Shown here: positions 1-64,000 of the stretch, piece by piece
Layout of the letters: each line of letters starts with the position of its first letter
How positions within the stretch are numbered: position 1 is the first letter of the stretch
NCBI GenBank assembly: GCA_017415715.1
Contig: JAFQFD010000019.1
Span: 43,655 to 107,654, forward strand
DNA length: 64,000 nucleotides
Reading direction: 5' to 3'
DNA from: Bacteroidales bacterium
Lineage (GTDB): Bacteria; Bacteroidota; Bacteroidia; Bacteroidales; UBA932
Position numbers and translations under genes: made by a program
The notes under the pieces: model-generated
The model's input: the letters and a program-made list of their open reading frames with translations, nothing else
The model's database searches: none
Told to the model about the DNA's origin: nothing

Positions 1-409
1 GTGTGTCGTTACTGTTAGTAAGTATACAGAAGACCCCTTCTCTAGTGTGTTCCGGCCGGTTGTAGGACATCGGAATGACAGAGTTTCGTATTACGTAAGG
101 GCTTATGTTTAAAGGATATGAGGTTGTTAAAGCATATTGATGAGTATATTTCTCAAATGAATCGATGAAACTCTGGTTTATTTCGTTAAGGCGTTCTATG
201 TGAGCTTCTTGCTCCATCTGGAGCTGTAGTCTGCATGATAGTTTGAATCGTTCTTGTGAGCGCTCAATCTCTTCCTCTAAGCTTTTCTTTTTGCTCTTCC
301 TCTGCAGTTCCTTTATAGTCTCTGTATGCTTCTTGTTGCTGAAATAATTCCAAGTTGCAGCACCTGCCTGTACGATAAGTGTCACGATTATACCTGCTGT
401 TAAACTCAT
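1..409 (-). CDS. membrane-anchored coiled-coil protein, partial (3' end beyond left edge)
   Basis: An open frame starts with ATG at 409 and runs without a stop to the left edge, giving at least 136 residues. The N terminus is a single hydrophobic segment (about residues 3-20). A highly charged stretch rich in Lys, Glu and Gln follows (about 25-90) and is predicted to be coiled coil. A less charged domain then begins around a YPL motif. The layout (membrane segment, coiled coil, aromatic-Pro-Leu motif, globular domain) matches the gene just upstream at 415-1518, so the two are probably distant paralogues. The gene lies 5 nt after that gene's stop and is the last visible member of the operon starting at 3560. 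I do not recognise a family. The function is unknown. Confidence 0.7.
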   Translation of the reverse strand, partial: MSLTAGIIVTLIVQAGAATWNYFSNKKHTETIKELQRKSKKKSLEEEIERSQERFKLSCRLQLQMEQEAHIERLNEINQSFIDSFEKYTHQYALTTSYPLNISPYVIRNSVIPMSYNRPEHTREGVFCILTNSNDT

Positions 410-414
410 GTGCT

Positions 415-1518
415 TTATTTTATTTCGTTTAATACCTCTTTGATTGCCCCTTGTATGAATTCCGCCTCTTTTCTTCCCATGATTTCTGTCATGATATCAA
501 CTCTCGTGGACTGCTCGTTATTTATGTCTGATATAAGGGCAGAGTATTCTTTGATCGCGAAAGCTCTCAGTTGGGGAAAATCGGCAAACAGAGAATCCTT
601 TTCCGAATATCTGCAGAAGTGAGGTTTGACCTGCCTCTCAATAAGCATGTGTATGTCATTGAAGACTCCACAGATAGTCGTGTAATGACTAATCAGCTCG
701 TTTTTCTTTTTCAGAAAATATTCCTTGCTATCAATAGCCTTGTTCTCGTCATATTCTATTGTGAATAATGATCTGTGATACGGGAATATAGAATCCTGTG
801 TCCATAAACTTACATTGACTGATAATGTCTTGTCTAGGTGATTCGCTTTAGGCATTATTACGACACACGGCAAAGCGCTCATCATGGCGTAAATATACGC
901 GATCGCAGGTCCACCAGTGATGGAGTTTTTTTCACAGAATCTGTAAACATTTGTTGCTTCGACTCCTATACTCTTGATTTCATTTATGACTCGGTCAACA
1001 ATATCGCAATACTGGCTTTCATAGGAAAGGATGCTGTTATTGTTGGGGCTATATATTGTATGTTTTCCAATGATTATATTCAAGGGACAGTTGTCAATGG
1101 ACTGCGTTTTCCTTAAGTCGTTGATAGCCTTTATGCTGGTCTTTAACGGCCAGTCCTTAAAGAATAGTTGCAATTCCATCTTGTCAAGGTCGTTCTGAAT
1201 TCTTTCTATGGCCTCCTCTTTATGGAACTCTCTCTGCATCTGCTTCAGTAAGGTTCTGAAAGCCCTTTCATCGGCATCTTTCTCGTCCTTGTACTTTTCT
1301 TTTGCTTCCTGAAGACGCTGCTGAAAGGCTTCGTCCTCCTGTAACTGTGCAAAGGCATTCTGTCTGGTTTTTGCACCTGAGACAAGTGAGATAACGGCGC
1401 TGGCTATGAAGAACCAGCTACAACCGGACTTTTGAGAATTCTTCAAAAAACCTTCTAATTTTGAAGATGCCAGTGTAGCGTCTAGCCGTGCTAGAGGTCC
1501 TAAGTTTTCGTATCCCAT
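415..1518 (-). CDS. uncharacterised membrane coiled-coil protein (367 aa)
   Basis: The family is not recognised. A short hydrophobic segment lies at about residues 33-47. A long charged region rich in Glu, Lys and Gln follows (about 50-115), probably coiled coil. The rest is a mixed alpha/beta domain of about 250 residues that begins after a DWPL motif and has hydrophobic strands followed by a helical tail. It sits third in the minus-strand operon sigma factor / C39-like peptidase / this gene / partial paralogue, with about 18 nt to the gene before it. Its position directly after a sigma factor and a putative anti-sigma peptidase suggests an envelope component of the same response. That role is inference only. 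Confidence 0.75.
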   Translation of the reverse strand: MGYENLGPLARLDATLASSKLEGFLKNSQKSGCSWFFIASAVISLVSGAKTRQNAFAQLQEDEAFQQRLQEAKEKYKDEKDADERAFRTLLKQMQREFHKEEAIERIQNDLDKMELQLFFKDWPLKTSIKAINDLRKTQSIDNCPLNIIIGKHTIYSPNNNSILSYESQYCDIVDRVINEIKSIGVEATNVYRFCEKNSITGGPAIAYIYAMMSALPCVVIMPKANHLDKTLSVNVSLWTQDSIFPYHRSLFTIEYDENKAIDSKEYFLKKKNELISHYTTICGVFNDIHMLIERQVKPHFCRYSEKDSLFADFPQLRAFAIKEYSALISDINNEQSTRVDIMTEIMGRKEAEFIQGAIKEVLNEIK

Positions 1519-1536
1519 ATTGTATCCTTGTTCGTG

Positions 1537-2949
1537 TTATAATATATCATCTGTGAATGCTGCAAGATCGCTTCCAAGACCGAAGTCTGAGCCGTGCTCT
1601 GCATCACTTCCAAAATCAGTGTCTGTTAATTCTCCTGACTCCGAGCTTGAATCATTTCCTGCATCTATGTCTGTCTGCTCAAAAATATCTTTTACCTCAT
1701 CGATGGCTGCAACTTCCCCTATGCAGGTCCCGTACTCTGAATTTGGATTATGTTCACCATCCAGCATTATCCATGGCTTGGATTCATGGAGTCTCATTGG
1801 TGTGACCAGATATTCGTCAATAGGTGTCGGCGTATAAGTGTCTTCATCGTAAGGCGGCACGAAGTCGCTGAATTCTGTATAGTATGTATCAGCTAAAGCA
1901 AACCTGTTAGTAAGTCCGTCAGGAAGAATAAGTGTTGATGGAGTGTATTCGGTAGCAAAGCCAGAAGGTTCCATCATATGGGTTTCATAGTTGTACTGGT
2001 ATGGAGCAGGGATATTTGTTGAGACCATTAGACAGTTACCGTCTTTCCATGCATCATAGAATTGCTCGTACGTGTATTCGACACAAACTTCTCCTGTGCC
2101 AGAGTCAATAATGTTTACTGTTATGTCCTGAGGGTTGTCCGGATTTACATTGACTCCGGCAACAACAATAGCATGATTTGCTCCTTCTATACCGTTGAGG
2201 TTCTGAATTCCGTCATTTATCCTGTTTACAACCTGCCCATGTAACCTTTTGAAAAGGTTCGGTTCTTTGGCAATCCAGAGTTCATCGCAGTCAACGCTTA
2301 CAATCACTCGGTGACCGGCTCTAAGTTCTGCAATGATGTCATATATTGTTGCATTCTCTGTTCGTGTAGTGCCTATATGGCAAGTGTCAAGAAGGTTGCC
2401 CAAACTTTGTTTCGGGGCACCTCCATTAATTGGATCCGGGTCGAACCACCCCTGCTGTGTTGCGAAATCAATCAGATTCTCCTTTGGTATCATGATGCCG
2501 TAGTCACGCAATACTATTTCCTGAGCACGCGCGCTGCATGAATTGTCATAACCCTGCCAGACGTAAGGATCGAAATTCTCCAATTCATAATTGGTGTCAT
2601 AGCCGAAGGTCTTTCCGAATGTCCCGTTATCAAACGCTTCTCCAAGTGTTTCCTTGGTGCAGATGTCTTCCATCTCAGGAGCATTGGCTAGAAGAGATAC
2701 GATATCAAGTTTGTCGAAATACTGATCTATCATGATTGATTCGGCCTCGTCAATCTTGATTTCAGGAGCGTTGCAATCATGGGCAATGTCATCACAGATA
2801 TCATTGAAGGAGTCCTCAAGCTGTTTGTTTTCAGATAATAGACTCTCGACCATGATCTCTTCGTCATGTGTCAAATTGCCTTCGATATATGCTCCAAGCA
2901 TCTCTTCTGCACTTCCGAAGCTGTTGAGAAAATTGTACTTTGTATCCAT
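1537..2949 (-). CDS. C39-like (papain-fold) cysteine peptidase with anti-sigma-like N terminus
   Basis: The 470-residue protein has two parts. Residues about 14-58 form a short acidic helical module with the pattern AYIEGNLTHDEE, like the cysteine-free N-terminal module of Bacteroidota anti-sigma proteins; the FecR protein at 62340 in this window shows FFEGRTTSEE. Residues about 134-310 look like a C39/papain-like peptidase: Cys138 in DNSCSARAQE, His259 in GANHAIVVAG and Asp282 in IIDSGTG are in the right order for a catalytic triad. The C-terminal 150 residues are acidic and low in complexity. The ATG overlaps the stop of the upstream sigma factor gene (TAATG), implying translational coupling. 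A sigma-linked protease that could release its own anti-sigma module is a plausible reading but is not shown. Confidence 0.75.
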   Translation of the reverse strand: MDTKYNFLNSFGSAEEMLGAYIEGNLTHDEEIMVESLLSENKQLEDSFNDICDDIAHDCNAPEIKIDEAESIMIDQYFDKLDIVSLLANAPEMEDICTKETLGEAFDNGTFGKTFGYDTNYELENFDPYVWQGYDNSCSARAQEIVLRDYGIMIPKENLIDFATQQGWFDPDPINGGAPKQSLGNLLDTCHIGTTRTENATIYDIIAELRAGHRVIVSVDCDELWIAKEPNLFKRLHGQVVNRINDGIQNLNGIEGANHAIVVAGVNVNPDNPQDITVNIIDSGTGEVCVEYTYEQFYDAWKDGNCLMVSTNIPAPYQYNYETHMMEPSGFATEYTPSTLILPDGLTNRFALADTYYTEFSDFVPPYDEDTYTPTPIDEYLVTPMRLHESKPWIMLDGEHNPNSEYGTCIGEVAAIDEVKDIFEQTDIDAGNDSSSESGELTDTDFGSDAEHGSDFGLGSDLAAFTDDIL

Positions 2950-3560
2950 TACAGTAGGCCCTCCTTCTTTAAGATGCCAATTACCTTTGACTTGGCTATC
3001 AGATGCTTGTTATAAAAGTTATCTCTACTCATGTTGAGCAATAGAGCTGTCTCTTCGTTTGTTTTTTCTTCTAAATAACGATGTATTATGATTTGCCTGA
3101 ATCTTTCAGGCTTGACCTGATCGATGATCTTCTTTACATCTTCCTTGTTGACTGAAGAAAGGTCAATCTCTTCAGTCCCCTCGAACTGTCTCATTGAGTC
3201 CTCACGGGTAAGATCACTTGTTACCGTAAACCGCGGCTTCCGTTTGTATTTCCTTTTGCAATGGTTTATTGCAACTCTCTTGAGCCAGAATGTCAGGGTG
3301 CATTTATGACTGAAATTAGCCAAAGGAATCTTGCCCGATTTCTTGCCGGGAATCATTATCAGGGTGTAGATTTCATTTATGAATTCAATGCAGTTCTCAC
3401 AGTCTGTGTAATAATCGTTGTAGATTGACTTGAAAAGAGGATAGCATTTCTTGTAGAGATAGTTGTAAGTAATACCCTTATCGCGATCCAGAAGGGCTTG
3501 AACTACCTCCTGGTCGGACATGCTGTAGATGTCTGGTTGTGTATCATATGTGGTTGCCAT
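2949..3560 (-). CDS. ECF-type RNA polymerase sigma-70 factor
   Basis: The 203-residue protein has the layout of an ECF sigma factor. A region 2-like part spans about residues 20-110, with a TLTFWLKRVAINHCKRKYKR segment typical of the region 2.3/2.4 boundary. A linker follows, then a C-terminal helix-turn-helix (region 4, about 145-200) with the pattern NEETALLLNMSRDNFYNKH. Its stop overlaps the start of the C39-like peptidase gene, so the pair is probably co-regulated as sigma and anti-sigma. A consensus -7 box lies 35 nt upstream. The sequence is A+T-richer than the core genes, consistent with an acquired segment. The family call is good. The target promoters are unknown. Confidence 0.85.
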   Translation of the reverse strand: MATTYDTQPDIYSMSDQEVVQALLDRDKGITYNYLYKKCYPLFKSIYNDYYTDCENCIEFINEIYTLIMIPGKKSGKIPLANFSHKCTLTFWLKRVAINHCKRKYKRKPRFTVTSDLTREDSMRQFEGTEEIDLSSVNKEDVKKIIDQVKPERFRQIIIHRYLEEKTNEETALLLNMSRDNFYNKHLIAKSKVIGILKKEGLL

Positions 3561-3594
3561 GGGTGAAAGATTGTAGTAGAAGTTAGGTATGAGA

Positions 3595-3602
3595 CAAAGT
3601 TA
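3595..3602 (-). promoter_or_regulatory. -7 promoter box for the sigma/peptidase operon
   Basis: Reads TAACTTTG on the minus strand, a full match to the Bacteroidota -7 consensus TAnnTTTG, followed after 34 nt by the ATG of the sigma factor gene. Confidence 0.6.
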
Positions 3603-3698
3603 ACAAAAAAAAGTGCAAAACAGAAGGTCTAAAAATAATTATGAAAACCATATCCTAATCAACCTATGGCCTTGAATCTCGCGTGCGTACCTTTCCTG

Positions 3699-5576
3699 TT
3701 ACTGCCTCTGCTGGACGGTGACTTCGTCCACGCCTTCGATTTTCTTGACGCTCTTGATGACGAAGCGCAGCTCGTCAGCCGAGTGGATGTTGAAGTCGAT
3801 GATGCAGGTGCCGATGTTGTCTGCTGTCTCGGTTGCGAGCGCGGTCATCGAGAGCTTCAGTTTTTCGGTGATGCAGTCTATCAGGTCGCTGAGCAGATGG
3901 TAGCGGTCGATGGCCTTGACGCAGATGCGCACTGGATAAAGGCGGTCTGGTGACTCCTCAAGCTCCGCCTCATGTATCTGGTTGCCCTGCTGCGATGCAA
4001 GCCTGATGGCCTCTGCGCATGCCCTCTTGTGGAGCGTCATGTGCTCGGTGTCCTCGCCGAAGCCGATGATCTCGTCTCCAGGCAGCGGACTGCAGTGAGG
4101 GCAGCGTGTATGCTTGGGCTTCTGCTGCCTGTCAAGATATGAGCTGACCGCCTTCTGTGCCTTGTAGGTCATCATGTGACCCTGCCAGTCGGGTCTGATC
4201 TGGACCTCGTCTCCAAGACCTATCTCCACGCAGTCTCCTCTCTTCAGGACGGTCTTCACCGATGAAAGCCTGCTGTTGATCCTCGCGTATCTGGCATGCT
4301 CCCCGATCTTGCTATGAATCGTGAACGCAAAGTCTATTGCTGTAGCGCCCCTCGGCAGGATGACGCAGTCTCCATTCGGGGTGTAGACGAGGATATCGTC
4401 GTTATATTCGAAGACCATGCGGGCCTCGTCTATGAGGTAGTTGGTGCTGGTGGAGTCTTCCGCAACCTTCCTGAGGACGGCTCGGAAATTCTTGAGCCAG
4501 AGACTGAGGTTGCCGCTGGTCTGCTCGGCGGCGCAGCCGAGCCTTGACTTGCGTACCATCCTCTCGGACGCGATATGCACTTCCTCCCAGTCTCCTCTGG
4601 CATTGAGCAGCTTGACGTGCATGCTTTCATATCCGTTCTCCTTAGGGGAGTCGATGTAGTTCGAGAAGCTGCCGGGCTTTTCCCTGAAGTGATCCGTGAG
4701 GATGGAGTAGATCCTCAGGCTCATGTTCTTCTCCGAAACGCCGAGTCCGTCCGGGAAGATGATGCGGATGTAATGCTTGTCCTTCACCTGTGCGAAATCA
4801 CATTCATGTGTCTTCATCTTTCTCCAGACACTATATGGCATTCTGTAACGGACTTCGATCCTGGCATTGATTCCCTCTTCCTTGAGGAAGCCAATGATGC
4901 TGGATGAAAGGCTGTCAATCATAGCCTTGTCGGCCTCCTTTACTTTGGCGATCATCTCTTCGATCTCAGAGTATTCCCTCGGGCAGCGGAAACGGAATGA
5001 GAGGGTCTCCAGTTCCGACTTGACATGGTAGAGTCCGAGCCTGTTCGCCAGAGGTGCGTAGAAGTAGTCTGTCTCTCCTGCGATCTTCATCTGCTTTGCA
5101 GGCTTCATGCTCTCAAGCGTCCTCATGTTGTGGAGACGGTCGGCGAGCTTGATGAGGACGGCCCTCACGTCGAAGTGGAGCGATTCCAGGAGCTGGCGGA
5201 AATTCTCCACCTGCTTCGAGCTGACCTGCTCATGGGTGTCCCTCTTGGTTACGATGTCCACCAGGTGGGCGACGTCCTCTCCGAAGCGCTCGCCGATCTC
5301 CTCGATGGTGTGGTCGGTGTCTTCCACCACATCGTGAAGCAGGGCCGCGATTACCGGGTTGGGTCCGAGCTCCAGTTCGCTGGCCACGATCTGCGCCACG
5401 GCGATGGGATGCACTATGTAAGGCAGCCCGGATTTGCGGAACTGGTTTCTGTGGGCCTCTTCGGCCATGGCGAATGCATCCTTGACCCTGGCCATGTCGT
5501 ATTCCGAGATGATGCCGTCAAGAGATCTGTAAAGCCTGGTGATGGCTTCGTTTATTATGTTCGTATAGTTGTTCAT
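3699..5576 (-). CDS. RelA/SpoT-family (p)ppGpp synthetase/hydrolase homologue
   Basis: A long RSH protein of 625 residues, shorter than the usual 720-750. It has an N-terminal HD hydrolase domain (AEEAH near residue 40, His81-Asp82 in HDVVEDTD, ADRLHNMRT and ETDYFYAPLANRLG further on). A synthetase domain lies at about 240-370, then TGS (about 405-465) and a C-terminal ACT domain (about 548-625). The synthetase is diverged: the DLxAxRII motif reads DKHYIRIIF, NGYQSLH reads NGYESMH, and VEVQIRT reads EEVHIAS. The key Asp and Glu are still present, so activity cannot be excluded. It is co-directional with an unknown gene and a sirtuin, not with housekeeping genes, so it is probably an accessory paralogue of the core RSH enzyme. 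Confidence 0.85.
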   Translation of the reverse strand: MNNYTNIINEAITRLYRSLDGIISEYDMARVKDAFAMAEEAHRNQFRKSGLPYIVHPIAVAQIVASELELGPNPVIAALLHDVVEDTDHTIEEIGERFGEDVAHLVDIVTKRDTHEQVSSKQVENFRQLLESLHFDVRAVLIKLADRLHNMRTLESMKPAKQMKIAGETDYFYAPLANRLGLYHVKSELETLSFRFRCPREYSEIEEMIAKVKEADKAMIDSLSSSIIGFLKEEGINARIEVRYRMPYSVWRKMKTHECDFAQVKDKHYIRIIFPDGLGVSEKNMSLRIYSILTDHFREKPGSFSNYIDSPKENGYESMHVKLLNARGDWEEVHIASERMVRKSRLGCAAEQTSGNLSLWLKNFRAVLRKVAEDSTSTNYLIDEARMVFEYNDDILVYTPNGDCVILPRGATAIDFAFTIHSKIGEHARYARINSRLSSVKTVLKRGDCVEIGLGDEVQIRPDWQGHMMTYKAQKAVSSYLDRQQKPKHTRCPHCSPLPGDEIIGFGEDTEHMTLHKRACAEAIRLASQQGNQIHEAELEESPDRLYPVRICVKAIDRYHLLSDLIDCITEKLKLSMTALATETADNIGTCIIDFNIHSADELRFVIKSVKKIEGVDEVTVQQRQ

Positions 5577-5586
5577 ATTGGTTGTG

Positions 5587-5946
5587 TTATCGTAATGTCA
5601 CTTCGTATTCGATACCTTTTCTGTCGCAGAACTCCGTAAATTCGTAAATTACTGATGAGCCTTTTTCATCTCTGAATCTCTCTCGCAGCCTGTACATGAA
5701 TGTCTCGGGGTCGTGTGTCTGGAACTTCATCATCAGTCTTTCCGTCTGCTCCTGGTTGAACCAGTAATACAGTTCTTCGTCTTCGCCACCGGTGAACATC
5801 TGCGAGATGATGTGGAACCTGCGGTCCCTAAAGTAGGCGTGCACTACCGTGCACAGGTAATCTTCAAGAATGTTCGGGCTGAGTTGCTCATACAGTCTTC
5901 TTGGTTTCAGTATGTCCGGTTTCTTCATGTTCGTTGTAGTTTTCAA
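5587..5946 (-). CDS. uncharacterised protein (119 aa) between sirtuin and RSH genes
   Basis: A small soluble protein with no recognised family. It is rich in charged and aromatic residues (YYWFNQEQ, HAYFRDRRFH) and seems mostly helical, with no signal peptide or membrane segment. It overlaps the 3' end of the sirtuin gene by 59 nt if the first ATG is used, or 41 nt from the internal ATG at 5928. It ends 10 nt before the RSH start, so the three genes very probably form one transcript. Tight packing suggests a partner or regulator of one of its neighbours. Confidence 0.65.
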   Translation of the reverse strand: MKTTTNMKKPDILKPRRLYEQLSPNILEDYLCTVVHAYFRDRRFHIISQMFTGGEDEELYYWFNQEQTERLMMKFQTHDPETFMYRLRERFRDEKGSSVIYEFTEFCDRKGIEYEVTLR

Positions 5947-6661
5947 GCAGTTCGTTCTCTATTATCTTCATTCCTCTTGTGGCAGGAAGCTTGATATGTT
6001 GGTGCGGGCGCGTAGTAGACAGCGGGCATTCGTAAGGGTCGATGACCACGAGGGAGGCTTCCTCCCTCAGTTCCTCTATCATCCTGGCGGCTGGGAATAC
6101 CAGCAGCGAGCATCCCACGATCACCATCATGTCAGCTTCCCTTACCGCCTTGACAGCCTCCTTCCAGATGCCGTGCTGGAGATTCTCGTTGAAGAATATC
6201 ATGTATGGCCTTATCTGTGATCCGTCAGGAGCTTTGTCGCCGATCCTGATGTCTGGGTCGGACGGGTCTATGTCGAGCGGTATGTACGGCCTCAGGGTTG
6301 ATGCGTTCTTGAGTGCCTCCCCATGAAGGTGGATCACCCTTGTGGATCCGGCTCTCTGGTGGAAGTCATCGCCGTTCTGCGTTATGACTGTAACCTCGTA
6401 CTTCTCCTCAAGTCTGGCGGCTATCAGGTGGGCCTCATTCGGCCTGCATTCGAGGATCCTTCTACGTATTGGATTTATAAAATCCAATACTGCCTGTCTC
6501 CTTTCCCTGCAGTCCGGTCTTCTTCCGCAGTACCAGGCCTTCCTGTCGGCGACCTTCTCCACGTTCATCGATTCCCAGAGGCCGTCCTTGCCTCTGAAGG
6601 TGGGCAGTCCACTCTCCTGTGACATGCCTGCTCCCGAAAATATGACCAGTTTCTTCATCAT
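5888..6661 (-). CDS. Sir2-family NAD-dependent protein (sirtuin), zinc-site lacking
   Basis: The 257-residue protein carries the sirtuin NAD site: SGAGMSQESGLPTFRG (about residues 9-24), TQNGDDFHQRAG (about 95-105), catalytic His113 in HLHG, and GCSLLVFPAA in the C-terminal half. The two CxxC pairs that bind zinc in classical sirtuins are absent after HLHG; the region reads EALKNASTLRP instead. The usual WFGE motif is changed to FFNEN. Family members remove acyl groups from lysine or transfer ADP-ribose, using NAD+. It is the first gene of a minus-strand operon with an unknown protein and an RSH enzyme. A second ATG one codon later (6658) may be the true start. Substrate unknown. Confidence 0.88.
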   Translation of the reverse strand: MMKKLVIFSGAGMSQESGLPTFRGKDGLWESMNVEKVADRKAWYCGRRPDCRERRQAVLDFINPIRRRILECRPNEAHLIAARLEEKYEVTVITQNGDDFHQRAGSTRVIHLHGEALKNASTLRPYIPLDIDPSDPDIRIGDKAPDGSQIRPYMIFFNENLQHGIWKEAVKAVREADMMVIVGCSLLVFPAARMIEELREEASLVVIDPYECPLSTTRPHQHIKLPATRGMKIIENELLENYNEHEETGHTETKKTV

Positions 6662-6725
6662 TGCCGTGTGCTTTTTCTAATATGGACGCAGATGTCGCTG
6701 GAATCTATCGCACAAACTGTCGTTC

Positions 6726-6754
6726 AGCAGCACTTTTTTAAAAAAATGGCTGCT
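6726..6754. repeat. inverted repeat upstream of the first sirtuin operon
   Basis: Arms AGCAGC (6726-6731) and GCTGCT (6749-6754) enclose a T6/A7 stretch that also pairs, giving a long imperfect palindrome, followed on the plus strand by TTTTT. It lies between divergent genes (the sirtuin operon and the small zinc-protein gene), so it may be an operator or a structured leader. No upstream plus-strand gene exists for it to terminate. Confidence 0.35.
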
Positions 6755-6855
6755 TTTTCTCGGTCGGAAAGGAAAATTCAAAAAAAGTGAAATTCATGTA
6801 GTAGGTTTTCATGGCCATTTGTCTCCTTTCGGATGAAACCAATTTCAGGACGACT

Positions 6856-7014
6856 ATGATAAGAGAGATCAGAGGGCTCAAGTGCCCGAGCCACGACAGG
6901 ATTCGTGACAACCATCATTTCATGTATGACGCCATCCCGGGATGCCAGCCGACAGCGTTCACACGCTGTCTCCGCTGTGGGAAGACCAAGGCCCTGCACA
7001 AGCCGCAGAAGTAA
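6856..7014 (+). CDS. small Cys/His-rich protein, possible zinc ribbon
   Basis: A short frame of 52 residues from ATG 6856, or 67 from ATG 6811. It has a KCPSH motif near its start and RCLRCGKTKALH at its end, with a further Cys between (GCQP). The spacing is compatible with a small zinc-binding knuckle. It ends 18 nt before the next plus-strand gene. I favour the internal start because the first 15 residues look unlike the rest. The function is unknown, and it could still be a chance frame. Confidence 0.45.
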   Translation: MIREIRGLKCPSHDRIRDNHHFMYDAIPGCQPTAFTRCLRCGKTKALHKPQK

Positions 7015-7032
7015 TGAACAGATTAAAACGAT

Positions 7033-7626
7033 ATGGATATGTATTGCTACGAACTTTGGGGAAACGACACCTTTTCAAATGAGACATATATCTGTGGAAC
7101 ATATATCCACTACTCGTCCGCATGGCGTGCGATGAAGAAACTGCGTCTTGCCAGCCAGGAAACTCAGGAGAGTGAACTTCGTGATACCTTCTGGATCGTG
7201 AGAAGGGAAGTAGAGGAACAAGCTGCGGAGAATGAAAGCCGTCACGAACGCATCAGATCCGTCCATGAAAGGATGCACTCGGACATGGAGGCTGTCATGA
7301 AGCATGTGGCTGCCGTCTACCTTTTCGCCAGGGATGCAGCGACTGCACCGGGGATCCATGAGTATCCCTTGCCTGAAGATCTTAATGCGTCGGACATTGA
7401 TTCCATATGTTTCATTGTAAGACGCCAGTACAGGCGAAGGACCAAATATGAGATGTCTCTACATGTGAAGTTCAGCGATGTCGGTGAATGTGTCGGGGTG
7501 ACGTCCACCCTGGCGTGGGGAACACTGGAGGAGATTCGTGGCGAGATGCAAAGGCCTGAGGCCGCCTTGAAGTATGCCCATGTGATCTTTGACGCGATCA
7601 GGCAACACTACTGCTCGATATTATAA
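7033..7626 (+). CDS. uncharacterised protein (197 aa)
   Basis: No recognised family. The first 30 residues are rich in aromatics (YCYELWGNDTF, YICGTYIHYSS). A strongly helical charged segment follows (about 35-100), with Glu/Arg/His repeats. The C-terminal half has alternating hydrophobic strands around YEMSLHVKFSDVG. No signal peptide or membrane segment is visible. It is followed 22 nt later by another unknown gene on the same strand, so the two probably share a transcript inside the signalling island. Confidence 0.65.
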   Translation: MDMYCYELWGNDTFSNETYICGTYIHYSSAWRAMKKLRLASQETQESELRDTFWIVRREVEEQAAENESRHERIRSVHERMHSDMEAVMKHVAAVYLFARDAATAPGIHEYPLPEDLNASDIDSICFIVRRQYRRRTKYEMSLHVKFSDVGECVGVTSTLAWGTLEEIRGEMQRPEAALKYAHVIFDAIRQHYCSIL

Positions 7627-7648
7627 ACATAAATACAGACAAATAGAT

Positions 7649-8080
7649 ATGAATGAAGGATTCAAGATTACTGAGGCCATACGACGCGCGCTTGATGCGA
7701 TGGCCGAACTGGAGATAGATACCATCTATGATGCAGAGAGCGGAGACTTTATCTTTACCTATAATCTGGTCGAGATGGTTGTCCTTGCAACGAAGGGAGA
7801 GGGCGGTGTGTGCCTCTCCGCGGAGTTCGTCATGGATAGATACATGGACACCATTGCACGGCTCTGGCTGGAGGTGCTCAATAGGAATGGAGAAGGCTTC
7901 ACCCTTCAAGAGCCATATCCGGGAGTCGGTCGTATTTCAAGAGAGTGGCTGATCGATTGGGAGAAGCCGCTTCCGGCAGAGGATTTAGAGGCCATGCTGG
8001 AGGTAATGGCCGCAGCATGTAAGATAATCTCTGATAACCTGACTAATCTGCGTGTTCCGGAAGAGGACGACTATAATTAG
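7649..8080 (+). CDS. uncharacterised acidic protein (143 aa)
   Basis: An acidic, mostly helical protein with no recognised family, signal peptide or membrane segment. I start it at the ATG at 7649 (MNEGFKITEAIRR), because the 20 extra residues of the longer frame lie within the previous gene and read poorly. A central hydrophobic stretch (NLVEMVVLAT) and a conserved-looking EPYPGVGRI turn are visible. It is followed directly by the broken HD-kinase remnant. A role with the preceding 197-residue protein is likely from spacing alone. Confidence 0.65.
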   Translation: MNEGFKITEAIRRALDAMAELEIDTIYDAESGDFIFTYNLVEMVVLATKGEGGVCLSAEFVMDRYMDTIARLWLEVLNRNGEGFTLQEPYPGVGRISREWLIDWEKPLPAEDLEAMLEVMAAACKIISDNLTNLRVPEEDDYN

Positions 8081-8093
8081 AAGATAGTATTAG

Positions 8094-8618
8094 CCCGAAT
8101 ACAGGGAACTGACTCCGGTTCAGCGTCGCGTCCTCTTTCTTGCTGCCCTGCTTCATGATGTCGGCAAGACCGTTACTACCCGTCAGGAGGGTTCGGAATG
8201 GACGTCTCCGGGACATGCCTCAAAGGGAGCCCTGATGGCAAGGGAAATGCTGTGGAAGGAGTTCGGGATGTGTGGAGCCGAGGAACTGATGCGCATGAGG
8301 GAGGCGGTGGTTGCCCTTGTGAAATATCATTCGTTCCCGTCTTAGGAGGAGACCAAGGAGTATCCCAGGAAGCGTCAGCCGTTCGTGTGGAATGCCACCT
8401 GCATAACGGTCGACATCCGTCGTCAGCTGATAGACCTGTTCGAGTCCTATGGCGCCTCTGTCCGCATAGTGTATCTAGAGACCGATATGAAGACGCATCT
8501 GCACCGCAATGTGAACCGTGAATATCCGGTTCCGGAGGAGGTGATTGCCAACATGCTGAGCAAGCTGTCAATTCCTGAGATCCATGAGGCAAGGATGGTG
8601 GAATGGATAAACATTTGA
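8094..8618 (+). pseudogene. remnant of an HD-domain / P-loop polynucleotide-kinase-like fusion gene
   Basis: One frame contains two recognisable pieces split by a TAG at 8343-8345. The first encodes an HD phosphohydrolase segment (AALLHDVGKTVTTRQEG, then TSPGHASKGALMARE and VKYHSFP). The second encodes the C-terminal end of a P-loop kinase (WNATCITVDIRRQLIDL, YGASVRIVYLE, RNVNREYPVPEEVI). In intact relatives these surround an ATP-binding loop and further HD sequence. Here the N terminus, the Walker A motif and the middle are missing, and no start codon precedes the HD piece. The gene therefore looks deleted and dead. Its end overlaps the next gene by 16 nt. Relatives are annotated as AAA/HD proteins with probable RNA- or nucleotide-repair roles. 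Confidence 0.75.
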
Positions 8619-9595
8619 GTAGTAAGGGAATAAAATGTAATGAAGATAGGAGTGTGATAGTAGAGCTGATTAACAAGATTGAAGACGAGGTGTGGAGGTC
8701 GGGATGCGGCTACCTTTATGACCATTATGACGAACTGGTGAGTCTCCTTAATGCAACGGGGAAGGAAAACCTCACCAGGGAGGAAATAGGCTCGCTAAGG
8801 GGACTGGTCAGCAGGTACGCATATGAGAGTACATATGACAACAGCTCGTCGGTGAACTGGATATGGTATTCGGTGCGTGCGTTCTACTGTGCAGATTCCC
8901 TGGTGGACTATCTGCCGGAGATTAACCATGAGCACTTTTACGGGCTTCTTAACGGATGCTTTCTTGAGCTGGTGGAGAGCGGCAGGGCTCCTATCATCAG
9001 ACAGGAGGTGTTCGACAGGTACCTGGAGATGAACCTCATGGAAGATAACAGAAGGGAACTGTACTCCAAGCTGGTGAGGAAGTCGGCAGGTGAGATCGGG
9101 ATGTCCAGATTGTGGAGACCCGATGAGAACGAGCTCGCAGATGCGTACGCAAAGGCATGCAACCATATCATCAGGGATTACCTTAAACGATACGATGACT
9201 ACTCGCTGCTGAAGGACTGGCTCCCAAAGCTGGGTGTCGTGCGTGTGGCGGACTTCTGGTACAGGTATCCGGAAAGCACCGACTATGAGTATGCTTCCGA
9301 ATTCACAAGGACGACCGTAGATGAGAGACTATACAGGATGATGAACATGCTGCTGCACCTGCACAGCATCTGGTACTGGCGTAATCCGAGTGAGATGATA
9401 GAAACCCTGTCTTCGGATTATCTGATCGCGCTGCTGGAGGTGCATGACGATCGTGAATTCGAAATGACGCTGTTCAACATGGTCGGTCTTCCGTTCAACC
9501 AGAAGGTAAAGGATGTTATGGAACATTTTGCACACGATGATGATCGGAATGTCTCTGAAATGGCAGCTGCGCTGCTGAAATCGTATAATGCCTGA
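8603..9595 (+). CDS. uncharacterised helical protein (330 aa)
   Basis: A soluble, strongly helical protein without a recognised family. It is rich in Tyr, Trp, Asp and Glu, with helix-like repeats such as VNWIWYSVRAFYCAD and FWYRYPESTDYEY. The C terminus ends in a HEAT-like helix pair (FEMTLFNMVGLPFNQ to MAAALLKSY). No signal peptide or transmembrane segment is seen. The start at 8603 lies inside the 3' end of the broken kinase gene, so expression may depend on a promoter inside that remnant or on the upstream genes. A strong terminator follows. Confidence 0.65.
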   Translation: MDKHLSSKGIKCNEDRSVIVELINKIEDEVWRSGCGYLYDHYDELVSLLNATGKENLTREEIGSLRGLVSRYAYESTYDNSSSVNWIWYSVRAFYCADSLVDYLPEINHEHFYGLLNGCFLELVESGRAPIIRQEVFDRYLEMNLMEDNRRELYSKLVRKSAGEIGMSRLWRPDENELADAYAKACNHIIRDYLKRYDDYSLLKDWLPKLGVVRVADFWYRYPESTDYEYASEFTRTTVDERLYRMMNMLLHLHSIWYWRNPSEMIETLSSDYLIALLEVHDDREFEMTLFNMVGLPFNQKVKDVMEHFAHDDDRNVSEMAAALLKSYNA

Positions 9596-9611
9596 TGTCT
9601 ACTGAAAGACT

Positions 9612-9650
9612 GAGCCGCCGGACCCCGAATGGGGAACGGCGGCTCTTTTT
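9612..9650 (+). terminator. intrinsic terminator after the 330-aa gene
   Basis: GAGCCGCCG (9612-9620) pairs with CGGCGGCTC (9637-9645), with an inner CCCC/GGGG pair, followed by TTTTT. It separates this plus-strand gene from the convergent HAD-PBP gene. Confidence 0.85.
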
Positions 9651-9672
9651 CGATAACTACGCTTATCAGAAA

Positions 9673-11865
9673 TTATCGAACAGCTTCTATGCGGGAAATG
9701 AACTCCCGGACGGTCTCGGACGGCAGACTTCCTCCCGGATGGTTCTGATGGGTCGGTCTGGTGAACAGGACGCACATGACGCTGTAGTGGGGCTCGTCGG
9801 CAGGGTAGAAGCCCGCGAAGGTGCTGGCATATTGGCTTCTGCGTTCCTGATCGTGGTATGGGTCCGCACTTCCTCCCCGAAGCTCCGGATCGATGATCTG
9901 GCGTGATGTGCCTGTCTTTCCTGCTATCTGCAGCGGCATTCCTGCAAGACGCTTTCCTGTCCCGTCCTCGACGCATGCGGCCAACGCTCTCCTGAGCGTA
10001 TCGGCCACTTCTTGCCTCAGGGCCCTTTCCTCGCGTTCCCGCGGTAGCACTGTCAGGTACCCATCGGTCTCGTCCTCGGTTCCCTTTACCAACATCGGCA
10101 GCATCATCCTGCCGCCGTTGGCTATGGTGTTGTAGAAGGTGAGTATCTGCAGCGGGCACATGGTGAATCCGTATCCAGCGCCGACCGACATCAGGTCGGT
10201 CATGCCGTCTTCCCCCTTGCTAGTCATCCTCATGCACGGCATCGTCCCGTGCGTGAATTCCGACGGGCTCACGCAGAATGCCCTGTACCAGTCGAGGAAG
10301 TAGTCCGGTGTCGGGGAATATAGTGAGGCGATATGCGAGGCTACATATCTGGAAGACATCGACAGACCGTCGATTACCGAAATGCTGTCTGTCCTATGCT
10401 CTGACTCATACTTTCGGATGGCGGGGTCAGACAAGATTCCGTTGACAGGGATGCCGTGCCTTGTCGGAATCCTTTGGTCAAGCGAGGTGATCAGCCTGTC
10501 GGACAGGGCGCATGCGAGCGTCATGGTCTGTGCCACAGCTCCGGGTTCGTAGGAGTAATCCAGGGCATAGTTGAAGTACTCTCCGACTGTTTCGTCATCC
10601 AGCCTGTGCATGTTAGCCATGCTTATTATCGCGCCGGTCTCGACCTCCATCAGCATCAGGCATCCGCCTGCAATGTCTTCATCGCTCTCCACCGCCTGTC
10701 GTAGGACGGAGTCTGCCAGTGTCTGATAAGCCATGCACAAGGTTGTGTGAATGTCCTTTCCGTCTGTACTCTCCTTGGTCTCAACAGTCCATTGTACATT
10801 CCTTCCCCTCCTGCGTCCGGTCTTCTTCCTGATGTATCCGTCCTCTCCTCGTAGTGCCTCGTCCATAGCCTGCTCCACACCGAACAGGTACTGGCCTGTG
10901 CCTCTGTTCCATGCACCGATGGCTCTTCTGCCCAGCTCGCCGTATGGGTATATCCTGACCTCCTTGGATGTGCGGATGAATCCTCCGCGCTTCCCGCTGC
11001 TGAAAAGTGTGAGGGAACGGAGCGTATCTGCCATTGACAGGTCGATGTCCTTGGCTATGGGGATATGGCGTCTCCTGTTCTTGCGCCCCTTCTGGAAATA
11101 GTCCCACCACTGAGGCGCCGTCCTTTCCGGAAGGATTGCGGCTATCTCCTGCGCCAGCATCCGTGACTTCTCATTCCATTCCGGCTCGCTTTCTATCATG
11201 CAGCAGTCGAAGTGGATGTCATAGACCGTGCGGCTGGTGGCTACCACATTCCCGTCAGTATCCAGAAGGTCGCCCCTTCCGGCATGCAGGGCATGTGTCA
11301 CCGTGCCGTCTCCTGGCCTGTTGACCATGCGCCAGATGAACGGTCTGGCTTCTCTGTAGATGAATAGGCAGGCAAGCAGCAGGACGGCTGTCAGTGCATA
11401 TGTTTTCCATCTGGGACGTCTGTGAGGGACAGTAGAAGGGTTCTTGCCGTGGTTCCTTATAAAACTGATGACATTGAGCAGTTCACCCTCATGGCAGAGG
11501 TTGACCCTGCAGAGGGAGTCCCTTCTTCTGATGGTGTCCAATGCCGCGATCTCGGCCTGGAACGGGTAGTCCTCTATCCAGATGAAGTCGCTTCCGGGGT
11601 CTATAGCCTCCGTCTTCAGCGTGTCCCATTCAGTGGCCTTGATCTTGCCGAGTTTCTTCAGCGTCCTGCCGCTGAAGTGCCTTGAGAGGTACTCCATAGT
11701 TTGAGTACTGTCTCCCTTGCAGTGGGTGGTCAGCCAGTAAACGTCGTACCGTCCTGACGTGATGAAGTCTATCAGTGTCTGCGCATGTTCTGCCGGCTGT
11801 CCTGTCCGGTAATCCAGAAGGACGCCGTCGATGTCCAGATATATTCTCGTCTTGCTTCTCTTCAT
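9673..11865 (-). CDS. HAD-like domain fused to a catalytically defective class B penicillin-binding-protein-like domain
   Basis: The 730-residue protein is an unusual fusion. Residues about 1-130 resemble a HAD phosphatase (DIDGVLLDY motif I, WLTTH motif II, then a Lys and WIEDYP motif). A single membrane segment lies at about 155-171. The rest follows the FtsI/PBP2 plan: GRGDLLDTDGNVVATS (about 196-211), then a transpeptidase-like domain from about 400. The catalytic SxxK, normally EPGSxxK, reads EPGAVAQ (443-446), with Ala for Ser and Gln for Lys. I checked this in the bases at about 10538-10556. The SxN motif reads SSR (504-506). KTGT (650-653) is kept. It should not acylate substrates, so a sensor or scaffold of peptidoglycan or beta-lactams is possible. 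It is last in the DUF1232 / PP2C / LMW-PTP operon. Confidence 0.85.
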   Translation of the reverse strand: MKRSKTRIYLDIDGVLLDYRTGQPAEHAQTLIDFITSGRYDVYWLTTHCKGDSTQTMEYLSRHFSGRTLKKLGKIKATEWDTLKTEAIDPGSDFIWIEDYPFQAEIAALDTIRRRDSLCRVNLCHEGELLNVISFIRNHGKNPSTVPHRRPRWKTYALTAVLLLACLFIYREARPFIWRMVNRPGDGTVTHALHAGRGDLLDTDGNVVATSRTVYDIHFDCCMIESEPEWNEKSRMLAQEIAAILPERTAPQWWDYFQKGRKNRRRHIPIAKDIDLSMADTLRSLTLFSSGKRGGFIRTSKEVRIYPYGELGRRAIGAWNRGTGQYLFGVEQAMDEALRGEDGYIRKKTGRRRGRNVQWTVETKESTDGKDIHTTLCMAYQTLADSVLRQAVESDEDIAGGCLMLMEVETGAIISMANMHRLDDETVGEYFNYALDYSYEPGAVAQTMTLACALSDRLITSLDQRIPTRHGIPVNGILSDPAIRKYESEHRTDSISVIDGLSMSSRYVASHIASLYSPTPDYFLDWYRAFCVSPSEFTHGTMPCMRMTSKGEDGMTDLMSVGAGYGFTMCPLQILTFYNTIANGGRMMLPMLVKGTEDETDGYLTVLPREREERALRQEVADTLRRALAACVEDGTGKRLAGMPLQIAGKTGTSRQIIDPELRGGSADPYHDQERRSQYASTFAGFYPADEPHYSVMCVLFTRPTHQNHPGGSLPSETVREFISRIEAVR

Positions 11866-11876
11866 GATGGTTGTCT

Positions 11877-12329
11877 TTATTGTCTGTCAATCTTCTGGGT
11901 TATCGCCTCGCATGCCCTTTCCAGGTCTGCAAGCACGCTCATGTAGAAGTCCTTCGGGCGGCATGTGGGGTCGTATACCACTTCGGATGACTCCAGTGCC
12001 CATTTCATCAGCAGATGTATCCTGTGATGATAGCTGTGTGGGATTATGCCCTTCATGTAGCTCACATGGTGCGGCTCCATGCAGAGGATGAGGTCTGAGC
12101 CGATTGCCGAGATGCTGTCGACTCTTCTGGTCTTCCCTGATATCCCGTATCCGGCTTCAGCTGCGACCTCCAGCATCGTCCTGTCCCGGTCAAGGCCGTC
12201 AGTCGCTCCCGTCCCTGCGGACGTTACCTTCACGCATGTGATTCCGGCTTCAGCAAGCTTTCTTCTGAGGATGCCTTCGGCAAGCGGGGAACGCGTCATG
12301 TTCCCGGTGCATATGAACATTACATTCAT
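11877..12329 (-). CDS. low-molecular-weight protein tyrosine phosphatase
   Basis: The 150-residue protein has the LMW-PTP phosphate loop near its N terminus, ICTGNMTRSPLAE (Cys7, Arg13, Ser14), and the general-acid motif as YDPTC near residue 125. Such enzymes remove phosphate from protein tyrosine or, in some bacteria, arginine. It lies 11 nt upstream of the HAD-PBP gene and 1 nt after the PP2C gene in the same operon, so both Ser/Thr- and Tyr-directed dephosphorylation are encoded together. No tyrosine kinase is visible in the window. The kinase-AAA gene at 17960 is the only protein kinase candidate. Confidence 0.9.
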   Translation of the reverse strand: MNVMFICTGNMTRSPLAEGILRRKLAEAGITCVKVTSAGTGATDGLDRDRTMLEVAAEAGYGISGKTRRVDSISAIGSDLILCMEPHHVSYMKGIIPHSYHHRIHLLMKWALESSEVVYDPTCRPKDFYMSVLADLERACEAITQKIDRQ

Positions 12330-12330
12330 G

Positions 12331-13008
12331 TCATTCTATGGTTATGAGTATTGCGCTGTAGTTGTCCTCCGCATACTTCTCGCAGAGGAACTTATATGTA
12401 TCCATGATCTCCTCGGGATCCTTGTCGTCAAGCATGCGGTCTCTGAGTATGTCGGGTCTGATGGAACTCCACAAGCCGTCGGAGCAGAGGAACACTCTGT
12501 CACCCGGCTCTACTTTGGAGGTAAAGACATCCGGCGTGGCCATGTCGGGATGACCAGTGAAGAACCCCCTGGCAAGGGGCGCCCCGATGCAGTTTCCGGC
12601 ATTGTGGTCTGTCGTCATGTACTTGGCTTTCCCTTCGCAGCCGTATACATAGCATCTGCTGTCCCCGCAGTGCGCGACGGTCAGCTGTTTTCCGTCGATA
12701 TGTGCCATTACCATAGTGGTTCCCATCTGTATGCCGCCGTATACGTCCGACATCGTGTCAAGGGTCCATGCTGCACGTGATATCATGAAACGGATATTTT
12801 CCTCGTCACCATCCCGTTTCCGCATGATGGCCCTGCATATGGAGGCTGCGACGATCTTTGCGGCCGTCCCTCCCATGGCATGCCCTCCCATGCCGTCGCA
12901 GAGAACGAAGGAATACCTTCCGTTCTCTGCATCGGTCATGGTTCTGATATGGTCCTGGTTCTCGCTTCTCGGACCCTTCTCGCTGAATGTATTATAGGTG
13001 ATCTTCAT
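12331..13008 (-). CDS. PP2C-family protein serine/threonine phosphatase
   Basis: The 225-residue protein is a compact stand-alone PP2C with all metal-binding motifs: RSENQD near the N terminus, DGMGGHAMGG (about 39-48), GTTMV, HCGDSR, CSDGLW and a C-terminal DNYSAILI. It has no membrane segment. PP2C enzymes reverse Ser/Thr kinase signalling. It sits between the DUF1232 gene and the tyrosine phosphatase gene in a four-gene operon. The likely counterpart is the kinase domain of the kinase-AAA protein 5 kb away, by analogy with other kinase/PP2C/vWA clusters. That pairing is inference. Confidence 0.92.
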   Translation of the reverse strand: MKITYNTFSEKGPRSENQDHIRTMTDAENGRYSFVLCDGMGGHAMGGTAAKIVAASICRAIMRKRDGDEENIRFMISRAAWTLDTMSDVYGGIQMGTTMVMAHIDGKQLTVAHCGDSRCYVYGCEGKAKYMTTDHNAGNCIGAPLARGFFTGHPDMATPDVFTSKVEPGDRVFLCSDGLWSSIRPDILRDRMLDDKDPEEIMDTYKFLCEKYAEDNYSAILITIE

Positions 13009-13024
13009 GATGTGCTCTTATGGA

Positions 13025-13462
13025 TTATGCTCCGGATCCTTTGATGGAATACTCAGGTCCGAACCATTCCTCTACTTTTTCCTTTGCCTTTAATTCTATG
13101 GCAGGGGTGATGTTCTTGCCGATCCTGTTGATGACAAACGCTATGGCTGCACCATCGTCAATCAGTCCGATACCTCCGAACTTTGCGAATGGAATGATGT
13201 CCCTACGCGACACCGTGTATATGATTGCTGCATAGATGAGTATCTTGTCCAACTTTGGTGTCTTCGGGTCGTCAAGGACGTACCAAGCCTGCAGACACTT
13301 CTCGCATGCCTCCCTTTTGAGCGTATTACCATATTTCTTGATGTCTTCCCAGGCTTCCTGGCAGCGTGCCTTCCAGTCAATGTCCTTGAGTTTTTCCAAA
13401 TGCGGTTTGAAGTCTAATCCATTCATTACAGCCGCAAGAATTAATAAGCAGATTAATAACAT
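13025..13462 (-). CDS. DUF1232 (YkvA-type) membrane protein
   Basis: The 145-residue protein has an N-terminal hydrophobic segment (MLLICLLILAAVM), then a charged helical stretch. The DUF1232 signature follows at about residues 68-115: LDKILIYAAIIYTVSRRDIIP, continuing into a GLIDDGAAIAFV segment (about 98-110). DUF1232 proteins are small membrane proteins of unknown function. It is the first gene of the operon leading to PP2C, LMW-PTP and HAD-PBP. The start lies in a stretch that is also open in another frame (13377-13568), but that frame has no family resemblance. Confidence 0.8.
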   Translation of the reverse strand: MLLICLLILAAVMNGLDFKPHLEKLKDIDWKARCQEAWEDIKKYGNTLKREACEKCLQAWYVLDDPKTPKLDKILIYAAIIYTVSRRDIIPFAKFGGIGLIDDGAAIAFVINRIGKNITPAIELKAKEKVEEWFGPEYSIKGSGA

Positions 13463-13614
13463 TGTAATTGGTTTTAAGTTGTTGTTTCTGTTCCTTGGCG
13501 GCCCTCTTCGAGGCTGCCTTTGTATTTATAGATACAGGTTTTCCGTAAATCTCCCACCTGACCTGCAATTTTTCCCGAATTCCTTTCCGCTACTTCAGGA
13601 AGATGGAGGCGCAG

Positions 13615-14075
13615 TCACGGCTGCCATACGTGAAGTTCAGGCCGGCCCTGATAAGCGGCAGTGCATACTCCTTTACGGATTCGAATTCCTCCTCGAACCC
13701 CCAACAGTTTCAGAGACTTGGCGCACTTGTACAGCCTTATAGGCCAGTCCTGCCATCTCTGGTCCGGGTCGGGGTCGGCGACATTGAATCTTCCCCTCAG
13801 GTCCCATCCCCAGGAGAGCATCAGCAGCTCCACTCCGCGGAGAAACCTTCCGATGACCTCCTCGTCCTGCCTGAGCAGCTGCGCCTCATGCTCGTAGATT
13901 GCATAGGCTGCTCCATAGGCTCCGGAGTGACATCCGTACGGGAACGTGAATGGTGAAACATGTTCCATTGCCTTTCTTTCGCCCATTCCTCGAACTTCTC
14001 CACCTGGGCTGCGTGTCTTGCCTTGAGTCTGTCTATGCCGACAAAATCCGCACTCTCGTTTCTTCTTTTGTTCAT
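13615..14075 (-). pseudogene. frameshifted Bacteroidota hypothetical protein gene
   Basis: Two frames each carry a coherent half. From ATG 14075 the first reads MNKRRNESADFVGIDRLKAR to KERQWNMFHHS. The second, from about 13948 to 13615, reads FPYGCHSGAYGAAYAIYE, then GVELLMLSWGWDL and WQDWPIRLYKCAKSL. From memory, intact family members join these through a short aromatic stretch (FHxxHYDWW-like). Here the join is shortened and out of frame near 13945-13955, suggesting a small deletion. The function of the family is unknown. A sequencing error is possible but would have to be a multi-base loss. Confidence 0.6.
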
Positions 14076-14204
14076 TCAATGTTTTATCTATAATATACGG
14101 TCTGCCGCTCTTCCTGTGATGCGGTATCGGTATGGAGCCTGACGAAGCGTTGAATCTATCTTCCTTTCTTACCGGTGTACATCATTTTCTTCGGTCTGCG
14201 GATC

Positions 14205-14223
14205 ATGCGTGCAATTCACTTAA
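14205..14223. promoter_or_regulatory. distal NrtR-type operator copy (degenerate) upstream of nrtR-like gene
   Basis: ATGCGT-N7-ACTTAA, a weak match to TTGCGT-N7-ACGCAA, placed exactly 52 bp before the proximal operator, the same spacing as at two other promoters in the window. Confidence 0.5.
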
Positions 14224-14251
14224 AAGATTTTGTTCTTTATTTTATTTGTTG

Positions 14252-14275
14252 TAAATTTGCGTTATAAATACACAA
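14252..14275 (+). promoter_or_regulatory. -7 box and overlapping operator of the nrtR-like gene
   Basis: TAAATTTG (14252-14259) matches TAnnTTTG. The operator TTGCGTTATAAATACACAA (14257-14275) begins inside it and ends 6 nt before the ATG. Binding there should block the promoter, consistent with autorepression. Confidence 0.7.
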
Positions 14276-14281
14276 AGAATA

Positions 14282-14989
14282 ATGGAAGGAATGTATTGCT
14301 ATAGGTATCCGCATCCGGCGGTGACGACAGACTGCGTCGTTTTCGGTTATGATCCCAATGACGGTCTGTCTGTCCTTTTGATCAGGCGAGGAGTGGAACC
14401 GTTCAAGGACTGCTGGGCTCTCCCCGGAGGATTTGTCAGGATAGATGAAGAGGTGGCCGCTTGCGCCAGCCGCGAACTTAACGAGGAGACCGGTCTGCAG
14501 CTTTCGCATCTGTCCAATCTGAAGGAATTGGGATGCTATTCCGGTGTTGACAGAGACCCGCGTGAGAGGGTAATCACTATAGCCTATTACCAGCTCGTCA
14601 GAAAGAGTGAGGTCAAGGGTGGCGATGATGCAAGGGAGGCACGCTGGTTCCCTGTGGATAACCTGCCGGCGTTCCCTTTTGATCACGATAAGATAGTGGA
14701 GCATGCGATCGAAAGGTTGAAGCGCGACATCTATTTTGAGCCGATAGGTTTCAACATATTGCCTGAGGTGTTTACCATGCCGCAGCTTTACAAGCTCTAC
14801 AAGTCCATCCTCAAGGTGGACTTCGACAGAAGGAACTTCGCCAACAAGATGATGAAGCTTGGAGTTGTTGACCAGGTCGGCAATCGTCCTAAGGATGCCA
14901 GCAGGAGAACTCCGATCCAGTACAGGTTCAACAAGGAAAGATATGAGATGTTGAAAAATGACAAGAAGGCGTTCAGAATGGAATTCTGA
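14282..14989 (+). CDS. nrtR: NrtR-family regulator (Nudix domain plus winged helix)
   Basis: The 235-residue protein has an N-terminal Nudix domain (about 10-145) with a complete Nudix box starting at Gly50 (GFVRIDEEVAACASRELNEE, then TGL). A C-terminal winged helix follows (about 155-225) with the NrtR/AraR pattern LPEVFTMPQLYKLYKSIL and RRTPIQYRF. Known NrtR proteins repress NAD-related genes and respond to ADP-ribose; some relatives respond to sugars. The intact Nudix box suggests hydrolysis may be retained. Its promoter carries paired operator-like repeats that recur before the next Nudix gene and the second sirtuin gene, so it probably regulates itself and those genes. Ligand not shown. 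The gene symbol rests on family only. Confidence 0.85.
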   Translation: MEGMYCYRYPHPAVTTDCVVFGYDPNDGLSVLLIRRGVEPFKDCWALPGGFVRIDEEVAACASRELNEETGLQLSHLSNLKELGCYSGVDRDPRERVITIAYYQLVRKSEVKGGDDAREARWFPVDNLPAFPFDHDKIVEHAIERLKRDIYFEPIGFNILPEVFTMPQLYKLYKSILKVDFDRRNFANKMMKLGVVDQVGNRPKDASRRTPIQYRFNKERYEMLKNDKKAFRMEF

Positions 14990-15001
14990 TGCTAAAGTGA
15001 G

Positions 15002-15025
15002 ACTGGTGCATGCACCAGTTTTTTT
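15002..15025 (+). terminator. intrinsic terminator after nrtR-like gene
   Basis: Palindrome ACTGGTGCATGCACCAGT (15002-15019) followed by a run of seven T. The same stem sequence ends the next Nudix gene. Confidence 0.85.
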
Positions 15026-15040
15026 ACCTCAAGATTAAAT

Positions 15041-15059
15041 TTATGTAAAATTTACGCAA
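15041..15059. promoter_or_regulatory. distal NrtR-type operator of the second Nudix gene
   Basis: TTATGTAAAATTTACGCAA. The right arm is ACGCAA and the left arm is degenerate. It lies 52 bp before the proximal copy and is nearly identical to the site at 23472. Confidence 0.65.
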
Positions 15060-15092
15060 AACTCTTGTGCAGAAGAAAAATTATTGCTTACT

Positions 15093-15111
15093 TTGTGTAA
15101 AAGAAACGCAA
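15093..15111. promoter_or_regulatory. proximal NrtR-type operator of the second Nudix gene
   Basis: TTGTGTAAAAGAAACGCAA, with an imperfect -7 box (TTACTTTG, 15088-15095) running into its left arm. It ends 11 nt before the chosen ATG. Confidence 0.65.
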
Positions 15112-15122
15112 TTAGGTTGAGA

Positions 15123-15596
15123 ATGAATATTGGATCTTATACATATGACTTTGCCAGGCCTGCCATGACGGCTGACTGTGTGGTATTATGTCATGGAACT
15201 GAATCATTGGAGGTTCTGCTGATCGATCGTAGGTTCAGACCGTTCAAGGGATGTTGGGCCTTACCTGGCGGATTCATGATGATGGATGAGGACGCTGAGA
15301 CCGCCGCCAGGAGGGAACTGTACGAGGAAACGGGAGTCCGGGTTGATAAGGTCGAGCAGTGCGGTGCCTTCACCGATGTAGATAGAGATCCTCGTGAAAG
15401 GGTAGTGACCATAGCATACTATGCGCTAATAGACAAGACGGAAGCGGTAGCTGCAGATGATGCTCAGAAAGCCGAATGGTTTCCCGTTGATGCTCTTCCG
15501 CCTTTGGCATTTGATCACGACAGGATCATTCAGTCTGCGATGAATGACTTGTGGAATAAACGAAACATGCTGAACGATGACAGAAAGGAAATATAG
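15123..15596 (+). CDS. Nudix hydrolase (NrtR-like domain without winged helix)
   Basis: The 157-residue protein is closely related to the Nudix half of the preceding regulator (shared FKGCWALPGGF, VDRDPRERVVTIAYYAL, FPVDALPPLAFDHD). It stops before the DNA-binding part. The Nudix box is complete (GFMMMDEDAETAARRELYEE, then TGV). The ATG at 15123 is chosen because a longer frame from 15084 would translate through the operator and the -7 region. ADP-ribose pyrophosphatase activity is a reasonable guess from the relation to NrtR, but substrates of this family vary. It is followed by a terminator with the same stem as the one before it, pointing to tandem duplication of the Nudix unit. Confidence 0.85.
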   Translation: MNIGSYTYDFARPAMTADCVVLCHGTESLEVLLIDRRFRPFKGCWALPGGFMMMDEDAETAARRELYEETGVRVDKVEQCGAFTDVDRDPRERVVTIAYYALIDKTEAVAADDAQKAEWFPVDALPPLAFDHDRIIQSAMNDLWNKRNMLNDDRKEI

Positions 15597-15635
15597 AAAA
15601 ATAGTTGTCATAGGAGTCCTCGAGCAGGAGGGTAG

Positions 15636-15661
15636 ACTGGTGGACCGGCACCAGTTTTTTT
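15636..15661 (+). terminator. intrinsic terminator after the second Nudix gene
   Basis: ACTGGTG (15636-15642) and CACCAGT (15649-15655) followed by seven T. The stem is shared with the terminator at 15002. Confidence 0.85.
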
Positions 15662-15676
15662 ACCCCACAAGCTCGA

Positions 15677-15695
15677 TTGAGTAAAATATACTCAA
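15677..15695. promoter_or_regulatory. NrtR-type operator variant, perfect arms
   Basis: TTGAGTAAAATATACTCAA: arms TTGAGT/ACTCAA around the same AAAATAT core as the other sites. It lies 33 bp after the ACC that follows the terminator T-run, exactly as at 15026-15059. No clear partner lies 52 bp downstream. Confidence 0.55.
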
Positions 15696-15768
15696 AGATA
15701 CAAAAGTATACGCTGAAGTGGTAGATATACTGATTAGGAGACTCCTACTAAAGTAAAAGACACATGCT

Positions 15769-16197
15769 ATGGATAAGAAAGGTTTTGTACATATCGGTTA
15801 CAGGCATCTCAACGATGCGATGAAGAGAGTCATCACAGTTCCATCAGGATTCTCGTTCGTGATGTTTGATGACATTGTCTACAGTATTCAGACGCTGGAG
15901 AAGGGAGAATTGATCCATGACTTTGGCAAGAGTGGTACTATCATAATGGATGAGTATGGACGGCACTGGTTCCGTCGTTTGTTCGCAGCGGGAGACATGG
16001 AAACGTTCGAGACGTATGAGCCGCTGCCGGCTGAAGTCGTTTCCGAAGAATACGTGGCGAAGAGGATTCCTGACATGATGATATATCCTTTCGTAAGGCT
16101 GGACCGTGCGCGAGAGCTGGTCGAGATCTATGAGGCCAGTCCGGGATGGAGCGATGAGGAGCCGCTGAGGATCCTGGAGATAAACGGAAAAATTTAA
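15769..16197 (+). CDS. uncharacterised protein (142 aa)
   Basis: A soluble protein with no recognised family. The N-terminal half is strand-rich (FVHIGYRHL, VITVPSGFSFVMFDD). The C-terminal half is helical and acidic (AEVVSEEYVAKRIPDMM, LDRARELVEIYEAS). It lies downstream of an NrtR-type operator variant and is followed by a small membrane protein gene on the same strand. Inclusion in the ADP-ribose-related regulon is suggested by the operator only. Confidence 0.65.
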   Translation: MDKKGFVHIGYRHLNDAMKRVITVPSGFSFVMFDDIVYSIQTLEKGELIHDFGKSGTIIMDEYGRHWFRRLFAAGDMETFETYEPLPAEVVSEEYVAKRIPDMMIYPFVRLDRARELVEIYEASPGWSDEEPLRILEINGKI

Positions 16198-16273
16198 GGC
16201 GAAGTTGAAATTTATGTGATAGGTATAGCAGATCGTCTGGCTACTGGTGCGAAAACATTTAAAGAATATAGCT

Positions 16274-16489
16274 ATGATTGATTCAGACCTCATTGCGGCT
16301 TTCCTTGAAGGTAAGACGACAAAAGACCAGACGATGGAGCTGCTTAGGGCGATGAGTGTGTCGGGTGTGCTGTTCAATACGGTAGTTGCGGCCGCTGTGA
16401 TCACCTCAAAAGCCTGCCTAAAGAAAAGAAGAGAAGAAGATGAAAGGAACAAGCAAAGAAACTTAGAAGGAAAATTGAACCTTATATAA
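16274..16489 (+). CDS. small membrane protein with anti-sigma-like N terminus (71 aa)
   Basis: From ATG 16274 the protein reads MIDSDLIAAFLEGKTTKDQT. This short helical module resembles the start of Bacteroidota anti-sigma proteins (compare ARFFEGRTTSEE in the FecR protein at 62340). One transmembrane segment follows (about 31-48), then a very basic and acidic tail. It lies about 300 bp before a divergent sigma-like gene, so it may be its membrane anchor. An upstream start at 16247 would add nine residues. Family and role are inferred from pattern only. Confidence 0.55.
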   Translation: MIDSDLIAAFLEGKTTKDQTMELLRAMSVSGVLFNTVVAAAVITSKACLKKRREEDERNKQRNLEGKLNLI

Positions 16490-16571
16490 TATAAAGAATT
16501 AATTCATAAGTAGTTAATAAGAATATAGAGCCCCACAAACAATTAGTTTTTAACGTTAAAAAGATTGTAGT

Positions 16572-16625
16572 ATGACAAATTGGATGACATGGTTGAACCG
16601 CTCAGTGAAGGAGCATCCGCTTTGA
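16572..16625 (+). other. very short open frame (17 aa), doubtful
   Basis: ATG 16572 to TGA 16625, reading MTNWMTWLNRSVKEHPL. It is amphipathic with two Trp. It lies in the 300-bp gap between the small membrane protein and the sigma-like gene. It may be a leader peptide or chance. Confidence 0.2.
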
Positions 16626-16643
16626 GTTGGAAACCTATAAAAG

Positions 16644-16763
16644 ATGGATTTGATTAAGATTTTAAGATTTGGATCAGTAAGGCATAAGCCAAAACAGGGT
16701 CGGGTCCTAGGGACAGGCTCTGAGGAATTGTCAGGGATAGCTGGCTTTCCTGAAGAAACATAA
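16644..16763 (+). CDS. possible small protein (39 aa) upstream of sigma-like gene
   Basis: A short open frame from ATG 16644 (MDLIKILRFGSVRHKPKQGR) to TAA 16763. It has a basic N-terminal half and a polar C-terminal half, with no membrane segment. It ends 28 nt before the sigma-like gene. No family is recognised. The gap otherwise holds no gene, and a chance frame cannot be excluded. Confidence 0.3.
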   Translation: MDLIKILRFGSVRHKPKQGRVLGTGSEELSGIAGFPEET

Positions 16764-16791
16764 TTATTAACTTTCCTAATATGGGGCTATT

Positions 16792-17826
16792 ATGGAAACT
16801 ACTTTTGAAAAATCGGCGCCGCAGCCGTCACCTGCGGCAGACCTGGCTTTTGTCAGGCGTCTGATGGAGGATGCAGATTTTGCCAAGTACTACTTCCTTG
16901 AGGATACGGACTTTGGCGAGAAGTGCAAGACCGCATCAAATATCGTCAATCGTGCCTACATCGACAAGCCGTACAGCAATGAAGGCGAGATCCGTGCAGT
17001 TCTCTACATGTACTTCTGCCAGAACCCCGGCAAGCCGCCTCTTGCCACCTTCAAGGCGGAGGCGTCCTTTGATACCTGGTTCTGGGGAACGAAGAAGGGT
17101 GCGGCAATGCGTCAGGTGTTCCGATACTATGACTCGATGGGCTTTGTAAGACCACGCCGCCTCAGCTCTGGAAACACGAAGCTGCGCATCCTTCACCTTC
17201 CGCTTGAAAAAAGGGAGTATATTGTTGACCTTGTGGCAGTGCCGGATTTTCATGAGGTGCTCGTGAAGGTCTATGTGGAGAAGAAGAAGCTGGATGTCGT
17301 ACGCGAAGAAATGGGTTATCCGGTGGCCGAGCCTAGTAAACAGGACGAGTTCAAGACGCTTCTCTCTTCGGCCAAAACGGCTCTCCGCGAGATGATCATA
17401 GAGACCGAGGATAAGGAACTCATCAACGAGGCATTGTGGACAAGCATCCGTCCCTTCAAGACCCGTGTCGAGGATCTCGTCATTCCTGAAGTTGCAGATG
17501 AGACGAGTCCAAGGACTCAGGTCTTCCGTGAGGCGCTGAAGGATTTGTATGGAATCAATCACAGACATCCTCTGTATCTTGCGCATCTGGAGAATTTCGT
17601 ACACAAGCTTGCCGAGGATATCAAGCCAAAGGACTGGAAGGGCGTCAACTGGGAGCGTGATGCTGATATCTGGCTCGCACGATTCCTTGATGACACTCCT
17701 GCAAAAGAGCTCGCCAAGCAGTACGGCATAAGGAGCACTGCTGTGGACAACATCAAGTCGAGGTTCGAGGCAAGGATCGTCAGACATCTCAAGAAGAAGA
17801 TGAAGTCATATCTCCGTGAGGCTTAG
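16792..17826 (+). CDS. divergent sigma-70-like protein (344 aa)
   Basis: The protein is longer than normal ECF sigma factors (about 200) but shows the same order of parts. Residues about 70-115 (GKPPLATF, ASFDTWFWGTKKGAAMRQVF) align by eye with the sigma factor at 2949 (GKIPLANF, TLTFWLKRVAINHCKRK), i.e. region 2. A long helical insert follows. The C terminus (about 300-335) is a helix-turn-helix-like segment, AKELAKQYGIRSTAVDNIKS, resembling region 4. It follows a small membrane protein with an anti-sigma-like module and precedes the kinase-AAA gene. It is probably a regulator of transcription; sigma activity itself is not certain. Confidence 0.6.
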   Translation: METTFEKSAPQPSPAADLAFVRRLMEDADFAKYYFLEDTDFGEKCKTASNIVNRAYIDKPYSNEGEIRAVLYMYFCQNPGKPPLATFKAEASFDTWFWGTKKGAAMRQVFRYYDSMGFVRPRRLSSGNTKLRILHLPLEKREYIVDLVAVPDFHEVLVKVYVEKKKLDVVREEMGYPVAEPSKQDEFKTLLSSAKTALREMIIETEDKELINEALWTSIRPFKTRVEDLVIPEVADETSPRTQVFREALKDLYGINHRHPLYLAHLENFVHKLAEDIKPKDWKGVNWERDADIWLARFLDDTPAKELAKQYGIRSTAVDNIKSRFEARIVRHLKKKMKSYLREA

Positions 17827-17832
17827 AAGATC

Positions 17833-17859
17833 AGAAGGATGCCGGGAAGGCATCCTTCT
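17833..17859 (+). terminator. hairpin after sigma-like gene
   Basis: AGAAGGATGCC (17833-17843) pairs with GGCATCCTTCT (17849-17859) over a five-base loop, 7 nt after the stop. No T-run follows, so termination may be partial. Confidence 0.6.
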
Positions 17860-17959
17860 ACGTTATATACAGGAGAAAATTAATGGGTACCCCTATGTTT
17901 GTCCGATAGATTAGGGCCATGGTCAGTCTCCTCTATTTTGTAAGCAATCTGACAGCAAT

Positions 17960-19735
17960 ATGAATTACACATTGACAATAGGACAGAATATAGAGGGCTA
18001 CAGGGTGATGGAGTACTGTAAGACCTACGGCCTTAACAACGCGGAGAGCTATAAGGTGGTTGGGCCGGACGGCCGGCCGGCGCTCATGAAGATAATTCTT
18101 GACGGATGCTACTCAGCGGAATTCACGGAAGAGGTTTGTGACCTGATGAAGAGCAGGTATTCCATGCCTGTGCTCAAGGATGCGGGCGTTATTACCGTCG
18201 ATTCCCTTGAGTACCGATATGTCGTCAGGGAGATAGGCAGGGGAACGAAGCTGTCGGAGATTCTGGCATCCGGGGTCATCTACTCATGGGAGGATGCCGT
18301 GAGGATAGTGTCCCAGGTGCTCGATGCCCTTGAGATGCTGCATCTGGCCGGAGTGATTCACAACGACATCACCCCTGAGAACGTTATCATTGATGACTTC
18401 AAGGCGACCCTGATCGGTTTCGGTCATCTCTCCAGGGCGTGTTTCGGAAGAGCGCGCTTCATGGTGAAGGACCTCGATCCATGGTATATGGCTCCGGAGA
18501 CGGGGAGGGGACGGTTCGACGAGAGGTCCGACCTGTTCTCCGTCGGGGCGCTGCTGTACAGGATGGTGTTCGGCATGGAGCCGTGGAGAGCGGGCAGCCC
18601 GGAAGTCCTCTCGATGGGCGATCTGAGGGAGCTCCGCAGGAAGCCGCTTCGTGACCTCAGCAAGAAGCTTGGGCCGGAGATTGACGAACACTCCCTGTCA
18701 GTGCTCTGCGGGATGCTTGAACCGGACTACGAGAAACGTTACGGGACAGCTACGGAGATACTCTGCAGACTTTCCGCAACGTTGGTTACTGCAGACGAAG
18801 AGGATGATGATGAAGAAGAGGTTGGGGCAGATGTTGCGGACTTACAGCCTGATGTCGAGTCGGTAGGAATCGTGGGACAGGAGGATCCGTCCAAACCCAG
18901 AGGTTTTGCCGCGATAGCTGGAATGGATGACGTCAAGGCACTGCTTACCGACGAGGTCCTTTATGTGCTGGAGAATCCTGAGAAGGTACGCAGGTACAGG
19001 CTCAAGGTTCCTAACGGAATGCTGTTCTTCGGGCCTCCTGGCTGCGGCAAGACCTATATAGCCGAGAACCTGGCCTACGAGAGCCGTCTGAACTTCATGA
19101 TGGTGAAGGCTTCTGATATAGGTAGCACCTTCGTTCATGGAACCCAGGGCAAGATCAGGGAACTCTTTGACAAGGCGGCGGCGACCGCACCGACCATCCT
19201 ATGCTTCGATGAGCTTGACGGCATGGTACCGGACAGGTCGAAGGTGACGAGCGAGGCCATAGCCGGAGAAGTGAACGAGTTCCTGACGCAGCTGAACGGA
19301 TGCTCGGAAAGGGGGATATTCGTTATCGGTACAACAAACAGGCCGGAGATGATAGATCCTGCCATCTTGAGGAGCGGGCGAATGGATCATCTGATCTACA
19401 TACCGATGCCCGACAGGGAAGCCCGAAGGGAGCTGTTCAGGATACATCTTGATGGCAGGCCGACGGAAGATGACATTGACACGGATGCTCTGGCAAGGAT
19501 GACTGACGGGTATGTGGCCAGTGACATAGAGCTTATCGTCAACAAGACGGCTCTCGTGTCCGCCAGAGACGATGTACCCATCAGCCAGCGGCGTCTTGAG
19601 GAGAGGATAGGGATCACGCGAAGGTCCGTATCAGAGTCGGAGCGTGCCGCCTACGAGTCGGTCTGTAGGGAGATCCTCTCTGCTCCACGGACGGAGGAGA
19701 AGAAAAGGATAGGGTTCAAAACATCATTAATCTAA
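17960..19735 (+). CDS. protein kinase domain fused to classical AAA ATPase
   Basis: The 591-residue protein has a Ser/Thr-kinase-like domain (1-275): Lys44 in ALMKI, HNDITPEN (134-141, catalytic Asp136 and Asn141 kept), a DFG position that reads GFG (153-155), APE (178-180) and ERSDLFSVG. The glycine loop is poor. With the DFG Asp missing, it may be a weak kinase or a pseudokinase. An acidic linker (280-300) leads to a p97/FtsH-type AAA domain: Walker A GPPGCGKT (358-365), Walker B ILCFDELD (413-420), TTN sensor, and Arg fingers in RSGRMD. No membrane segment is visible. It probably remodels or unfolds partner proteins under kinase-like control. A YbjN-like gene follows 5 nt later. PP2C and vWA genes lie nearby. 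Confidence 0.9.
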   Translation: MNYTLTIGQNIEGYRVMEYCKTYGLNNAESYKVVGPDGRPALMKIILDGCYSAEFTEEVCDLMKSRYSMPVLKDAGVITVDSLEYRYVVREIGRGTKLSEILASGVIYSWEDAVRIVSQVLDALEMLHLAGVIHNDITPENVIIDDFKATLIGFGHLSRACFGRARFMVKDLDPWYMAPETGRGRFDERSDLFSVGALLYRMVFGMEPWRAGSPEVLSMGDLRELRRKPLRDLSKKLGPEIDEHSLSVLCGMLEPDYEKRYGTATEILCRLSATLVTADEEDDDEEEVGADVADLQPDVESVGIVGQEDPSKPRGFAAIAGMDDVKALLTDEVLYVLENPEKVRRYRLKVPNGMLFFGPPGCGKTYIAENLAYESRLNFMMVKASDIGSTFVHGTQGKIRELFDKAAATAPTILCFDELDGMVPDRSKVTSEAIAGEVNEFLTQLNGCSERGIFVIGTTNRPEMIDPAILRSGRMDHLIYIPMPDREARRELFRIHLDGRPTEDDIDTDALARMTDGYVASDIELIVNKTALVSARDDVPISQRRLEERIGITRRSVSESERAAYESVCREILSAPRTEEKKRIGFKTSLI

Positions 19736-19740
19736 AGAGT

Positions 19741-20121
19741 ATGAAGACAAAGGAAAGAATTCTAGACGCATTGAAAAGACTGGGCCTCCAGCCTGATGAT
19801 GACGGTGACCAGGTAACGTTCCGTTATCAGATGTCCAATTACGTATTCTTCGTTGATGAGGACGATGAATGCTATATGGCGTTCTATATCCCATGCATAT
19901 ATGAGGTTACGGAGGAGAATGAGGTGGTGGTGCTCAAGGCTATCAATGAATGCAACCTGCACATGAAGACCGCCAAATTGGTCAGCTCCAACGGAAATGT
20001 ATGGGCGGCGTATGAGGTCCATGTCCCTGAAGAAGGTGGTCTTGAGGACTTCGTAGGGCGCGCCGTAGGATGCCTGTACCAGTCAGCTATCTGCTTCGAC
20101 CAGGAGATCAAGAATATTTGA
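19741..20121 (+). CDS. YbjN-like / CesT-fold small protein (126 aa)
   Basis: The small acidic protein has the strand-helix pattern of YbjN and type III secretion chaperone-like domains: YVFFVDEDDECYMAFYIP, VVVLKAINECNLHMKTAKL, then a strand pair and a C-terminal helix (FVGRAVGCLYQSAICFDQEI). It starts 5 nt after the kinase-AAA stop, so it is surely co-transcribed with it. Such proteins often act as chaperones or adaptors, so it may serve the AAA protein. The fold call is by pattern only. Confidence 0.65.
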   Translation: MKTKERILDALKRLGLQPDDDGDQVTFRYQMSNYVFFVDEDDECYMAFYIPCIYEVTEENEVVVLKAINECNLHMKTAKLVSSNGNVWAAYEVHVPEEGGLEDFVGRAVGCLYQSAICFDQEIKNI

Positions 20122-20122
20122 T

Positions 20123-20173
20123 CGATGTGCCGTCTATCCCTGGGTGCAATGGGATAGCCCCGGCGGCACATCG
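20123..20173 (+). other. nested RNA hairpin after the kinase-AAA operon
   Basis: CGATGTGCCG (20123-20132) pairs with CGGCACATCG (20164-20173). Inside, CTATCCC (20134-20140) pairs with GGGATAG (20151-20157). It begins right after the YbjN-like stop and has no T-run. A G-rich second hairpin follows (about 20179-20198). It could be a processing or stability element, an attenuator, or the leader of the next gene. Confidence 0.6.
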
Positions 20174-20254
20174 CCGATCCTCCTCCGGTAGGGGGAGGGA
20201 CGGCTTAAAGGTTGATTCGCTCGCGAAGCATGAAAAAGATAAATTAAAACCGTT

Positions 20255-20857
20255 ATGATTACTTTGGAAGAAAAGAATATGCTGGCCCGTAGAAGGGTGG
20301 AGTACTGTGATAACACCATGCTTGTGTTCAGGTATCTCAAGCTGTTGGAGAAGGATCCGGACTGGAGGTTCAGGTCGCTAGTCGGCTATCATCTGATGAG
20401 AAAGTTCCTTGATGACGAGACTTTCACGCCGACACAGGCACTCGAGATGGAGAATGTGCGGAGACCCTTGTGTGGTAAGTATTGGAAACTCCCTCTTTGT
20501 GCCATGTTCCCAGCCTCTCAGGTGGAAGAGAGTTCCAGTGTTGACTTTGTTTTTGATTCCTATGACACATATCTCATCAACCTCTGCTCCTTTGTGGAAG
20601 AGGCGCCCGTAATAGGATTCCGCTACGTATGCGAGGATGTGATGTCCGGGACACAGATCATAAAGGGCCTGGTGCCTCATGATGACCCGAGGCTGTCGGA
20701 AAGGTATCCCAGATGGGAATTCTATCAGGTAGACAGGTCGCGGACAGATGATATGACTGCGATGTTTTCTGTAGAGTTCGCTAATGTGCACAGGGTGGAG
20801 ATCGCTCACCTTTCGAAGGAGGATGACTGCTTTCACAGAATTTTCAACTCAAATTGA
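20255..20857 (+). CDS. uncharacterised protein (200 aa)
   Basis: No recognised family. The first 60 residues are helical and charged (EEKNMLARRRVEYCDNTMLV). The middle is richer in hydrophobic strands (SVDFVFDSYDTYLINLCSF). There is no signal peptide or membrane segment. Its stop lies 14 nt before the next gene's chosen ATG, so the two are probably co-transcribed. It is preceded by the structured 130-bp gap after the kinase-AAA operon. Presence in this island is the only clue to role. Confidence 0.65.
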   Translation: MITLEEKNMLARRRVEYCDNTMLVFRYLKLLEKDPDWRFRSLVGYHLMRKFLDDETFTPTQALEMENVRRPLCGKYWKLPLCAMFPASQVEESSSVDFVFDSYDTYLINLCSFVEEAPVIGFRYVCEDVMSGTQIIKGLVPHDDPRLSERYPRWEFYQVDRSRTDDMTAMFSVEFANVHRVEIAHLSKEDDCFHRIFNSN

Positions 20858-20871
20858 TACAGTCTTTAACT

Positions 20872-21480
20872 ATGGAGGATAATGTAATGTATGACGCAAT
20901 GATTGCCGGTGCTACTGCATCCCTGATCGCCATGAGCCATAGCGGGATCGTAAGCGATAACTTCGATACGTTCCATGGTCTTATGGTATTCTCATTCAAT
21001 GACATGAAGTTTCTTGAGGATCTTGGCCGTCTGAGACCGGGCGGCCAGGTCACAAGAGGTATCAGGCTTACTCCGAAGAATGATGCCGTATGCTTTGCCA
21101 CCAGACTCTGGTTTAGGGTCAAGAGGTCCTTGTCCAGATGGTGGGACGGATACTATGTAAGCATTGGGATCAACCTCAGGGAATCGGACAAGAATGTAAC
21201 CGGTATCCGTAAGCTTGAGATCTCGCGTCTGGCTGTGGGAGGCATTGAGGATATCTGCCAGAAGATAAATGCCGATGGATTCAGGGAGGATTGTCTTGAG
21301 CGTCTGACCGAACATGTATACTCTTCTTGTTATGAGTCTGTCTACGGCCTTATGGGATACCCTCCCGAGCATGAACTGAAGGATGAGCAACAGACTGAGA
21401 AAGTCATTAGGCCTTCACTGCTGATAGACTTCGGTTCGGCCCTCAGCTCGGTATCTATTGATATCCTGCAAGACGAATAA
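20872..21480 (+). CDS. uncharacterised protein (202 aa)
   Basis: A soluble protein with no recognised family. I start at ATG 20872 (MEDNVMYDAMIAGATASLIA), because the longer frame begins with TTG inside the previous gene. It has a hydrophobic N-terminal helix, a basic middle (RLWFRVKRSLSRWW) and an acidic C terminus. A strong terminator follows 27 nt after the stop. It pairs with the 200-residue gene before it. Confidence 0.65.
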   Translation: MEDNVMYDAMIAGATASLIAMSHSGIVSDNFDTFHGLMVFSFNDMKFLEDLGRLRPGGQVTRGIRLTPKNDAVCFATRLWFRVKRSLSRWWDGYYVSIGINLRESDKNVTGIRKLEISRLAVGGIEDICQKINADGFREDCLERLTEHVYSSCYESVYGLMGYPPEHELKDEQQTEKVIRPSLLIDFGSALSSVSIDILQDE

Positions 21481-21506
21481 ACGGGAATTGGCAGAAAAAC
21501 ACAAAA

Positions 21507-21536
21507 AGCGGAGAGAATGCGTCCATTCTCTCCGCT
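21507..21536 (+). terminator. strong intrinsic terminator between convergent genes
   Basis: AGCGGAGAGAATG (21507-21519) and CATTCTCTCCGCT (21524-21536) form a 13-bp stem with a four-base loop. It separates the plus-strand pair from the minus-strand vWA gene. Confidence 0.85.
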
Positions 21537-21682
21537 GCTTTCTTGTCCAATCGCCAGAAAGAAAGCCGAACTGCCGGCCTACGGTCCGGACGGGAAACAA
21601 CCGGCTCCAGCGTTCACGAAACGTCAGGAGCGTTTCTTCCGTGGATACGTTCCCGGAGGTCGTGAGCTCTCCGGGATATGTC

Positions 21683-22318
21683 TTATGCCTCTTCGTCGAA
21701 GAAGTTATTGTTGGCTTCGTCGGCGCTGAAGGTCTTGTCAGCGATGTGGTCATACAGCTTGTCTCTGCTTTTCATGAAGCAGTGAAGCATCTTTTCTGTA
21801 CCTATCGGGGATGCGCAGAATGCCATGGTGTTGGTGATCGAGATCGTCGCTGCAACCTTCTCGACATCCTGGTTGGCTCCGATATAGGCGAATACCCATC
21901 CCTTGCCTTTGAGCTCATCCACAAGAGCTTTGATTGCCTTGCCGGTGTATTCCGACGACGAGTTCTCCTCTCCGTCGGTGATGACGGTCACAAGTACCTT
22001 GTCTTCTGAGCCGACCTTGGGCCTGAGTCTGGTGAGTGCCTGTCCCATCGCGTCATACAGCGGTGTGCAGCATGACGGATTGTAGTCGCTGTCGGTGAGT
22101 TCCTTCACTTCGGATGCCGGAACACAGTCGCAGATGGTCTTGACTGCGTCGCTGTTGAACGACACGAGGGTGACCACGTGCTCCTGGTCTTCGTGCTTCT
22201 TCTGTGCGTTGCTTATGCTCTGAAGTGTTTCGTTCATGCCGTTTAACGCTGCGTTCTTGATGCTCTGCATCGAGCCGCTCTCATCAAGGATGATGAGGTT
22301 GAAAATACGTGTCTGCAT
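21683..22318 (-). CDS. von Willebrand factor A (vWA) domain protein
   Basis: The 211-residue protein is essentially a single vWA domain with an intact metal-ion site: DESGSM (residues 12-17), a conserved Thr in CCTPLYDAM (near 85) and TDGEENSSS (near 114). No signal peptide or membrane segment is present, so it is cytoplasmic. Stand-alone vWA proteins of this type often pair with AAA ATPases, kinases and PP2C phosphatases in bacterial signalling clusters, as here. It is followed upstream on the same strand by a gene with a frameshift at its start. Confidence 0.9.
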   Translation of the reverse strand: MQTRIFNLIILDESGSMQSIKNAALNGMNETLQSISNAQKKHEDQEHVVTLVSFNSDAVKTICDCVPASEVKELTDSDYNPSCCTPLYDAMGQALTRLRPKVGSEDKVLVTVITDGEENSSSEYTGKAIKALVDELKGKGWVFAYIGANQDVEKVAATISITNTMAFCASPIGTEKMLHCFMKSRDKLYDHIADKTFSADEANNNFFDEEA

Positions 22319-22340
22319 ACTATTAGGTGATTATGTTGTG

Positions 22341-23392
22341 TTAATATCTGATCTTTCTAAGTTCTTTGAGTTCCTCGTACAGTCTTGACGTCACCCTGGC
22401 GGTCATCTCCCTGTATGCCTCCCCTCTCTCTTCTCCCAGGCAGATAGCGATCTCCTCACTTACGTCGAGCCACTTGTGCAGCGCTACATCATACAGGCAG
22501 TGCATGTAGAGGATCAGTTCGAAATCGAACGCCTCGCCAAACACCTCCCATGCGAAATCGTAGTCCTTCTCTTTCCATTCCGAAACCACATCCTTGACCA
22601 CGTTCTGGACCCTTATGTTCTTGAATTCCTCCAGCAGACGCTCGTATTTCCGCAGGGATACCTTTGTGCACCTGTCAGGAAACCTGTACTCGCCGTCATG
22701 CCAGAATATTTCTCGTTCAAGTTCTTCCAGACGACGTTCCGACCAGTGTCTAAGATGTCCGTTTATGTCCATAGGCAGGGCGGAGTAGTGTGCCGCCCCG
22801 TACGTGTAGAACGTCATTATGCCGTTCACGGCATTGTTCAGGTCGAACCATTCGCTGTATTCCCTATAGAGAAGTTCTCCCAACGGTTCGCCGTTGTAGA
22901 TCCTCATCAGGCGGATATACTCGTTCGTCGTCCGGTAGACGGCCACGATTGCGTCCTCGTAGGATGCCGTATTTATCTCTGGCTGGTTGCCGTCACTATA
23001 GATGTTCATCAGATGGTTAATTGCTGTGGCTGCGGCGTCTTCGGCATCCTCTTCATAAATGTCCCTGTCGATACTTCTGCCGTATTCCTTCACGTTCTCC
23101 TTCATGGCGAGCGCCCATGCGAGGCCGTCGTCTGCATATTGGATCATGGTCATGGTCTCCATCATCCTGCTCATCAGCCAGTAGGCGTGAGGGGCGGCTT
23201 CGGTCAGTTTATCGTCACCGCTGAACATGAAGTTGGTCGTGGTGTCCACACGACAAGCATCTCGTCCCTTATGCGCATGATGTCCGCTGTGACGCTAGCT
23301 GTCGCTGCGTTTTCTTGGGCATTCAGCCTGTCTGCGTGGTAGCCTCCGGTTAGCAGCATCAGTGCTGCAAGTGCTTTCATTATAGTCTTCAT
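22341..23392 (-). pseudogene. secreted helical protein gene split by a 2-bp frameshift
   Basis: A 302-codon open frame (22341-23249, GTG start) encodes a helical, charged protein of unknown family. A second frame from ATG 23392 encodes a clear signal peptide (MKTIMKALAALMLLTGGYHA) and then QENAATASVTADIMRIRDEM. The two join smoothly as VV-DTTTNFMF if two bases are removed from the CACAC repeat at 23247-23251 (GTGTG on the coding strand). The intact product would be an exported protein of about 348 residues. A slipped microrepeat, phase variation, or a read error would explain it. If the short frame is used alone, the protein lacks its export signal. Confidence 0.6.
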
Positions 23393-23471
23393 ATGCTTTC
23401 AAGTGATTATCTGAGTATAACGGAGCCCGATGTAAGCTCCAATCTATCGCGTGACGCAAGATTTTTATTAA

Positions 23472-23490
23472 TTATGTAAAATATACGCAA
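23472..23490. promoter_or_regulatory. distal NrtR-type operator of the second sirtuin gene
   Basis: TTATGTAAAATATACGCAA, 52 bp before the proximal site. It differs by one base from the site at 15041. Confidence 0.7.
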
Positions 23491-23518
23491 AATCCTTGCT
23501 AATAATGATAATTATCGT

Positions 23519-23542
23519 TAGCTTTGCGTAAAATAAACACAA
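23519..23542 (+). promoter_or_regulatory. -7 box and overlapping operator of the second sirtuin gene
   Basis: TAGCTTTG (23519-23526) is a consensus -7 box. The operator TTGCGTAAAATAAACACAA (23524-23542) begins inside it, in the same phase as at the nrtR-like promoter. Confidence 0.75.
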
Positions 23543-23563
23543 GGGTAATAGCTTAAACTACGT

Positions 23564-24334
23564 ATGATTATGGATTATAGATATGAATGTCTCCCGGAAC
23601 TGGAAAGGAAGCCGGCAAGAAAGCGCATCGTTGTATTGACCGGTGCAGGTGTTAGTGCAGAGAGTGGCTTGCCTACATATAGAAGCGATGATTTTGCACT
23701 GTATGTTGATAATGACTGCATCAACCTGGCGACCCCTCAGGGTTTCCGCAAGAACCCCGCTGCCGTGCTGGACTTCTACAATAAGCGCCGCCTTCAGTTG
23801 GCTCAGGCTCAGCCTAACCATGCGCACATGCTACTTGCCGAGCTGGAGAAGTGGCATGATGTGACGATCATCACGCAGAATGTCGACGACCTCCATGAGA
23901 GGGCTGGTAGCACGGACATCATCCATGTGCATGGTGAACTGACCAAGGTGACTTCTTCTGTTTCACGCAGAGATCCGGCATGCGTCAAGGAATTCCCTCT
24001 TGACGTGCCTATGAAGCTTGGAGATATGGCTGCTGACGGATCTCAAGTCCGCCCTTATGTGGTCTGGTTCGGAGAGAAGGTGCATTATTATGAGAAATCG
24101 GTAAGAATTGTACGTGAAGCCGACATATTTGTAGTCATTGGAACATCTCTGAGAGTGACCCCGGCTGCAAACCTGATCAAATGTCCGCTCCCGTCTGCGA
24201 TGAAATTCATCATCGACCCGTGCGACCCGTTTGATCCGTGTGATGACAACTATCCGGAAGGATATGAACATATAAGAAAGAATGCTACTGTCGGAATGGA
24301 AATCCTGATAGACAGATTGATGGAGATGGAGTAA
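23564..24334 (+). CDS. Sir2-family NAD-dependent protein (sirtuin), zinc-site lacking
   Basis: The 256-residue protein has canonical NAD-binding motifs: TGAGVSAESGLPTYR (26-40), TQNVDDLHERAG (104-115), catalytic His123 in HVHGE, RPYVVWFGE, and GTSLRVTPAA. No CxxC zinc pairs follow the catalytic His (LTKVTSSVSRRDPAC). It is closer to consensus than the first sirtuin in this window. It could be a deacylase or an ADP-ribosyltransferase. Its promoter has the paired operator shared with the two Nudix genes, so its expression is probably tied to ADP-ribose or NAD status. A 44-residue membrane peptide gene and a WG-repeat gene follow on the same strand. Confidence 0.9.
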   Translation: MIMDYRYECLPELERKPARKRIVVLTGAGVSAESGLPTYRSDDFALYVDNDCINLATPQGFRKNPAAVLDFYNKRRLQLAQAQPNHAHMLLAELEKWHDVTIITQNVDDLHERAGSTDIIHVHGELTKVTSSVSRRDPACVKEFPLDVPMKLGDMAADGSQVRPYVVWFGEKVHYYEKSVRIVREADIFVVIGTSLRVTPAANLIKCPLPSAMKFIIDPCDPFDPCDDNYPEGYEHIRKNATVGMEILIDRLMEME

Positions 24335-24359
24335 TACAACAAGTTAAAGTTAATAAACA

Positions 24360-24494
24360 ATGAAAACGATGAATATGTTACCTGGCCCGGTGTGGCTTCC
24401 GCCGATAATTGCTGTGGCATTGGCAATACGTGACAAGATCAAAGAGAGACGGGAGAATCTGAATGACCTTGTGAAACGAAAAACGGCTAAATGA
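24360..24494 (+). CDS. small single-pass membrane protein (44 aa)
   Basis: A frame from ATG 24360 to TGA 24494 encodes a Pro-containing hydrophobic stretch (MLPGPVWLPPIIAVALAI), then a basic helix (RDKIKERRENLNDLVKRKTA). This fits one membrane segment with a charged cytoplasmic tail. It begins 25 nt after the sirtuin stop and precedes a WG-repeat membrane protein gene. The layout resembles the small membrane protein at 16274. No family is recognised. Confidence 0.5.
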   Translation: MKTMNMLPGPVWLPPIIAVALAIRDKIKERRENLNDLVKRKTAK

Positions 24495-24547
24495 CGGAAG
24501 TTATTACGTAACACCTGATAGAAATCTCTTGTAATGTCATCTATAAT

Positions 24548-25714
24548 ATGAACAACAATCAAAATCATGTTTATATGAAGACATTAAAAGAGATTTTTCA
24601 AGGATTTTTAGGGCTTGTGGCCCTTCTGGCAACCGGTCTGGTGGCGTTTGGACGTCTGACATGGCGCAAGTTGCGTGAGTGGTGGGGAAGAAGGTCGAAG
24701 ACGGTGCGCCGTCTTGTCGTGGGCGCAGTGGCTTTGCTCGCTTTTGCCTACGTGGGAACGACAGTCGGCAGTGAATTGATGTATCGTTACGGACGTTGCC
24801 GCTATTGTGACGAAGAGGTGTCTGAGAAAGTCACGAAGCGTTATTTCAGAGACGGCAAGTATCGTTTGTACAATAACGAGACAGGGGAATATACGACCCC
24901 GAAGGTGAACTGGGTGTCTCCGCCGTCTGATGGTGATTCCCTCAGCGTGTATGCCTGCGACGGCAGGCGTGGATATGTCAATGTAAACACAGGTGAGATC
25001 GTCATCGATGCCAAGGACCATGATTTTGCGAAGGCATGGGTGTTCTCAGAAGGCTTGGCAGCCGTGCAGAAGGACGACAGGATCGGTTTCATGAACTCTG
25101 ACGGCGAGATGGTGCTCGACTTTGTGTTTGAAAGCACGGAGAAGTGCAGGCAGTGGGACTTCTCCGGATATGTCTTCCATGACGGAGTATGCCTCATGAC
25201 AGAGCAGGAAGGCCATGTGGGGCTTATAGATGCAAACGGAAATTGGCTTCTGGAGCCGGTATACGACGAGATCTGGGAGCCGTCCCATGGCGGATACAGA
25301 AAGCTGACGAAGGGTGATCTGTCAGGAGTGCTTGATCCGTCCTTCAATATTATCATTCCAGTGGAATATGACTACGTGGGTATGTCGGACAGGGGCCTGA
25401 CGTTGGCCAAGGACGGTCGTCAGTGGCTGCAGGACATGGAAGGAAATGTGTTGAATCCGTTCCTGTACGACAGTTCGCAGTGGCTGTCTTATCCGATAGG
25501 CTATGATGCCGAAGGTGAGATTGAGAATGCATTCTCGATGTATGCGAAGTATGAGATATGCGGAGCATATGGCATCCTGAACCGTATCACAGGAAAGCCT
25601 CTCACCCTCGCGATATACGAGTCCGTCTATATGCTGTCCGAAGATGTCTTCGAGGTCCGCGATGAAGACGCTTATGAATCCTACCTGGTTAATGCCTACG
25701 GCAACAAGATTTAG
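24548..25714 (+). CDS. WG-repeat membrane protein (388 aa)
   Basis: Two hydrophobic segments lie in the N-terminal 80 residues (IFQGFLGLVALLATGLVAFG and RLVVGAVALLAFAYVGTTVG), followed by a CRYC pair. The rest is a WG-type beta-repeat region with recurring units such as DGRRGYVNVNTGEIVI, DDRIGFMNSDGEMVLD and EGHVGLIDANGNWLLEP. WG repeats are found in bacterial surface or signalling proteins of unclear biochemical role. A later internal Met (residue 10) is an alternative start. It ends 5 nt before the ADP-ribosylglycohydrolase gene, so the two are co-transcribed. Confidence 0.8.
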   Translation: MNNNQNHVYMKTLKEIFQGFLGLVALLATGLVAFGRLTWRKLREWWGRRSKTVRRLVVGAVALLAFAYVGTTVGSELMYRYGRCRYCDEEVSEKVTKRYFRDGKYRLYNNETGEYTTPKVNWVSPPSDGDSLSVYACDGRRGYVNVNTGEIVIDAKDHDFAKAWVFSEGLAAVQKDDRIGFMNSDGEMVLDFVFESTEKCRQWDFSGYVFHDGVCLMTEQEGHVGLIDANGNWLLEPVYDEIWEPSHGGYRKLTKGDLSGVLDPSFNIIIPVEYDYVGMSDRGLTLAKDGRQWLQDMEGNVLNPFLYDSSQWLSYPIGYDAEGEIENAFSMYAKYEICGAYGILNRITGKPLTLAIYESVYMLSEDVFEVRDEDAYESYLVNAYGNKI

Positions 25715-25719
25715 TTCTG

Positions 25720-26790
25720 ATGATCATGATACCAGATAAAGACAGAATACGTGGTTCGTTGATCGGTGGTGCGATCGGAGACGCTCTTGGCTATCCGGTC
25801 GAGTTCATATACGATTACCGGATCATCCAGCAGAAATATGGAGAGCGTGGCATAACGCGCTATGACAGGTCGCATTCATGGAAGGGAGAAAACGGCCAGA
25901 ACGAAAAGGCGTGGATCTCCGATGATACACAGATGACTTTGTTCACTGCGTGCGGCCTCTTGAATGCCAAGGCCGATCTGGCGAAGTCCGGGATAAGCTC
26001 GATATGTTCGGCCTATCTGGAGTGGTATTACACACAGATAGACAGGCCGGAAAAGAAACCTCTGGACTGCTGGATCAGGCAGATTCCTGAAATCAATCAG
26101 AGGAGGGCGCCCGGAAACACATGTATGAGTGCCTTGACGGATATATACTATGGGAGAGAGCCGCACAACAACAGCAAGGGATGCGGTGGCGTGATGCGAG
26201 TAGCGCCGATCGCTCTATACGGCATCGGTGAAGGACGTTTCCCTGATATCAAGTCGATGGACATGCTTGCTGCTGAAGCGGCAGAGCTGACTCATAAGCA
26301 TCCGTTGGGCTATATCCCTGCGGCCATGATGGTTCACATCATCTACCGCCTTGCTACAACTCAGAAGCCGATGCGTGACGACCTTCATTCATTTACAGAA
26401 GAGGCTATGGAGATGGTCAGCACGCTTTATCCGGAGCACGCATCAAGCATGGACTATATGAGGGCGCTGACAGAAAAGGCGTTCACGTTTGCGTCATCTG
26501 ATCTGCCCGACCACGAGGCAATCGAACTCATCGGAGGAGGCTGGGTCGGTGACGAGGCCCTGGCTATCGCGCTATATTGTGTCGCAAGATATTTCGACGA
26601 CTTCGAAAAGGCGATGATTGCTGCGGTAAATCATGCTGGCGACAGCGATTCGACAGGAGCCATAGCAGGCAATATCCTCGGAGCGGCTGTCGGCTATGAA
26701 GCATTGCCTGATTTCTATAAGAAAGACCTTGAACTGCACAATGTCATCCTCACAATCGCAGATGCTCTGTGTGGGGATGACCAGCGTTGA
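25720..26790 (+). CDS. ADP-ribosylglycohydrolase (DraG/ARH family)
   Basis: The 356-residue protein shows the family metal and ADP-ribose motifs in order: GSLIGGAIGDALGYPVEF near the N terminus, SDDTQMTLFTA (about 66-76), GCGGVMRVAPIAL (about 150), THKHPLGYIPAAMM, and AVNHAGDSDSTGAIAGNILG near the C terminus. These enzymes remove ADP-ribose from proteins or small molecules with a two-magnesium centre. In the island it provides the erase step opposite the sirtuins, and its product ADP-ribose is a substrate or ligand for Nudix and NrtR proteins. It follows the WG-repeat gene by 5 nt. No NrtR-type operator is visible directly before it. Confidence 0.92.
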   Translation: MIMIPDKDRIRGSLIGGAIGDALGYPVEFIYDYRIIQQKYGERGITRYDRSHSWKGENGQNEKAWISDDTQMTLFTACGLLNAKADLAKSGISSICSAYLEWYYTQIDRPEKKPLDCWIRQIPEINQRRAPGNTCMSALTDIYYGREPHNNSKGCGGVMRVAPIALYGIGEGRFPDIKSMDMLAAEAAELTHKHPLGYIPAAMMVHIIYRLATTQKPMRDDLHSFTEEAMEMVSTLYPEHASSMDYMRALTEKAFTFASSDLPDHEAIELIGGGWVGDEALAIALYCVARYFDDFEKAMIAAVNHAGDSDSTGAIAGNILGAAVGYEALPDFYKKDLELHNVILTIADALCGDDQR

Positions 26791-26841
26791 TTTACTCATG
26801 GCAATCAATGTCGATTATAATTGCCTGACAATCAACCTAGT

Positions 26842-26885
26842 AACGGGTTTAGCCTGCATTCCTTTTCCGGCAGGCTAAACCCGTT
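26842..26885. terminator. long hairpin between island and nrdD
   Basis: AACGGGTTTAGCCTGC (26842-26857) pairs with GCAGGCTAAACCCGTT (26870-26885), a 16-bp perfect stem. It is placed to end both the plus-strand island transcript and the minus-strand nrdD transcript. No long T-run. Confidence 0.75.
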
Positions 26886-26936
26886 AAGTTGTTGTGCGTC
26901 AGATACTTGCGTTAAACGCTTGCTGCGGCTGCGATG

Positions 26937-29144
26937 CTACTCGTGCACCACGCGGTCGCGGAGCTCGGCGAGCTTGCCGCCGTTCCAGCGGCTGGTCGTG
27001 CCGACGAGGTAGCCGGTGATGCGCTGGAGCTGGTCGATGTGCTCTCCGCCGCAGTGCGGGCACTTGGTGAGGCCCTTCTCGGCGTTCTCGAAGCCGCAGT
27101 CCATGCAGCGGTTGCGGTTGTGGTTCACTGAGCAGTATCCGATGTTGTACTTGTCCATGAGGTCCACGATCGACATGATCGCCTCAGGGTTGTGTGTCGC
27201 ATCTCCGTCGATCTCAACATAGAAGATGTGTCCGCCGCCTGTGAGCTCGTGGTAAGGTCCCTCGATCTCGGCCTTGTGCTTAGGAGTACACTTGTAGTAT
27301 ACCGGCACGTGGTTCGAATTGGTGTAGTAGTCCTTGTCGGTCACGCCTGGGATGATGCCGAACTTCTTCTTGTCACCTCTTGTGAAGCGTCCTGCGAGGC
27401 CCTCGGCCGGAGTCGCGAGCACGCTGAAGTTGTGCCTGTATGTCTCGGAGAACTTGTTCACCTTGCTTCTCATGAATGTCACGATGCGGAGTCCGAGCTC
27501 CTGAGCCTCAGGCGATTCGCCGTGGTGCTTTCCGACAAGCGCTATGAGCGTCTCGGCGAGGCCGATGAAGCCGATTCCGAGGGTTCCGTGGTTGATTACA
27601 GACTCGATGGTGTCGTTGTCGGCGAGCTTCTCGCTGTCGAGCCAGAGCGCTCCCATCAGGAGAGGGAACTGCTTCTTGAGCGCGGTCTTCTGGAAGTTGA
27701 ATCTCTCGTTGAGCTGCTTTGCAGCGATCTCGAGAGCCCAGTCAAGCTTCTGGAAGAACTCGTGGATCCTGTCTTCCTGGTTTTCGATACCCATGCACTC
27801 GATGGCGAGCTTCACGATGTTGATTGTGGTGAACGAAAGGTTGCCACGTCCGATGGACGTCTTCGGTCCGAACCTGTTCTCGAACACGCGTGTGCGGCAT
27901 CCCATGGTCGCAACCTCGTACTGATATCTCTTCGGGTCGTCCGGTGTCCACAGTTCGTGGTGGTTGAACGGAGCGTCAAGGTTCACGAAGTTAGGGAAGA
28001 ATCGGCGAGCCGACACCTTGCAGGCGAACTTGTAGAGGTCGTAGTTGCGGTCCTCAGGGAGGTAGCTCACGCCTCTCTTCTTCTTCCATATCTGGATAGG
28101 GAAGATGGCGGTCGAGCCGTTGCCAACGCCTTCGTATGTGGTGTTGAGGAGCTCGCGGATCACGCAGCGGCCCTCTGCCGATGTGTCGGTGCCATAGTTG
28201 ATCGAACTGAACACGACCTGGTTTCCACCGCGTGAGTGGATGGAGTTCATGTTATGCACGAATGCCTCCATTGACTGATGCACGCGGCTCACGGTCATGT
28301 TGATTGCATGCTGGATCACGCGGTCATCGCCCTGGATGCCGATTAGGTCGCGCTTGAGGTAGTCGTCGATCTCTACATTATATAATCTTGAATAATCCTC
28401 TCCGTTGATCTCTCCGACCTTGTCAAGCTCTTCCTGGAATGTCCTTCTCACGAAAGGAGCCATGTAGAAGTCGAATGCAGGGATGGCCTGGCCGCCATGC
28501 ATCTCGTTCTGCACGGTCTCCATGGAGATGCAGCCCAGGATGCTGGCTGTCTCGATGCGCTTTGCAGGACGCGACTCGCCGTGGCCGGCGAAGAAGCCGT
28601 CCTCGAGTATCTTGTCGAGAGGGTGCTGGATGCAGGTAAGGCTCTTGGTAGGGTAGTAGTCCTTGTCGTGGACATGGATATAGTTGTTCTTCACAGCCTC
28701 CTTCACGTCTTCAGACAACAGGCACTCATCCACATATGACTTTGTGGACTCGGATGCGAACTTCATCATCATGCCGGCAGGAGTGTCGGCATTCATGTTG
28801 GCGTTCTCACGGGTGATCTCAGTCGCCTGGGCCTCTATGATCTCCTGGAAGATCTCGCGCGACTTCGCCTTGCGGGCGAGGTTGCGCTGGTTGCGGTATG
28901 CGATGTACTTCTTCGCAACCTCCTTGCGCGGACTGTTCATCAGCTCATACTCGACCTGATCCTGAATGTCCTCCACGCTCATGTTTTCGACATCGATCTT
29001 TGAGATCGCCGCGGCAATCTCCGCTGCGAGAACGATGTCCTCTCCCTCTTCTGTCACGCCCATCGCCTTGAGGATGGCGTCAACGATTTTCCTATTGTCA
29101 AACATCACGACCCTGCCGTCGCGCTTAACTACATACTTTACCAT
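26937..29144 (-). CDS. nrdD: anaerobic ribonucleoside-triphosphate reductase
   Basis: The 735-residue class III ribonucleotide reductase makes deoxynucleotides under anoxia with a glycyl radical. An N-terminal ATP-cone (VVKRDGRVVMFDNRKI) is followed by the barrel. Near the C terminus are the zinc-binding CMDCG and CPHCGG pairs and the glycyl-radical motif RITGYLVGTTSRWNGGK. I start at MVKYVVK (29144), because the upstream 18 codons lack family resemblance. The activating enzyme gene nrdG, usually adjacent, is not next to it; downstream lies a hairpin and then the signalling island. Confidence 0.95.
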   Translation of the reverse strand: MVKYVVKRDGRVVMFDNRKIVDAILKAMGVTEEGEDIVLAAEIAAAISKIDVENMSVEDIQDQVEYELMNSPRKEVAKKYIAYRNQRNLARKAKSREIFQEIIEAQATEITRENANMNADTPAGMMMKFASESTKSYVDECLLSEDVKEAVKNNYIHVHDKDYYPTKSLTCIQHPLDKILEDGFFAGHGESRPAKRIETASILGCISMETVQNEMHGGQAIPAFDFYMAPFVRRTFQEELDKVGEINGEDYSRLYNVEIDDYLKRDLIGIQGDDRVIQHAINMTVSRVHQSMEAFVHNMNSIHSRGGNQVVFSSINYGTDTSAEGRCVIRELLNTTYEGVGNGSTAIFPIQIWKKKRGVSYLPEDRNYDLYKFACKVSARRFFPNFVNLDAPFNHHELWTPDDPKRYQYEVATMGCRTRVFENRFGPKTSIGRGNLSFTTINIVKLAIECMGIENQEDRIHEFFQKLDWALEIAAKQLNERFNFQKTALKKQFPLLMGALWLDSEKLADNDTIESVINHGTLGIGFIGLAETLIALVGKHHGESPEAQELGLRIVTFMRSKVNKFSETYRHNFSVLATPAEGLAGRFTRGDKKKFGIIPGVTDKDYYTNSNHVPVYYKCTPKHKAEIEGPYHELTGGGHIFYVEIDGDATHNPEAIMSIVDLMDKYNIGYCSVNHNRNRCMDCGFENAEKGLTKCPHCGGEHIDQLQRITGYLVGTTSRWNGGKLAELRDRVVHE

Positions 29145-29353
29145 ATTTTGTCTGTGAATTTTAATCTTGGTCCGGGGTGCTGATGACCCGGATGACAAAT
29201 ATAGTCCAATTATGTATCACTGCATCGGAAATCGCCGGGAAAAGATATTAACAAAAAATGAAAATGCCTGTTAATTTGTTGATTAACAGGTATTAATAAA
29301 TATATATAATTTGTAATTATTTTAAATTGGCTATAACAAGGTTGTTATATGGA

Positions 29354-29989
29354 CTAGCCCACAAGCCATACGAGAACGTGGCGGTCGAAGATCATATATT
29401 CCAGTTCGAACTCCTCCTCGTGCTCGTCCTTGTGGATGAAGGTGGCCTCGAGTTCACCCTCCTTGCGGACGTTGAACTTCTCCACCTCGATCTGCTCCGC
29501 GAAGTCCACCCTGTTCTGGGACATTCTCTTGAATATGGCCTCTTTGGCGCACCAGTAGATGGCGAGCTGCTCGTTCCTCTTGTCCTTCTCCAGATCGTCG
29601 ATCTCGTCCTCCGAGAGGGCCTTCTTCTCGACCGCAGAGAAGTCCCTGTCGAGAGACTCCACATCGATGCCGACCTCATCCTCGTCATGGATGATGATCG
29701 CTACATAGTTCTCTGTATGTGTAATGCTGATGTTTGTCGCGCAGTTCTCGAGGTAAGGCTGGCCGTTGTCGTGGTGGTTGAGGTACATCTTCTCCTCGAA
29801 CACCTCATTGATCAGCGCCCTCACAGCCAGCTTCTGCCTTCGCTGGCTCTCGCTGCGGAAAAGCGATATCTCTTCAAGCTCGTCTGTCGGAACCGAGGTG
29901 AGGTTCAGCAGCTCCTCTTCGCTTTCCGTCACATGCCATACGGCGATTTCCGCCTTGTTGTCAAGTTTCTTTCTTAAATATAGTGCCAT
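29354..29989 (-). CDS. 4'-phosphopantetheinyl transferase (Sfp type)
   Basis: The 211-residue protein transfers the phosphopantetheine arm of CoA to carrier proteins. The diagnostic motifs are present: ISITHTENYVAI, VGIDVESLDRDF (magnesium-binding Asp and Glu) and WCAKEAIFKRM. The C-terminal third is acidic and rather diverged. It stands alone between nrdD and a short leader region. Its promoter may be the -7 box at 30228-30235. It could serve fatty-acid synthesis, because no polyketide or peptide synthetase is in the window. Confidence 0.88.
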   Translation of the reverse strand: MALYLRKKLDNKAEIAVWHVTESEEELLNLTSVPTDELEEISLFRSESQRRQKLAVRALINEVFEEKMYLNHHDNGQPYLENCATNISITHTENYVAIIIHDEDEVGIDVESLDRDFSAVEKKALSEDEIDDLEKDKRNEQLAIYWCAKEAIFKRMSQNRVDFAEQIEVEKFNVRKEGELEATFIHKDEHEEEFELEYMIFDRHVLVWLVG

Positions 29990-30003
29990 ATATCTTTAAT
30001 GTT

Positions 30004-30201
30004 CTATGATATTGTGGAACTCGGTGTGCCTATATACGACAGACCTGTGCGTGCAGACCATGCACACACGCAGAATCCGCCCTCCTGACCTTCGTCAGAA
30101 GCGCTGCCCATTACCATATATATATTGTCGGACAACGGATCGTCAGACATCTGATCCGCAGAGATTTTCTGTTCTTTAACTATAGGACTGGGAGGTTCCA
30201 C
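30004..30201 (-). CDS. possible small protein or leader upstream of the phosphopantetheinyl transferase gene
   Basis: An open frame of 65 codons starting with GTG at 30201 has an acidic N terminus and a Gly/Cys-rich C-terminal half (GGFCVCAWSARTGLSYIGT). A consensus -7 box on the minus strand at 30228-30235 would place transcription start close to the GTG. The 360-bp gap between the transferase and malate dehydrogenase genes otherwise holds only the two divergent promoters. It may be a real small protein, an untranslated leader, or chance. Confidence 0.3.
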   Translation of the reverse strand: MEPPSPIVKEQKISADQMSDDPLSDNIYMVMGSASDEGQEGGFCVCAWSARTGLSYIGTPSSTIS

Positions 30202-30227
30202 TGTCTTATCTTCTTAAAATTCAGCCG

Positions 30228-30235
30228 CAAAGATA
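30228..30235 (-). promoter_or_regulatory. -7 box on minus strand (transferase leader)
   Basis: TATCTTTG on the minus strand, matching TAnnTTTG. Confidence 0.55.
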
Positions 30236-30306
30236 CTAAATGTTTTGATAACTGAAAATTATATCTTTAAAATAACGATTTTCAAGTGTAATCCCGTAAT
30301 AATTGT

Positions 30307-30314
30307 TATATTTG
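30307..30314 (+). promoter_or_regulatory. -7 box of malate dehydrogenase gene
   Basis: TATATTTG, 37 nt before the ATG. Confidence 0.65.
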
Positions 30315-30351
30315 CCAAGATTTGAAAATAAAACTAACAATTTAAGATATT

Positions 30352-31338
30352 ATGGAATTTTTGACTAACGACAAGCTCGTGATCGTAGGTGCCGGCGGCG
30401 CTATCGGATCAAACATGGCTCAGACAGCTCTCATGCTCGGCCTCACTCCAAACATCTGCCTTTATGACATCTATGGTCCAGGCGTGAACGGTGTTGCAGA
30501 GGAACTCTATCACTGCGCATTCGAGGGTGCGAACATCACATGGACAACTGATCCTGAAGTTGCTTTCACAGGTGCCAAGTACATCATCTCTTCAGGCGGT
30601 GCTCCTCGTAAGGAGGGCATGACCCGTGAGGACCTCCTCAAGGGCAACTGCCAGATCGCTGCAGAGTTCGGTGACAACATCAAGAAGTATTGCCCGGACG
30701 TAAACCACGTTGTAGTTATCTTCAACCCTGCTGACGTGACAGCCCTCACAGCCCTCATCCGTTCAGGTCTCAAGCCAAGCCAGCTCACTTCACTCGCTGC
30801 TCTCGACTCAACTCGTCTCCAGTCAGCAATCGCAAAGGAGCTCGGCGTACCTCAGTACAAGGTTGAGAACGCACGCACATATGGCGGTCATGGTGAGGCA
30901 ATGGCAGTGTTCGCATCAAAGATCACTGTTGACGGCAAGCCTCTCGCAGAGTTCAACATTCCTGAGGACAAGTGGGCTGAGATCAAGCACGCTACCATCC
31001 AGGGCGGTTCTAACATCATCAAGCTCCGTGGACGCTCGTCATTCCAGAGCCCTGCTTATCAGTCGGTTCTCATGATCCAGGCTGCAATGGGCGGCGCTGA
31101 GTTCCACTGGCCTGCAGGATGCTATGTAAACACTGAGAAGTATCAGAACGTTCTCATGGCAATGCCTACAGTCATCGACGCAACAGGCGTTCACTTCGGT
31201 GAGGTGACAGGTACTCCAGAGGAGATTGCTGCTCTTGATGCATCATACGCACACCTTCAGGTTATGCGTGACGAGATCATCAACCTTGGCATCATCCCAC
31301 CAGTATCAGAGTGGAAGACTTTGAATCCAAACCTCTAA
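30352..31338 (+). CDS. mdh: malate dehydrogenase
   Basis: The 328-residue NAD-dependent lactate/malate-type dehydrogenase interconverts malate and oxaloacetate, the reductive branch used by Bacteroidales to make succinate and propionate. It has an N-terminal Rossmann motif IVGAGGAIGSNMAQ, SSGGAPRKEGMTREDL around the substrate-binding Arg, FNPADVTAL, the LDSTRLQS segment, and the catalytic His in GGHGEAM. Highly expressed-type codons and a consensus -7 box fit a core gene. It ends at a terminator, followed by an unrelated polysaccharide-utilisation locus. Confidence 0.95.
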   Translation: MEFLTNDKLVIVGAGGAIGSNMAQTALMLGLTPNICLYDIYGPGVNGVAEELYHCAFEGANITWTTDPEVAFTGAKYIISSGGAPRKEGMTREDLLKGNCQIAAEFGDNIKKYCPDVNHVVVIFNPADVTALTALIRSGLKPSQLTSLAALDSTRLQSAIAKELGVPQYKVENARTYGGHGEAMAVFASKITVDGKPLAEFNIPEDKWAEIKHATIQGGSNIIKLRGRSSFQSPAYQSVLMIQAAMGGAEFHWPAGCYVNTEKYQNVLMAMPTVIDATGVHFGEVTGTPEEIAALDASYAHLQVMRDEIINLGIIPPVSEWKTLNPNL

Positions 31339-31357
31339 TAATCAGACAAATGATATG

Positions 31358-31386
31358 AAAGCCCGTAGCCGAAAGCTATGGGCTTT
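31358..31386 (+). terminator. hairpin after mdh
   Basis: AAAGCCCGTAGC (31358-31369) pairs with GCTATGGGCTTT (31375-31386), 19 nt after the stop. Confidence 0.7.
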
Positions 31387-31417
31387 CGCAGATATAAGAT
31401 AATCATATAACATAGCT

Positions 31418-32830
31418 ATGAAAAGAATAATCAATTATCTTCTTGCTGCGGCGTGTGTCCTTTTCGCAGCATCATGCGAAAAGACTCCTGAGGCCGCAAA
31501 ACTCGAGATTCTTACCAGCACTATAGCAGAAAGCGCAGTGTTCGGCGAGAATGTGGCATTCCTGGTCGGAGTTCCGGCAACGGCAGACGTGACCAGTGTG
31601 ACAGCAGCCCTCATCAAGGACGGAAAGCAGCTCGCAAGTGAGACAATCAGGATCAGCGAGGTGTCTTCATATTCTCCAGACGCAATCAACGGGGGCCTTC
31701 AGATTCCATACACCAAGAACATCGCTGACGGTGAGTATGACGTGATGTTCGTGGCTACGGGCAAGAGCGAACGCGCTGAAAAGACTGTCAAAATCAATCT
31801 TGCACATCCTGAGTTCAAGAAAGTGGAGTTTGTTGCAGGCGCTGACAAGTTCGAACTCTTCAAGTCAGATGCAGCTTCACCTCTTGAGGAAAACAAATGG
31901 TCATATACCGGTGCGCTTCCGGCATCGCTCTCAGGTCACTTCGAGGCTGCAGACGCAGCTGGAACGAAGTATGTATTCGGCGGAAGCAGCGTTGACAATG
32001 TGGAGTTCAGCAATTCTGCTGACATGGATCTCTACAGCTACGACGAGGCTATTCCTCAGGGAACGATTTCATTCGATGTCGTTTCATTTGCTGTGACATA
32101 TCCTCTAGAGGCCATGTGGGTTGAGGTCCCTGCAACAACAGACCCTGCATATCCTGGAACAATAGAGGTTGATTTCAAGAAGGGCCAGGTTGTGGGCTTC
32201 AAGGGAGCCGGCGATCTCTGGATCGACGTTGACTTCTTCGACAACAACGGTGACGGAACTCACACATTCCGCGCTGAGGGCGGCAAGTACAGGCTCACCA
32301 ACCAGGCTGACTGGGGCTCGCTCCGCACAGAGAGGCTTTCTGCAAACGGAGATCTTGCAACATTCGGATGGGACGACTCCGGCAACATTACAGTAAACGA
32401 GGCGATATGGTGCCTCGGCAACTACAACTTCGGAAAGCCGGATATGCGCACAATCCGTGACGGACGTGTATTCTCTGATTGGGAGACATACGACGCATAT
32501 TGCATGGCAAAGATTGATGACTTCAAGTACCAGATCACTCTCCGTGTATACAACATGGCGTCATACAAGTTCTTCTGCACCAAGCTCAACTGGGGTGACA
32601 TCTATGGAACTCAGTACGACATGACAAACACCAACCTTAACGGTCTTACAAACATCTATGCTAATGTCCTTGTCGGCAACGGAAACTTCCAGCAGGGAAT
32701 GAGCCCGACTGACCCTAATGCGATCATGTATCCTGAGGAGGGTATCGTAATCCGCTTCACATTCGACGTGACTAATCCGCAGGGTATCGTCGTTACTGCA
32801 GAAGACGTTACATCTCAGAACCTTATGTAA
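31418..32830 (+). CDS. SusE/SusF-like outer-membrane lipoprotein
   Basis: The 470-residue protein begins with a lipoprotein signal (ACVLFAASCEK, Cys20 lipid site). An Ig-like N-terminal region follows (to about residue 130), then beta-rich domains with a C-terminal segment typical of SusE/SusF-type surface glycan-binding proteins (DLWIDVDFFDNNGDGTHTF, then FGWDDSGNITVNEA). Such proteins sit at the cell surface and bind starch-like or other glycans. It is first in the operon with GH65, SusC and SusD (gap of 6 nt to GH65). This order, with the binding protein before SusC/SusD, is unusual. Confidence 0.75.
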   Translation: MKRIINYLLAAACVLFAASCEKTPEAAKLEILTSTIAESAVFGENVAFLVGVPATADVTSVTAALIKDGKQLASETIRISEVSSYSPDAINGGLQIPYTKNIADGEYDVMFVATGKSERAEKTVKINLAHPEFKKVEFVAGADKFELFKSDAASPLEENKWSYTGALPASLSGHFEAADAAGTKYVFGGSSVDNVEFSNSADMDLYSYDEAIPQGTISFDVVSFAVTYPLEAMWVEVPATTDPAYPGTIEVDFKKGQVVGFKGAGDLWIDVDFFDNNGDGTHTFRAEGGKYRLTNQADWGSLRTERLSANGDLATFGWDDSGNITVNEAIWCLGNYNFGKPDMRTIRDGRVFSDWETYDAYCMAKIDDFKYQITLRVYNMASYKFFCTKLNWGDIYGTQYDMTNTNLNGLTNIYANVLVGNGNFQQGMSPTDPNAIMYPEEGIVIRFTFDVTNPQGIVVTAEDVTSQNLM

Positions 32831-32836
32831 TCCCCT

Positions 32837-34855
32837 ATGAGGAAACTCGTATCACTCCTCGCCTTCCTGAGCCTGGCCCTGACGGCCCTGGCTCAGGAAG
32901 GCTGGGTTATGGAGGCGACGTCCCGCAAGGACTATAACGGCGCGACAATGGCGAACGGCCGTCTTGGCGTCGTGACCGACGACAGGCCGTTCACAGCCCG
33001 TGAGATAGTCCTCGCCGGCGTTTTCGACAAGGAAGGCTACAACGGTGTAAGCCGTGTGGCGCGTGGTCCGGTGTTCCTGAACATGGAACTGACCGTGGAC
33101 GGAAAGAAGGTGGAAGACAAGGATTTCTCAGGATGGAGCCAGGTCTTCGACATGCGCAAGGCCCGTCTGACCACCAATGTCTCGCTCAAGGGCAAGGCGT
33201 CGTTCCGCTACACTGTGATGGCGTTGAGGCATCTGCCGTATAACGCGATGTCGGTTGTTGAGGTCACTCCGGAGAAGGATATCACCCTCAAGGTGGAGAA
33301 TGTCTATGGCATTCCGGAGGAGATGAGCGACGCGCAGGCGAGCTTCGGCGAGGGCGCGCAGCTGGTCTACCAGCTCAATGCCGCGACCCGCACAAAGATG
33401 CATCGCGTGAGCTCGTCGTCAATGTTCATGTTTGACGGAGAAGAGCCTCAGGTGCGCAGGATCAAGGGTGAAGGCCGCGACGGAATGTGGTTTTCGGTAC
33501 GCTTGAAGAAAGGGGAGACCTATCGCTTCGCTCTTGTGGGAGCGGTGTGCTCTACTCAGGATTTCAAGGACCCCGTGAACGAGTCCAAGCGCTTCGCGAC
33601 ATTTGCCTATAAGTCAAGCATAGACTACCTGCTCGGGCAGCATTATGCTGCATGGGAGGAGCTGTGGAAGGGAGATGTCATCATAGAAGGCGATCTTGAG
33701 AGCCAGCTCGACATCCGTCATGCCCTCTATCAGCTTTATTCCATAACCCGCGACAACTGCCCGGTGGGCATAGCTCCGATGGGTCTTTCGTCAAGCGAAG
33801 GATATAACGGCCACTATTTCTGGGATACGGAACTGTGGATGTATCCGCCGATCCTTGTCATGAATCCGGAGGCAGGACGCTCGCTCATGGACTATCGTGC
33901 GAACTGTCTTCCGCAGGCAAGGCAGAACGCCCTGAATCACGGCTACAAGGGTGCGCAGTACCCTTGGGAGGCCGATACTTCAGGCGAGGAATGCACTCCT
34001 GTATGGGCCTTGACAGGCACATATGAGCATCATATCACAGCCGATGTGGGCATAGCCATGTGGCAGTACTACTGCGTGACCCGCGACAGGGAATGGCTCC
34101 TGGAGCAGGGCTGGCCTGTGCTTAAGGCTGTAGCGGAGTTCTGGGTGAGCCGTGTCCATAGGAATGAAGACGGATCATACTCGATCATAAACGTGGTCGG
34201 AGCAGATGAATATGCTGAGAATGTCGATGACAACGCATTCACCAACGGCGCTGCAAAGCGCGTCCTGCGAGACGTGACAAAGGCGGCCGAGGTCCTCGGC
34301 AAGCCGGTGGACCCTCGATGGATGGAGATTTCGGACAATCTCGTGTTCACATATGACGCCGACGGAGTGACCATGGAGTATACAGGCTATGACGGCCGTC
34401 TCATCAAGCAGACCGACGTGAACATGCTGGCATATCCTCTCGGCGTCGTGACAGATCCCGGTCAGACTCTTCGTGACATCAACTACTATTTTGACAGGAT
34501 AGACCCGAACGGCCCGGCCATGAGCAACGCGATAATCGCAGTGCTGCATGCCCGTCTCGGCGATCCCGAGACTGCCTTCAAGGTCTTCAAGAAGAGCTAC
34601 ACCGACAAGCTCAGGCCTCCTTTCGGAGTGCTTTCGGAGAATGCCAACAATTCCCGCGTGTCATTCGCGACAGGACTGGGCGGCATCCTCCAGAGTGTCA
34701 TCTTCGGATTTGCCGGAGTGGATATCACTGAAGACGGCATAATCCAGCTTCCGACACGCCTTCCTTCACATTGGAGATCCCTGACGGTGACAGGAGTGGG
34801 CGTGGATAAGCAGACGTTCAGAGTGGAAAACCCTGACTATAAGACAACTAAATAA
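32837..34855 (+). CDS. secreted glycoside hydrolase family 65 protein
   Basis: The 672-residue protein has a signal peptide (LVSLLAFLSLALTALAQ). It then follows the GH65 plan: beta-sandwich, then an (alpha/alpha)6 barrel with GYNGHYFWDTELWMYPP, ALTGTYEHHITADVG and the acid motif VVGADEYAENVDDNAFTN (catalytic Glu). A short C-terminal beta domain ends it. GH65 includes phosphorylases and hydrolases acting on alpha-glucosides such as trehalose, kojibiose and glucosylgalactosyl-hydroxylysine. Export argues for a hydrolase, because phosphate-dependent enzymes usually stay in the cytoplasm. It lies between a SusE/F-like gene and susC, 8 nt apart. Confidence 0.88.
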   Translation: MRKLVSLLAFLSLALTALAQEGWVMEATSRKDYNGATMANGRLGVVTDDRPFTAREIVLAGVFDKEGYNGVSRVARGPVFLNMELTVDGKKVEDKDFSGWSQVFDMRKARLTTNVSLKGKASFRYTVMALRHLPYNAMSVVEVTPEKDITLKVENVYGIPEEMSDAQASFGEGAQLVYQLNAATRTKMHRVSSSSMFMFDGEEPQVRRIKGEGRDGMWFSVRLKKGETYRFALVGAVCSTQDFKDPVNESKRFATFAYKSSIDYLLGQHYAAWEELWKGDVIIEGDLESQLDIRHALYQLYSITRDNCPVGIAPMGLSSSEGYNGHYFWDTELWMYPPILVMNPEAGRSLMDYRANCLPQARQNALNHGYKGAQYPWEADTSGEECTPVWALTGTYEHHITADVGIAMWQYYCVTRDREWLLEQGWPVLKAVAEFWVSRVHRNEDGSYSIINVVGADEYAENVDDNAFTNGAAKRVLRDVTKAAEVLGKPVDPRWMEISDNLVFTYDADGVTMEYTGYDGRLIKQTDVNMLAYPLGVVTDPGQTLRDINYYFDRIDPNGPAMSNAIIAVLHARLGDPETAFKVFKKSYTDKLRPPFGVLSENANNSRVSFATGLGGILQSVIFGFAGVDITEDGIIQLPTRLPSHWRSLTVTGVGVDKQTFRVENPDYKTTK

Positions 34856-34863
34856 TCAAACCT

Positions 34864-37800
34864 ATGACTATCAGACATTATCTGGCCGTGCTTGCGGCTG
34901 CGATACTGACTTTGGCCGGAGCGTCAGCAGCTTATGCTGCGGACGGTCCCGGCAATGTGAAGGTCTCAGGAAAGATCATAGACGAGGCAGGCGTGCCTGT
35001 CATAGGCATCGCCGTCATCTCGTCTGACGGATCGAACGGAACCATCACCAACGACGCCGGTCTGTTCTACATCACTGTTCCCGAGGGAGACGTGCTGACC
35101 GTGACCGGCATCGGCTATCAGGACGAGAAGGTCGCCCTTGACGGCAGGACCGAGCTCCTTATCAGGATGAAGACCGACACGGTCCTTGAAGAGGCGGTTC
35201 TTGTGGGATTCGGCACTCAGAAGAAGGAGAGCGTCATCGGAGCGATCGCTTCCATAGCTCCTGAAACCTTGGCTACAAATCAGACTGCAAACCTCTCCAA
35301 TGCGCTTGCCGGACAGATTGCCGGCGTGATCGGCGTGCAGCGTTCCGGTGAGCCCGGCTACGATGCTTCAGACTTCTGGATCCGCGGTATCAACACATTC
35401 GGAGCGAGCTCCAATCCTCTCGTGATCGTCGACGGTGTCGAGCGGTCCCTCGACCAGCTCTCGCCTGAGGAGATCGAGTCATTCTCTGTGCTCAAGGACG
35501 CGTCAGCGACCGCCATCTATGGCGTGCGCGGAGCGAACGGAGCCATTGTGGTGAAGACCAAGCGTGGTTCTGTCGGAAAGGCAAAAGTGAACATCAAGGC
35601 GGACTACGGTGTGACCAATCCGCTCAAGATCGCTGATTTTGTAGACGGAGCGAAGCATATGGAGGTCATCAATGCTGCTGCGGCGCTTTCGGGAATGGGG
35701 GAGCAGTTCTCTCAGACTCAGATCAAAAATACACGAGAAGGCGTCGATCCGGACCTCTTCCCTTCGACAGACTGGCTTGACCTGGTTACGAACAACTTTG
35801 CTACAAACTCGCATATCAGCGCCGATGTCAGCGGAGGTACGGAGCTTCTCCGCTACCGCTTCATCCTCGGCGTATTCAATGAGTCCGGAATCATAGCGAC
35901 CGATCCGACAGCAGCCTTCGACTCGGAGCTCAAGCTCACGAAATACAATGTGCGAAGCAACATAGACCTGAACATTACCAAGTCTACGCTCTTCACATTC
36001 AGCCTCGGAGGCTACATGCAGGACAGGCATGCCCCTGGCTCCAACGTGAGCAGCATCCTTCAGTATGCACTCGAGATTCCGCCGATCGTACATCCGGCTG
36101 TGTATTCCAATGGAAAATTCCCTATCCAGTCCAACCGCGCCAATCCATATGTGATGGCAACCCAGACCGGATACAAGGACAACTACAAGTCGCAGCTGCA
36201 GAGCGTCGCGACCATAGACCAGGACTTCGGAATGCTCTGGGAGCCTCTCCAGGGTCTTCATGCCAAGGTGACATTCTCCTTTGACGTGTATCAGGACTAT
36301 TGGTCAGAGCGTACCAGAAGGCCGACCTATTATTATGCCACAGGCCGCGACGAGAACGGCGAGCTCCTGATGGAGATCGTATCTACCGGAGACGAGTTCC
36401 TCGGCTTCTCGAAATCGTTCGGAGGCAGCAGGAGCACATATTTCGAGGTTCCTGTGTCATATAACCGCTCGTTCGACAAGCATAGCGTGGATGCCCTCCT
36501 CGTGTGGAACATGCGCAGCTATGTGGACCAGAATGCCTCATCGGCCATCTACTCGTTCCCATACCGCCATGCCGGCCTTGCAGGCCGTCTGGCGTATGAC
36601 TACGACAACCGCTACTTCGCCGAATTCAACTTCGGATACAACGGCTCCGAGAACTTCGCCAAGAAATACCGCTATGGCTTCTTCCCTTCAGGTGCGATCG
36701 GCTGGATGGTATCCAACGAGCCTTGGATGGACGGCGTGAAGCATATCATCTCGCAGCTCCGCGTCCGCGGATCCATGGGTATTGCCGGCAATGACCAGAT
36801 ATCCGGCGGACGTCGCTTCGGCTATCTGACCACAATCAACGGCTCGGCAGGCGGACACAGCTTCGGTGACAACAACAGCGTGTCATATCCTGGAGTCGCT
36901 GAGGACCAGTTCGGTGTTCCGGACCTTACGTGGGAGACTGCAACCAAGACCAACATCGGTTTCGACCTCGGTCTCTTCGACGCCTTGAATCTCACGGTGG
37001 ATTACTTCACTGAGGTCCGCAAGGACATCTTCATGCAGAGGAAGATATTCCCTGAGACATCAGGTTTCCAGAACGCTCCATACGCAAATTATGGCAAGGT
37101 GTTCAACAGGGGTGTGGACGCGTCCCTGACCTTCAACAAGGCATTCTCGCGTGACACATACCTGTCGGTGATGGCTAACTTCACATACGCTCATAACACT
37201 ATCCTGGAGTATGATGAGGCGGCCGGCATCGTCGGCACTACACGTGCCCGCACAGGCAACAGCATCAACCAGAACTACGGTCTGGAATCACTAGGTCTCT
37301 ATACGGATGACGACTTCCTTGATCCTGTGGCCGGAACCCTCAAGCCGGGCCTTCCGCAGCCATCATGGGGCAAGGTAAGGCCGGGAGACATCAAGTATGC
37401 CGACCTCACAGCTGACGGCAAGATCAACGAGGAGGACGTGACAGCGATCGGCGGCTCTTCAGTCCCGGAGATCGTATACGGATTCGGTTTCTCGTTCCGT
37501 CACAAGGGATTTGACATCAGCGCGCTCTTCCAGGGTGTCGCGATGACTGATTTCGTGGTCGGTGGAGACTATGACGATGCCCGCAACCAGTATTATATCC
37601 CGGGTGCCGGCTCCGGCGCCGTGGCCAACATCCTCGCCAATGTAGATGACAGGTGGACACCAGAAAATCCTTCGCAGGATGTGTTCTGGCCAAGACTTTC
37701 TCTCGGTGTGAACGAGAACAACAGCCAGTCTTCGAGCTGGTGGCTCAAGGACGGCTCTTTCATGCGTCTGAAGAATTTCGAGATGGGATATACATTCCTC

Positions 37801-37977
37801 AGAAAGGGAATGGGCAAGGACAGGGCTGTGAACAACCTCCGCGTGTTTGTCAGGGGTACAAACCTCTTCACACTCTCCAGATTCGACCTCTGGGATCCGG
37901 AGCTGGCAGGCTTCGGCTTCGCCGCTTACCCTATCTCAAGAGTGGTTTCAGTGGGTCTTGACATTTCATTCAACTAA
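34864..37977 (+). CDS. SusC/RagA-family TonB-dependent outer-membrane transporter
   Basis: The 1037-residue transporter starts with a signal peptide (LAVLAAAILTLAGASAAYAA). An N-terminal carboxypeptidase-like extension follows (VKVSGKIIDEAGVPVIGIAV), then a TonB box region (EEAVLVGFGTQKKESVIGAI). The plug has the SusC signature GVRGANGAIVVKTKRG, followed by a long beta barrel ending in VVSVGLDISFN with terminal aromatic residue spacing. It imports oligosaccharides with its SusD partner 12 nt downstream. Unlike the copy at 63304 it lacks an STN domain, so it is not of the sigma/anti-sigma signalling type. Confidence 0.95.
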   Translation: MTIRHYLAVLAAAILTLAGASAAYAADGPGNVKVSGKIIDEAGVPVIGIAVISSDGSNGTITNDAGLFYITVPEGDVLTVTGIGYQDEKVALDGRTELLIRMKTDTVLEEAVLVGFGTQKKESVIGAIASIAPETLATNQTANLSNALAGQIAGVIGVQRSGEPGYDASDFWIRGINTFGASSNPLVIVDGVERSLDQLSPEEIESFSVLKDASATAIYGVRGANGAIVVKTKRGSVGKAKVNIKADYGVTNPLKIADFVDGAKHMEVINAAAALSGMGEQFSQTQIKNTREGVDPDLFPSTDWLDLVTNNFATNSHISADVSGGTELLRYRFILGVFNESGIIATDPTAAFDSELKLTKYNVRSNIDLNITKSTLFTFSLGGYMQDRHAPGSNVSSILQYALEIPPIVHPAVYSNGKFPIQSNRANPYVMATQTGYKDNYKSQLQSVATIDQDFGMLWEPLQGLHAKVTFSFDVYQDYWSERTRRPTYYYATGRDENGELLMEIVSTGDEFLGFSKSFGGSRSTYFEVPVSYNRSFDKHSVDALLVWNMRSYVDQNASSAIYSFPYRHAGLAGRLAYDYDNRYFAEFNFGYNGSENFAKKYRYGFFPSGAIGWMVSNEPWMDGVKHIISQLRVRGSMGIAGNDQISGGRRFGYLTTINGSAGGHSFGDNNSVSYPGVAEDQFGVPDLTWETATKTNIGFDLGLFDALNLTVDYFTEVRKDIFMQRKIFPETSGFQNAPYANYGKVFNRGVDASLTFNKAFSRDTYLSVMANFTYAHNTILEYDEAAGIVGTTRARTGNSINQNYGLESLGLYTDDDFLDPVAGTLKPGLPQPSWGKVRPGDIKYADLTADGKINEEDVTAIGGSSVPEIVYGFGFSFRHKGFDISALFQGVAMTDFVVGGDYDDARNQYYIPGAGSGAVANILANVDDRWTPENPSQDVFWPRLSLGVNENNSQSSSWWLKDGSFMRLKNFEMGYTFLRKGMGKDRAVNNLRVFVRGTNLFTLSRFDLWDPELAGFGFAAYPISRVVSVGLDISFN

Positions 37978-37989
37978 AACAGGCTTGTT

Positions 37990-39816
37990 ATGAGAAAGAC
38001 AATATATATAATAATATGTGCATTCGCCCTCACTTCCGTTGCGGGCTGTGGCTATCTTGATCAGGAGCCTGACGACCTCATCACCGAGGATATGGTCTTC
38101 AACGATGTGGTGAAGACCAACGGATGGCTTGCCAACATCTACAGCTACCTTCCTGACCCATACATGGGCTGGAACATGAAATATGGTCTCAATACGCTTG
38201 CTGATGACGTCCAGATCCCTCTCGAATGGTCGGGATTCGGATGGTGGACGGCTTCGGCCATGAAGGGAAACTGGAGTGCCACTTCCAATTATTTCGACCT
38301 TTGGGGAGACGTATACAAGGCGGTCCGCGCTTCATATATCTTCCAGGAGAAGGCAAAGCCGCTCGGTTCCGAGCAGACTGCCGAGGATGTGGCTTCCATG
38401 AAGCTGCAGGCCCGTTTCCTGGTTGCATACTACTATGCCCAGATGCTTGAGTTCTATGGCTCGTTCCCTCTCGTGACGCAGTATTATGACATAGATTCCA
38501 CATATGAGGAACTGATGCTTGAGCGCACTCCTTTCGAGGAGATAGTGGAGTGGCTTGACGCGGAGCTTCTCGACCTTGCAGAGCAGCTTCCGCTGCAGAT
38601 AAAGAACATGTCCGAGGACTACGGAAGGGCAAGCAAGGGAATGGCCCTTGCGGTCCGCGCCCATGTCCACATGCTTGCGGCGAGTCCGCTCTTCAACGGC
38701 AACAAGATGTATGCGGACATCAGGAATGATGACGGAACACCTCTTTTCCCTCAGACTTATGACAAGGAGAAATGGAAGAGGGCGGCAGACGCCATCAAGG
38801 ATATCTTCGACCTTGGAGTATACTCACTCTACAAGCAGTACAACGAGGACGGCACCCTTGATCCGTTCATGTCATACATGAACATCCATTTTGCGACAGG
38901 CGCTGCAAATCCGGAGCTCATATTCATCAACAACAATTGCAACTACGCCGAGGCTGACCAGAACATGGCCCCTCACGGCTATGGCGACGGTAACGGCGCA
39001 TATGGAGCCACACAGAACCTTGTGGATGCATTCTTCACCCGCAACGGACTTCCTATAGACGAAGATCCGTCGTATGTGGCTCAGGGCTACAGCACAGAGG
39101 ATGTTCATTATCCCAATACTGCGTGGACACGTTCCAATTCAAAGGAGGTCAAGGGACTGGTTACCGAGGCAGGCACACCTAACATGTACTGCAACAGGGA
39201 GCCTCGTTTCTATGTGTCCATCCTCTGGCATCGCGAATATTCGACCCAGATGGAAGGCTTTGTCGACTTCCTCTATGGCGGTGCAAACGGCGGCCCTACA
39301 TACGACTCGCCGCAGTGCGGATACCTCATGCGCAAGCGCCAGCATCCGCAGGCGACAGAGATCGGCAATCAGAACCATCCATACCGCCACGGCATCATCT
39401 TCCGCCTGGGCGAGTTCTACCTCAGCTATGCGGAGGCTATGAACGAGTATTATGGAGATTCTGCCGGAGCAGAGGTTCTTGAGTATGTCAATGCAATCCG
39501 TGAGCGAGCTGGTATTCCTGCGTATGAGGGAACATACACTCAGGCGCAGATGCGCGAGCTCATCCGTCGCGAGCGCCGCATAGAGCTGCTCGACGAGGGC
39601 AAGCGCTACACTGACCTTCGCCGCTGGCTGATTGCCGAGGATGTCTTCAAGGAGCCGATAAGGGGTCTCAATGTCAAGGCGACCACAGACGACGCCTTCT
39701 TCTTCACCCAGCGAAACTTCATGACCCGCTCCTTCGAGAAGAAGAATTACCTGTGGCCGATCCGCCAGACATACATAGACAACAACCCGAAACTCATCCA
39801 GAATCTCGGATATTAA
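37990..39816 (+). CDS. SusD/RagB-family nutrient-binding lipoprotein
   Basis: The 608-residue partner of the SusC above begins with a lipoprotein signal (CAFALTSVAGCGYLDQ). It has the SusD N-terminal pattern DQEPDDLITEDMVFND, TPR-like helices (FLVAYYYAQMLEFYGSFPLV), and the conserved C terminus (IRRERRIELLDEGKRYTDLRR, LWPIRQTYIDNNPKLIQN). It binds the glycan at the cell surface and lids the SusC barrel. It is the last gene of the locus, before a terminator and tRNA-Pro. Confidence 0.95.
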   Translation: MRKTIYIIICAFALTSVAGCGYLDQEPDDLITEDMVFNDVVKTNGWLANIYSYLPDPYMGWNMKYGLNTLADDVQIPLEWSGFGWWTASAMKGNWSATSNYFDLWGDVYKAVRASYIFQEKAKPLGSEQTAEDVASMKLQARFLVAYYYAQMLEFYGSFPLVTQYYDIDSTYEELMLERTPFEEIVEWLDAELLDLAEQLPLQIKNMSEDYGRASKGMALAVRAHVHMLAASPLFNGNKMYADIRNDDGTPLFPQTYDKEKWKRAADAIKDIFDLGVYSLYKQYNEDGTLDPFMSYMNIHFATGAANPELIFINNNCNYAEADQNMAPHGYGDGNGAYGATQNLVDAFFTRNGLPIDEDPSYVAQGYSTEDVHYPNTAWTRSNSKEVKGLVTEAGTPNMYCNREPRFYVSILWHREYSTQMEGFVDFLYGGANGGPTYDSPQCGYLMRKRQHPQATEIGNQNHPYRHGIIFRLGEFYLSYAEAMNEYYGDSAGAEVLEYVNAIRERAGIPAYEGTYTQAQMRELIRRERRIELLDEGKRYTDLRRWLIAEDVFKEPIRGLNVKATTDDAFFFTQRNFMTRSFEKKNYLWPIRQTYIDNNPKLIQNLGY

Positions 39817-39820
39817 ATAA

Positions 39821-39857
39821 AAAAGTGCAAAATTTTTCAAAAAAGTTTTGCACTTTT
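39821..39857 (+). terminator. terminator after susD-like gene
   Basis: AAAAGTGCAAAA (39821-39832) and TTTTGCACTTTT (39846-39857), with A-rich and T-rich flanks, so it may work in both directions. Confidence 0.75.
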
Positions 39858-39869
39858 ATTTTTTGTCCC

Positions 39870-39877
39870 TATATTTG
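39870..39877 (+). promoter_or_regulatory. -7 box for tRNA-Pro
   Basis: TATATTTG, 27 nt before the tRNA 5' end. Confidence 0.65.
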
Positions 39878-39904
39878 CAGTCCCAAATGAAAGGGAACAC
39901 TAAT

Positions 39905-39978
39905 CGGGGTGTGGCGCAGTTGGCTAGCGCATCTGGTTTGGGACCAGAGGGTCCTGTGTTCGAGTCACAGTACCCCGA
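39905..39978 (+). tRNA. tRNA-Pro (anticodon TGG)
   Basis: A 74-nt cloverleaf: acceptor CGGGGTG with TACCCCG, D arm around GCGCAGTTGGCTAGCGC, anticodon stem TCTGG/CCAGA with loop TTTGGGA (TGG anticodon), T arm CTGTGTTCGAGTCACAG, discriminator A. CCA is not encoded. Confidence 0.95.
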
Positions 39979-39982
39979 CAAG

Positions 39983-40011
39983 GCGGAAGCAGAAATGCTT
40001 CCGCTTTTTTT
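39983..40011 (+). terminator. terminator after tRNA-Pro
   Basis: GCGGAAGC (39983-39990) and GCTTCCGC (39997-40004) followed by seven T. Confidence 0.9.
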
Positions 40012-40056
40012 GTGCTTTGGAGGTTGGTTTGTATATTTGTCTAAAATTGTACGGAG

Positions 40057-40713
40057 ATGATACAGGCTAAAGGTATAGAGAAGGCTTTCGGGTCGTTGAA
40101 GGTGCTCAAGGGGATTGATTTCAGTGCGGAGAAGTCGGAGGTTGTGTCGATAATGGGCGCTTCAGGCGCCGGCAAGTCGACACTGCTGCAGATTCTCGGC
40201 ACGCTGTCCACGCCTGATGCCGGCTCTCTTGTGATCGACGGCATCGATGCCCTGCAGCTCAAGGGCAAGTCGATGGCGGAGTTCCGCAACCGCAAGATCG
40301 GTTTCGTGTTCCAGTTCCACCATCTGCTTCCGGAGTTTACGGCTCTCGAGAATGTCATGATTCCGGCGTTTATTGCGGGAAGGCCGAAGGCCGAGGCGGA
40401 AGCTGCGGCGAAGGCGCTGCTGACAGACCTCGGGCTGGGCGAGAGGTTCACCCACAAGCCGTCCGAGCTTTCTGGCGGAGAGCAGCAGAGAGTTGCGATA
40501 GCGCGTGCCCTGATCAACAATCCGTCAGTCCTGTTCGCAGACGAGCCGTCCGGCAATCTCGACTCGAAGACCAAGGAAGAGCTGCACAGACTGTTCTTCA
40601 GTCTCCGTGACAAATATGGTCAGACAATAATAATTGTGACACACGACCCGGACCTCGCCAAAATGTGCGACAGGTCCCTCTACATGGTCGACGGACAGTT
40701 CGTTTCAGAGTAG
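40057..40713 (+). CDS. ABC transporter ATP-binding protein, LolD-like
   Basis: The 218-residue ATPase has Walker [11 protein letters not shown]-loop [18 protein letters not shown], signature [16 protein letters not shown], Walker [13 protein letters not shown] and switch His in IVTHDP. Length and the PEFTALENV and EPSGNLD motifs fit the LolD/MacB subfamily that drives lipoprotein release to the outer membrane or macrolide/peptide export. No membrane partner gene is adjacent. The gene stands alone after tRNA-Pro. LolD is the best guess. Confidence 0.85.
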
Positions 40714-40839
40714 GGGACTGCCCGGACGTAAATTGTAATTGTCTTATAACCAGACAGTTGAATGTTTGAGGGTCGGTGAAAATAATGACCCTGGAATTGT
40801 TAAGGTGTTTATTTTCAGCAAGTTAAACAAAACGCTCAG

Positions 40840-41598
40840 ATGAGTGTCTTCCGGTTCAAGTATTTCAATGTCGTGAATGAGCGCAGTGCCATGAAGGTGA
40901 ATACCGATGGGGTGCTGTTGGGGGCCGCCATGACCATACTTCCGGCGGACAGGAGGCTGTTGGACATAGGAACCGGGACCGGTACCATTGCTCTTATGGC
41001 GGCGCAGAGGGCTTTGGGGATTCCCGGTCAAGCCGGGGATGACGAGGTGAGAGCCGTTGTTGACGTCGTGATTGATGCTATTGATATTGATGAGCCTTCT
41101 GCCAGTGAGGCTGCTGCCAATTTCGGTGAATCCCATTGGGCGGAGCATCTCAGGGCGCATAATCTTTCGCTTCAGGATTTCGCTGACTCAGAACCTGGCA
41201 AATATGACCTTATATTCTCCAATCCTCCATACTTTGAAGATTCCTGCATAGCACCCGACGAGAGGAAAAGCACTGCCAGACACACTTCAGTGGGACTTTC
41301 ATACCGTGACATATTCGAATTCGCGTTAGAGAGACTTACGGAGAACGGCCGCGTATCGCTTGTCCTCCCGGCAGATCAGGAGGCCGCCTTGTGCCGTTAC
41401 GCCAGGATGTGCGGCCTGCATCTTTTCCGCATCATGTGCATCCGCACGGTTGAGCGCAAGGCTCCGATACGCATCATCACGGAGTTTTCAAGACAAAGAT
41501 GTCAGACTCCAGCAGAGGAGCTGCTGACAATAATGAATGAGGGAAAGTATACCCAAGAGTACCTTTCCCTCACTAAAGATTTCTATCTGTTCGCCTGA
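40840..41598 (+). CDS. tRNA1(Val) (adenine(37)-N6)-methyltransferase-like (TrmN6/YfiC family)
   Basis: The 252-residue SAM-dependent methyltransferase has FRFKYFNVV near its start, SAM-binding LLDIGTGTGTIALMAAQR, an acidic DAIDIDEPS loop and the catalytic NPPYF. ARHTSVGLSYRDIFEFA follows, as in YfiC. The family modifies A37 of tRNA-Val. Between motif I and the acidic loop lies an extra run, GIPGQAGDDEVRAVV. It is encoded by a palindromic repeat (41017-41045) that also occurs upstream of pgk, so a repeat seems to have been inserted in frame. Confidence 0.85.
   Translation: MSVFRFKYFNVVNERSAMKVNTDGVLLGAAMTILPADRRLLDIGTGTGTIALMAAQRALGIPGQAGDDEVRAVVDVVIDAIDIDEPSASEAAANFGESHWAEHLRAHNLSLQDFADSEPGKYDLIFSNPPYFEDSCIAPDERKSTARHTSVGLSYRDIFEFALERLTENGRVSLVLPADQEAALCRYARMCGLHLFRIMCIRTVERKAPIRIITEFSRQRCQTPAEELLTIMNEGKYTQEYLSLTKDFYLFA
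41017..41045. repeat. REP-like palindrome inside the trmN6-like coding region
   Basis: GATTCCCGGTCAAGCCGGGG, continuing with ATGACGA. Arms CCCGG/CCGGG flank TCAAG. The same type of element occurs at 52961-53050. Confidence 0.65.
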
Positions 41599-42090
41599 TT
41601 ATTTCTGCATCGGTCTCGGCTGTCCTGGCTGACCGGGCCTGCCTTCGCCACCATGAAGCTTGCGGATGTGATTCCTTCTGAACCTCTCCTCTGAGACATA
41701 GAGTTTTGCTACCTTCTCGACAGGAAGCACAGCTTTGTATTTAGCCGCCACTCCGTTCTCGACTTCATTCATCTTCGCCTGGGCTGCGATGTATTTGTCA
41801 AGCAGTGCCGATACGTCCTTTCCTCCTGCCTCGATAGCCTTGCAGAGCTCCTTGTATGCCTTTATGACATTGTGCATGGCCTCGTCCTTCTCCTTCTCGA
41901 CCTGGTTGTATACAGGCCAGAAAGCCTGCGCTTCTTCAGGTGTGAGTCCTATTTCTGTGGTCAGGAAAGCGATCTTCTCGCTCTGCATCTTCTCTTTCCA
42001 GTCTTCTCCGCATCTCTTGTTTGCCGATGCTGTAGTGCTGAGACAAAGTACTGCCATTGCCGCAGCGATTATTGTAATGATCTTCTTCAT
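41599..42090 (-). CDS. periplasmic helical protein, Spy/CpxP-like
   Basis: The 163-residue protein has a clear signal peptide (IITIIAAAMAVLCLSTTASA) and a helical mature part with LTTEIGLTPEEAQAFWPVYN, the pattern of small periplasmic Spy/CpxP-like or Bacteroidota sensor proteins. It ends in a Gly/Pro/Gln-rich tail. It follows the anti-sigma-like gene by 3 nt in an operon led by an ECF sigma factor, so it is probably part of an envelope-stress response as chaperone or sensor. Confidence 0.75.
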   Translation of the reverse strand: MKKIITIIAAAMAVLCLSTTASANKRCGEDWKEKMQSEKIAFLTTEIGLTPEEAQAFWPVYNQVEKEKDEAMHNVIKAYKELCKAIEAGGKDVSALLDKYIAAQAKMNEVENGVAAKYKAVLPVEKVAKLYVSEERFRRNHIRKLHGGEGRPGQPGQPRPMQK

Positions 42091-42093
42091 GTC

Positions 42094-42501
42094 TTATTCC
42101 TTTGAAAGTTCTATGATGTCTTCTGATACTCCTGTATATATAAGGTATTCAATGATGTCTTCTTCGCTTACTCCGGCGTCAGCATACTGCTCGTCATTCT
42201 CTTCCTGATAGATTCCGAAGTCTGAATAATCGCCGGCAAACACGATGTAGTCCTCCTGGGTGATCTCGTCTTCAGGAGATGTGCTTCTGAGGAAGAATGT
42301 GCCGGCTGTCACCATTATGATGAACGTGGCCGCGATCATCGCAAGCGGCGCCAGCTTCTGCCACAGGCTTACCTTCACTGCCACGGGCCTGACATATCCG
42401 CTGACCTCTTTCCTGAGGCTGTCGAAATATCCCTCGGGGACTGTGTAAGGAGACTTCCTGAGCTCCGGGTTGTTTAAAATATCTCTTTCCATTTCGTTCA
42501 T
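42094..42501 (-). CDS. probable anti-sigma factor, membrane-anchored
   Basis: The 135-residue protein has a short cytoplasmic part (PYTVPEGYFDSLRKEVSGYV), one transmembrane segment (LAPLAMIAATFIIMVTAGTFF, about 49-69) and an acidic periplasmic tail (EEDIIEYLIYTGVSEDIIEL). It lies directly after an ECF sigma gene and before a Spy-like gene. Size and topology fit a Bacteroidota anti-sigma factor without zinc motif. The assignment rests on context and topology. Confidence 0.7.
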   Translation of the reverse strand: MNEMERDILNNPELRKSPYTVPEGYFDSLRKEVSGYVRPVAVKVSLWQKLAPLAMIAATFIIMVTAGTFFLRSTSPEDEITQEDYIVFAGDYSDFGIYQEENDEQYADAGVSEEDIIEYLIYTGVSEDIIELSKE

Positions 42502-42552
42502 CGCTTTTGTTAGACAAGTTTTGTGTGATAAGGTTTAAAAATATGTGGAATT

Positions 42553-43098
42553 TTAAACCTTGTCTTCCAGTGCCTCTTTTATTTTGGTATAGGCGTGATG
42601 GTATGATGCCTTCAATGCTCCGACTGACGTTCCGGTGATCTCAGCTATGTCCTCATATTTCATCTCGTCGAAATATCTCATGTTGAACACGAGCCTCTGC
42701 TTTTCCGGCAGTTTCTGTATGGCCTTGTGAAGCTCACGCTGCAACGCGTTGCCATCGAAATATGGATCCTCGTCCACCTTGCCGGCTAGATATTCGCCCA
42801 CGGCGTCAAGGCTGATGGCGTTCTCACGCCTGATGCGGCGCAGGCGGTTCAGCGTTTCGTTGGTGGCGATACGGTAGAGCCATGTGTAGAGACGTGAGTC
42901 GCCGCGGAAGGTCGGAAGTGCTGACCAGATCTTGATGAATATGTCTTGAAGCAGGTCGTTGGTGTCCTCGTGCGAGCACAGGAAGCGGCGGACGTGCCAG
43001 TACAGACTTTCAGTGTAGGTCTGCACAATTGCATTGAAAGCGAGCTCGTACTCGCCCTCCTGGCACAGATTTATGATGCGTCCGTCATTCATCGGCAT
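42553..43098 (-). CDS. ECF RNA polymerase sigma factor
   Basis: The 181-residue sigma-70 family protein has region 2 (HEDTNDLLQDIFIKIWSALP, RLYTWLYRIATNETLNRLRR) and region 4 (LPEKQRLVFNMRYFDEMKYE, DIAEITGTSVGALKASYHHA). I start at MPMNDG (43098), because the longer frame adds 36 residues without resemblance to sigma factors. It is followed by an anti-sigma-like and a Spy-like gene. A near-perfect 25-bp palindrome lies 38-62 bp upstream, between this gene and divergent lepA. Confidence 0.92.
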   Translation of the reverse strand: MPMNDGRIINLCQEGEYELAFNAIVQTYTESLYWHVRRFLCSHEDTNDLLQDIFIKIWSALPTFRGDSRLYTWLYRIATNETLNRLRRIRRENAISLDAVGEYLAGKVDEDPYFDGNALQRELHKAIQKLPEKQRLVFNMRYFDEMKYEDIAEITGTSVGALKASYHHAYTKIKEALEDKV

Positions 43099-43135
43099 TT
43101 TAGACCGTTCAAAAGCTTTGAGGTTTAAGCAAATG

Positions 43136-43160
43136 TACGGAATTTTCGAAAAATTCCGTA
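43136..43160. repeat. near-perfect palindrome between sigma gene and lepA
   Basis: TACGGAATTTT, then C, then GAAAAATTCCGTA: an inverted repeat with one unpaired base. It is placed as an operator for the divergent sigma gene or as a transcript hairpin. Confidence 0.5.
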
Positions 43161-43166
43161 TTTTAT

Positions 43167-43174
43167 TATCTTTG
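43167..43174 (+). promoter_or_regulatory. -7 box of lepA
   Basis: TATCTTTG, 19 nt before the ATG. Confidence 0.65.
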
Positions 43175-43193
43175 CACCGATTATACGTATACG

Positions 43194-44981
43194 ATGAAGA
43201 AAACAAGAAACTTTTGCATCATTGCACATATCGACCACGGCAAGAGCACCCTTGCCGACAGAATGCTGGAGATCACCAACACTCTGACCGCACGCGATAT
43301 GGAAAACCAGGTCCTTGACTCGATGGATCTTGAGAAGGAGAAGGGAATCACCATCAAGAGCCATGCGATCCAGATGGACTATATATATAATGGTGAGAAA
43401 TACACACTCAACCTGATCGACACTCCGGGCCACGTCGACTTCTCTTACGAGGTGTCGCGCGCCATCGCATCCTGCGAGGGAGCGCTGCTCGTCGTGGACG
43501 CGACCCAGGGCATCCAGGCTCAGACCATATCAAACCTTTATCTTGCCATAGAGCATGACCTGGAGATCATTCCGGTGCTCAACAAGATTGATGTGGAGTC
43601 AGCAATGGTGGACGTGGTCACAGACCAGGTCGTGGACCTGCTCGGCTGCAAGCCGGAGGAGATCCTCCTTGCTTCAGGCAAGACAGGGCAGGGTGTCAAG
43701 GAAGTCCTCGACGCCATAGTCGAGAGGGTCCCTGCTCCGACAGGAGACCCTGACGCACCTCTCCAGGCCCTCATCTTCGACTCGGTGTTCAACTCGTTCC
43801 GAGGTATCATAGCATACTTCAAGGTTGTGAACGGAAGCATCAAGACGGGAGACAAGGTCAAGTTCGTCAGCACGGGAAAGGAATATACAGCCGACGAGAT
43901 CGGAGTCCTCAAGATGAAGATGCATCCTCGCCAGGAAATCCCTTGCGGAAGCGTGGGATACATCATCTCAGGCATCAAGAGCGCCGTCGAGGTGAAGGTG
44001 GGTGATACCATTACTCATGTTGCGGAACCATGCAAGGAGGCTATCGCTGGATTCGAGGAGGTGAAGCCTATGGTCTTCGCCGGCATGTATCCAGTGGAGA
44101 CAGACCAGTATGAAGAGCTCCGCGCATCGCTAGAGAAGTTCCAGCTCAACGACGCTTCGCTCGTGTTCGAGCCGGAGTCTTCGCTCGCGCTCGGCTTCGG
44201 ATTCCGTTGCGGATTCCTCGGCCTGCTGCACCTCGAGATCGTCCAGGAGCGTCTCTTCAGAGAGTTCAACATGGACGTGATCACGACAGTTCCGAACGTG
44301 TCATATAAGGTATATACGACCCAGGGCGAGGTCCTCGATGTTCATAACCCTTCAGGCCTTCCGCCTGCAACGCTCATAGACAAGATCGAGGAGCCATATA
44401 TCAGGGCGCAGGTGATCTCAAGGTCTGACTACTATGGTCCGATCATGAAACTCTGTCTTGACAAGAGGGGAGTGCTCATCAACCAGCACTATCTCACAGC
44501 AGACCGTCTCGAGCTGACATACGAGATGCCGCTCTCGGAGATCGTATTCGACTTCTATGACAAGCTCAAGTCGATCTCAAAGGGATATGCGTCATTCGAC
44601 TACCATGTGATCGGATTCAAGGAGGCGAAGCTGGTCAAGCTCGACATCCTCCTGAACGGCGATCCTGCGGATGCTCTGTCTACATTGATCCATGCAGACC
44701 ATGCATATGACTTCGGACGCAAGATGTGCGAGAAGCTCAAGGAGCTGATCCCTCGCCAGCAGTTCGACATTGCCATCCAGGCGGCAGTCGGAGCGAAGAT
44801 CATCGCTCGCGAGACCGTCAAGGCAGTGCGCAAGGACGTGACCGCAAAATGTTATGGTGGTGACATCACCCGAAAGAGAAAGCTGCTCGAAAAGCAGAAG
44901 CAGGGTAAGAAGAGGATGCGCCAGATCGGAACGGTCGAGGTTCCTCAGAGTGCCTTCATGGCTGTGCTCAAACTCGACTAG
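43194..44981 (+). CDS. lepA: elongation factor 4 (LepA)
   Basis: The 595-residue ribosome-associated GTPase acts on stalled or mis-translocated ribosomes. GTP-binding motifs are complete ([22 protein letters not shown]). EF4-specific features follow, such as [21 protein letters not shown] and the basic C-terminal domain [20 protein letters not shown]. Length matches the family (about 595-600). Core gene with its own promoter and terminator. Confidence 0.97.
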
Positions 44982-45007
44982 CCCGGTCGCATACAGGTAT
45001 ACAAAAA

Positions 45008-45040
45008 AGCAGGACACCATCACGGCGTCCTGCTATTTTT
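45008..45040 (+). terminator. terminator after lepA
   Basis: AGCAGGAC (45008-45015) and GTCCTGCT (45027-45034) followed by ATTTTT. The next 195 bp to yidD hold no feature I can support. Confidence 0.85.
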
Positions 45041-45235
45041 CTTTCTATGCAGACCTGAAGGAATTGCACACATTTCTAGAAATACCAGAATCTGCAGAAA
45101 GAGACGAATAAGATTCTTAACCGAAGGCAAAGATCGCTCTCTTTCCGGAAACCGGCGTTGTACGTTTTGTTGTTTTTGTAGTTGTTTTACGTGTTGTAGG
45201 CCCTCCAGAGGCGTTTTTCTAAAAATGCCCCAGTC

Positions 45236-45469
45236 TTATGGGACCGGGTCGTACCCGTGTCCTCCCCAAGGATGACAACGCAGGATTCTTTTGACCGTGA
45301 GGTAAAATCCTTTGATGACGCCATGTTTTCTGAATGCTTGAAGGGCATACTGGGAGCAGGTCGGAGTGAACCTGCATGTCGGCGGCTTGAGAGGGGAGAT
45401 GCACACCTGATAGAACCTTATCAGGAACACGAAAGGAGCAATAAGTATTTTCTTAAGCGTTTCTCTCAT
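45236..45469 (-). CDS. yidD: membrane protein insertion efficiency factor YidD
   Basis: The 77-residue protein assists YidC-dependent membrane protein insertion. Family motifs are [35 protein letters not shown] and [15 protein letters not shown]. The start MRETLKK (45469) overlaps the end of rnpA by 17 nt, the usual rnpA-yidD arrangement. Confidence 0.93.
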
Positions 45470-45827
45470 TGATCTTGCAGATGATCTGGCCGACTGACTG
45501 GAAGATCTCCTCATAACTGAGGATCTCTTTTGTGCTATACATGAAAAGCACATCCAGACCGCCTTCCACGGTCAGGTTGTGCTTCTGTTTCCTGTAGCTT
45601 TCGCGGATCCTTCTCTTGAGAAGGTTTCTCTTGACTGCCCTCTTGAAGTTCTTCTTGGGAACGGATACCATTATCCTGTTGTTCTCCTCTCCCGTTCCCG
45701 CAAGGAACAGGAAGCGGATGTTCCCGACACTGCCGTGCCTGCCCTCGTCAAGGAGTCTTGAGATGGCGGTCTTGCCGCAGAGCCTTTCTTTCTTGGTCAG
45801 CGAGGTATTTGCAGCCTCCGTTTCCAC
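45453..45827 (-). CDS. rnpA: ribonuclease P protein component
   Basis: A protein of about 124 residues binds RNase P RNA to mature tRNA 5' ends. Motifs are [39 protein letters not shown] (the RNR basic helix) and IRESYR. I choose the GTG at 45827, immediately after the hemD stop. An ATG at 45905 would overlap hemD by 77 nt and adds unconserved residues. Core operon with hemD and yidD. Confidence 0.9.
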
Positions 45828-45828
45828 T

Positions 45829-46572
45829 TTATCTGTTGTTTGTGAGATATATCTCGAGAGCCTTGGCAACTGACGGAGCCTCGGCGGTAGGTGCTGAAAT
45901 TTCAATCTTCAGTCCGGCCTCTTCCATGGCCTTTACTATAGACCTTCCATATGACACGAACTTGATGTCACCCTGGGTGAAGTCAGGCTGGTTCTCAAAA
46001 AGTGACTTCACATCCGCAGGGTTGAAGAACACGATGAGGTCGTATTTGTGAAGATCGACGTCCTTAAGGTCCTGTGACACAGGCTTTACGAAGACTGCAG
46101 TCTCGAATGAGAAGTCGCTTTCCTCGAAAAGGCGTGTGATCGCATCCTTGCTTGAAGACTCGGCAGTCGCGATGAGGAAGTTCTCTCCCTTGTGCTTGGT
46201 GCCGATGAGACCGATGATAGACTCCGGAGTGCCGTCGCCGAAGAAGATCTTCCTCTTCCTGTATACGATGTGCTTCTGGAGATAGTTTGCAACTGCTTCT
46301 GTTGTGCAGAAGTATTTCATAGTCTCGGGTACCTTCACGCGCAGCTCTTCACAGAGCTGGAAGAATGCGTCTATTGTGGTACGTGCTGAAAAGACGATTG
46401 CAGTATGGTCCAGGATGTTTATCCTCTGTGACCTGAACTCCCTTGATGTCAGGGGCTCAATCTTGAAAAATGGCTTGAAGTCGAACTCCACTCCGTATTT
46501 TTCTGCAATGCTGGTGTAAGGCGAAGCCGTCTTCGGCTGCTGCTGTGATATCAGTATGTTCTTAACGCTCAT
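45829..46572 (-). CDS. hemD: uroporphyrinogen-III synthase
   Basis: The 247-residue two-domain protein of the HemD family cyclises hydroxymethylbilane in haem and corrinoid synthesis. HemD is weakly conserved; the N-terminal ILISQQQP, the central HTAIVFSARTTIDAFFQLCE, and the C-terminal VFFNPADVKSLFENQ and FVSYGRSIVKAMEEAGLKIE fit the family. It is between DUF4271 and rnpA in the operon SUI1-DUF4271-hemD-rnpA-yidD, an order I recall from other Bacteroidales. Confidence 0.85.
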   Translation of the reverse strand: MSVKNILISQQQPKTASPYTSIAEKYGVEFDFKPFFKIEPLTSREFRSQRINILDHTAIVFSARTTIDAFFQLCEELRVKVPETMKYFCTTEAVANYLQKHIVYRKRKIFFGDGTPESIIGLIGTKHKGENFLIATAESSSKDAITRLFEESDFSFETAVFVKPVSQDLKDVDLHKYDLIVFFNPADVKSLFENQPDFTQGDIKFVSYGRSIVKAMEEAGLKIEISAPTAEAPSVAKALEIYLTNNR

Positions 46573-46609
46573 TATGTGTTTTGGGCCTGTATTTCCGCCT
46601 CTCGCGGGC

Positions 46610-47230
46610 TTAAAAAATAATGGCTGAAGCGACCAACGCTCCAGTCGGAATTATTTCGAGGGCGCAAAGGTACAAAAAAGTGGCGAAAAACGAGCAAGAA
46701 GAAATAAAAATTTGTGATTTTCTTAGGATGAACAGCAGATATATTGTCGCTGATATCCAAAGCATTGCAGTTTTTATAACCTCTTCAGATACGTCAAGGA
46801 ACGACATGACGCCTCCTGTGGCCAGCAGAAGCAAGGCGAGTATGCTGAAGAACGTGTGCGCAGACTTGCATGCAGTGCGGTATGTCTTCGGATTCATCTT
46901 CTTCGGCTGCCAGATGTGTTCCATGAATTTTCTGAGCAGAATGAATGCTATGAATATGCCTGTGATTATCCCCAGACGGCCGGCCTCTCCGATGCCTTCC
47001 ATCCATTGTGGAGCATACAGATTGAAGCGGCATGCTGTCAGACAGAACGGCATCACCATTGTCAGTGCCATGATGTCCCTGTCCCTTCCCAGCTGGACAC
47101 TTGCGTCAAGATTGACGCTCTCCTTCCATCTGATCAGGCAGGCCAGCAATGACGGGAACACTCCCACCAATGTCTTGAGCAGCAGGAGTATGATGAAGAA
47201 TGATATGAGGGCGAGAATGTTGAAAAGCAT
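46610..47230 (-). CDS. DUF4271 integral membrane protein
   Basis: The 206-residue protein has about six hydrophobic segments, starting with ILALISFFIILLLLKTLVGV and ending with FATFLYLCALEIIPTGALVA. DUF4271 is found in Bacteroidota, usually next to hemD, and its function is not known. The start at 47230 gives a signal-like first helix and lies 1 nt after the SUI1-like gene's stop. A longer frame from 47278 would overlap that gene. Confidence 0.85.
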   Translation of the reverse strand: MLFNILALISFFIILLLLKTLVGVFPSLLACLIRWKESVNLDASVQLGRDRDIMALTMVMPFCLTACRFNLYAPQWMEGIGEAGRLGIITGIFIAFILLRKFMEHIWQPKKMNPKTYRTACKSAHTFFSILALLLLATGGVMSFLDVSEEVIKTAMLWISATIYLLFILRKSQIFISSCSFFATFLYLCALEIIPTGALVASAIIF

Positions 47231-47231
47231 G

Positions 47232-47576
47232 TCAGTTTCCTCTCTTAGCCTTGTATCCCATTTCCTTAAGAAGTGCAACGACCCTGTCCCTGAAGTCCCC
47301 CTGGATGGTTATCTCTCCATCCTTGGCTGTTCCGCCAACTCCGCACTTCACCTTCAGAGTGCGTCCCAGCTCCGCCAGGTCCTCGGAAGTGCCGACAAAT
47401 CCGGTGACCAGGGTCACCTGCTTGCCGCCCCTGCCCTTTCTGTCAATTGAAACAATGAGATTCTGCTTCTCTGGCGCGAGAGTTGCAGGCTCCTGCTCCG
47501 TTTCCTCTTCATATGTAAAATCCGGGTTGGTGGAGAAGACTACTCCAAGTCTTTTCTTCCAGTCGTTGTCAGCCAT
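47232..47576 (-). CDS. SUI1/eIF1-like translation factor (YciH family)
   Basis: The 114-residue protein has a short acidic N-terminal tail, then the SUI1 domain (VSIDRKGRGGKQVTLVTGFV, LGRTLKVKCGVGGTAKDGEI, GDFRDRVVALLKEMGYKAKR). Bacterial YciH proteins modulate start-site fidelity in vitro and stress responses. First gene of the operon leading to hemD, rnpA and yidD. Confidence 0.92.
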   Translation of the reverse strand: MADNDWKKRLGVVFSTNPDFTYEEETEQEPATLAPEKQNLIVSIDRKGRGGKQVTLVTGFVGTSEDLAELGRTLKVKCGVGGTAKDGEITIQGDFRDRVVALLKEMGYKAKRGN

Positions 47577-47617
47577 TTGCGAAAAATTTATTTTTGCAAA
47601 TATAGTATATTAAATTG

Positions 47618-47625
47618 TATCTTTG
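47618..47625 (+). promoter_or_regulatory. -7 box of DUF2723 gene
   Basis: TATCTTTG, 20 nt before the ATG. Confidence 0.65.
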
Positions 47626-47645
47626 TGAGATTTAAATGATAGACA

Positions 47646-50600
47646 ATGAATAACAAGAAATTCACATTGTGGAACAGGCTCACTGCGCTCTTCGTCTTTG
47701 TAGTGGCTGCCGTCACATACCTTCTGACAATAGAGCCGACAGCCTCTTTCTGGGATTGCGGCGAGTTCATCGCCTCGTCATATAAGCTCGAGGTCGGCCA
47801 CCCGCCGGGAAACCCAGTGTTTCAGCTTTTTGCCCGCTTCTTCACAATGTTCACCGACAACATGCATGCTGCAGTTGCGGTGAATGCGTTGAATGCGATC
47901 TGCTCGGCTCTGACAATATTCTTCCTGTATCTTACCATAGTCTTCTTTGCAAAGAGGCTTGTAAAGCCTTCCGAGGACGGCACATACAGTGTTGCCAGGG
48001 CGATTGCGATCTTTGGATCAGGTGCTGTGGGAGCCCTTGCATACACATTCAGTGACACATTCTGGTTCTCGGCAGTCGAGGGCGAGGTATATGCGATGTC
48101 TTCGCTCTTTACCGCCCTTGTCTTCTGGGCGATGACCAAGTGGTATGAGCAGGCTGACCAGCCATATGCCAACAGATGGATCGTGCTCATATCGTTCCTG
48201 ATGGGACTTTCGATAGGTGTTCACCTCTTGAACCTCCTTGCCATCCCGGCACTTGTGTTCATGTTCTATTATAAGAAGAGAGAAAACGGTCATTATACTT
48301 TATGGGAGTATGTAAAGATACTTCTTGTGTCAGTCGTTATCCTCGCGGTCATCCTCTTCGGCATCATCCCATACCTGCCTAAGTTCGCGGCATATGTAGA
48401 CCTCTTCTTTGTCAATACGCTCGGACTTCCATTCAACAGCGGCGCGGCCTTCTTCATGGTGGCCCTTCTCGCTGCATGCTTCTGGGGCCTTTTCAGGACC
48501 ATGAAGAAGCAGCAGGTGCTCGCGAATACGGTACTCCTGTGCTTCACGACCATAGTCATAGGATTCTCCCTCTTCACGATCGTGGTCATCCGCTCAAGCG
48601 TGAAGACCCCGACAAACGAGTACCAGCCTGACAACGCCTTCACACTCTGCCGCTACCTCGGCCGCGAGCAGTACGGCAGCAATCCTCTCGTTTATGGAGA
48701 GTATTTCGGTGCACCTTATGATATAGAAGAAACCACTTATTGGGCGCCAATGCCAGAGAAAGGCAAGGATAAGTACATCAAGGCTGAGGGCCCTGGAAAT
48801 GTGACATATGATGCGTCAGGCAAGATGCTCTTCCCGCGCATGTGGAGCTCGGATTCACGCCATATAGCCTTCTACAAGTCATACATGCCTGGCGGCGGAC
48901 ACAAGATCCGCGGCGCGGAGCACGACAAACCGACATTCTTCCAGAACCTGGGATTCTTCTTCGACTACCAGATGAACTGGATGTACTGGCGCTACTTCAT
49001 GTGGAACTTCGCGGGCCGTCAGAATGACATCCACAGCCCTTCTCCGGGAGATCCGTTCATCGGAAACTGGGAGAGCGGCATAGGATTCATCGATAACTTC
49101 CGTCTTGGTGACCAGTCTGACGCTCCGGGATATCTTGCAGACAATCCTGGCAAGAACCATTATTACATGCTTCCTCTCCTGCTCGGTCTGATAGGACTTT
49201 TCTTCCAGTTCGACAGGGACAAGAGGGGTACCTGGCTGACATTCCTGATGTTCTTCATGACAGGAATCGCTATCGTGATATACCTCAACCAGCCGCCATA
49301 TCAGGTCCGCGAGCGTGACTATGCATACGCAGGCTCGTTCTATTCATTCTCGATATGGATAGGTCTTGCAGTCGCAGCCATATATTCATGGATTGAAAAG
49401 CGTGCATCCAAGCCGCTTGTCCCTGCCATCGCAGTGACCGCCCTCCTCCTCGGAGTGCCGGCCCTCATGGCCTCAGAGAACTGGGACGACCACGACCGCA
49501 GCAACCGTTACACAGCGGTCGAGATGGCAAAGAACTACCTCAATTCGGTAGGTCATAACGGTATCCTCGTAACTCACGGTGACAACGACACATTCCCTCT
49601 CTGGTACGCCCAGGAGGTTGAGGCCGTACGTCCGGACGTACGCATCGCGAATACGTCCCTGCTCGGCACTGACTGGCACATTGACCAGATGAAATATGCC
49701 GTGAATGAGTCGGCTCCGCTCGACCTTCAGGTCGGCCCTCGCCAGTACCTTTACGGTACCAACGAGTATGTGTTCATCCAGGACAGATTCGACACCATTA
49801 TCCCTCTTGCGGATGTGATGAGACTCTTCCGTCATCCGGATGTGAAGCTGCCTCTTACCAACAACAAAGAGGTTGATTATATCATCTCAAGACGATTCTC
49901 CATCCCTGTAAACAAGGAGAATGTCATTAAATATGGTATTCTTGACGAGAAGTATGAGGATCAGATTCCTGATGAAATCGTACTTACTATTCCAGCAGAC
50001 AAGAATTATCTCACCAAACCTGAGATATTCATGCTTGACCTCTTGTCTGGCTACCAGTGGGACCGTCCTCTGCACCTTCTCAGCATGGGAGGAGACATCA
50101 ATATCGGTCTCAAGGACTACCTGATGTATGAGGGATTCTCATACAAGTTCGTTCCTATAAAGAACAGGATGAAGAGCACTGAAATCGGTTTTGCCGATCC
50201 GGAGGATCTTTACAACAAGATGAAGAATGTATACTCTTGGGATGCCCTCAAGAGGACAGACTGGTTTGTGGACTATCAGAACTTCTACACTTTCTGCGGA
50301 GTGCTTTCGCAGAGGCAACTCTTCGTCAATGTGGCCAAGGAGATGCTGAAGGTGGGCGACGAGGCTCGTGCCGAGGAGATCATCGACATGTGCCAGGAGT
50401 GTGTTCCGGAGGAGAATTTCCCTCTCGACATGATCTATCTCGGGTTCTCCAACGAGTATATGGTCCTTGACATGATCAACATCTATTATGAGTGCGGAGC
50501 GGATGAGAAGGCGTCAGACCTGGCAGCAAGGTTTGCAGCCCAGCTTCTCCAGTCGGCAGACTTCTTCCTCTATAACTATGATTATGCGAAGAGGGAGTTC

Positions 50601-50717
50601 GAGGCGGCATGCGTCCACCTCTCAGACCTCCAGGACATAGCGGACTTCTACGGCAACACCGAACTCTCGGAAGCCATAGAAAAATACTTCACAGACCGCC
50701 TCGGAATGGAGGAGTAG
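47646..50717 (+). CDS. DUF2723 multi-pass membrane protein (PMT-like fold)
   Basis: The 1023-residue protein has an N-terminal membrane part (about 12-13 hydrophobic segments up to residue about 600) with the DUF2723 motif SFWDCGEFIASSYKLEVGHP, whose Asp and Glu sit in the first loop as in GT-C glycosyltransferases. A long soluble C-terminal half follows with HGDNDTFPLWYAQEVE and helical repeats at the end. Family members resemble protein O-mannosyltransferases and are suspected in Bacteroidota protein O-glycosylation. It stands alone with a consensus promoter. The activity is not shown. Confidence 0.85.
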   Translation: MNNKKFTLWNRLTALFVFVVAAVTYLLTIEPTASFWDCGEFIASSYKLEVGHPPGNPVFQLFARFFTMFTDNMHAAVAVNALNAICSALTIFFLYLTIVFFAKRLVKPSEDGTYSVARAIAIFGSGAVGALAYTFSDTFWFSAVEGEVYAMSSLFTALVFWAMTKWYEQADQPYANRWIVLISFLMGLSIGVHLLNLLAIPALVFMFYYKKRENGHYTLWEYVKILLVSVVILAVILFGIIPYLPKFAAYVDLFFVNTLGLPFNSGAAFFMVALLAACFWGLFRTMKKQQVLANTVLLCFTTIVIGFSLFTIVVIRSSVKTPTNEYQPDNAFTLCRYLGREQYGSNPLVYGEYFGAPYDIEETTYWAPMPEKGKDKYIKAEGPGNVTYDASGKMLFPRMWSSDSRHIAFYKSYMPGGGHKIRGAEHDKPTFFQNLGFFFDYQMNWMYWRYFMWNFAGRQNDIHSPSPGDPFIGNWESGIGFIDNFRLGDQSDAPGYLADNPGKNHYYMLPLLLGLIGLFFQFDRDKRGTWLTFLMFFMTGIAIVIYLNQPPYQVRERDYAYAGSFYSFSIWIGLAVAAIYSWIEKRASKPLVPAIAVTALLLGVPALMASENWDDHDRSNRYTAVEMAKNYLNSVGHNGILVTHGDNDTFPLWYAQEVEAVRPDVRIANTSLLGTDWHIDQMKYAVNESAPLDLQVGPRQYLYGTNEYVFIQDRFDTIIPLADVMRLFRHPDVKLPLTNNKEVDYIISRRFSIPVNKENVIKYGILDEKYEDQIPDEIVLTIPADKNYLTKPEIFMLDLLSGYQWDRPLHLLSMGGDINIGLKDYLMYEGFSYKFVPIKNRMKSTEIGFADPEDLYNKMKNVYSWDALKRTDWFVDYQNFYTFCGVLSQRQLFVNVAKEMLKVGDEARAEEIIDMCQECVPEENFPLDMIYLGFSNEYMVLDMINIYYECGADEKASDLAARFAAQLLQSADFFLYNYDYAKREFEAACVHLSDLQDIADFYGNTELSEAIEKYFTDRLGMEE

Positions 50718-50810
50718 GACCTAAAATTATAAAAAAAGTGTTATAATTATAAAAAAGAGAAAAACTTTTATAAAAATAAATAAAAACCTGCATTCGACTG
50801 TAGGTATATG

Positions 50811-50854
50811 TTTCCCATATGTTGATCTTTGAGGAAAAATCGACATATGGGAAA
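50811..50854. promoter_or_regulatory. 12-bp perfect inverted repeat spanning the RhuM-like start codon
   Basis: TTTCCCATATGT (50811-50822) and ACATATGGGAAA (50843-50854). A -7-like TGATCTTTG lies in the 20-bp spacer, and the ATG at 50847 lies in the right arm. It could be an operator or an mRNA hairpin that hides the start. Confidence 0.6.
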
Positions 50855-51719
50855 TTATATTTTAAACGATGACACTCCTGCCTGTGGAGAAATTGTAGTA
50901 TATCAACCAGACGAAGTTACTCGTCTGGAAGTCATGGTTGGCTGTGACACCGTATGGTTGACGCAGGCGCAACTGGCATCTTTGTTTCAAAAAGATCAAT
51001 CCGTAGTCGCAAGACATATTAAGAATGTGTTTTCCGAGGGAGAACTTGAGGAACATAGTAATATGCAGATTTTGCATAATACTCTGTCTAAGTACAAACC
51101 GGTTAAGGTCTATAGTCTGGATGTTATCATATCGGTGGGCTATAGGGTCAAGTCTTTTCGGGGGACTCAGTTTCGACGCTGGGCAACAACGGTACTTAAG
51201 GAATATATGTTGAAGGGCTATTCTTTGAATCATCGTTTGCAAAGCATTGAAGATAGGTTGGACAGGCGTATGGGTAATTGCGAACGACGTCTTGACGACC
51301 ATCAACAAAAGATAGATTTCTTTATTCGTACATCGTTACCTCCAGTGGAAGGAATTTTTTATGACGGTCAGATATTTGATGCTTATGTGTTTGTTTCAGA
51401 CCTGATAAAGTCTGCTAGACACAGTCTTGTCGTGATTGATAATTATATTGATGAAAGTGTATTGGTTTTATTGTCCAAAAGAGAGCCTGGTGTTCATGCT
51501 GAAATACGTACGGGCAAACTGACAGATCAGTTAATGCTTGACATTCAGAAGTACAATAGCCAGTGTGATCCAATTAATATAATACACACCAATAATATCC
51601 ATGACCGCTTTTTGGTCGTGGATGAAGCTGTGTATCATATTGGTGCTTCATTAAAAGACCTTGGCAAGAAACTGTTTGCCTTTTCTAAAATGTCGTTCCC
51701 GAAAGAAAAACTGCTGTAA
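50847..51719 (+). CDS. RhuM-family protein with PLD-like C terminus
   Basis: The protein is 290 residues from ATG 50847 (MGNYILNDDT). The N-terminal half is the RhuM domain (VWLTQAQLASLFQKDQSVVA, VYSLDVIISVGYRVKSFRGT, FRRWATTVLKEYMLKGYSLN). The C-terminal half has FYDGQIFDAYVFVSDLIKSA and NIHDRFLVVDEAVYHIGASL, a half phospholipase-D-like motif (HDRFLVVD). RhuM proteins occur on mobile elements and pathogenicity islands, and their role is unknown. It is clearly A+T-richer than its neighbours, stands alone, and is preceded by a long inverted repeat, all consistent with horizontal acquisition. It may be toxin- or defence-related, but nothing here proves it. Confidence 0.85.
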   Translation: MGNYILNDDTPACGEIVVYQPDEVTRLEVMVGCDTVWLTQAQLASLFQKDQSVVARHIKNVFSEGELEEHSNMQILHNTLSKYKPVKVYSLDVIISVGYRVKSFRGTQFRRWATTVLKEYMLKGYSLNHRLQSIEDRLDRRMGNCERRLDDHQQKIDFFIRTSLPPVEGIFYDGQIFDAYVFVSDLIKSARHSLVVIDNYIDESVLVLLSKREPGVHAEIRTGKLTDQLMLDIQKYNSQCDPINIIHTNNIHDRFLVVDEAVYHIGASLKDLGKKLFAFSKMSFPKEKLL

Positions 51720-51726
51720 CAAAAAG

Positions 51727-52662
51727 TTATCGCGCCAGGCGCACGAATACACTCAGCGGCAGATTCTTGCCGTAAGAGTCACGTAATACAAGTTCCCCGA
51801 AATCGAGGGACTTGTATGCGTTTTTAAGGCAGAATGCCTGCTTCACTATGGTCTCTCCGAGCACGGCAGAGTAGCCGTTCGAATAGAGGTTGAGTACCAT
51901 GAAGCTGTCCTGTGGAGCGAGGATTGCAGCAACGCACTGAAGCATCTCGTTGAGGCACTCGTCGAGCTTCCACTTCTCGCCGTCCGGACCATGTCCGTAT
52001 GCCGGCGGGTCAAGGATGATTCCCTGGTATGTGTTGCCTCTCTTGGCCTCTCTGCGCGCAAATTTGAGAGCATCCTCCACGATCCATCTGATGTTGTCCA
52101 GACGGCTTGCCTCCATGTTTCCACGGGCCCATGTCACCACCTGGCGTACTGAGTCAAGGTGAGTCACGTCCGCGCCGGCTGCCTTGGCAGCGAGCGAAGC
52201 GGCTCCGGTATATGCGAAGAGGTTGAGGACTTTCGGCTTCGGCTTGCCCTCTGCCTCCGCCTTCTCTACAAGCGCCTTGGTCTGCCTGTAGATATACTCC
52301 CAGTTTGATGACTGTTCCGGGAACACGCCCACATGCTTGAATGATGTAAGACCGAGCCTGAGCGAGAAATTCAGGCCTTCCTGCTCGCCGTTGTAGCGGA
52401 TGTACCACTGGTCATCCATCTTCCTCTTGCGCTCCCATGTACCGCTGTCCTCCTTGCCGGCCTTGCCGAATCCTGCTCCCGTCTTGAAGCGGGTGTGGAT
52501 CATCTTGTTCCACTCGCCGTCCGACAGGGACTTGCCCCAAAGGGCCTTAGGCTCAGGACGTGCCATTATAAACGGTCCGAACCTTTCGAGCTTCTCGAAA
52601 TTGCCTGAGTCAATGAGTTCATAATCCTTCCAGAATGCACCAGGGCTTTCAATAGTCATCAT
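51727..52662 (-). CDS. class I SAM-dependent rRNA methyltransferase (RlmI-like)
   Basis: The 311-residue protein has the catalytic domain of the RlmI/YccW family: VLNLFAYTGAASLAAKAAGA (SAM motif), VTHLDSVRQVVTWARGN, ILDPPAYGHGPDGEKWKLD and SFMVLNLYSNGYS. It probably methylates a cytosine of 23S rRNA. The catalytic Cys seen in RlmI proper is not obvious, so RlmI itself is not certain. The start at 52662 is supported by a -7 box at 52681-52688. A frame that is open further upstream would pass through that promoter. Confidence 0.85.
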   Translation of the reverse strand: MMTIESPGAFWKDYELIDSGNFEKLERFGPFIMARPEPKALWGKSLSDGEWNKMIHTRFKTGAGFGKAGKEDSGTWERKRKMDDQWYIRYNGEQEGLNFSLRLGLTSFKHVGVFPEQSSNWEYIYRQTKALVEKAEAEGKPKPKVLNLFAYTGAASLAAKAAGADVTHLDSVRQVVTWARGNMEASRLDNIRWIVEDALKFARREAKRGNTYQGIILDPPAYGHGPDGEKWKLDECLNEMLQCVAAILAPQDSFMVLNLYSNGYSAVLGETIVKQAFCLKNAYKSLDFGELVLRDSYGKNLPLSVFVRLAR

Positions 52663-52680
52663 ACGCGTCCAAAATTTCGG

Positions 52681-52688
52681 CAAAGATA
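52681..52688 (-). promoter_or_regulatory. -7 box of the RlmI-like gene
   Basis: TATCTTTG on the minus strand, 18 nt before the chosen ATG, which decides that start. Confidence 0.65.
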
Positions 52689-52729
52689 CACTTTTGTAGA
52701 AACTTGTCCATGAAAACCTGCGTTTTTGT

Positions 52730-52918
52730 GGCAGATCCCGGCAACAATGTGCCTGGTGGTCATTTTCTCCGACCACCGAGCACGCCTATCTTGCTCTGGC
52801 AGCACTGTGTGGCATGTGGGTGTGCTTGGTAGTCTGTGATTTTGACTACCGGGCACGACTGAAAAGGGCTTTGATATGAACCCCAAAAGTTAAACAAAAA
52901 CTTTCGGGGTTTTGTTTT
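52730..52918 (+). ncRNA. possible small RNA: two covarying hairpins and an intrinsic terminator
   Basis: Two related 35-nt hairpins (52749-52783 and 52822-52856) share GTGC(C/T)TGGT(G/A)GTC with GAC(C/T)ACCG(A/G)GCAC. The G-to-A change in one arm is matched by C-to-T in the other. They are followed by a terminator (CCCCAAAAGTT / AACTTTCGGGG, 52881-52909) and T-rich sequence. No protein frame fits and no clear promoter is seen. It lies in the 420-bp gap before pgk. Confidence 0.4.
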
Positions 52919-52942
52919 GTGTTGTATTTCACTGAAAATTGC

Positions 52943-52950
52943 TAAATTTG
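52943..52950 (+). promoter_or_regulatory. -7 box of pgk
   Basis: TAAATTTG. It implies a leader of about 130 nt that contains the palindromic repeats at 52961-53050. Confidence 0.55.
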
Positions 52951-52960
52951 CTCGGATTTA

Positions 52961-53050
52961 GGGATTGCCGGTCAGGGCCGGCAATGACGTCGTTCCCGAG
53001 CGGAGGCATCTTTGGCAATGACGTCATCCCCGACTTGATCGGGGATCTGA
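52961..53050. repeat. REP-like palindromic repeats in pgk leader
   Basis: TTGCCGGTCAGGGCCGGCAA with ATGACGTC, then CATCCCCGACTTGATCGGGG with ATC. Each is a palindrome with a TGACG/CGTCA edge, related to the copy inside the trmN6-like gene at 41017. Confidence 0.7.
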
Positions 53051-53085
53051 ATAATGAAATTTTATAACAAAACAATTATACGATT

Positions 53086-54336
53086 ATGCAACAGTTTATC
53101 GACAATTACGATTTCACCGGCAAGAAGGCCATCGTCAGAGTAGACTTCAACGTTCCGCTTAACGAGAAGATGGAGATTACCGACGACACACGTATCCGTG
53201 CAGCAATCCCAACACTCAAGAAGGTTATCGAGAAGGGTGGCGCTGTAATAGTAATGTCACACCTCGGTCGTCCAAAGGGCGTGACTGAGAAGTTCTCTCT
53301 CAAGCACATCCTCGGTCGTGTTGAGGAACTCCTCGGAGCACCAGTGAAGTTCGCAGAGGACTGCCAGGCTGCTGACGAGCAGGTAGCTGCCCTCAAGATG
53401 GGTGAGTGCCTCGTACTCGAGAACCTCCGTTTCTACGCAGAGGAGGAGGGCAAGCCAAGAGGCGAGTTCGCAACTGACGAGGAGAAGAAGGCTGCAAAGG
53501 CTGTCGTAAAGGAGAATCAGAAGGCTTTCGTTGCAAAGCTCGCTTCTTACGCTGACTGCTACATCAACGACGCATTCGGTACAGCACACCGTGCACACGC
53601 GTCTACAGCCCTCATCGCAGACTACTTCCCTAATGACAAGATGTTCGGTTATGTGATGGAAGGTGAGATCAAGGCTATCGACCACGTTCTCAAGACTCCT
53701 GAGCACCCTGTGACTGCAATCGTAGGTGGTGCAAAGGTATCTTCAAAGATCACTATCATCGAGAAGCTCTTCGACGCAGTTGACAACATGATCATCGGCG
53801 GCGGTATGGTATATACATTCAGAAAGGCTCAGGGTGGCAAGATCGGTCGCTCGCTTTGCGAGGACGATCAGATGCAGCTCGCTCTCGACACTCTCAAGAA
53901 GGCAGAGGAGAAGGGCGTGAAGGTATACCTCTCAAAGGAGGTTGTGATCGCTGACGACTTCTCTAACGATGCAAACACCAAGATCGTTCTCAACACTGAG
54001 ATTCCAGACGGTTGGGAAGGAATGGACGCGGCTCCAAGCACTCTCGCTATGTGGGAGGAGGTTCTCATGAACTCTAAGACCATCCTCTGGAACGGTCCTG
54101 TAGGCGTGTTCGAAATCCCTGCATTCGCAAAGGGTACAAACCGCATCGCAGAGATCCTTGCAAAGGCAACATCAGAGAACGGCGCATTCACCCTCGTCGG
54201 TGGTGGTGACTCAGTTGCAGCTGTAACTCAGATGGGTTATGCAAACAAGGTAAGCTACGTGTCTACAGGTGGTGGAGCAATGCTCGAGTACCTCGAGGGC
54301 AAGGAGCTCCCGGGCATCGCAGCAATCCGCAAGTAA
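53086..54336 (+). CDS. pgk: phosphoglycerate kinase
   Basis: The 416-residue glycolytic enzyme transfers phosphate between 1,3-bisphosphoglycerate and ADP. Hallmarks are [52 protein letters not shown] and the C-terminal [13 protein letters not shown] with [19 protein letters not shown]. Strong codon bias towards preferred codons matches high expression. Its leader is long and carries REP-like elements. Confidence 0.97.
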
Positions 54337-54378
54337 TAGTGCGTTATCTAATTGGCTATAAACCAATATGTTATATGT

Positions 54379-54408
54379 TTAAGGGTCGGTTGAAAAACCG
54401 ACCCTTAA
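54379..54408. terminator. hairpin between pgk and GH92 gene
   Basis: TTAAGGGTCGGTT (54379-54391) and AACCGACCCTTAA (54396-54408), a 13-bp perfect stem serving two convergent genes. Confidence 0.8.
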
Positions 54409-54450
54409 GTGTGTAAAGTGTTCTGTGTTAGATCTTTATGTGAGACACTG

Positions 54451-56706
54451 CTATTTGCTGGCTGGCTCGGCGGACATTGTGAAGTCTATTGTTGCGCCGC
54501 TTGCCAGGTGCTTGTGCTTCAGGAAGTTTTCTGTCCAGGCGGTGCAGTTGACTTTTGTCTTCGAGATGTATGGATAAAGTGCTTCATCAGGTCCGCTTGC
54601 ATTGGCGGCATTGATGGTCAGGTCGCATCCGTTTTCCAGATGCACCACAGCCTTGCGGAAGAGCGGTGTGCCGATCGCGTACTCGTCTGATGCCGGGCAT
54701 ACAGGATAGAAACCCAGCGCAGAGAATACATACCATGCAGATGTCTGGCCGTTGTCCTCGTCGCCACAGTATCCGTCTGGAGTTGCCTTGTAGAGTCTGT
54801 TCATGACTTCGCGCACCCATTTCTGAGTCTTCCATGGCTCATCTGCCCAGTCATATAGATAGATCATATGCTGTGCAGGCTGATTACCATGCGCATAGTT
54901 GCCCATGTTCGCCACCTGCATCTCGGTGATCTCGTGGATACGGTATCCGTAGTAGCTGTCGTCATATACAGGAGGAACGACGAATACTGAGTCAAGCATC
55001 TGGACGAACTCCTCGCGTCCGCCCATCTGTTCCATCAGACCGTCCACATCGTGGAATACTGACCATGTATAATGCCATGCATTGCCCTCGGTGAACGCTC
55101 CTCCCCACTTGTACGGGCTGAAAGGCTCCTGGAAGGTGCCGTCAAGGTTGCGGCCGCGCATGAGGTTGTGTGAAGGATCGAACACGTTCTTCCAGTTGTT
55201 CGAGCGTGCCTCCCACTTTGCCAGCTCTTCGGCAGGCCTGCCGAGCTTCCTGGCGATCTGAAGGATGCACCAGTCGTCGTAGGCATATTCCAGCGTGCGG
55301 GCGACATTTTCGTGGATGCCTACGTTATAAGGAATATATCCTAGAGTGTTATAGTATTCATGTCCGAGGCGGCCCGTGGAACTGACTTCGGGGTGTACGT
55401 TTTCGGTGCCGTATACGATGCAGTCATAAAGCGTCTGCCAGTCTTTCTTAGGAGTGACTCCCTTCATGATGGCGTCGGCGACGACTGAAGCCGAGTTGTT
55501 GCCCACCATGCAGCCTCTGTGGCCGGGGCTTGCCCATTCGGGCAGGAACCGGTTCTCGCGGGCGATGTTCGCCAGACCCTGCTGGATCTCTGCGTTCACT
55601 GAAGGGTAGACAAGGTTCAGGAGAGGGAAGAGGCAACGGAAAGTGTCCCAGAAGCCGGTGTCTGTATATAGGTATCCGTCGCATACCTGTCCGTTATATG
55701 GGCTGTAGTGGACTGGCTTGCCTTTCTCGTTGATTTCATAGAACTTGCGTGGGAAAAGCACGCTCCTGTATAGACATGAGTAGAATGTCCTGTACTGGTC
55801 ATCAGTACCGCCGCCGACCTGGATGCGGCCGAGGACGTCGTTCCATCGTGCCTTTGCTTCGTCACGTACTTCAGCAAAGCACTTGCCCTTCACTTCCTTG
55901 AAGTTGATCCAGGCCTGATCGAGTGATATGAATGAAGATGCCGTCTGAGCATTAACCTTCTCTCCTCGCTCTGTCTTGAATGTAATAACGGCGAGTGCAT
56001 GATCGCCTTCGAATTCCGCGACGCCTTCCAGCGCCTTCGAAGGGCCGGCGTATACGGTGTAGCCCTCGACAGGCTTGTCGAACTTCACCACGAACCAGTT
56101 GCGGAAGTTCTCCGGAACACCGCCGCAGTTCTTGGTGGTATAGCCGATGATGGCGTTCTCTTCCGGGAGCACCTTTATGTATGAGCCTTCGTCATATGCG
56201 TCCACGACAATGCCCGATGTCTCGCTTTCAGGGAATGTGAAAAGGAATGATGCGGCCCTGTCTGTCGGGGCGATCTCCGCATTTATGTCGTGGTCAGCGA
56301 GGTATACCTGATAGTAATATGGCCTGGCGCTCTCGCTGTGATGCGAGAACCAGCTGGCTCTTGCATTCTGGTCCACGCGTGCTGCGTCGCGTACAGGCAT
56401 TATGGCGAACTGACCGTAATCGTTGATCCAAGGCGAAGGCTGGTGCGTCTGCTCGAAGCCGCGGATGTGATGAGCGTCATAGCGGTATGCCCATCCGTCT
56501 CCCATCTTTCCGGTGACCGGGGTCCAGAAGTTCATGCCCCATGGGAGGGCTATGGCCGGATAGGTGTTTCCTGTCGAGAAGGAATGCTCGGAGAGCGTTC
56601 CGACGAGGGTGGAAACATAGTCGGCCGGCTCTGTCACCAGCTCCGGCTCCTGCCTGCAGCCGGTCAGAAGGCAGATTGTCAGAATGATGAATAGTATTTT
56701 TTTCAT
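54451..56706 (-). CDS. glycoside hydrolase family 92 alpha-mannosidase, lipoprotein
   Basis: The 751-residue protein begins with a lipoprotein signal (FIILTICLLTGCRQE). It follows the GH92 plan: N-terminal beta-sandwich (STGNTYPAIALPWGMNFWTP) and a catalytic barrel with GFWDTFRCLFPLLN, NYAHGNQPAQHMIYLYDWAD and GYCGDEDNGQTSAWYVFSAL. GH92 enzymes are calcium-dependent exo-alpha-mannosidases, mostly alpha-1,2, acting on yeast mannan or N-glycans. It is last in the operon GH130 / GH92-GH125 / GH92, 1 nt after the fusion gene. Confidence 0.93.
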   Translation of the reverse strand: MKKILFIILTICLLTGCRQEPELVTEPADYVSTLVGTLSEHSFSTGNTYPAIALPWGMNFWTPVTGKMGDGWAYRYDAHHIRGFEQTHQPSPWINDYGQFAIMPVRDAARVDQNARASWFSHHSESARPYYYQVYLADHDINAEIAPTDRAASFLFTFPESETSGIVVDAYDEGSYIKVLPEENAIIGYTTKNCGGVPENFRNWFVVKFDKPVEGYTVYAGPSKALEGVAEFEGDHALAVITFKTERGEKVNAQTASSFISLDQAWINFKEVKGKCFAEVRDEAKARWNDVLGRIQVGGGTDDQYRTFYSCLYRSVLFPRKFYEINEKGKPVHYSPYNGQVCDGYLYTDTGFWDTFRCLFPLLNLVYPSVNAEIQQGLANIARENRFLPEWASPGHRGCMVGNNSASVVADAIMKGVTPKKDWQTLYDCIVYGTENVHPEVSSTGRLGHEYYNTLGYIPYNVGIHENVARTLEYAYDDWCILQIARKLGRPAEELAKWEARSNNWKNVFDPSHNLMRGRNLDGTFQEPFSPYKWGGAFTEGNAWHYTWSVFHDVDGLMEQMGGREEFVQMLDSVFVVPPVYDDSYYGYRIHEITEMQVANMGNYAHGNQPAQHMIYLYDWADEPWKTQKWVREVMNRLYKATPDGYCGDEDNGQTSAWYVFSALGFYPVCPASDEYAIGTPLFRKAVVHLENGCDLTINAANASGPDEALYPYISKTKVNCTAWTENFLKHKHLASGATIDFTMSAEPASK

Positions 56707-56707
56707 A

Positions 56708-59700
56708 TTAAATTATACCGTTCAATACGTGTAATCTTCCGTCGTCTATGATCTTCAGGATGAGTTCTCCGAAGAGGGTGTTCTGCCATGCGAACCATTC
56801 GCGGGTGAATACTTCCGCGTTGTCCTTGTGGAAGGACTCGTGCATGAATCCTGTGCCTGCGTCAGTGGTCATCAGCTGGCAGATGCACTCTCGGATCTCC
56901 TCGTCGCTGTCAGATGTGAAGGCTTTCATCATGATGCTCATAGGCCATACGACTTCGGACCATATATGAGGGCCTCCGATGCCTTCGCCTGCGGCTCCGC
57001 TATGGAAATACGGATTGGCTTCGCTCCAGACGAACTTTCTGGTATTCTGATATATAGGATCGTCTGCAGGAACATCTCCGAGGTAGCTCATCGCAAGAAG
57101 AGACGGCACGTTGGCGTCGTCCATGAGGAACTGACTGCCGAAGCCGTCCACCTCATAGGCATAGATCTTTCCATATTCAGGATGCTCGTATACTGCATGC
57201 TCCTTAAGAGCCTGCTCGACCTCGGAAGCGAGGTCAAGGCACTCTTGGGCGAGTCCGGTGTCATTGTTCACCTCGCGGAGGATCTCGGCAGCCTTGCGCA
57301 GTGATGTGACAGCCATGAAGTTTGACGGCACGAGGAACTCGAATGTAGTCGCGTCGTCAGACGGGCGGAATGCCGAGGCTATGAGGCCGACCGGCTTGAC
57401 AGGGTTGCCCTTGCCCACGACGCACTTGGTGTCAAGCTGGCGGTCTGTGACGCGCAGGAAGCGGTAGCTTCCGTGTCCGTCCTTGCGCTGCTGTTCCTTG
57501 AGCGTTGACACGATCTTGCCTATGGCCTCATGCCATACAGCATCAAATATGGTCTCGTCACCGCTCTTCTTCCAGTATTCATACGCAAGGCGGATAGGGT
57601 AGCAGTGCGAGTCGATCTCCCACTTGCGCTCGAAGACATATGGATCAGCCATAGGCCAGTCTGTCTTGTTGGCCGCTCCGACCGGCTCCACATTGAATGC
57701 ATTGGCATAAGGGTCGATGCATATGCATTTGAACTGCCTGTGGATCACGCCTGCAATCATCTTCCTGAGTTCAGGATCCTCGTTTACATATCTCAGATAA
57801 GGCCATACCTGCGCTCCGGAGTCGCGGAGCCACATTGCAGGGATGTCACCTGTATAGACGAAAGTGTCAGGAAGTCCGTCCTCGCTCTCGACCGGATGGA
57901 CAGTGGTGTCAAGAGTGTTGGGATAGCAGTTCGCGAACATCCACTTCAGACGCGGGTTCTCCAGCATTCCTGCTACTCTTTCTATCTCCGCTTCCACGGC
58001 TGCGGATGTGAATAGGCGGTCTTCAGGAAGCGGACGCTGGTCCTCATACTCGAGAGGCTCCTCTGCACAGTACCACACCTTCGGCTCCGCTCCCATCCTG
58101 ATGACGAGCTCGCCTCCGGCAGCAATGTCCTTGTGCTCGATATATCCCTTTGTGTATGCCTTACCGTTGAGGGTGATGCTCTGGATGTAGCGGTTCTCGT
58201 CGCTGTTGTTCTCGGCACGGATAGTGAAGTACTTATTCTCGCCTGTGCTTCTGGTCTTGCCTACGTTGATGCTTACCTTGTCGAAAAGAGGAGATCCGAA
58301 CCAATATTGACCTGAGCCGGGCTCCACCTGGTAGAATCCCATCGACGACATTATATACCATGCGGACATCTGACCTACATCTTCATTGCCGGCGAGTCCG
58401 TCAGGTCTGGCGGTATAGAGGGTGCCGAGCACCTCGCGGATCTTGTCCGTCGCCTTCCATGGCTGTCCTGCCATAGTGTAGAGGTATAGGATATGATGGC
58501 TAGGTTCATTGCCGTGGGCATACTGTCCGATTAGGCCGGATATGTCAGGTGAGGATTCTGCACCCTCGATGACCGATGGAACGATGAACAGCGAGTCAAG
58601 CTTGCTGATGAACCTTTCCTTTCCGCCGAAGCATTCGATGAGTCCCTCTACATCGTGAGGCACAAGCCATGTATACTGCCATCCGTTGCCCTCGCAGTAG
58701 TCATCTGCACGGTGTGTGGAAGCAAACGGGCTGTATTCCTTGCGGAATCTGCCCTTGCTGTCCTTTCCTCTGATGAATCCTGAATCTTTGTCGAACAGGT
58801 GTTTATATGATTTACTTCTTTCGTTGAAGTATTCATATTCCTTTCTATATTTCTCTGCCTTTTCAGGTGATGCAAAGTAGTAGTCCGGGTCGGCAAAGAG
58901 TTCGCTCAGATGCTTTGCCGCGTTGGCGATGGCTCCGTCTGCAACAGCATATTCGAGATCGTATGCCACAGACTCGTTCATCAGGTCACATGGGATGTAG
59001 CCATATTTCATCCTGTACTCCTGACCTCTTTCCGGATTCATTGCCGAGGCCTTCATCGCCTCGAATCCGAACTCGTCAGCTATTCCTGCAACGATCGCAT
59101 CTGCTACCGGCATTATGCCGGGGCTTCCTACCATGCAGTTGGTCTCGCAGCCATGCAGATGCCACACCGGAAGCTTGCCCTGCTCATTGTAGATGTGCAG
59201 CATCGTGCTGATGAATTCATGATATCTGTCCGGCTGGAACAGACTGTACAGCGGCATGGCAGCGCGATATGTATCCCAAAGCGAGAATGTCGTATATTGA
59301 GTATATCCATCAGTTTCACTGATGTAGTCTTTCCCCCTATAATCGCCACCGAAGTCGCTGAACTTACTGGGGGCAATCATTGTATGATAGAGGGCCGTGT
59401 AGAATATCTTCCTGGCGACTTCGTCTTGAGTGTCGATATGAATGCGGCCAAGCTCATGATTCCAGAGATCATCTGCCAAGTCTGCCGTCTCATCAAAGTC
59501 CCAACCGGCGAGCTCTGCCTGCATGTTGTCGTAGGCTCCCTCCATGCTCACCGAAGAAAGGCCGACCTTCATGAGCACCTGCTCATTCTTCCCGGTCTCG
59601 AAGTATGCGTGGGCATATGTCGGCATAATCTTAGACTCGTCTGTCCATATCTGGATATCCTTGGTCTGGACATCCAGGGAAACGAAAGGCTTTGAAAACT

Positions 59701-60382
59701 CTGCATAGAAGAATATCTTCTGATCATCGGCCCATCCGCGTGAGAAACGATATCCCCTTAGCGCCTGTCCCTCCTGATCCGGATCTCCGGTCCTTGGGTC
59801 GACTCTCTCGATGAAGGTGTCCATGGGCCTGTCCCAGCATCCTCCGTTCATTAGATCTATCACAATGCCGGCCTTGTTGCTCTGTGGAAATGTGTAGCGG
59901 TGCATTCCGATGTGGCTGGTGGCAGTCATTTCAGCAGTGATCCCATATCTGGTAAGCGGCACGCTGTAATATCCCGGTCTGGCAACCTCCTTGCTGCGGT
60001 CGGCATAGGACCACAGTCCCGACTGCTGGTCCTCCTCCCGTCCGCGGGCGTAGGTCAGCCCCTCGCCGACAACCGGCATGACAGTGATATCGAAAAGGTC
60101 TCCGATGCCCGTGCCGCTCAGATGAGTGTGCGAGAAGCCTATTACAGTGGAGTCGCTGTCATGATATCCGGAGCACCAGTCCCACTCCTGAGGGATGCTC
60201 GTCGGTCCGAGCTGCACCATGCCGAACGGCACGTTCGCCCCGACAAACACATGTCCGTGTCCACCGGTTCCGATCTTCGGATCTACAAAGGAGGTATAGG
60301 TGTCATTCTCCCTGCTGACGGTCTCGGATGTGCACCCGATGGCCATAATCGCCGCAGCAAAATATATCAGGTGTTTCTTCAT
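56708..60382 (-). CDS. GH92-GH125 fusion alpha-mannosidase, lipoprotein
   Basis: The 1224-residue protein has a lipoprotein signal (FAAAIMAIGCTS), a GH92 module (about 30-780: GTGGHGHVFVGANVPFGMVQ, SLWDTYRAAMPLYSLFQPDR, GLAGNEDVGQMSAWYIMSSM) and then a GH125 module (about 790-1220: TFVYTGDIPAMWLRDSGAQV, WEIDSHCYPIRLAYEYWKKS, SGAAGEGIGGPHIWSEVVWP). GH92 removes alpha-1,2-linked mannose and GH125 is an exo-alpha-1,6-mannosidase, so one protein could trim a branch and then its backbone. The start is taken at MKKHLIYF (60382), 13 nt after the GH130 stop. Confidence 0.93.
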   Translation of the reverse strand: MKKHLIYFAAAIMAIGCTSETVSRENDTYTSFVDPKIGTGGHGHVFVGANVPFGMVQLGPTSIPQEWDWCSGYHDSDSTVIGFSHTHLSGTGIGDLFDITVMPVVGEGLTYARGREEDQQSGLWSYADRSKEVARPGYYSVPLTRYGITAEMTATSHIGMHRYTFPQSNKAGIVIDLMNGGCWDRPMDTFIERVDPRTGDPDQEGQALRGYRFSRGWADDQKIFFYAEFSKPFVSLDVQTKDIQIWTDESKIMPTYAHAYFETGKNEQVLMKVGLSSVSMEGAYDNMQAELAGWDFDETADLADDLWNHELGRIHIDTQDEVARKIFYTALYHTMIAPSKFSDFGGDYRGKDYISETDGYTQYTTFSLWDTYRAAMPLYSLFQPDRYHEFISTMLHIYNEQGKLPVWHLHGCETNCMVGSPGIMPVADAIVAGIADEFGFEAMKASAMNPERGQEYRMKYGYIPCDLMNESVAYDLEYAVADGAIANAAKHLSELFADPDYYFASPEKAEKYRKEYEYFNERSKSYKHLFDKDSGFIRGKDSKGRFRKEYSPFASTHRADDYCEGNGWQYTWLVPHDVEGLIECFGGKERFISKLDSLFIVPSVIEGAESSPDISGLIGQYAHGNEPSHHILYLYTMAGQPWKATDKIREVLGTLYTARPDGLAGNEDVGQMSAWYIMSSMGFYQVEPGSGQYWFGSPLFDKVSINVGKTRSTGENKYFTIRAENNSDENRYIQSITLNGKAYTKGYIEHKDIAAGGELVIRMGAEPKVWYCAEEPLEYEDQRPLPEDRLFTSAAVEAEIERVAGMLENPRLKWMFANCYPNTLDTTVHPVESEDGLPDTFVYTGDIPAMWLRDSGAQVWPYLRYVNEDPELRKMIAGVIHRQFKCICIDPYANAFNVEPVGAANKTDWPMADPYVFERKWEIDSHCYPIRLAYEYWKKSGDETIFDAVWHEAIGKIVSTLKEQQRKDGHGSYRFLRVTDRQLDTKCVVGKGNPVKPVGLIASAFRPSDDATTFEFLVPSNFMAVTSLRKAAEILREVNNDTGLAQECLDLASEVEQALKEHAVYEHPEYGKIYAYEVDGFGSQFLMDDANVPSLLAMSYLGDVPADDPIYQNTRKFVWSEANPYFHSGAAGEGIGGPHIWSEVVWPMSIMMKAFTSDSDEEIRECICQLMTTDAGTGFMHESFHKDNAEVFTREWFAWQNTLFGELILKIIDDGRLHVLNGII

Positions 60383-60395
60383 AATAGACAATTTG

Positions 60396-61397
60396 CTACA
60401 AGATAGATGTTTTCTTCGTGAACTCCAAAATCTCGTCTATGTAACCGAAGGCAAGGCCCACCACGGTGTCCGCTGCGCCGTAGTATACGGCAATGCGGCC
60501 TGTCTCAGGGTCATGCAGGGCTGCACAAGGGAAACATACGTTAGGAACGTCTCCTGTGCATTCGTAAAGTGTTTCAGGATGGAGGAGATAAGGACCAGTG
60601 CGCGCTATGACTTTCCAGGGCTGTTCAAGGTCAAGCAGGGCTGCTCCGAACGAGTAGTTGTATCCCTGGCATGTGTGGTGGACGCCGTGGTAGAACATGA
60701 GCCACCCTTCTGAAGTCTCGATGGGAACAGGACCGGCTCCTGTCTTGCAGCACTGCCATGCGCTGTCGTTGAAGTCGGAAGGTCCCATCACAAAGCGATG
60801 TCTGCCCCAGAACTCGAGGTCCGGAGACTCTGAATAGAAGATGTCCCCGAATGGAGTGTGCCCTGTGTCCGACGGACGCGAGAGCATTGCATAGTTGCCG
60901 TTTATCTTGCGTGGGAACAGCACCCCGTTGCGGTTGTATGGCAGGAATGCGTTCTCAAGCTGATGGAAGGTCTTGAAGTCTGTCGTCCATGCGATTCCGA
61001 TTGTAGGACCATGATATCCGTTGCACCAGGTCACGAAATACTTGTCTCCGATCATGCATACGCGTGGATCATAGCCGTAGACCCACTCTCCGACCTCCGG
61101 GTTCTCGCAGTCGAACTTTATGGTATCCGGGTTCAGTTCCCAGTTGATGCCGTCTTTTGAGAATCCGACGTGGAGGGTCATCCTGATGTTAGTGTCATCT
61201 ACGCGGAAAACACCTGCATAGCCGTCCTTGAAAGGCGCGACTGCGGAGTTGAATATGCTGTTAGAGTTCGGAAGGAGGTCGCGCGGGATAACAGGGTTTT
61301 TAGAATACCTCCACATTACTTTATTATAACCTTCGGGACATTCTTCCCAAGGCATGTCCGGTAGCGGGACTCCGATGATTTTCAAGTCGTTGCTCAT
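60396..61397 (-). CDS. GH130 beta-mannoside phosphorylase or mannosidase
   Basis: The 333-residue cytoplasmic-type protein (no signal) has the five-bladed propeller pattern of GH130: [77 protein letters not shown] and [17 protein letters not shown]130 enzymes phosphorolyse beta-1,4-mannosides such as Man-Glc or Man-GlcNAc. With GH92 neighbours, the Man-beta-1,4-GlcNAc core of N-glycans is a likely substrate. First gene of the operon, with a palindrome and a -7 box upstream. Confidence 0.9.
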
Positions 61398-61419
61398 GTT
61401 TGTATCAGTTGTTGCTTTT

Positions 61420-61437
61420 GTATGGTCAGGACCATAC
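61420..61437. promoter_or_regulatory. palindromic operator candidate of the mannosidase operon
   Basis: GTATGGTC (61420-61427) and GACCATAC (61430-61437) separated by 2 bp, located 22 bp before the GH130 ATG and downstream of the -7 box. Confidence 0.5.
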
Positions 61438-61497
61438 GAGGGATAACAAAAGAAGGTCTCAAATTATCATAACCTGAAACCGAACGACATTGCATTG

Positions 61498-61505
61498 CAA
61501 AAATA
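61498..61505 (-). promoter_or_regulatory. -7 box of the mannosidase operon
   Basis: TATTTTTG on the minus strand, matching TAnnTTTG. Gives a leader of about 95 nt containing the palindrome at 61420. Confidence 0.55.
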
Positions 61506-61643
61506 TAAACTTCCTGACGATTTTCAAAATCTGACTTCCGGCCGCATGCTTCACGTTTCCGGGAGGATGTTTCACGTAATTCTTCCGCTGAGGCTCAAGC
61601 GACTTCGTAGATTGGCAAGGAGCCCGAAGGGCTGCGTGGCAAT

Positions 61644-62225
61644 CTATGCCAGACTGCTAAGAATGAAGACGATCAGCGCAGAGAACTCTCCGTAATCTTT
61701 CAGTGCTCCCTTGAGAGCATCAAGCACTTTCTGGATCTCATATTTGACCTTGTTCTCGGATATGCCGAACTCTGCGGCGATTTCAGACCGTGTCTTTCCG
61801 TCGCGGCGTGAACGCAGGAATATATTCTGAGTGAATGTCGGGAATCCGTTCAGGCGCTTGCGGTAGATGTCCATTATTTCACCGGAATGCGCTTCGGATA
61901 TGCTTGCAGATTCTATGGCGAGAGTATAATATTCCATCATCCTCTCCTCTTTTGCGCGTATCTGCTGAGCGATTTTGCTGTGTCTGATGTCGGCTCTTCT
62001 ATGGTCGATCGCCTTGTGCTGCACTATGGAATAAAGATATGGATAGAATTTCTCCGGATCGACTTCGTTCCGATGCTCTATGAGGGCCATGAACGCCTCT
62101 GCAACGATATCGCGTGCGGCTTCTTCGTCACGGACAAACATATATGCCGTCCGTATGAGCACATCCTTGCTTGTCTTGTAGATGTGCTCTATGCGCTCGT
62201 ATATTGCCTTCCCTTGAGTATCCAT
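61644..62225 (-). CDS. ECF sigma factor of a glycan-utilisation locus
   Basis: The 193-residue sigma factor has region 2 (YMFVRDEEAARDIVAEAFMA, FYPYLYSIVQHKAIDHRRAD) and region 4 (FTQNIFLRSRRDGKTRSEIA, AEFGISENKVKYEIQKVLDA). A hydrophobic C-terminal tail (FSALIVFILSSLA) is unusual for a sigma factor. The start MDTQGK (62225) lies only 9 nt from a -7 box, so the message may be nearly leaderless. Divergent from the fecR/susC genes, the standard sigma/anti-sigma trans-envelope arrangement. Confidence 0.9.
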   Translation of the reverse strand: MDTQGKAIYERIEHIYKTSKDVLIRTAYMFVRDEEAARDIVAEAFMALIEHRNEVDPEKFYPYLYSIVQHKAIDHRRADIRHSKIAQQIRAKEERMMEYYTLAIESASISEAHSGEIMDIYRKRLNGFPTFTQNIFLRSRRDGKTRSEIAAEFGISENKVKYEIQKVLDALKGALKDYGEFSALIVFILSSLA

Positions 62226-62233
62226 AATCAGGG

Positions 62234-62241
62234 CAAATATA
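62234..62241 (-). promoter_or_regulatory. -7 box of the sigma gene
   Basis: TATATTTG on the minus strand, 8 bp upstream of the chosen ATG. Confidence 0.5.
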
Positions 62242-62339
62242 TAAAAATAAATCTCAATAATGATAACTTTGAAAAAAGTGCAGAAAATTTCTTCCACGCT
62301 TCACACTTGTTCGACTATTAAATATATAAAGCGATGAAA

Positions 62340-63275
62340 ATGTCAAATATCACATCAGAAATTCTTGCCCGTTTTTTTGAAGGCAGGACCACATCCGAGG
62401 AAAACAATGCGATTGCAGACTGGATCGAGAGCGATCCGGCCAATCAGGATACATTCAATCGGGAACTTCAGTTCCATCTGATGCTCATGCATATGCCGGT
62501 CCAGGAACCACAGAAGAAGCCTCGCCGTACACCTCTGGCCTTGTACGCCGGTCTTGCGGCTTCTTTTGTCGCAGGCATCATACTGTGCTGGTTCCTTGCC
62601 GTGACGCCGCTCCGCGATGAGGCGTCGAAGATGGTGGCGTTTCACACAGATCCCGGTCAGCGCGCGAGCCTGACACTTCCGGACGGCACGTCAGTAGAGC
62701 TCAACTCCGGCTCGACCCTCCGGTATCCGGCGGTCTTCGCCAGAGGCGAGCGCCGTGTCAGGATAGAGGGAGAGGCAATGTTTGATGTTGCAAAAGCAGC
62801 TGACAAGCCGTTCTATGTGGAGACATTCGCCTACGATGTAAAGGTGCTTGGCACCAGATTCAATGTGGAAGCTGATGAAGACAGGGGACTTTTCAGTACA
62901 GCATTGATGGAGGGAAGTGTCGCGATACATGATAAACACGACAATGTGATTACAGAACTGGAGCCGGATCAGGTGGTGACGCTGGCGGAGGGAAGATTGA
63001 TAAAGAGGCATGAGGAGAACATCGGGGCCCGCTACAGATGGACTGACGGAATCATCAACTGTTCCGGGCTCTCTTTCGAAGAGCTGATGCGCCGGTTCGA
63101 GAGGGCTTTCGGAGTCACCATTGTCATAGAGTGTGAGACGGTTCCTGATATATCCTATAAGCGAATGAAGGTTAACGTCTGTGACGGCATATCGCACGCA
63201 TTCGCCATTCTCCAGCGAACATCGGACTTTACTGTAGAATACGACGATACCACAGATACATATCATATAAGATAA
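62340..63275 (+). CDS. FecR-family anti-sigma factor
   Basis: The 311-residue protein has a cytoplasmic N-terminal module (SEILARFFEGRTTSEENNAI, DPANQDTFNRELQFHLML), one membrane segment (about 61-82, LYAGLAASFVAGIILCWFLA) and a periplasmic FecR domain (LTLPDGTSVELNSGSTLRYP, RRVRIEGEAMFDVAKAADKP, FYVETFAYDVKVLGTRFNVE). A C-terminal STN-like segment follows. It holds the divergent sigma factor inactive until the SusC partner 28 nt downstream signals substrate. Confidence 0.93.
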   Translation: MSNITSEILARFFEGRTTSEENNAIADWIESDPANQDTFNRELQFHLMLMHMPVQEPQKKPRRTPLALYAGLAASFVAGIILCWFLAVTPLRDEASKMVAFHTDPGQRASLTLPDGTSVELNSGSTLRYPAVFARGERRVRIEGEAMFDVAKAADKPFYVETFAYDVKVLGTRFNVEADEDRGLFSTALMEGSVAIHDKHDNVITELEPDQVVTLAEGRLIKRHEENIGARYRWTDGIINCSGLSFEELMRRFERAFGVTIVIECETVPDISYKRMKVNVCDGISHAFAILQRTSDFTVEYDDTTDTYHIR

Positions 63276-63303
63276 CCGGCAATACAACTAATAACCCAAT
63301 CAT

Positions 63304-64000
63304 ATGAAGAACAGAATTCTTCCGCAAAGCATACTGCTTCTGTATTTCTGCATCTTCTTGTCCGTCAGTGCATCCGCCCAGAATGTCCGGGTCACGCTGA
63401 AAATGGAAAACCAGATGATGGAAACTGTGATGGATGCCATCGAACAGCAGACGCGGTATCTTTTTACTGTCGATGACGGCGTAGACCTGAATCGCCGTAT
63501 TTCAATCAATGTCCAGGATGCTCCTCTCAATTCGGCCCTTGACCAGATTGCTGCAGGAGCTGGAGTGACGTGGGCAATAAGCGAGACCAACATCATCATC
63601 TCGCCGAAAGCCGCTCCTGAATCTCGGAAGGTGACGGGCAAAGTCACAGACCCGTCCGGACTGCCGGTCCCCGGAGTATCGGTTCTCATAAGAAATACCG
63701 ATGTGGGAACCGTAACTGATCTGGATGGAGTCTTTTCGTTGGAGATTCCCGGTGAAAATCTGGATGACAGACTTGAATTCAATAGTCTGGGTTATGAGAT
63801 TGAATATCTGCATATCGGACAACGCAGTGTCTTTAATGTGACGCTGACGGAGTCTTCCCTGGAGCTTGAAGGTACGGTGGTTACCGCCCTCGGTATCCGC
63901 CGTGACCAGAAGGCCCTGAGCTACAATGTCCAGGAGGTCAGTTCAGATTTAGTGACCGGAGTCAAGGATGCCAACTTCATCAACTCCCTTTCAGGAAAGG
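63304..64000 (+). CDS. SusC-family TonB-dependent transporter with STN domain, partial
   Basis: An open frame from ATG 63304 continues past the right edge (232 codons seen). It has a signal peptide (ILLLYFCIFLSVSASAQ) and an STN signalling domain (about 27-95: NQMMETVMDAIEQQTRYLFT, APLNSALDQIAAGAGVTW). A carboxypeptidase-like segment follows (KVTGKVTDPSGLPVPGVSVL), then the start of the plug. The STN domain marks it as the type that signals to a FecR anti-sigma factor, here the gene before it. Likely imports mannan- or N-glycan-derived sugars for the GH92/GH125/GH130 operon. Confidence 0.93.
   Translation, partial: MKNRILPQSILLLYFCIFLSVSASAQNVRVTLKMENQMMETVMDAIEQQTRYLFTVDDGVDLNRRISINVQDAPLNSALDQIAAGAGVTWAISETNIIISPKAAPESRKVTGKVTDPSGLPVPGVSVLIRNTDVGTVTDLDGVFSLEIPGENLDDRLEFNSLGYEIEYLHIGQRSVFNVTLTESSLELEGTVVTALGIRRDQKALSYNVQEVSSDLVTGVKDANFINSLSGK

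Follow-up and report, generated by a model that had tools for sequence, protein, structure and literature searches.

Two promoters in the 64,000-nt window (the whole stretch of DNA that was analysed) carry two 19-bp operators held 52 bp apart, and such pairs recur in many relatives that encode the same subfamily of NrtR-family regulator. From the observed sites, their spacing, their placement in the promoter, their conservation, the family of the regulator and its neighbour genes, we infer binding, repression, a ligand and cooperativity: that is, autoregulated repression by two NrtR-family dimers, lifted by ADP-ribose or a related compound, to which as a whole we assign a probability of about 0.7. 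The features concerned are as follows, the operators being listed without a strand.

14205..14223, weak site resembling a distal operator (ATGCGTGCAATTCACTTAA); it scores 9.1 bits and precedes 14257 by exactly 52 bp
14252..14259, plus strand, -7 box TAAATTTG of the NrtR promoter, into which the proximal operator extends (sequence; consensus column pattern)
14257..14275, proximal operator of the NrtR gene, identical in sister genome L039 (2090)
14282..14989, plus strand, NrtR-family regulator, Nudix domain and winged helix (PF00293, PF21906 NrtR_WHD, PF19368 AraR_C)
15041..15059, distal operator of the Nudix gene (motif scans, own-genome consensus scan, 71-bp pair model)
15064..15067, plus strand, -33-like CTTG between the Nudix-gene operators (sequence; position matches consensus)
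15093..15111, proximal operator of the Nudix gene, overlapping the -7-like TTACTTTG (sequence, scans, 71-bp pair model)
15123..15596, plus strand, stand-alone Nudix hydrolase (PF00293), paralog of the regulator's Nudix domain with 52% identity
15677..15695, single operator before the 15769 gene (motif scans; conserved in sister genome L039, 2875)
15769..16197, plus strand, 142-aa protein, putative regulon member
21683..22318, minus strand, VWA-domain protein (PF00092), relatives of which adjoin NrtR in other genomes
22341..23392, minus strand, gene upstream of the VWA gene and transcribed away from the sirtuin gene, with 80 bp between its start codon and the 23472 operator
23472..23490, distal operator of the sirtuin promoter (motif scans, 71-bp pair model)
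23495..23498, plus strand, -33-like CTTG of the sirtuin promoter (sequence; consensus column profile)
23519..23526, plus strand, -7 box TAGCTTTG of the sirtuin promoter, overlapped by the proximal operator (sequence; consensus column profile)
23524..23542, proximal operator of the sirtuin promoter (motif scans, 71-bp pair model)
23564..24334, plus strand, Sir2-family NAD-dependent deacylase (PF02146), best PDB matches NAD-dependent protein deacylases
25720..26790, plus strand, ADP-ribosylglycohydrolase (PF03747, 4.2e-65), two genes downstream of the sirtuin gene on the same strand

The window comes from a gut-type bacterium. The 15769..16197 protein matches nothing in Pfam or NCBIfam at E≤0.01, and the reading frame of 22341..23392 is interrupted relative to its relative in L039.

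The initial annotation had placed the element TTGCGT-N7-ACGCAA at 14257, 15041, 15093, 15677, 23472 and 23524, and these six palindromes are exactly the matches found in the window at up to two mismatches; at up to three mismatches there are 25 matches against a chance expectation of 21.4 ± 4.9, which is no excess. It had also reported a 52-bp spacing in three promoters. For 15041/15093 and 23472/23524 the spacing is exactly 52 bp and the pairs are secure. The 14205/14257 pair, which scores 24.5 bits with the 71-bp pair model, we treat as marginal, because the 14205 site is weak (p about 2.5e-4 at a fixed place) and is not kept as a site in sister genome L039, whose NrtR is 94% identical and in which the right half alone is similar.

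Across the 2.58-Mb genome of the host, the fully specified consensus TTGYGTAAAATWWACGCAA gave 10 matches at up to three mismatches, mostly window sites, and the reversed control gave none. All six strong window sites but 14257, which is too far from that consensus to be found, are among the matches, two of these five also on the minus strand. One further match lies upstream of an NrtR paralog (65% identical, on another contig) and the others fall at two weak places. Thus operator sites in this genome are nearly confined to the window locus and the promoter of the NrtR paralog.

Conservation was assessed in 80 loci picked solely for encoding this NrtR subfamily. Permuted matrices at 10 bits yield 52–96 single sites in these loci, so single sites mean little and it is the pairs that carry the evidence. 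There are 78 site pairs 19–150 bp apart, with 43 at 52 bp, 12 at 53 bp and 5 at 51 bp, compared with 0–3 pairs for each of five permuted matrices. A pair at 51–54 bp is present in 61 of the 80 loci, and at 51–57 bp in 64, so that the sites as well as their spacing prove to be conserved in many relatives. Behind these 64 pairs the ORF caller places the regulator's own gene in 44 cases, a NADAR gene in 7, a CreD gene in 5, and an ADP-ribosylglycohydrolase, a macro-like gene and another gene once each; five pairs have no gene assigned, apparently because a larger antisense ORF was retained.

Strong pairs (at least 35 bits with the 71-bp model) occur in 12 of 101 genomes, and the regulator (E≤1e-55) in 15. 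Nine of the 12 encode it, a co-occurrence with a hypergeometric P of 4e-7, to be read in the light of at least two of the 101 genomes (G000 and G028) having supplied training pairs. Two others, G017 and G048, have a strong pair before a CreD gene and no NrtR detected at E≤1e-20, and G089 has a strong pair with weaker NrtR homologs only. At E≤0.01 the pair model matches in 93 of the 101 genomes, where most of the weak matches listed cover only about columns 7–58, the -33/-7 part; we read these as ordinary promoters, and therefore used only those of at least 35 bits. An order-wide scan for single 19-bp sites at two mismatches matched 171 of 393 genomes, mostly noise. Counts in the reversed control were of the same order, judged by eye among the matches listed, and a single site is thus too short for a search of this breadth.

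The consensus column profile of the pairs shows the distal operator adjoining the -33 box and the proximal operator beginning within the -7 box, with no third, middle operator seen. The offset at which the operator starts inside the -7 box is equal at 14257 and 23524, as initially described; the offset at 15093 is no different, though its -7 box is weaker. This placement raises a possibility that we rate at a little under even odds, namely that the spacing is imposed by the promoter rather than by dimer contact: the proximal operator must overlap -7 and the distal must abut -33, and so two independent dimers would end up 51–54 bp apart. The proximal operator is indeed at the common offset from -7 in 65 of 71 distinct pairs (three are shifted and three have no detected -7), and the distal operator lies 3–6 bp before the detected -33 in 66 of 71. 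In three loci (L150, L157 and L165) the promoter is intact and the spacing is 55 or 57 bp, the proximal operator being displaced 3–5 bp downstream with the distal operator still at the -33 box; these pairs break phasing. Some loci use a spacing of 24–29 bp instead. Part of the fixed geometry is a consequence of the promoter. Against this as the whole explanation, the distal gap tends to be longer where the -33/-7 gap is shorter (r -0.42, permutation P 0.001, over 61 pairs with two clear -33 misdetections left out), which leaves the sum of the two less variable than each alone, although shared descent and -33 detection error may inflate the strength of this result.

We regard it as improbable that the geometry is an inherited relic, a single promoter having been copied to several genes with a functionless spacing. 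Spacers do resemble one another somewhat more than shuffled ones (0.42, against 0.31) and the two window spacers share 57%, but part of this excess may reflect positional base composition and orthologous promoters in the set, and the 52-bp geometry is found before at least nine different downstream genes. A dual regulator, activating from the distal operator (centre estimated near -49) and repressing from the proximal one alone, would suit a distal operator just upstream of the -33 box, yet seems to us a long shot: a single consensus fits the two operators, with a tighter constraint on the proximal one that is owed in part to the -7 box, and PMC4666351, in the excerpts used, describes its NrtR and AraR proteins as repressors.

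Judged by its sequence, the 14282..14989 protein is an NrtR-family regulator of a distinct subfamily. The NrtR-type identity assigned initially is borne out by an N-terminal Nudix domain (PF00293, 1.9e-20), a C-terminal NrtR-type winged helix (PF21906, 2.4e-16) and a match to PF19368. The NCBIfam model for an ADPR-responsive repressor, NF050029, gives 120.3 bits (9.1e-35), so far below its curated cut-off of 400 that we do not file the protein as that equivalog. The best PDB match is BtAraR (5bs6, 2e-43), and SoNrtR (3gz5) is matched too. By alignment, both ADP-ribose-contacting arginines of SoNrtR have equivalents: R36, in an LL-x-x-R pattern found in 96/96 subfamily proteins, aligns with Arg41, and R94 aligns with Arg98, the place of AraR Gly89, and is Arg in 95/96. 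The Arg98 equivalent indirectly supports ADP-ribose as the probable ligand. An impaired Nudix signature is typical, if not strictly defining, for NrtR of NAD metabolism; that trait is absent here, the box being intact with its full signature. Of the 79 proteins that the 80 loci supplied, 61 carry the strict signature, and the RExxEE core is present in 78 by script and in the 79th (L096) by eye. The residue that follows DRRNF was compared with the inner base of the operator, but the association was too weak to keep: Gln is paired with C at two sites, yet sites containing C also go with Tyr in the L200 regulator.

Sugar sensing of the AraR and XylR kind, with the NAD/ADP-ribose neighbours incidental, is very improbable, for although the closest solved structure is arabinose-responsive and AraR Arg34, Arg86 and His131 have equivalents, the AraR pocket closed to nucleotides by Gly89 and Phe36 is not found (Arg replaces Gly89, and the Phe36 place is smaller or polar, Ile in 61/96, elsewhere Leu, Val, Gly and others, never Phe), and ADP-ribose enzymes are frequent as neighbours. 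No pentose gene was seen among 30 scanned proteins (one scanned twice), the neighbours being annotated in part.

ADP-ribose or NAD genes (ADP-ribosylglycohydrolase, PARG, macro-like, NADAR, TIR) lie nearby in 52 of the 80 loci, and no ADP-ribose gene was found among the modelled families in 28. Linked genes in relatives are mostly ADP-ribosylglycohydrolase, macro-like, NADAR, PARG and VWA. The gene right after the regulator is ADP_ribosyl_GH in 21/56 and macro-like in 25/56, against at most 1/63 and 0/63 for control genes from the same loci. The proposal of a regulon joining NrtR, Nudix and sirtuin genes stands as to the families and as a small regulon, but of the 80 loci just one has a sirtuin gene close to the regulator, which makes this particular link an uncommon one. 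Among the proteins compared with PADLOC models, the kinase-AAA protein of the window hits many models for kinases and for AAA proteins (best 1e-29), and matches are weak for the TIR, NADAR and Nudix proteins. These matches identify no defence system, and therefore none is claimed.

Among known systems, BtAraR (BT0354) is an NrtR-family arabinose repressor of Bacteroides with tandem operators before its own operon; its dimer covers 25 bp and reads GTGT, and its 21-bp sites are separated by 3 or 42 bp, or 24 or 63 bp centre to centre (PMC4666351, in part). It shares with our regulator the domain order, a DxRNF recognition helix (Arg180 and Asn181 being R184 and N185 here), a GTGT-type half-site (GYGT here) and tandem operators, and differs in its ligand arabinose, degenerate Nudix box, sugar targets and a spacing other than 52 (same excerpts). 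As tandem operators with other gaps are thus published for AraR, the paired geometry is a variant and not wholly new; what holds of the initial view that no such geometry had been described is that our literature search, which the founding NrtR paper lay outside, did not find the 52-bp spacing. SoNrtR of Shewanella oneidensis (3gz5, 3gz6, 3gz8) shares the Nudix and winged-helix domains and the ADP-ribose-contacting arginines, whereas its Nudix box is impaired, Lys76 aligning with the Nudix-box Glu E69 here (PMC4666351, excerpts). MsNrtR of Mycobacterium smegmatis is likewise an NrtR-family auto-repressor, but controls de novo NAD synthesis according to the part of PMC6800001 used. The NAD+-ADPr gene networks share the enzyme kinds (macro, ADP-ribosylglycohydrolase, NADAR, Nudix, sirtuin, TIR); the portion of PMC9503650 covered describes viral conflict systems and makes no mention of a 52-bp operator geometry.

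In our preferred reading, repression by two dimers relieved by ADP-ribose, the 14282–14989 dimer would repress the gene that encodes it, the Nudix gene next to that and the sirtuin gene, and possibly the genes behind the latter. One dimer, on the palindrome starting inside the -7 box, would block the start site, and a second would occupy the palindrome five helical turns upstream, which ends 3–6 bp before the -33 box; with this spacing the dimers would sit on one face of the DNA, either side of the RNA-polymerase site. Cooperativity between them we infer, with promoter-imposed spacing as a live rival. ADP-ribose or a close derivative, arising from NAD+ cleavage or from processing of ADP-ribosylated molecules, would enter the Nudix pocket and release the dimers, so that enzymes using or removing ADP-ribose would be induced. 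A wider reading, which we hold to be unlikely, would make this a self-resetting ADP-ribose alarm, in which the repressor, its Nudix box being intact, may both sense and destroy its signal, and which would command a general ADP-ribosylation clean-up regulon of glycohydrolases, PARG, macro-like, NADAR and now and then TIR or sirtuin genes in Bacteroidales, a regulon that would also be carried as exchangeable cargo on elements in viral collections.

NrtR regulators are known for control of NAD metabolism or pentose use, and the targets of SoNrtR are NAD metabolism genes; it is not known to control genes for ADP-ribose removal. Across Bacteroidales, this NrtR subfamily appears to govern enzymes of ADP-ribose removal or processing. 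Macro-like, NADAR, ADP-ribosylglycohydrolase and PARG genes that are otherwise scattered would then belong, with the sirtuin of the window, to a single regulon that is open to test and has a probable signal. Cooperativity at Bacteroidota-type promoters could be studied in a simple setting through this strict arrangement of two operators, and the operator pair could be used as a tag for finding further members of the pathway.

A check of the sequence bears out the positions of the six strong predicted operators, 19-bp palindromes of approximately TTGCGT-N7-ACGCAA, among the following features of the window.

14205 (weak) and 14257, predicted operators, 52 bp apart
14282-14989, gene for the NrtR-family regulator
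15041 and 15093, predicted operators, 52 bp apart
15677, predicted operator
23472 and 23524, predicted operators, 52 bp apart

Allowing at most two mismatches, the consensus matches the window at exactly the six strong sites and nowhere else; the loose consensus at three or fewer is not enriched (25 found, 21.4 expected). Of the three 52-bp pairs proposed in the initial annotation, 14205/14257 is only marginal, since 14205 itself matches weakly (9.1 bits; p ∼2.5e-4 for a fixed position) and the sister genome, whose NrtR is 94% identical, has not conserved it. In the organism's own genome (2.58 Mb, 86% complete) the fully specified consensus, at three or fewer mismatches, returned 10 matches against none for the reversed control. 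All the strong window sites except 14257 are recovered, two of these five on both strands; the remaining matches are one site on another contig, C47, and two weak places.

Conservation of the sites and their spacing was assessed in 80 loci, which were the best among 546 confirmed stretches and were gathered by regulator protein alignment alone, so that the motif had no role in their choice. Nearly all are labelled as MAGs of Bacteroidales or Bacteroidia, one (L161) being labelled archaeal. A seven-site matrix, combining six window sites with the C47 site, located 210 sites in the 1.005 Mb of these loci at a threshold of 10 bits, forming 78 pairs 19-150 bp apart. Of these, 43 are spaced at 52 bp, 12 at 53, five at 51 and one at 54; the rest lie at 55 (two), 57 (one), 49 (one), 24-29 (four) and 73-143 bp (nine), with no pair among the 78 at four or six helical turns. 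Five matrices with permuted columns yielded 52-96 sites and 0-3 pairs each, none at 52 or 53 bp; with the threshold at 12 bits, a single pair at 52 or 53 came from one of them. The spacing proposed from the window thus recurs in its relatives, a 51-54-bp pair being present in 61 of these best 80 loci, whose related sequences are not independent of one another.

Within the loci, pairs precede genes for the regulator, NADAR, CreD, ADP-ribosylglycohydrolase, a macro-like protein (55 bp) and phosphatase-like proteins, and in the window pair-bearing genes include the Nudix and sirtuin genes. By sight, pairs also precede an apparent VWA gene and an apparent TonB receptor gene (genomes G044 and G050). 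A 71-column pair model, built from 40 pairs, matched at 35 bits or more in 12 of 101 genomes; nine of the 12 belong to the 15 genomes that have a regulator at E<=1e-55 (P 4e-7), the training pairs coming partly from tested genomes (at least G000 and G028). In G017 and G048 a strong pair is present and the regulator was not detected, and G089 has weaker homologs only; genome incompleteness or loss could account for all three.

A second geometry, with operators 24-29 bp apart, was seen at L042 10391, L139 6082, L155 2127, L051 2858, L055 6912 and L159 2061, close to the 24 bp that a 3-bp gap, as published for AraR (PMC4666351), would give. Separately, at L189 1500-1571 a more distant NrtR-like regulator and an apparent glycosidase gene (by sight) have a 53-bp pair of related palindromes between them; given that regulator, the pair geometry may reach past the subfamily.

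What fixes the spacing? In the column profile of 41 distinct 52-bp pairs, the distal operator occupies positions 1-19, TTTGG 24-28 and TAnnTTTG 48-55, with the proximal operator starting at 53; we take the two boxes to be the -33 and -7 elements of the Bacteroidota promoter consensus. The C47 promoter, behind which lies a second NrtR gene (65% identical), has a clear distal operator, -33 and weak -7, and a degenerate proximal operator. Cooperative contact between dimers is a plausible explanation, in competition with a spacing imposed by the promoter itself. Of 13 pairs spaced at 53 bp, 11 carry the additional base in the gap that separates the distal operator from -33, and across 61 pairs this gap and that between -33 and -7 are anticorrelated (r -0.42, P 0.001, a statistic that ignores phylogeny), as if total operator spacing were under selection. 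Against strict phasing count L150, L157 and L165, in which promoter and distal operator are kept and the proximal operator lies 3-5 bp further down.

Turning to the neighbouring genes, Pfam and NCBIfam identify ADP_ribosyl_GH, PARG_cat_microb, NADAR, a nucleotidyltransferase-NADAR fusion, DUF1810, TIR, CreD and the A1S_2505 domain, the last named by NCBIfam as a phage non-structural protein and read by us as macro-like. By our ORF caller, 24 of the best 80 loci have no codirectional next gene within 200 bp; among the other 56, the gene right after the regulator is ADP_ribosyl_GH in 21 and bears a macro-like signature in 25. The signature occurs in 0/63 control genes from the same loci (64 chosen, L144 left out of the alignment), and ADP_ribosyl_GH is absent from the control families with at least two members. 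Family models, some seeded from these same loci, place such an ADP-ribose-type gene in the flank (<=8 kb) of 52 of the 80 and none in 28, with sirtuin in one locus, TIR in three and NADAR in seven.

In L041 (10253-12614), L046 (8765-9850) and L108 (8681-9753), TIR-domain genes (from Pfam in L041 and from clustering in L046 and L108) and CreD genes diverge around a 52-bp-pair promoter that adjoins the regulator. Beside the window module (11877-13462 and 17960-20121) are LMW and PP2C phosphatases, a kinase-AAA fusion and a gene that is weakly YbjN-like, a set resembling a VWA-phosphatase-kinase triad; in L089 NrtR is flanked by clustered relatives (phosphatases and sirtuin), as it is in L156, L164 and L168 (kinase and YbjN-like). 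Upstream of the VWA gene, 22341-23392 has an interrupted frame relative to an intact relative in L039, which could be an assembly error. Two viral-collection contigs, L199 and L200, have upstream genes in common (judged by sight from their starts) and different NrtR cassettes at one place (3740-6660 and 3640-6210), an apparent exchange of cargo: one comprises regulator, unassigned gene and ADP-ribosylglycohydrolase, the other regulator and VWA-like gene, and both have operator pairs (53 bp in L199, 52 bp in L200).

The regulator is of NrtR type, as first annotated: Pfam finds NUDIX, NrtR_WHD and AraR_C, and the closest solved structure is the Bacteroides arabinose repressor BtAraR, with Shewanella oneidensis SoNrtR lower in the list. 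According to PMC4666351, BtAraR helix residues Lys179, Arg180 and Asn181 touch DNA and set GTGT; R183, R184 and N185 are found in the window protein, whose predicted sites read GYGT. The same source gives SoNrtR Arg98 as contacting ADP-ribose, with Gly89 its AraR equivalent; Arg occupies this position in 95 of the 96 scored members of the subfamily, to which the best 80 loci contributed 79, in a selection that demanded RDP immediately before it. The window regulator's Nudix box is intact; of the 79 regulators from these loci, 61 match the strict Nudix signature and 78 the RExxEE core by script, the last by eye. In this the regulator departs from the NrtR and AraR proteins described there as impaired, so that it may be able to hydrolyse its ligand.

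No published description of the geometry was known to the initial annotation, and our literature search found neither this spacing nor this gene set described; the founding NrtR paper, outside its scope, may already predict them. We conclude that this is a real, conserved regulon of an NrtR subfamily, with paired predicted operators.
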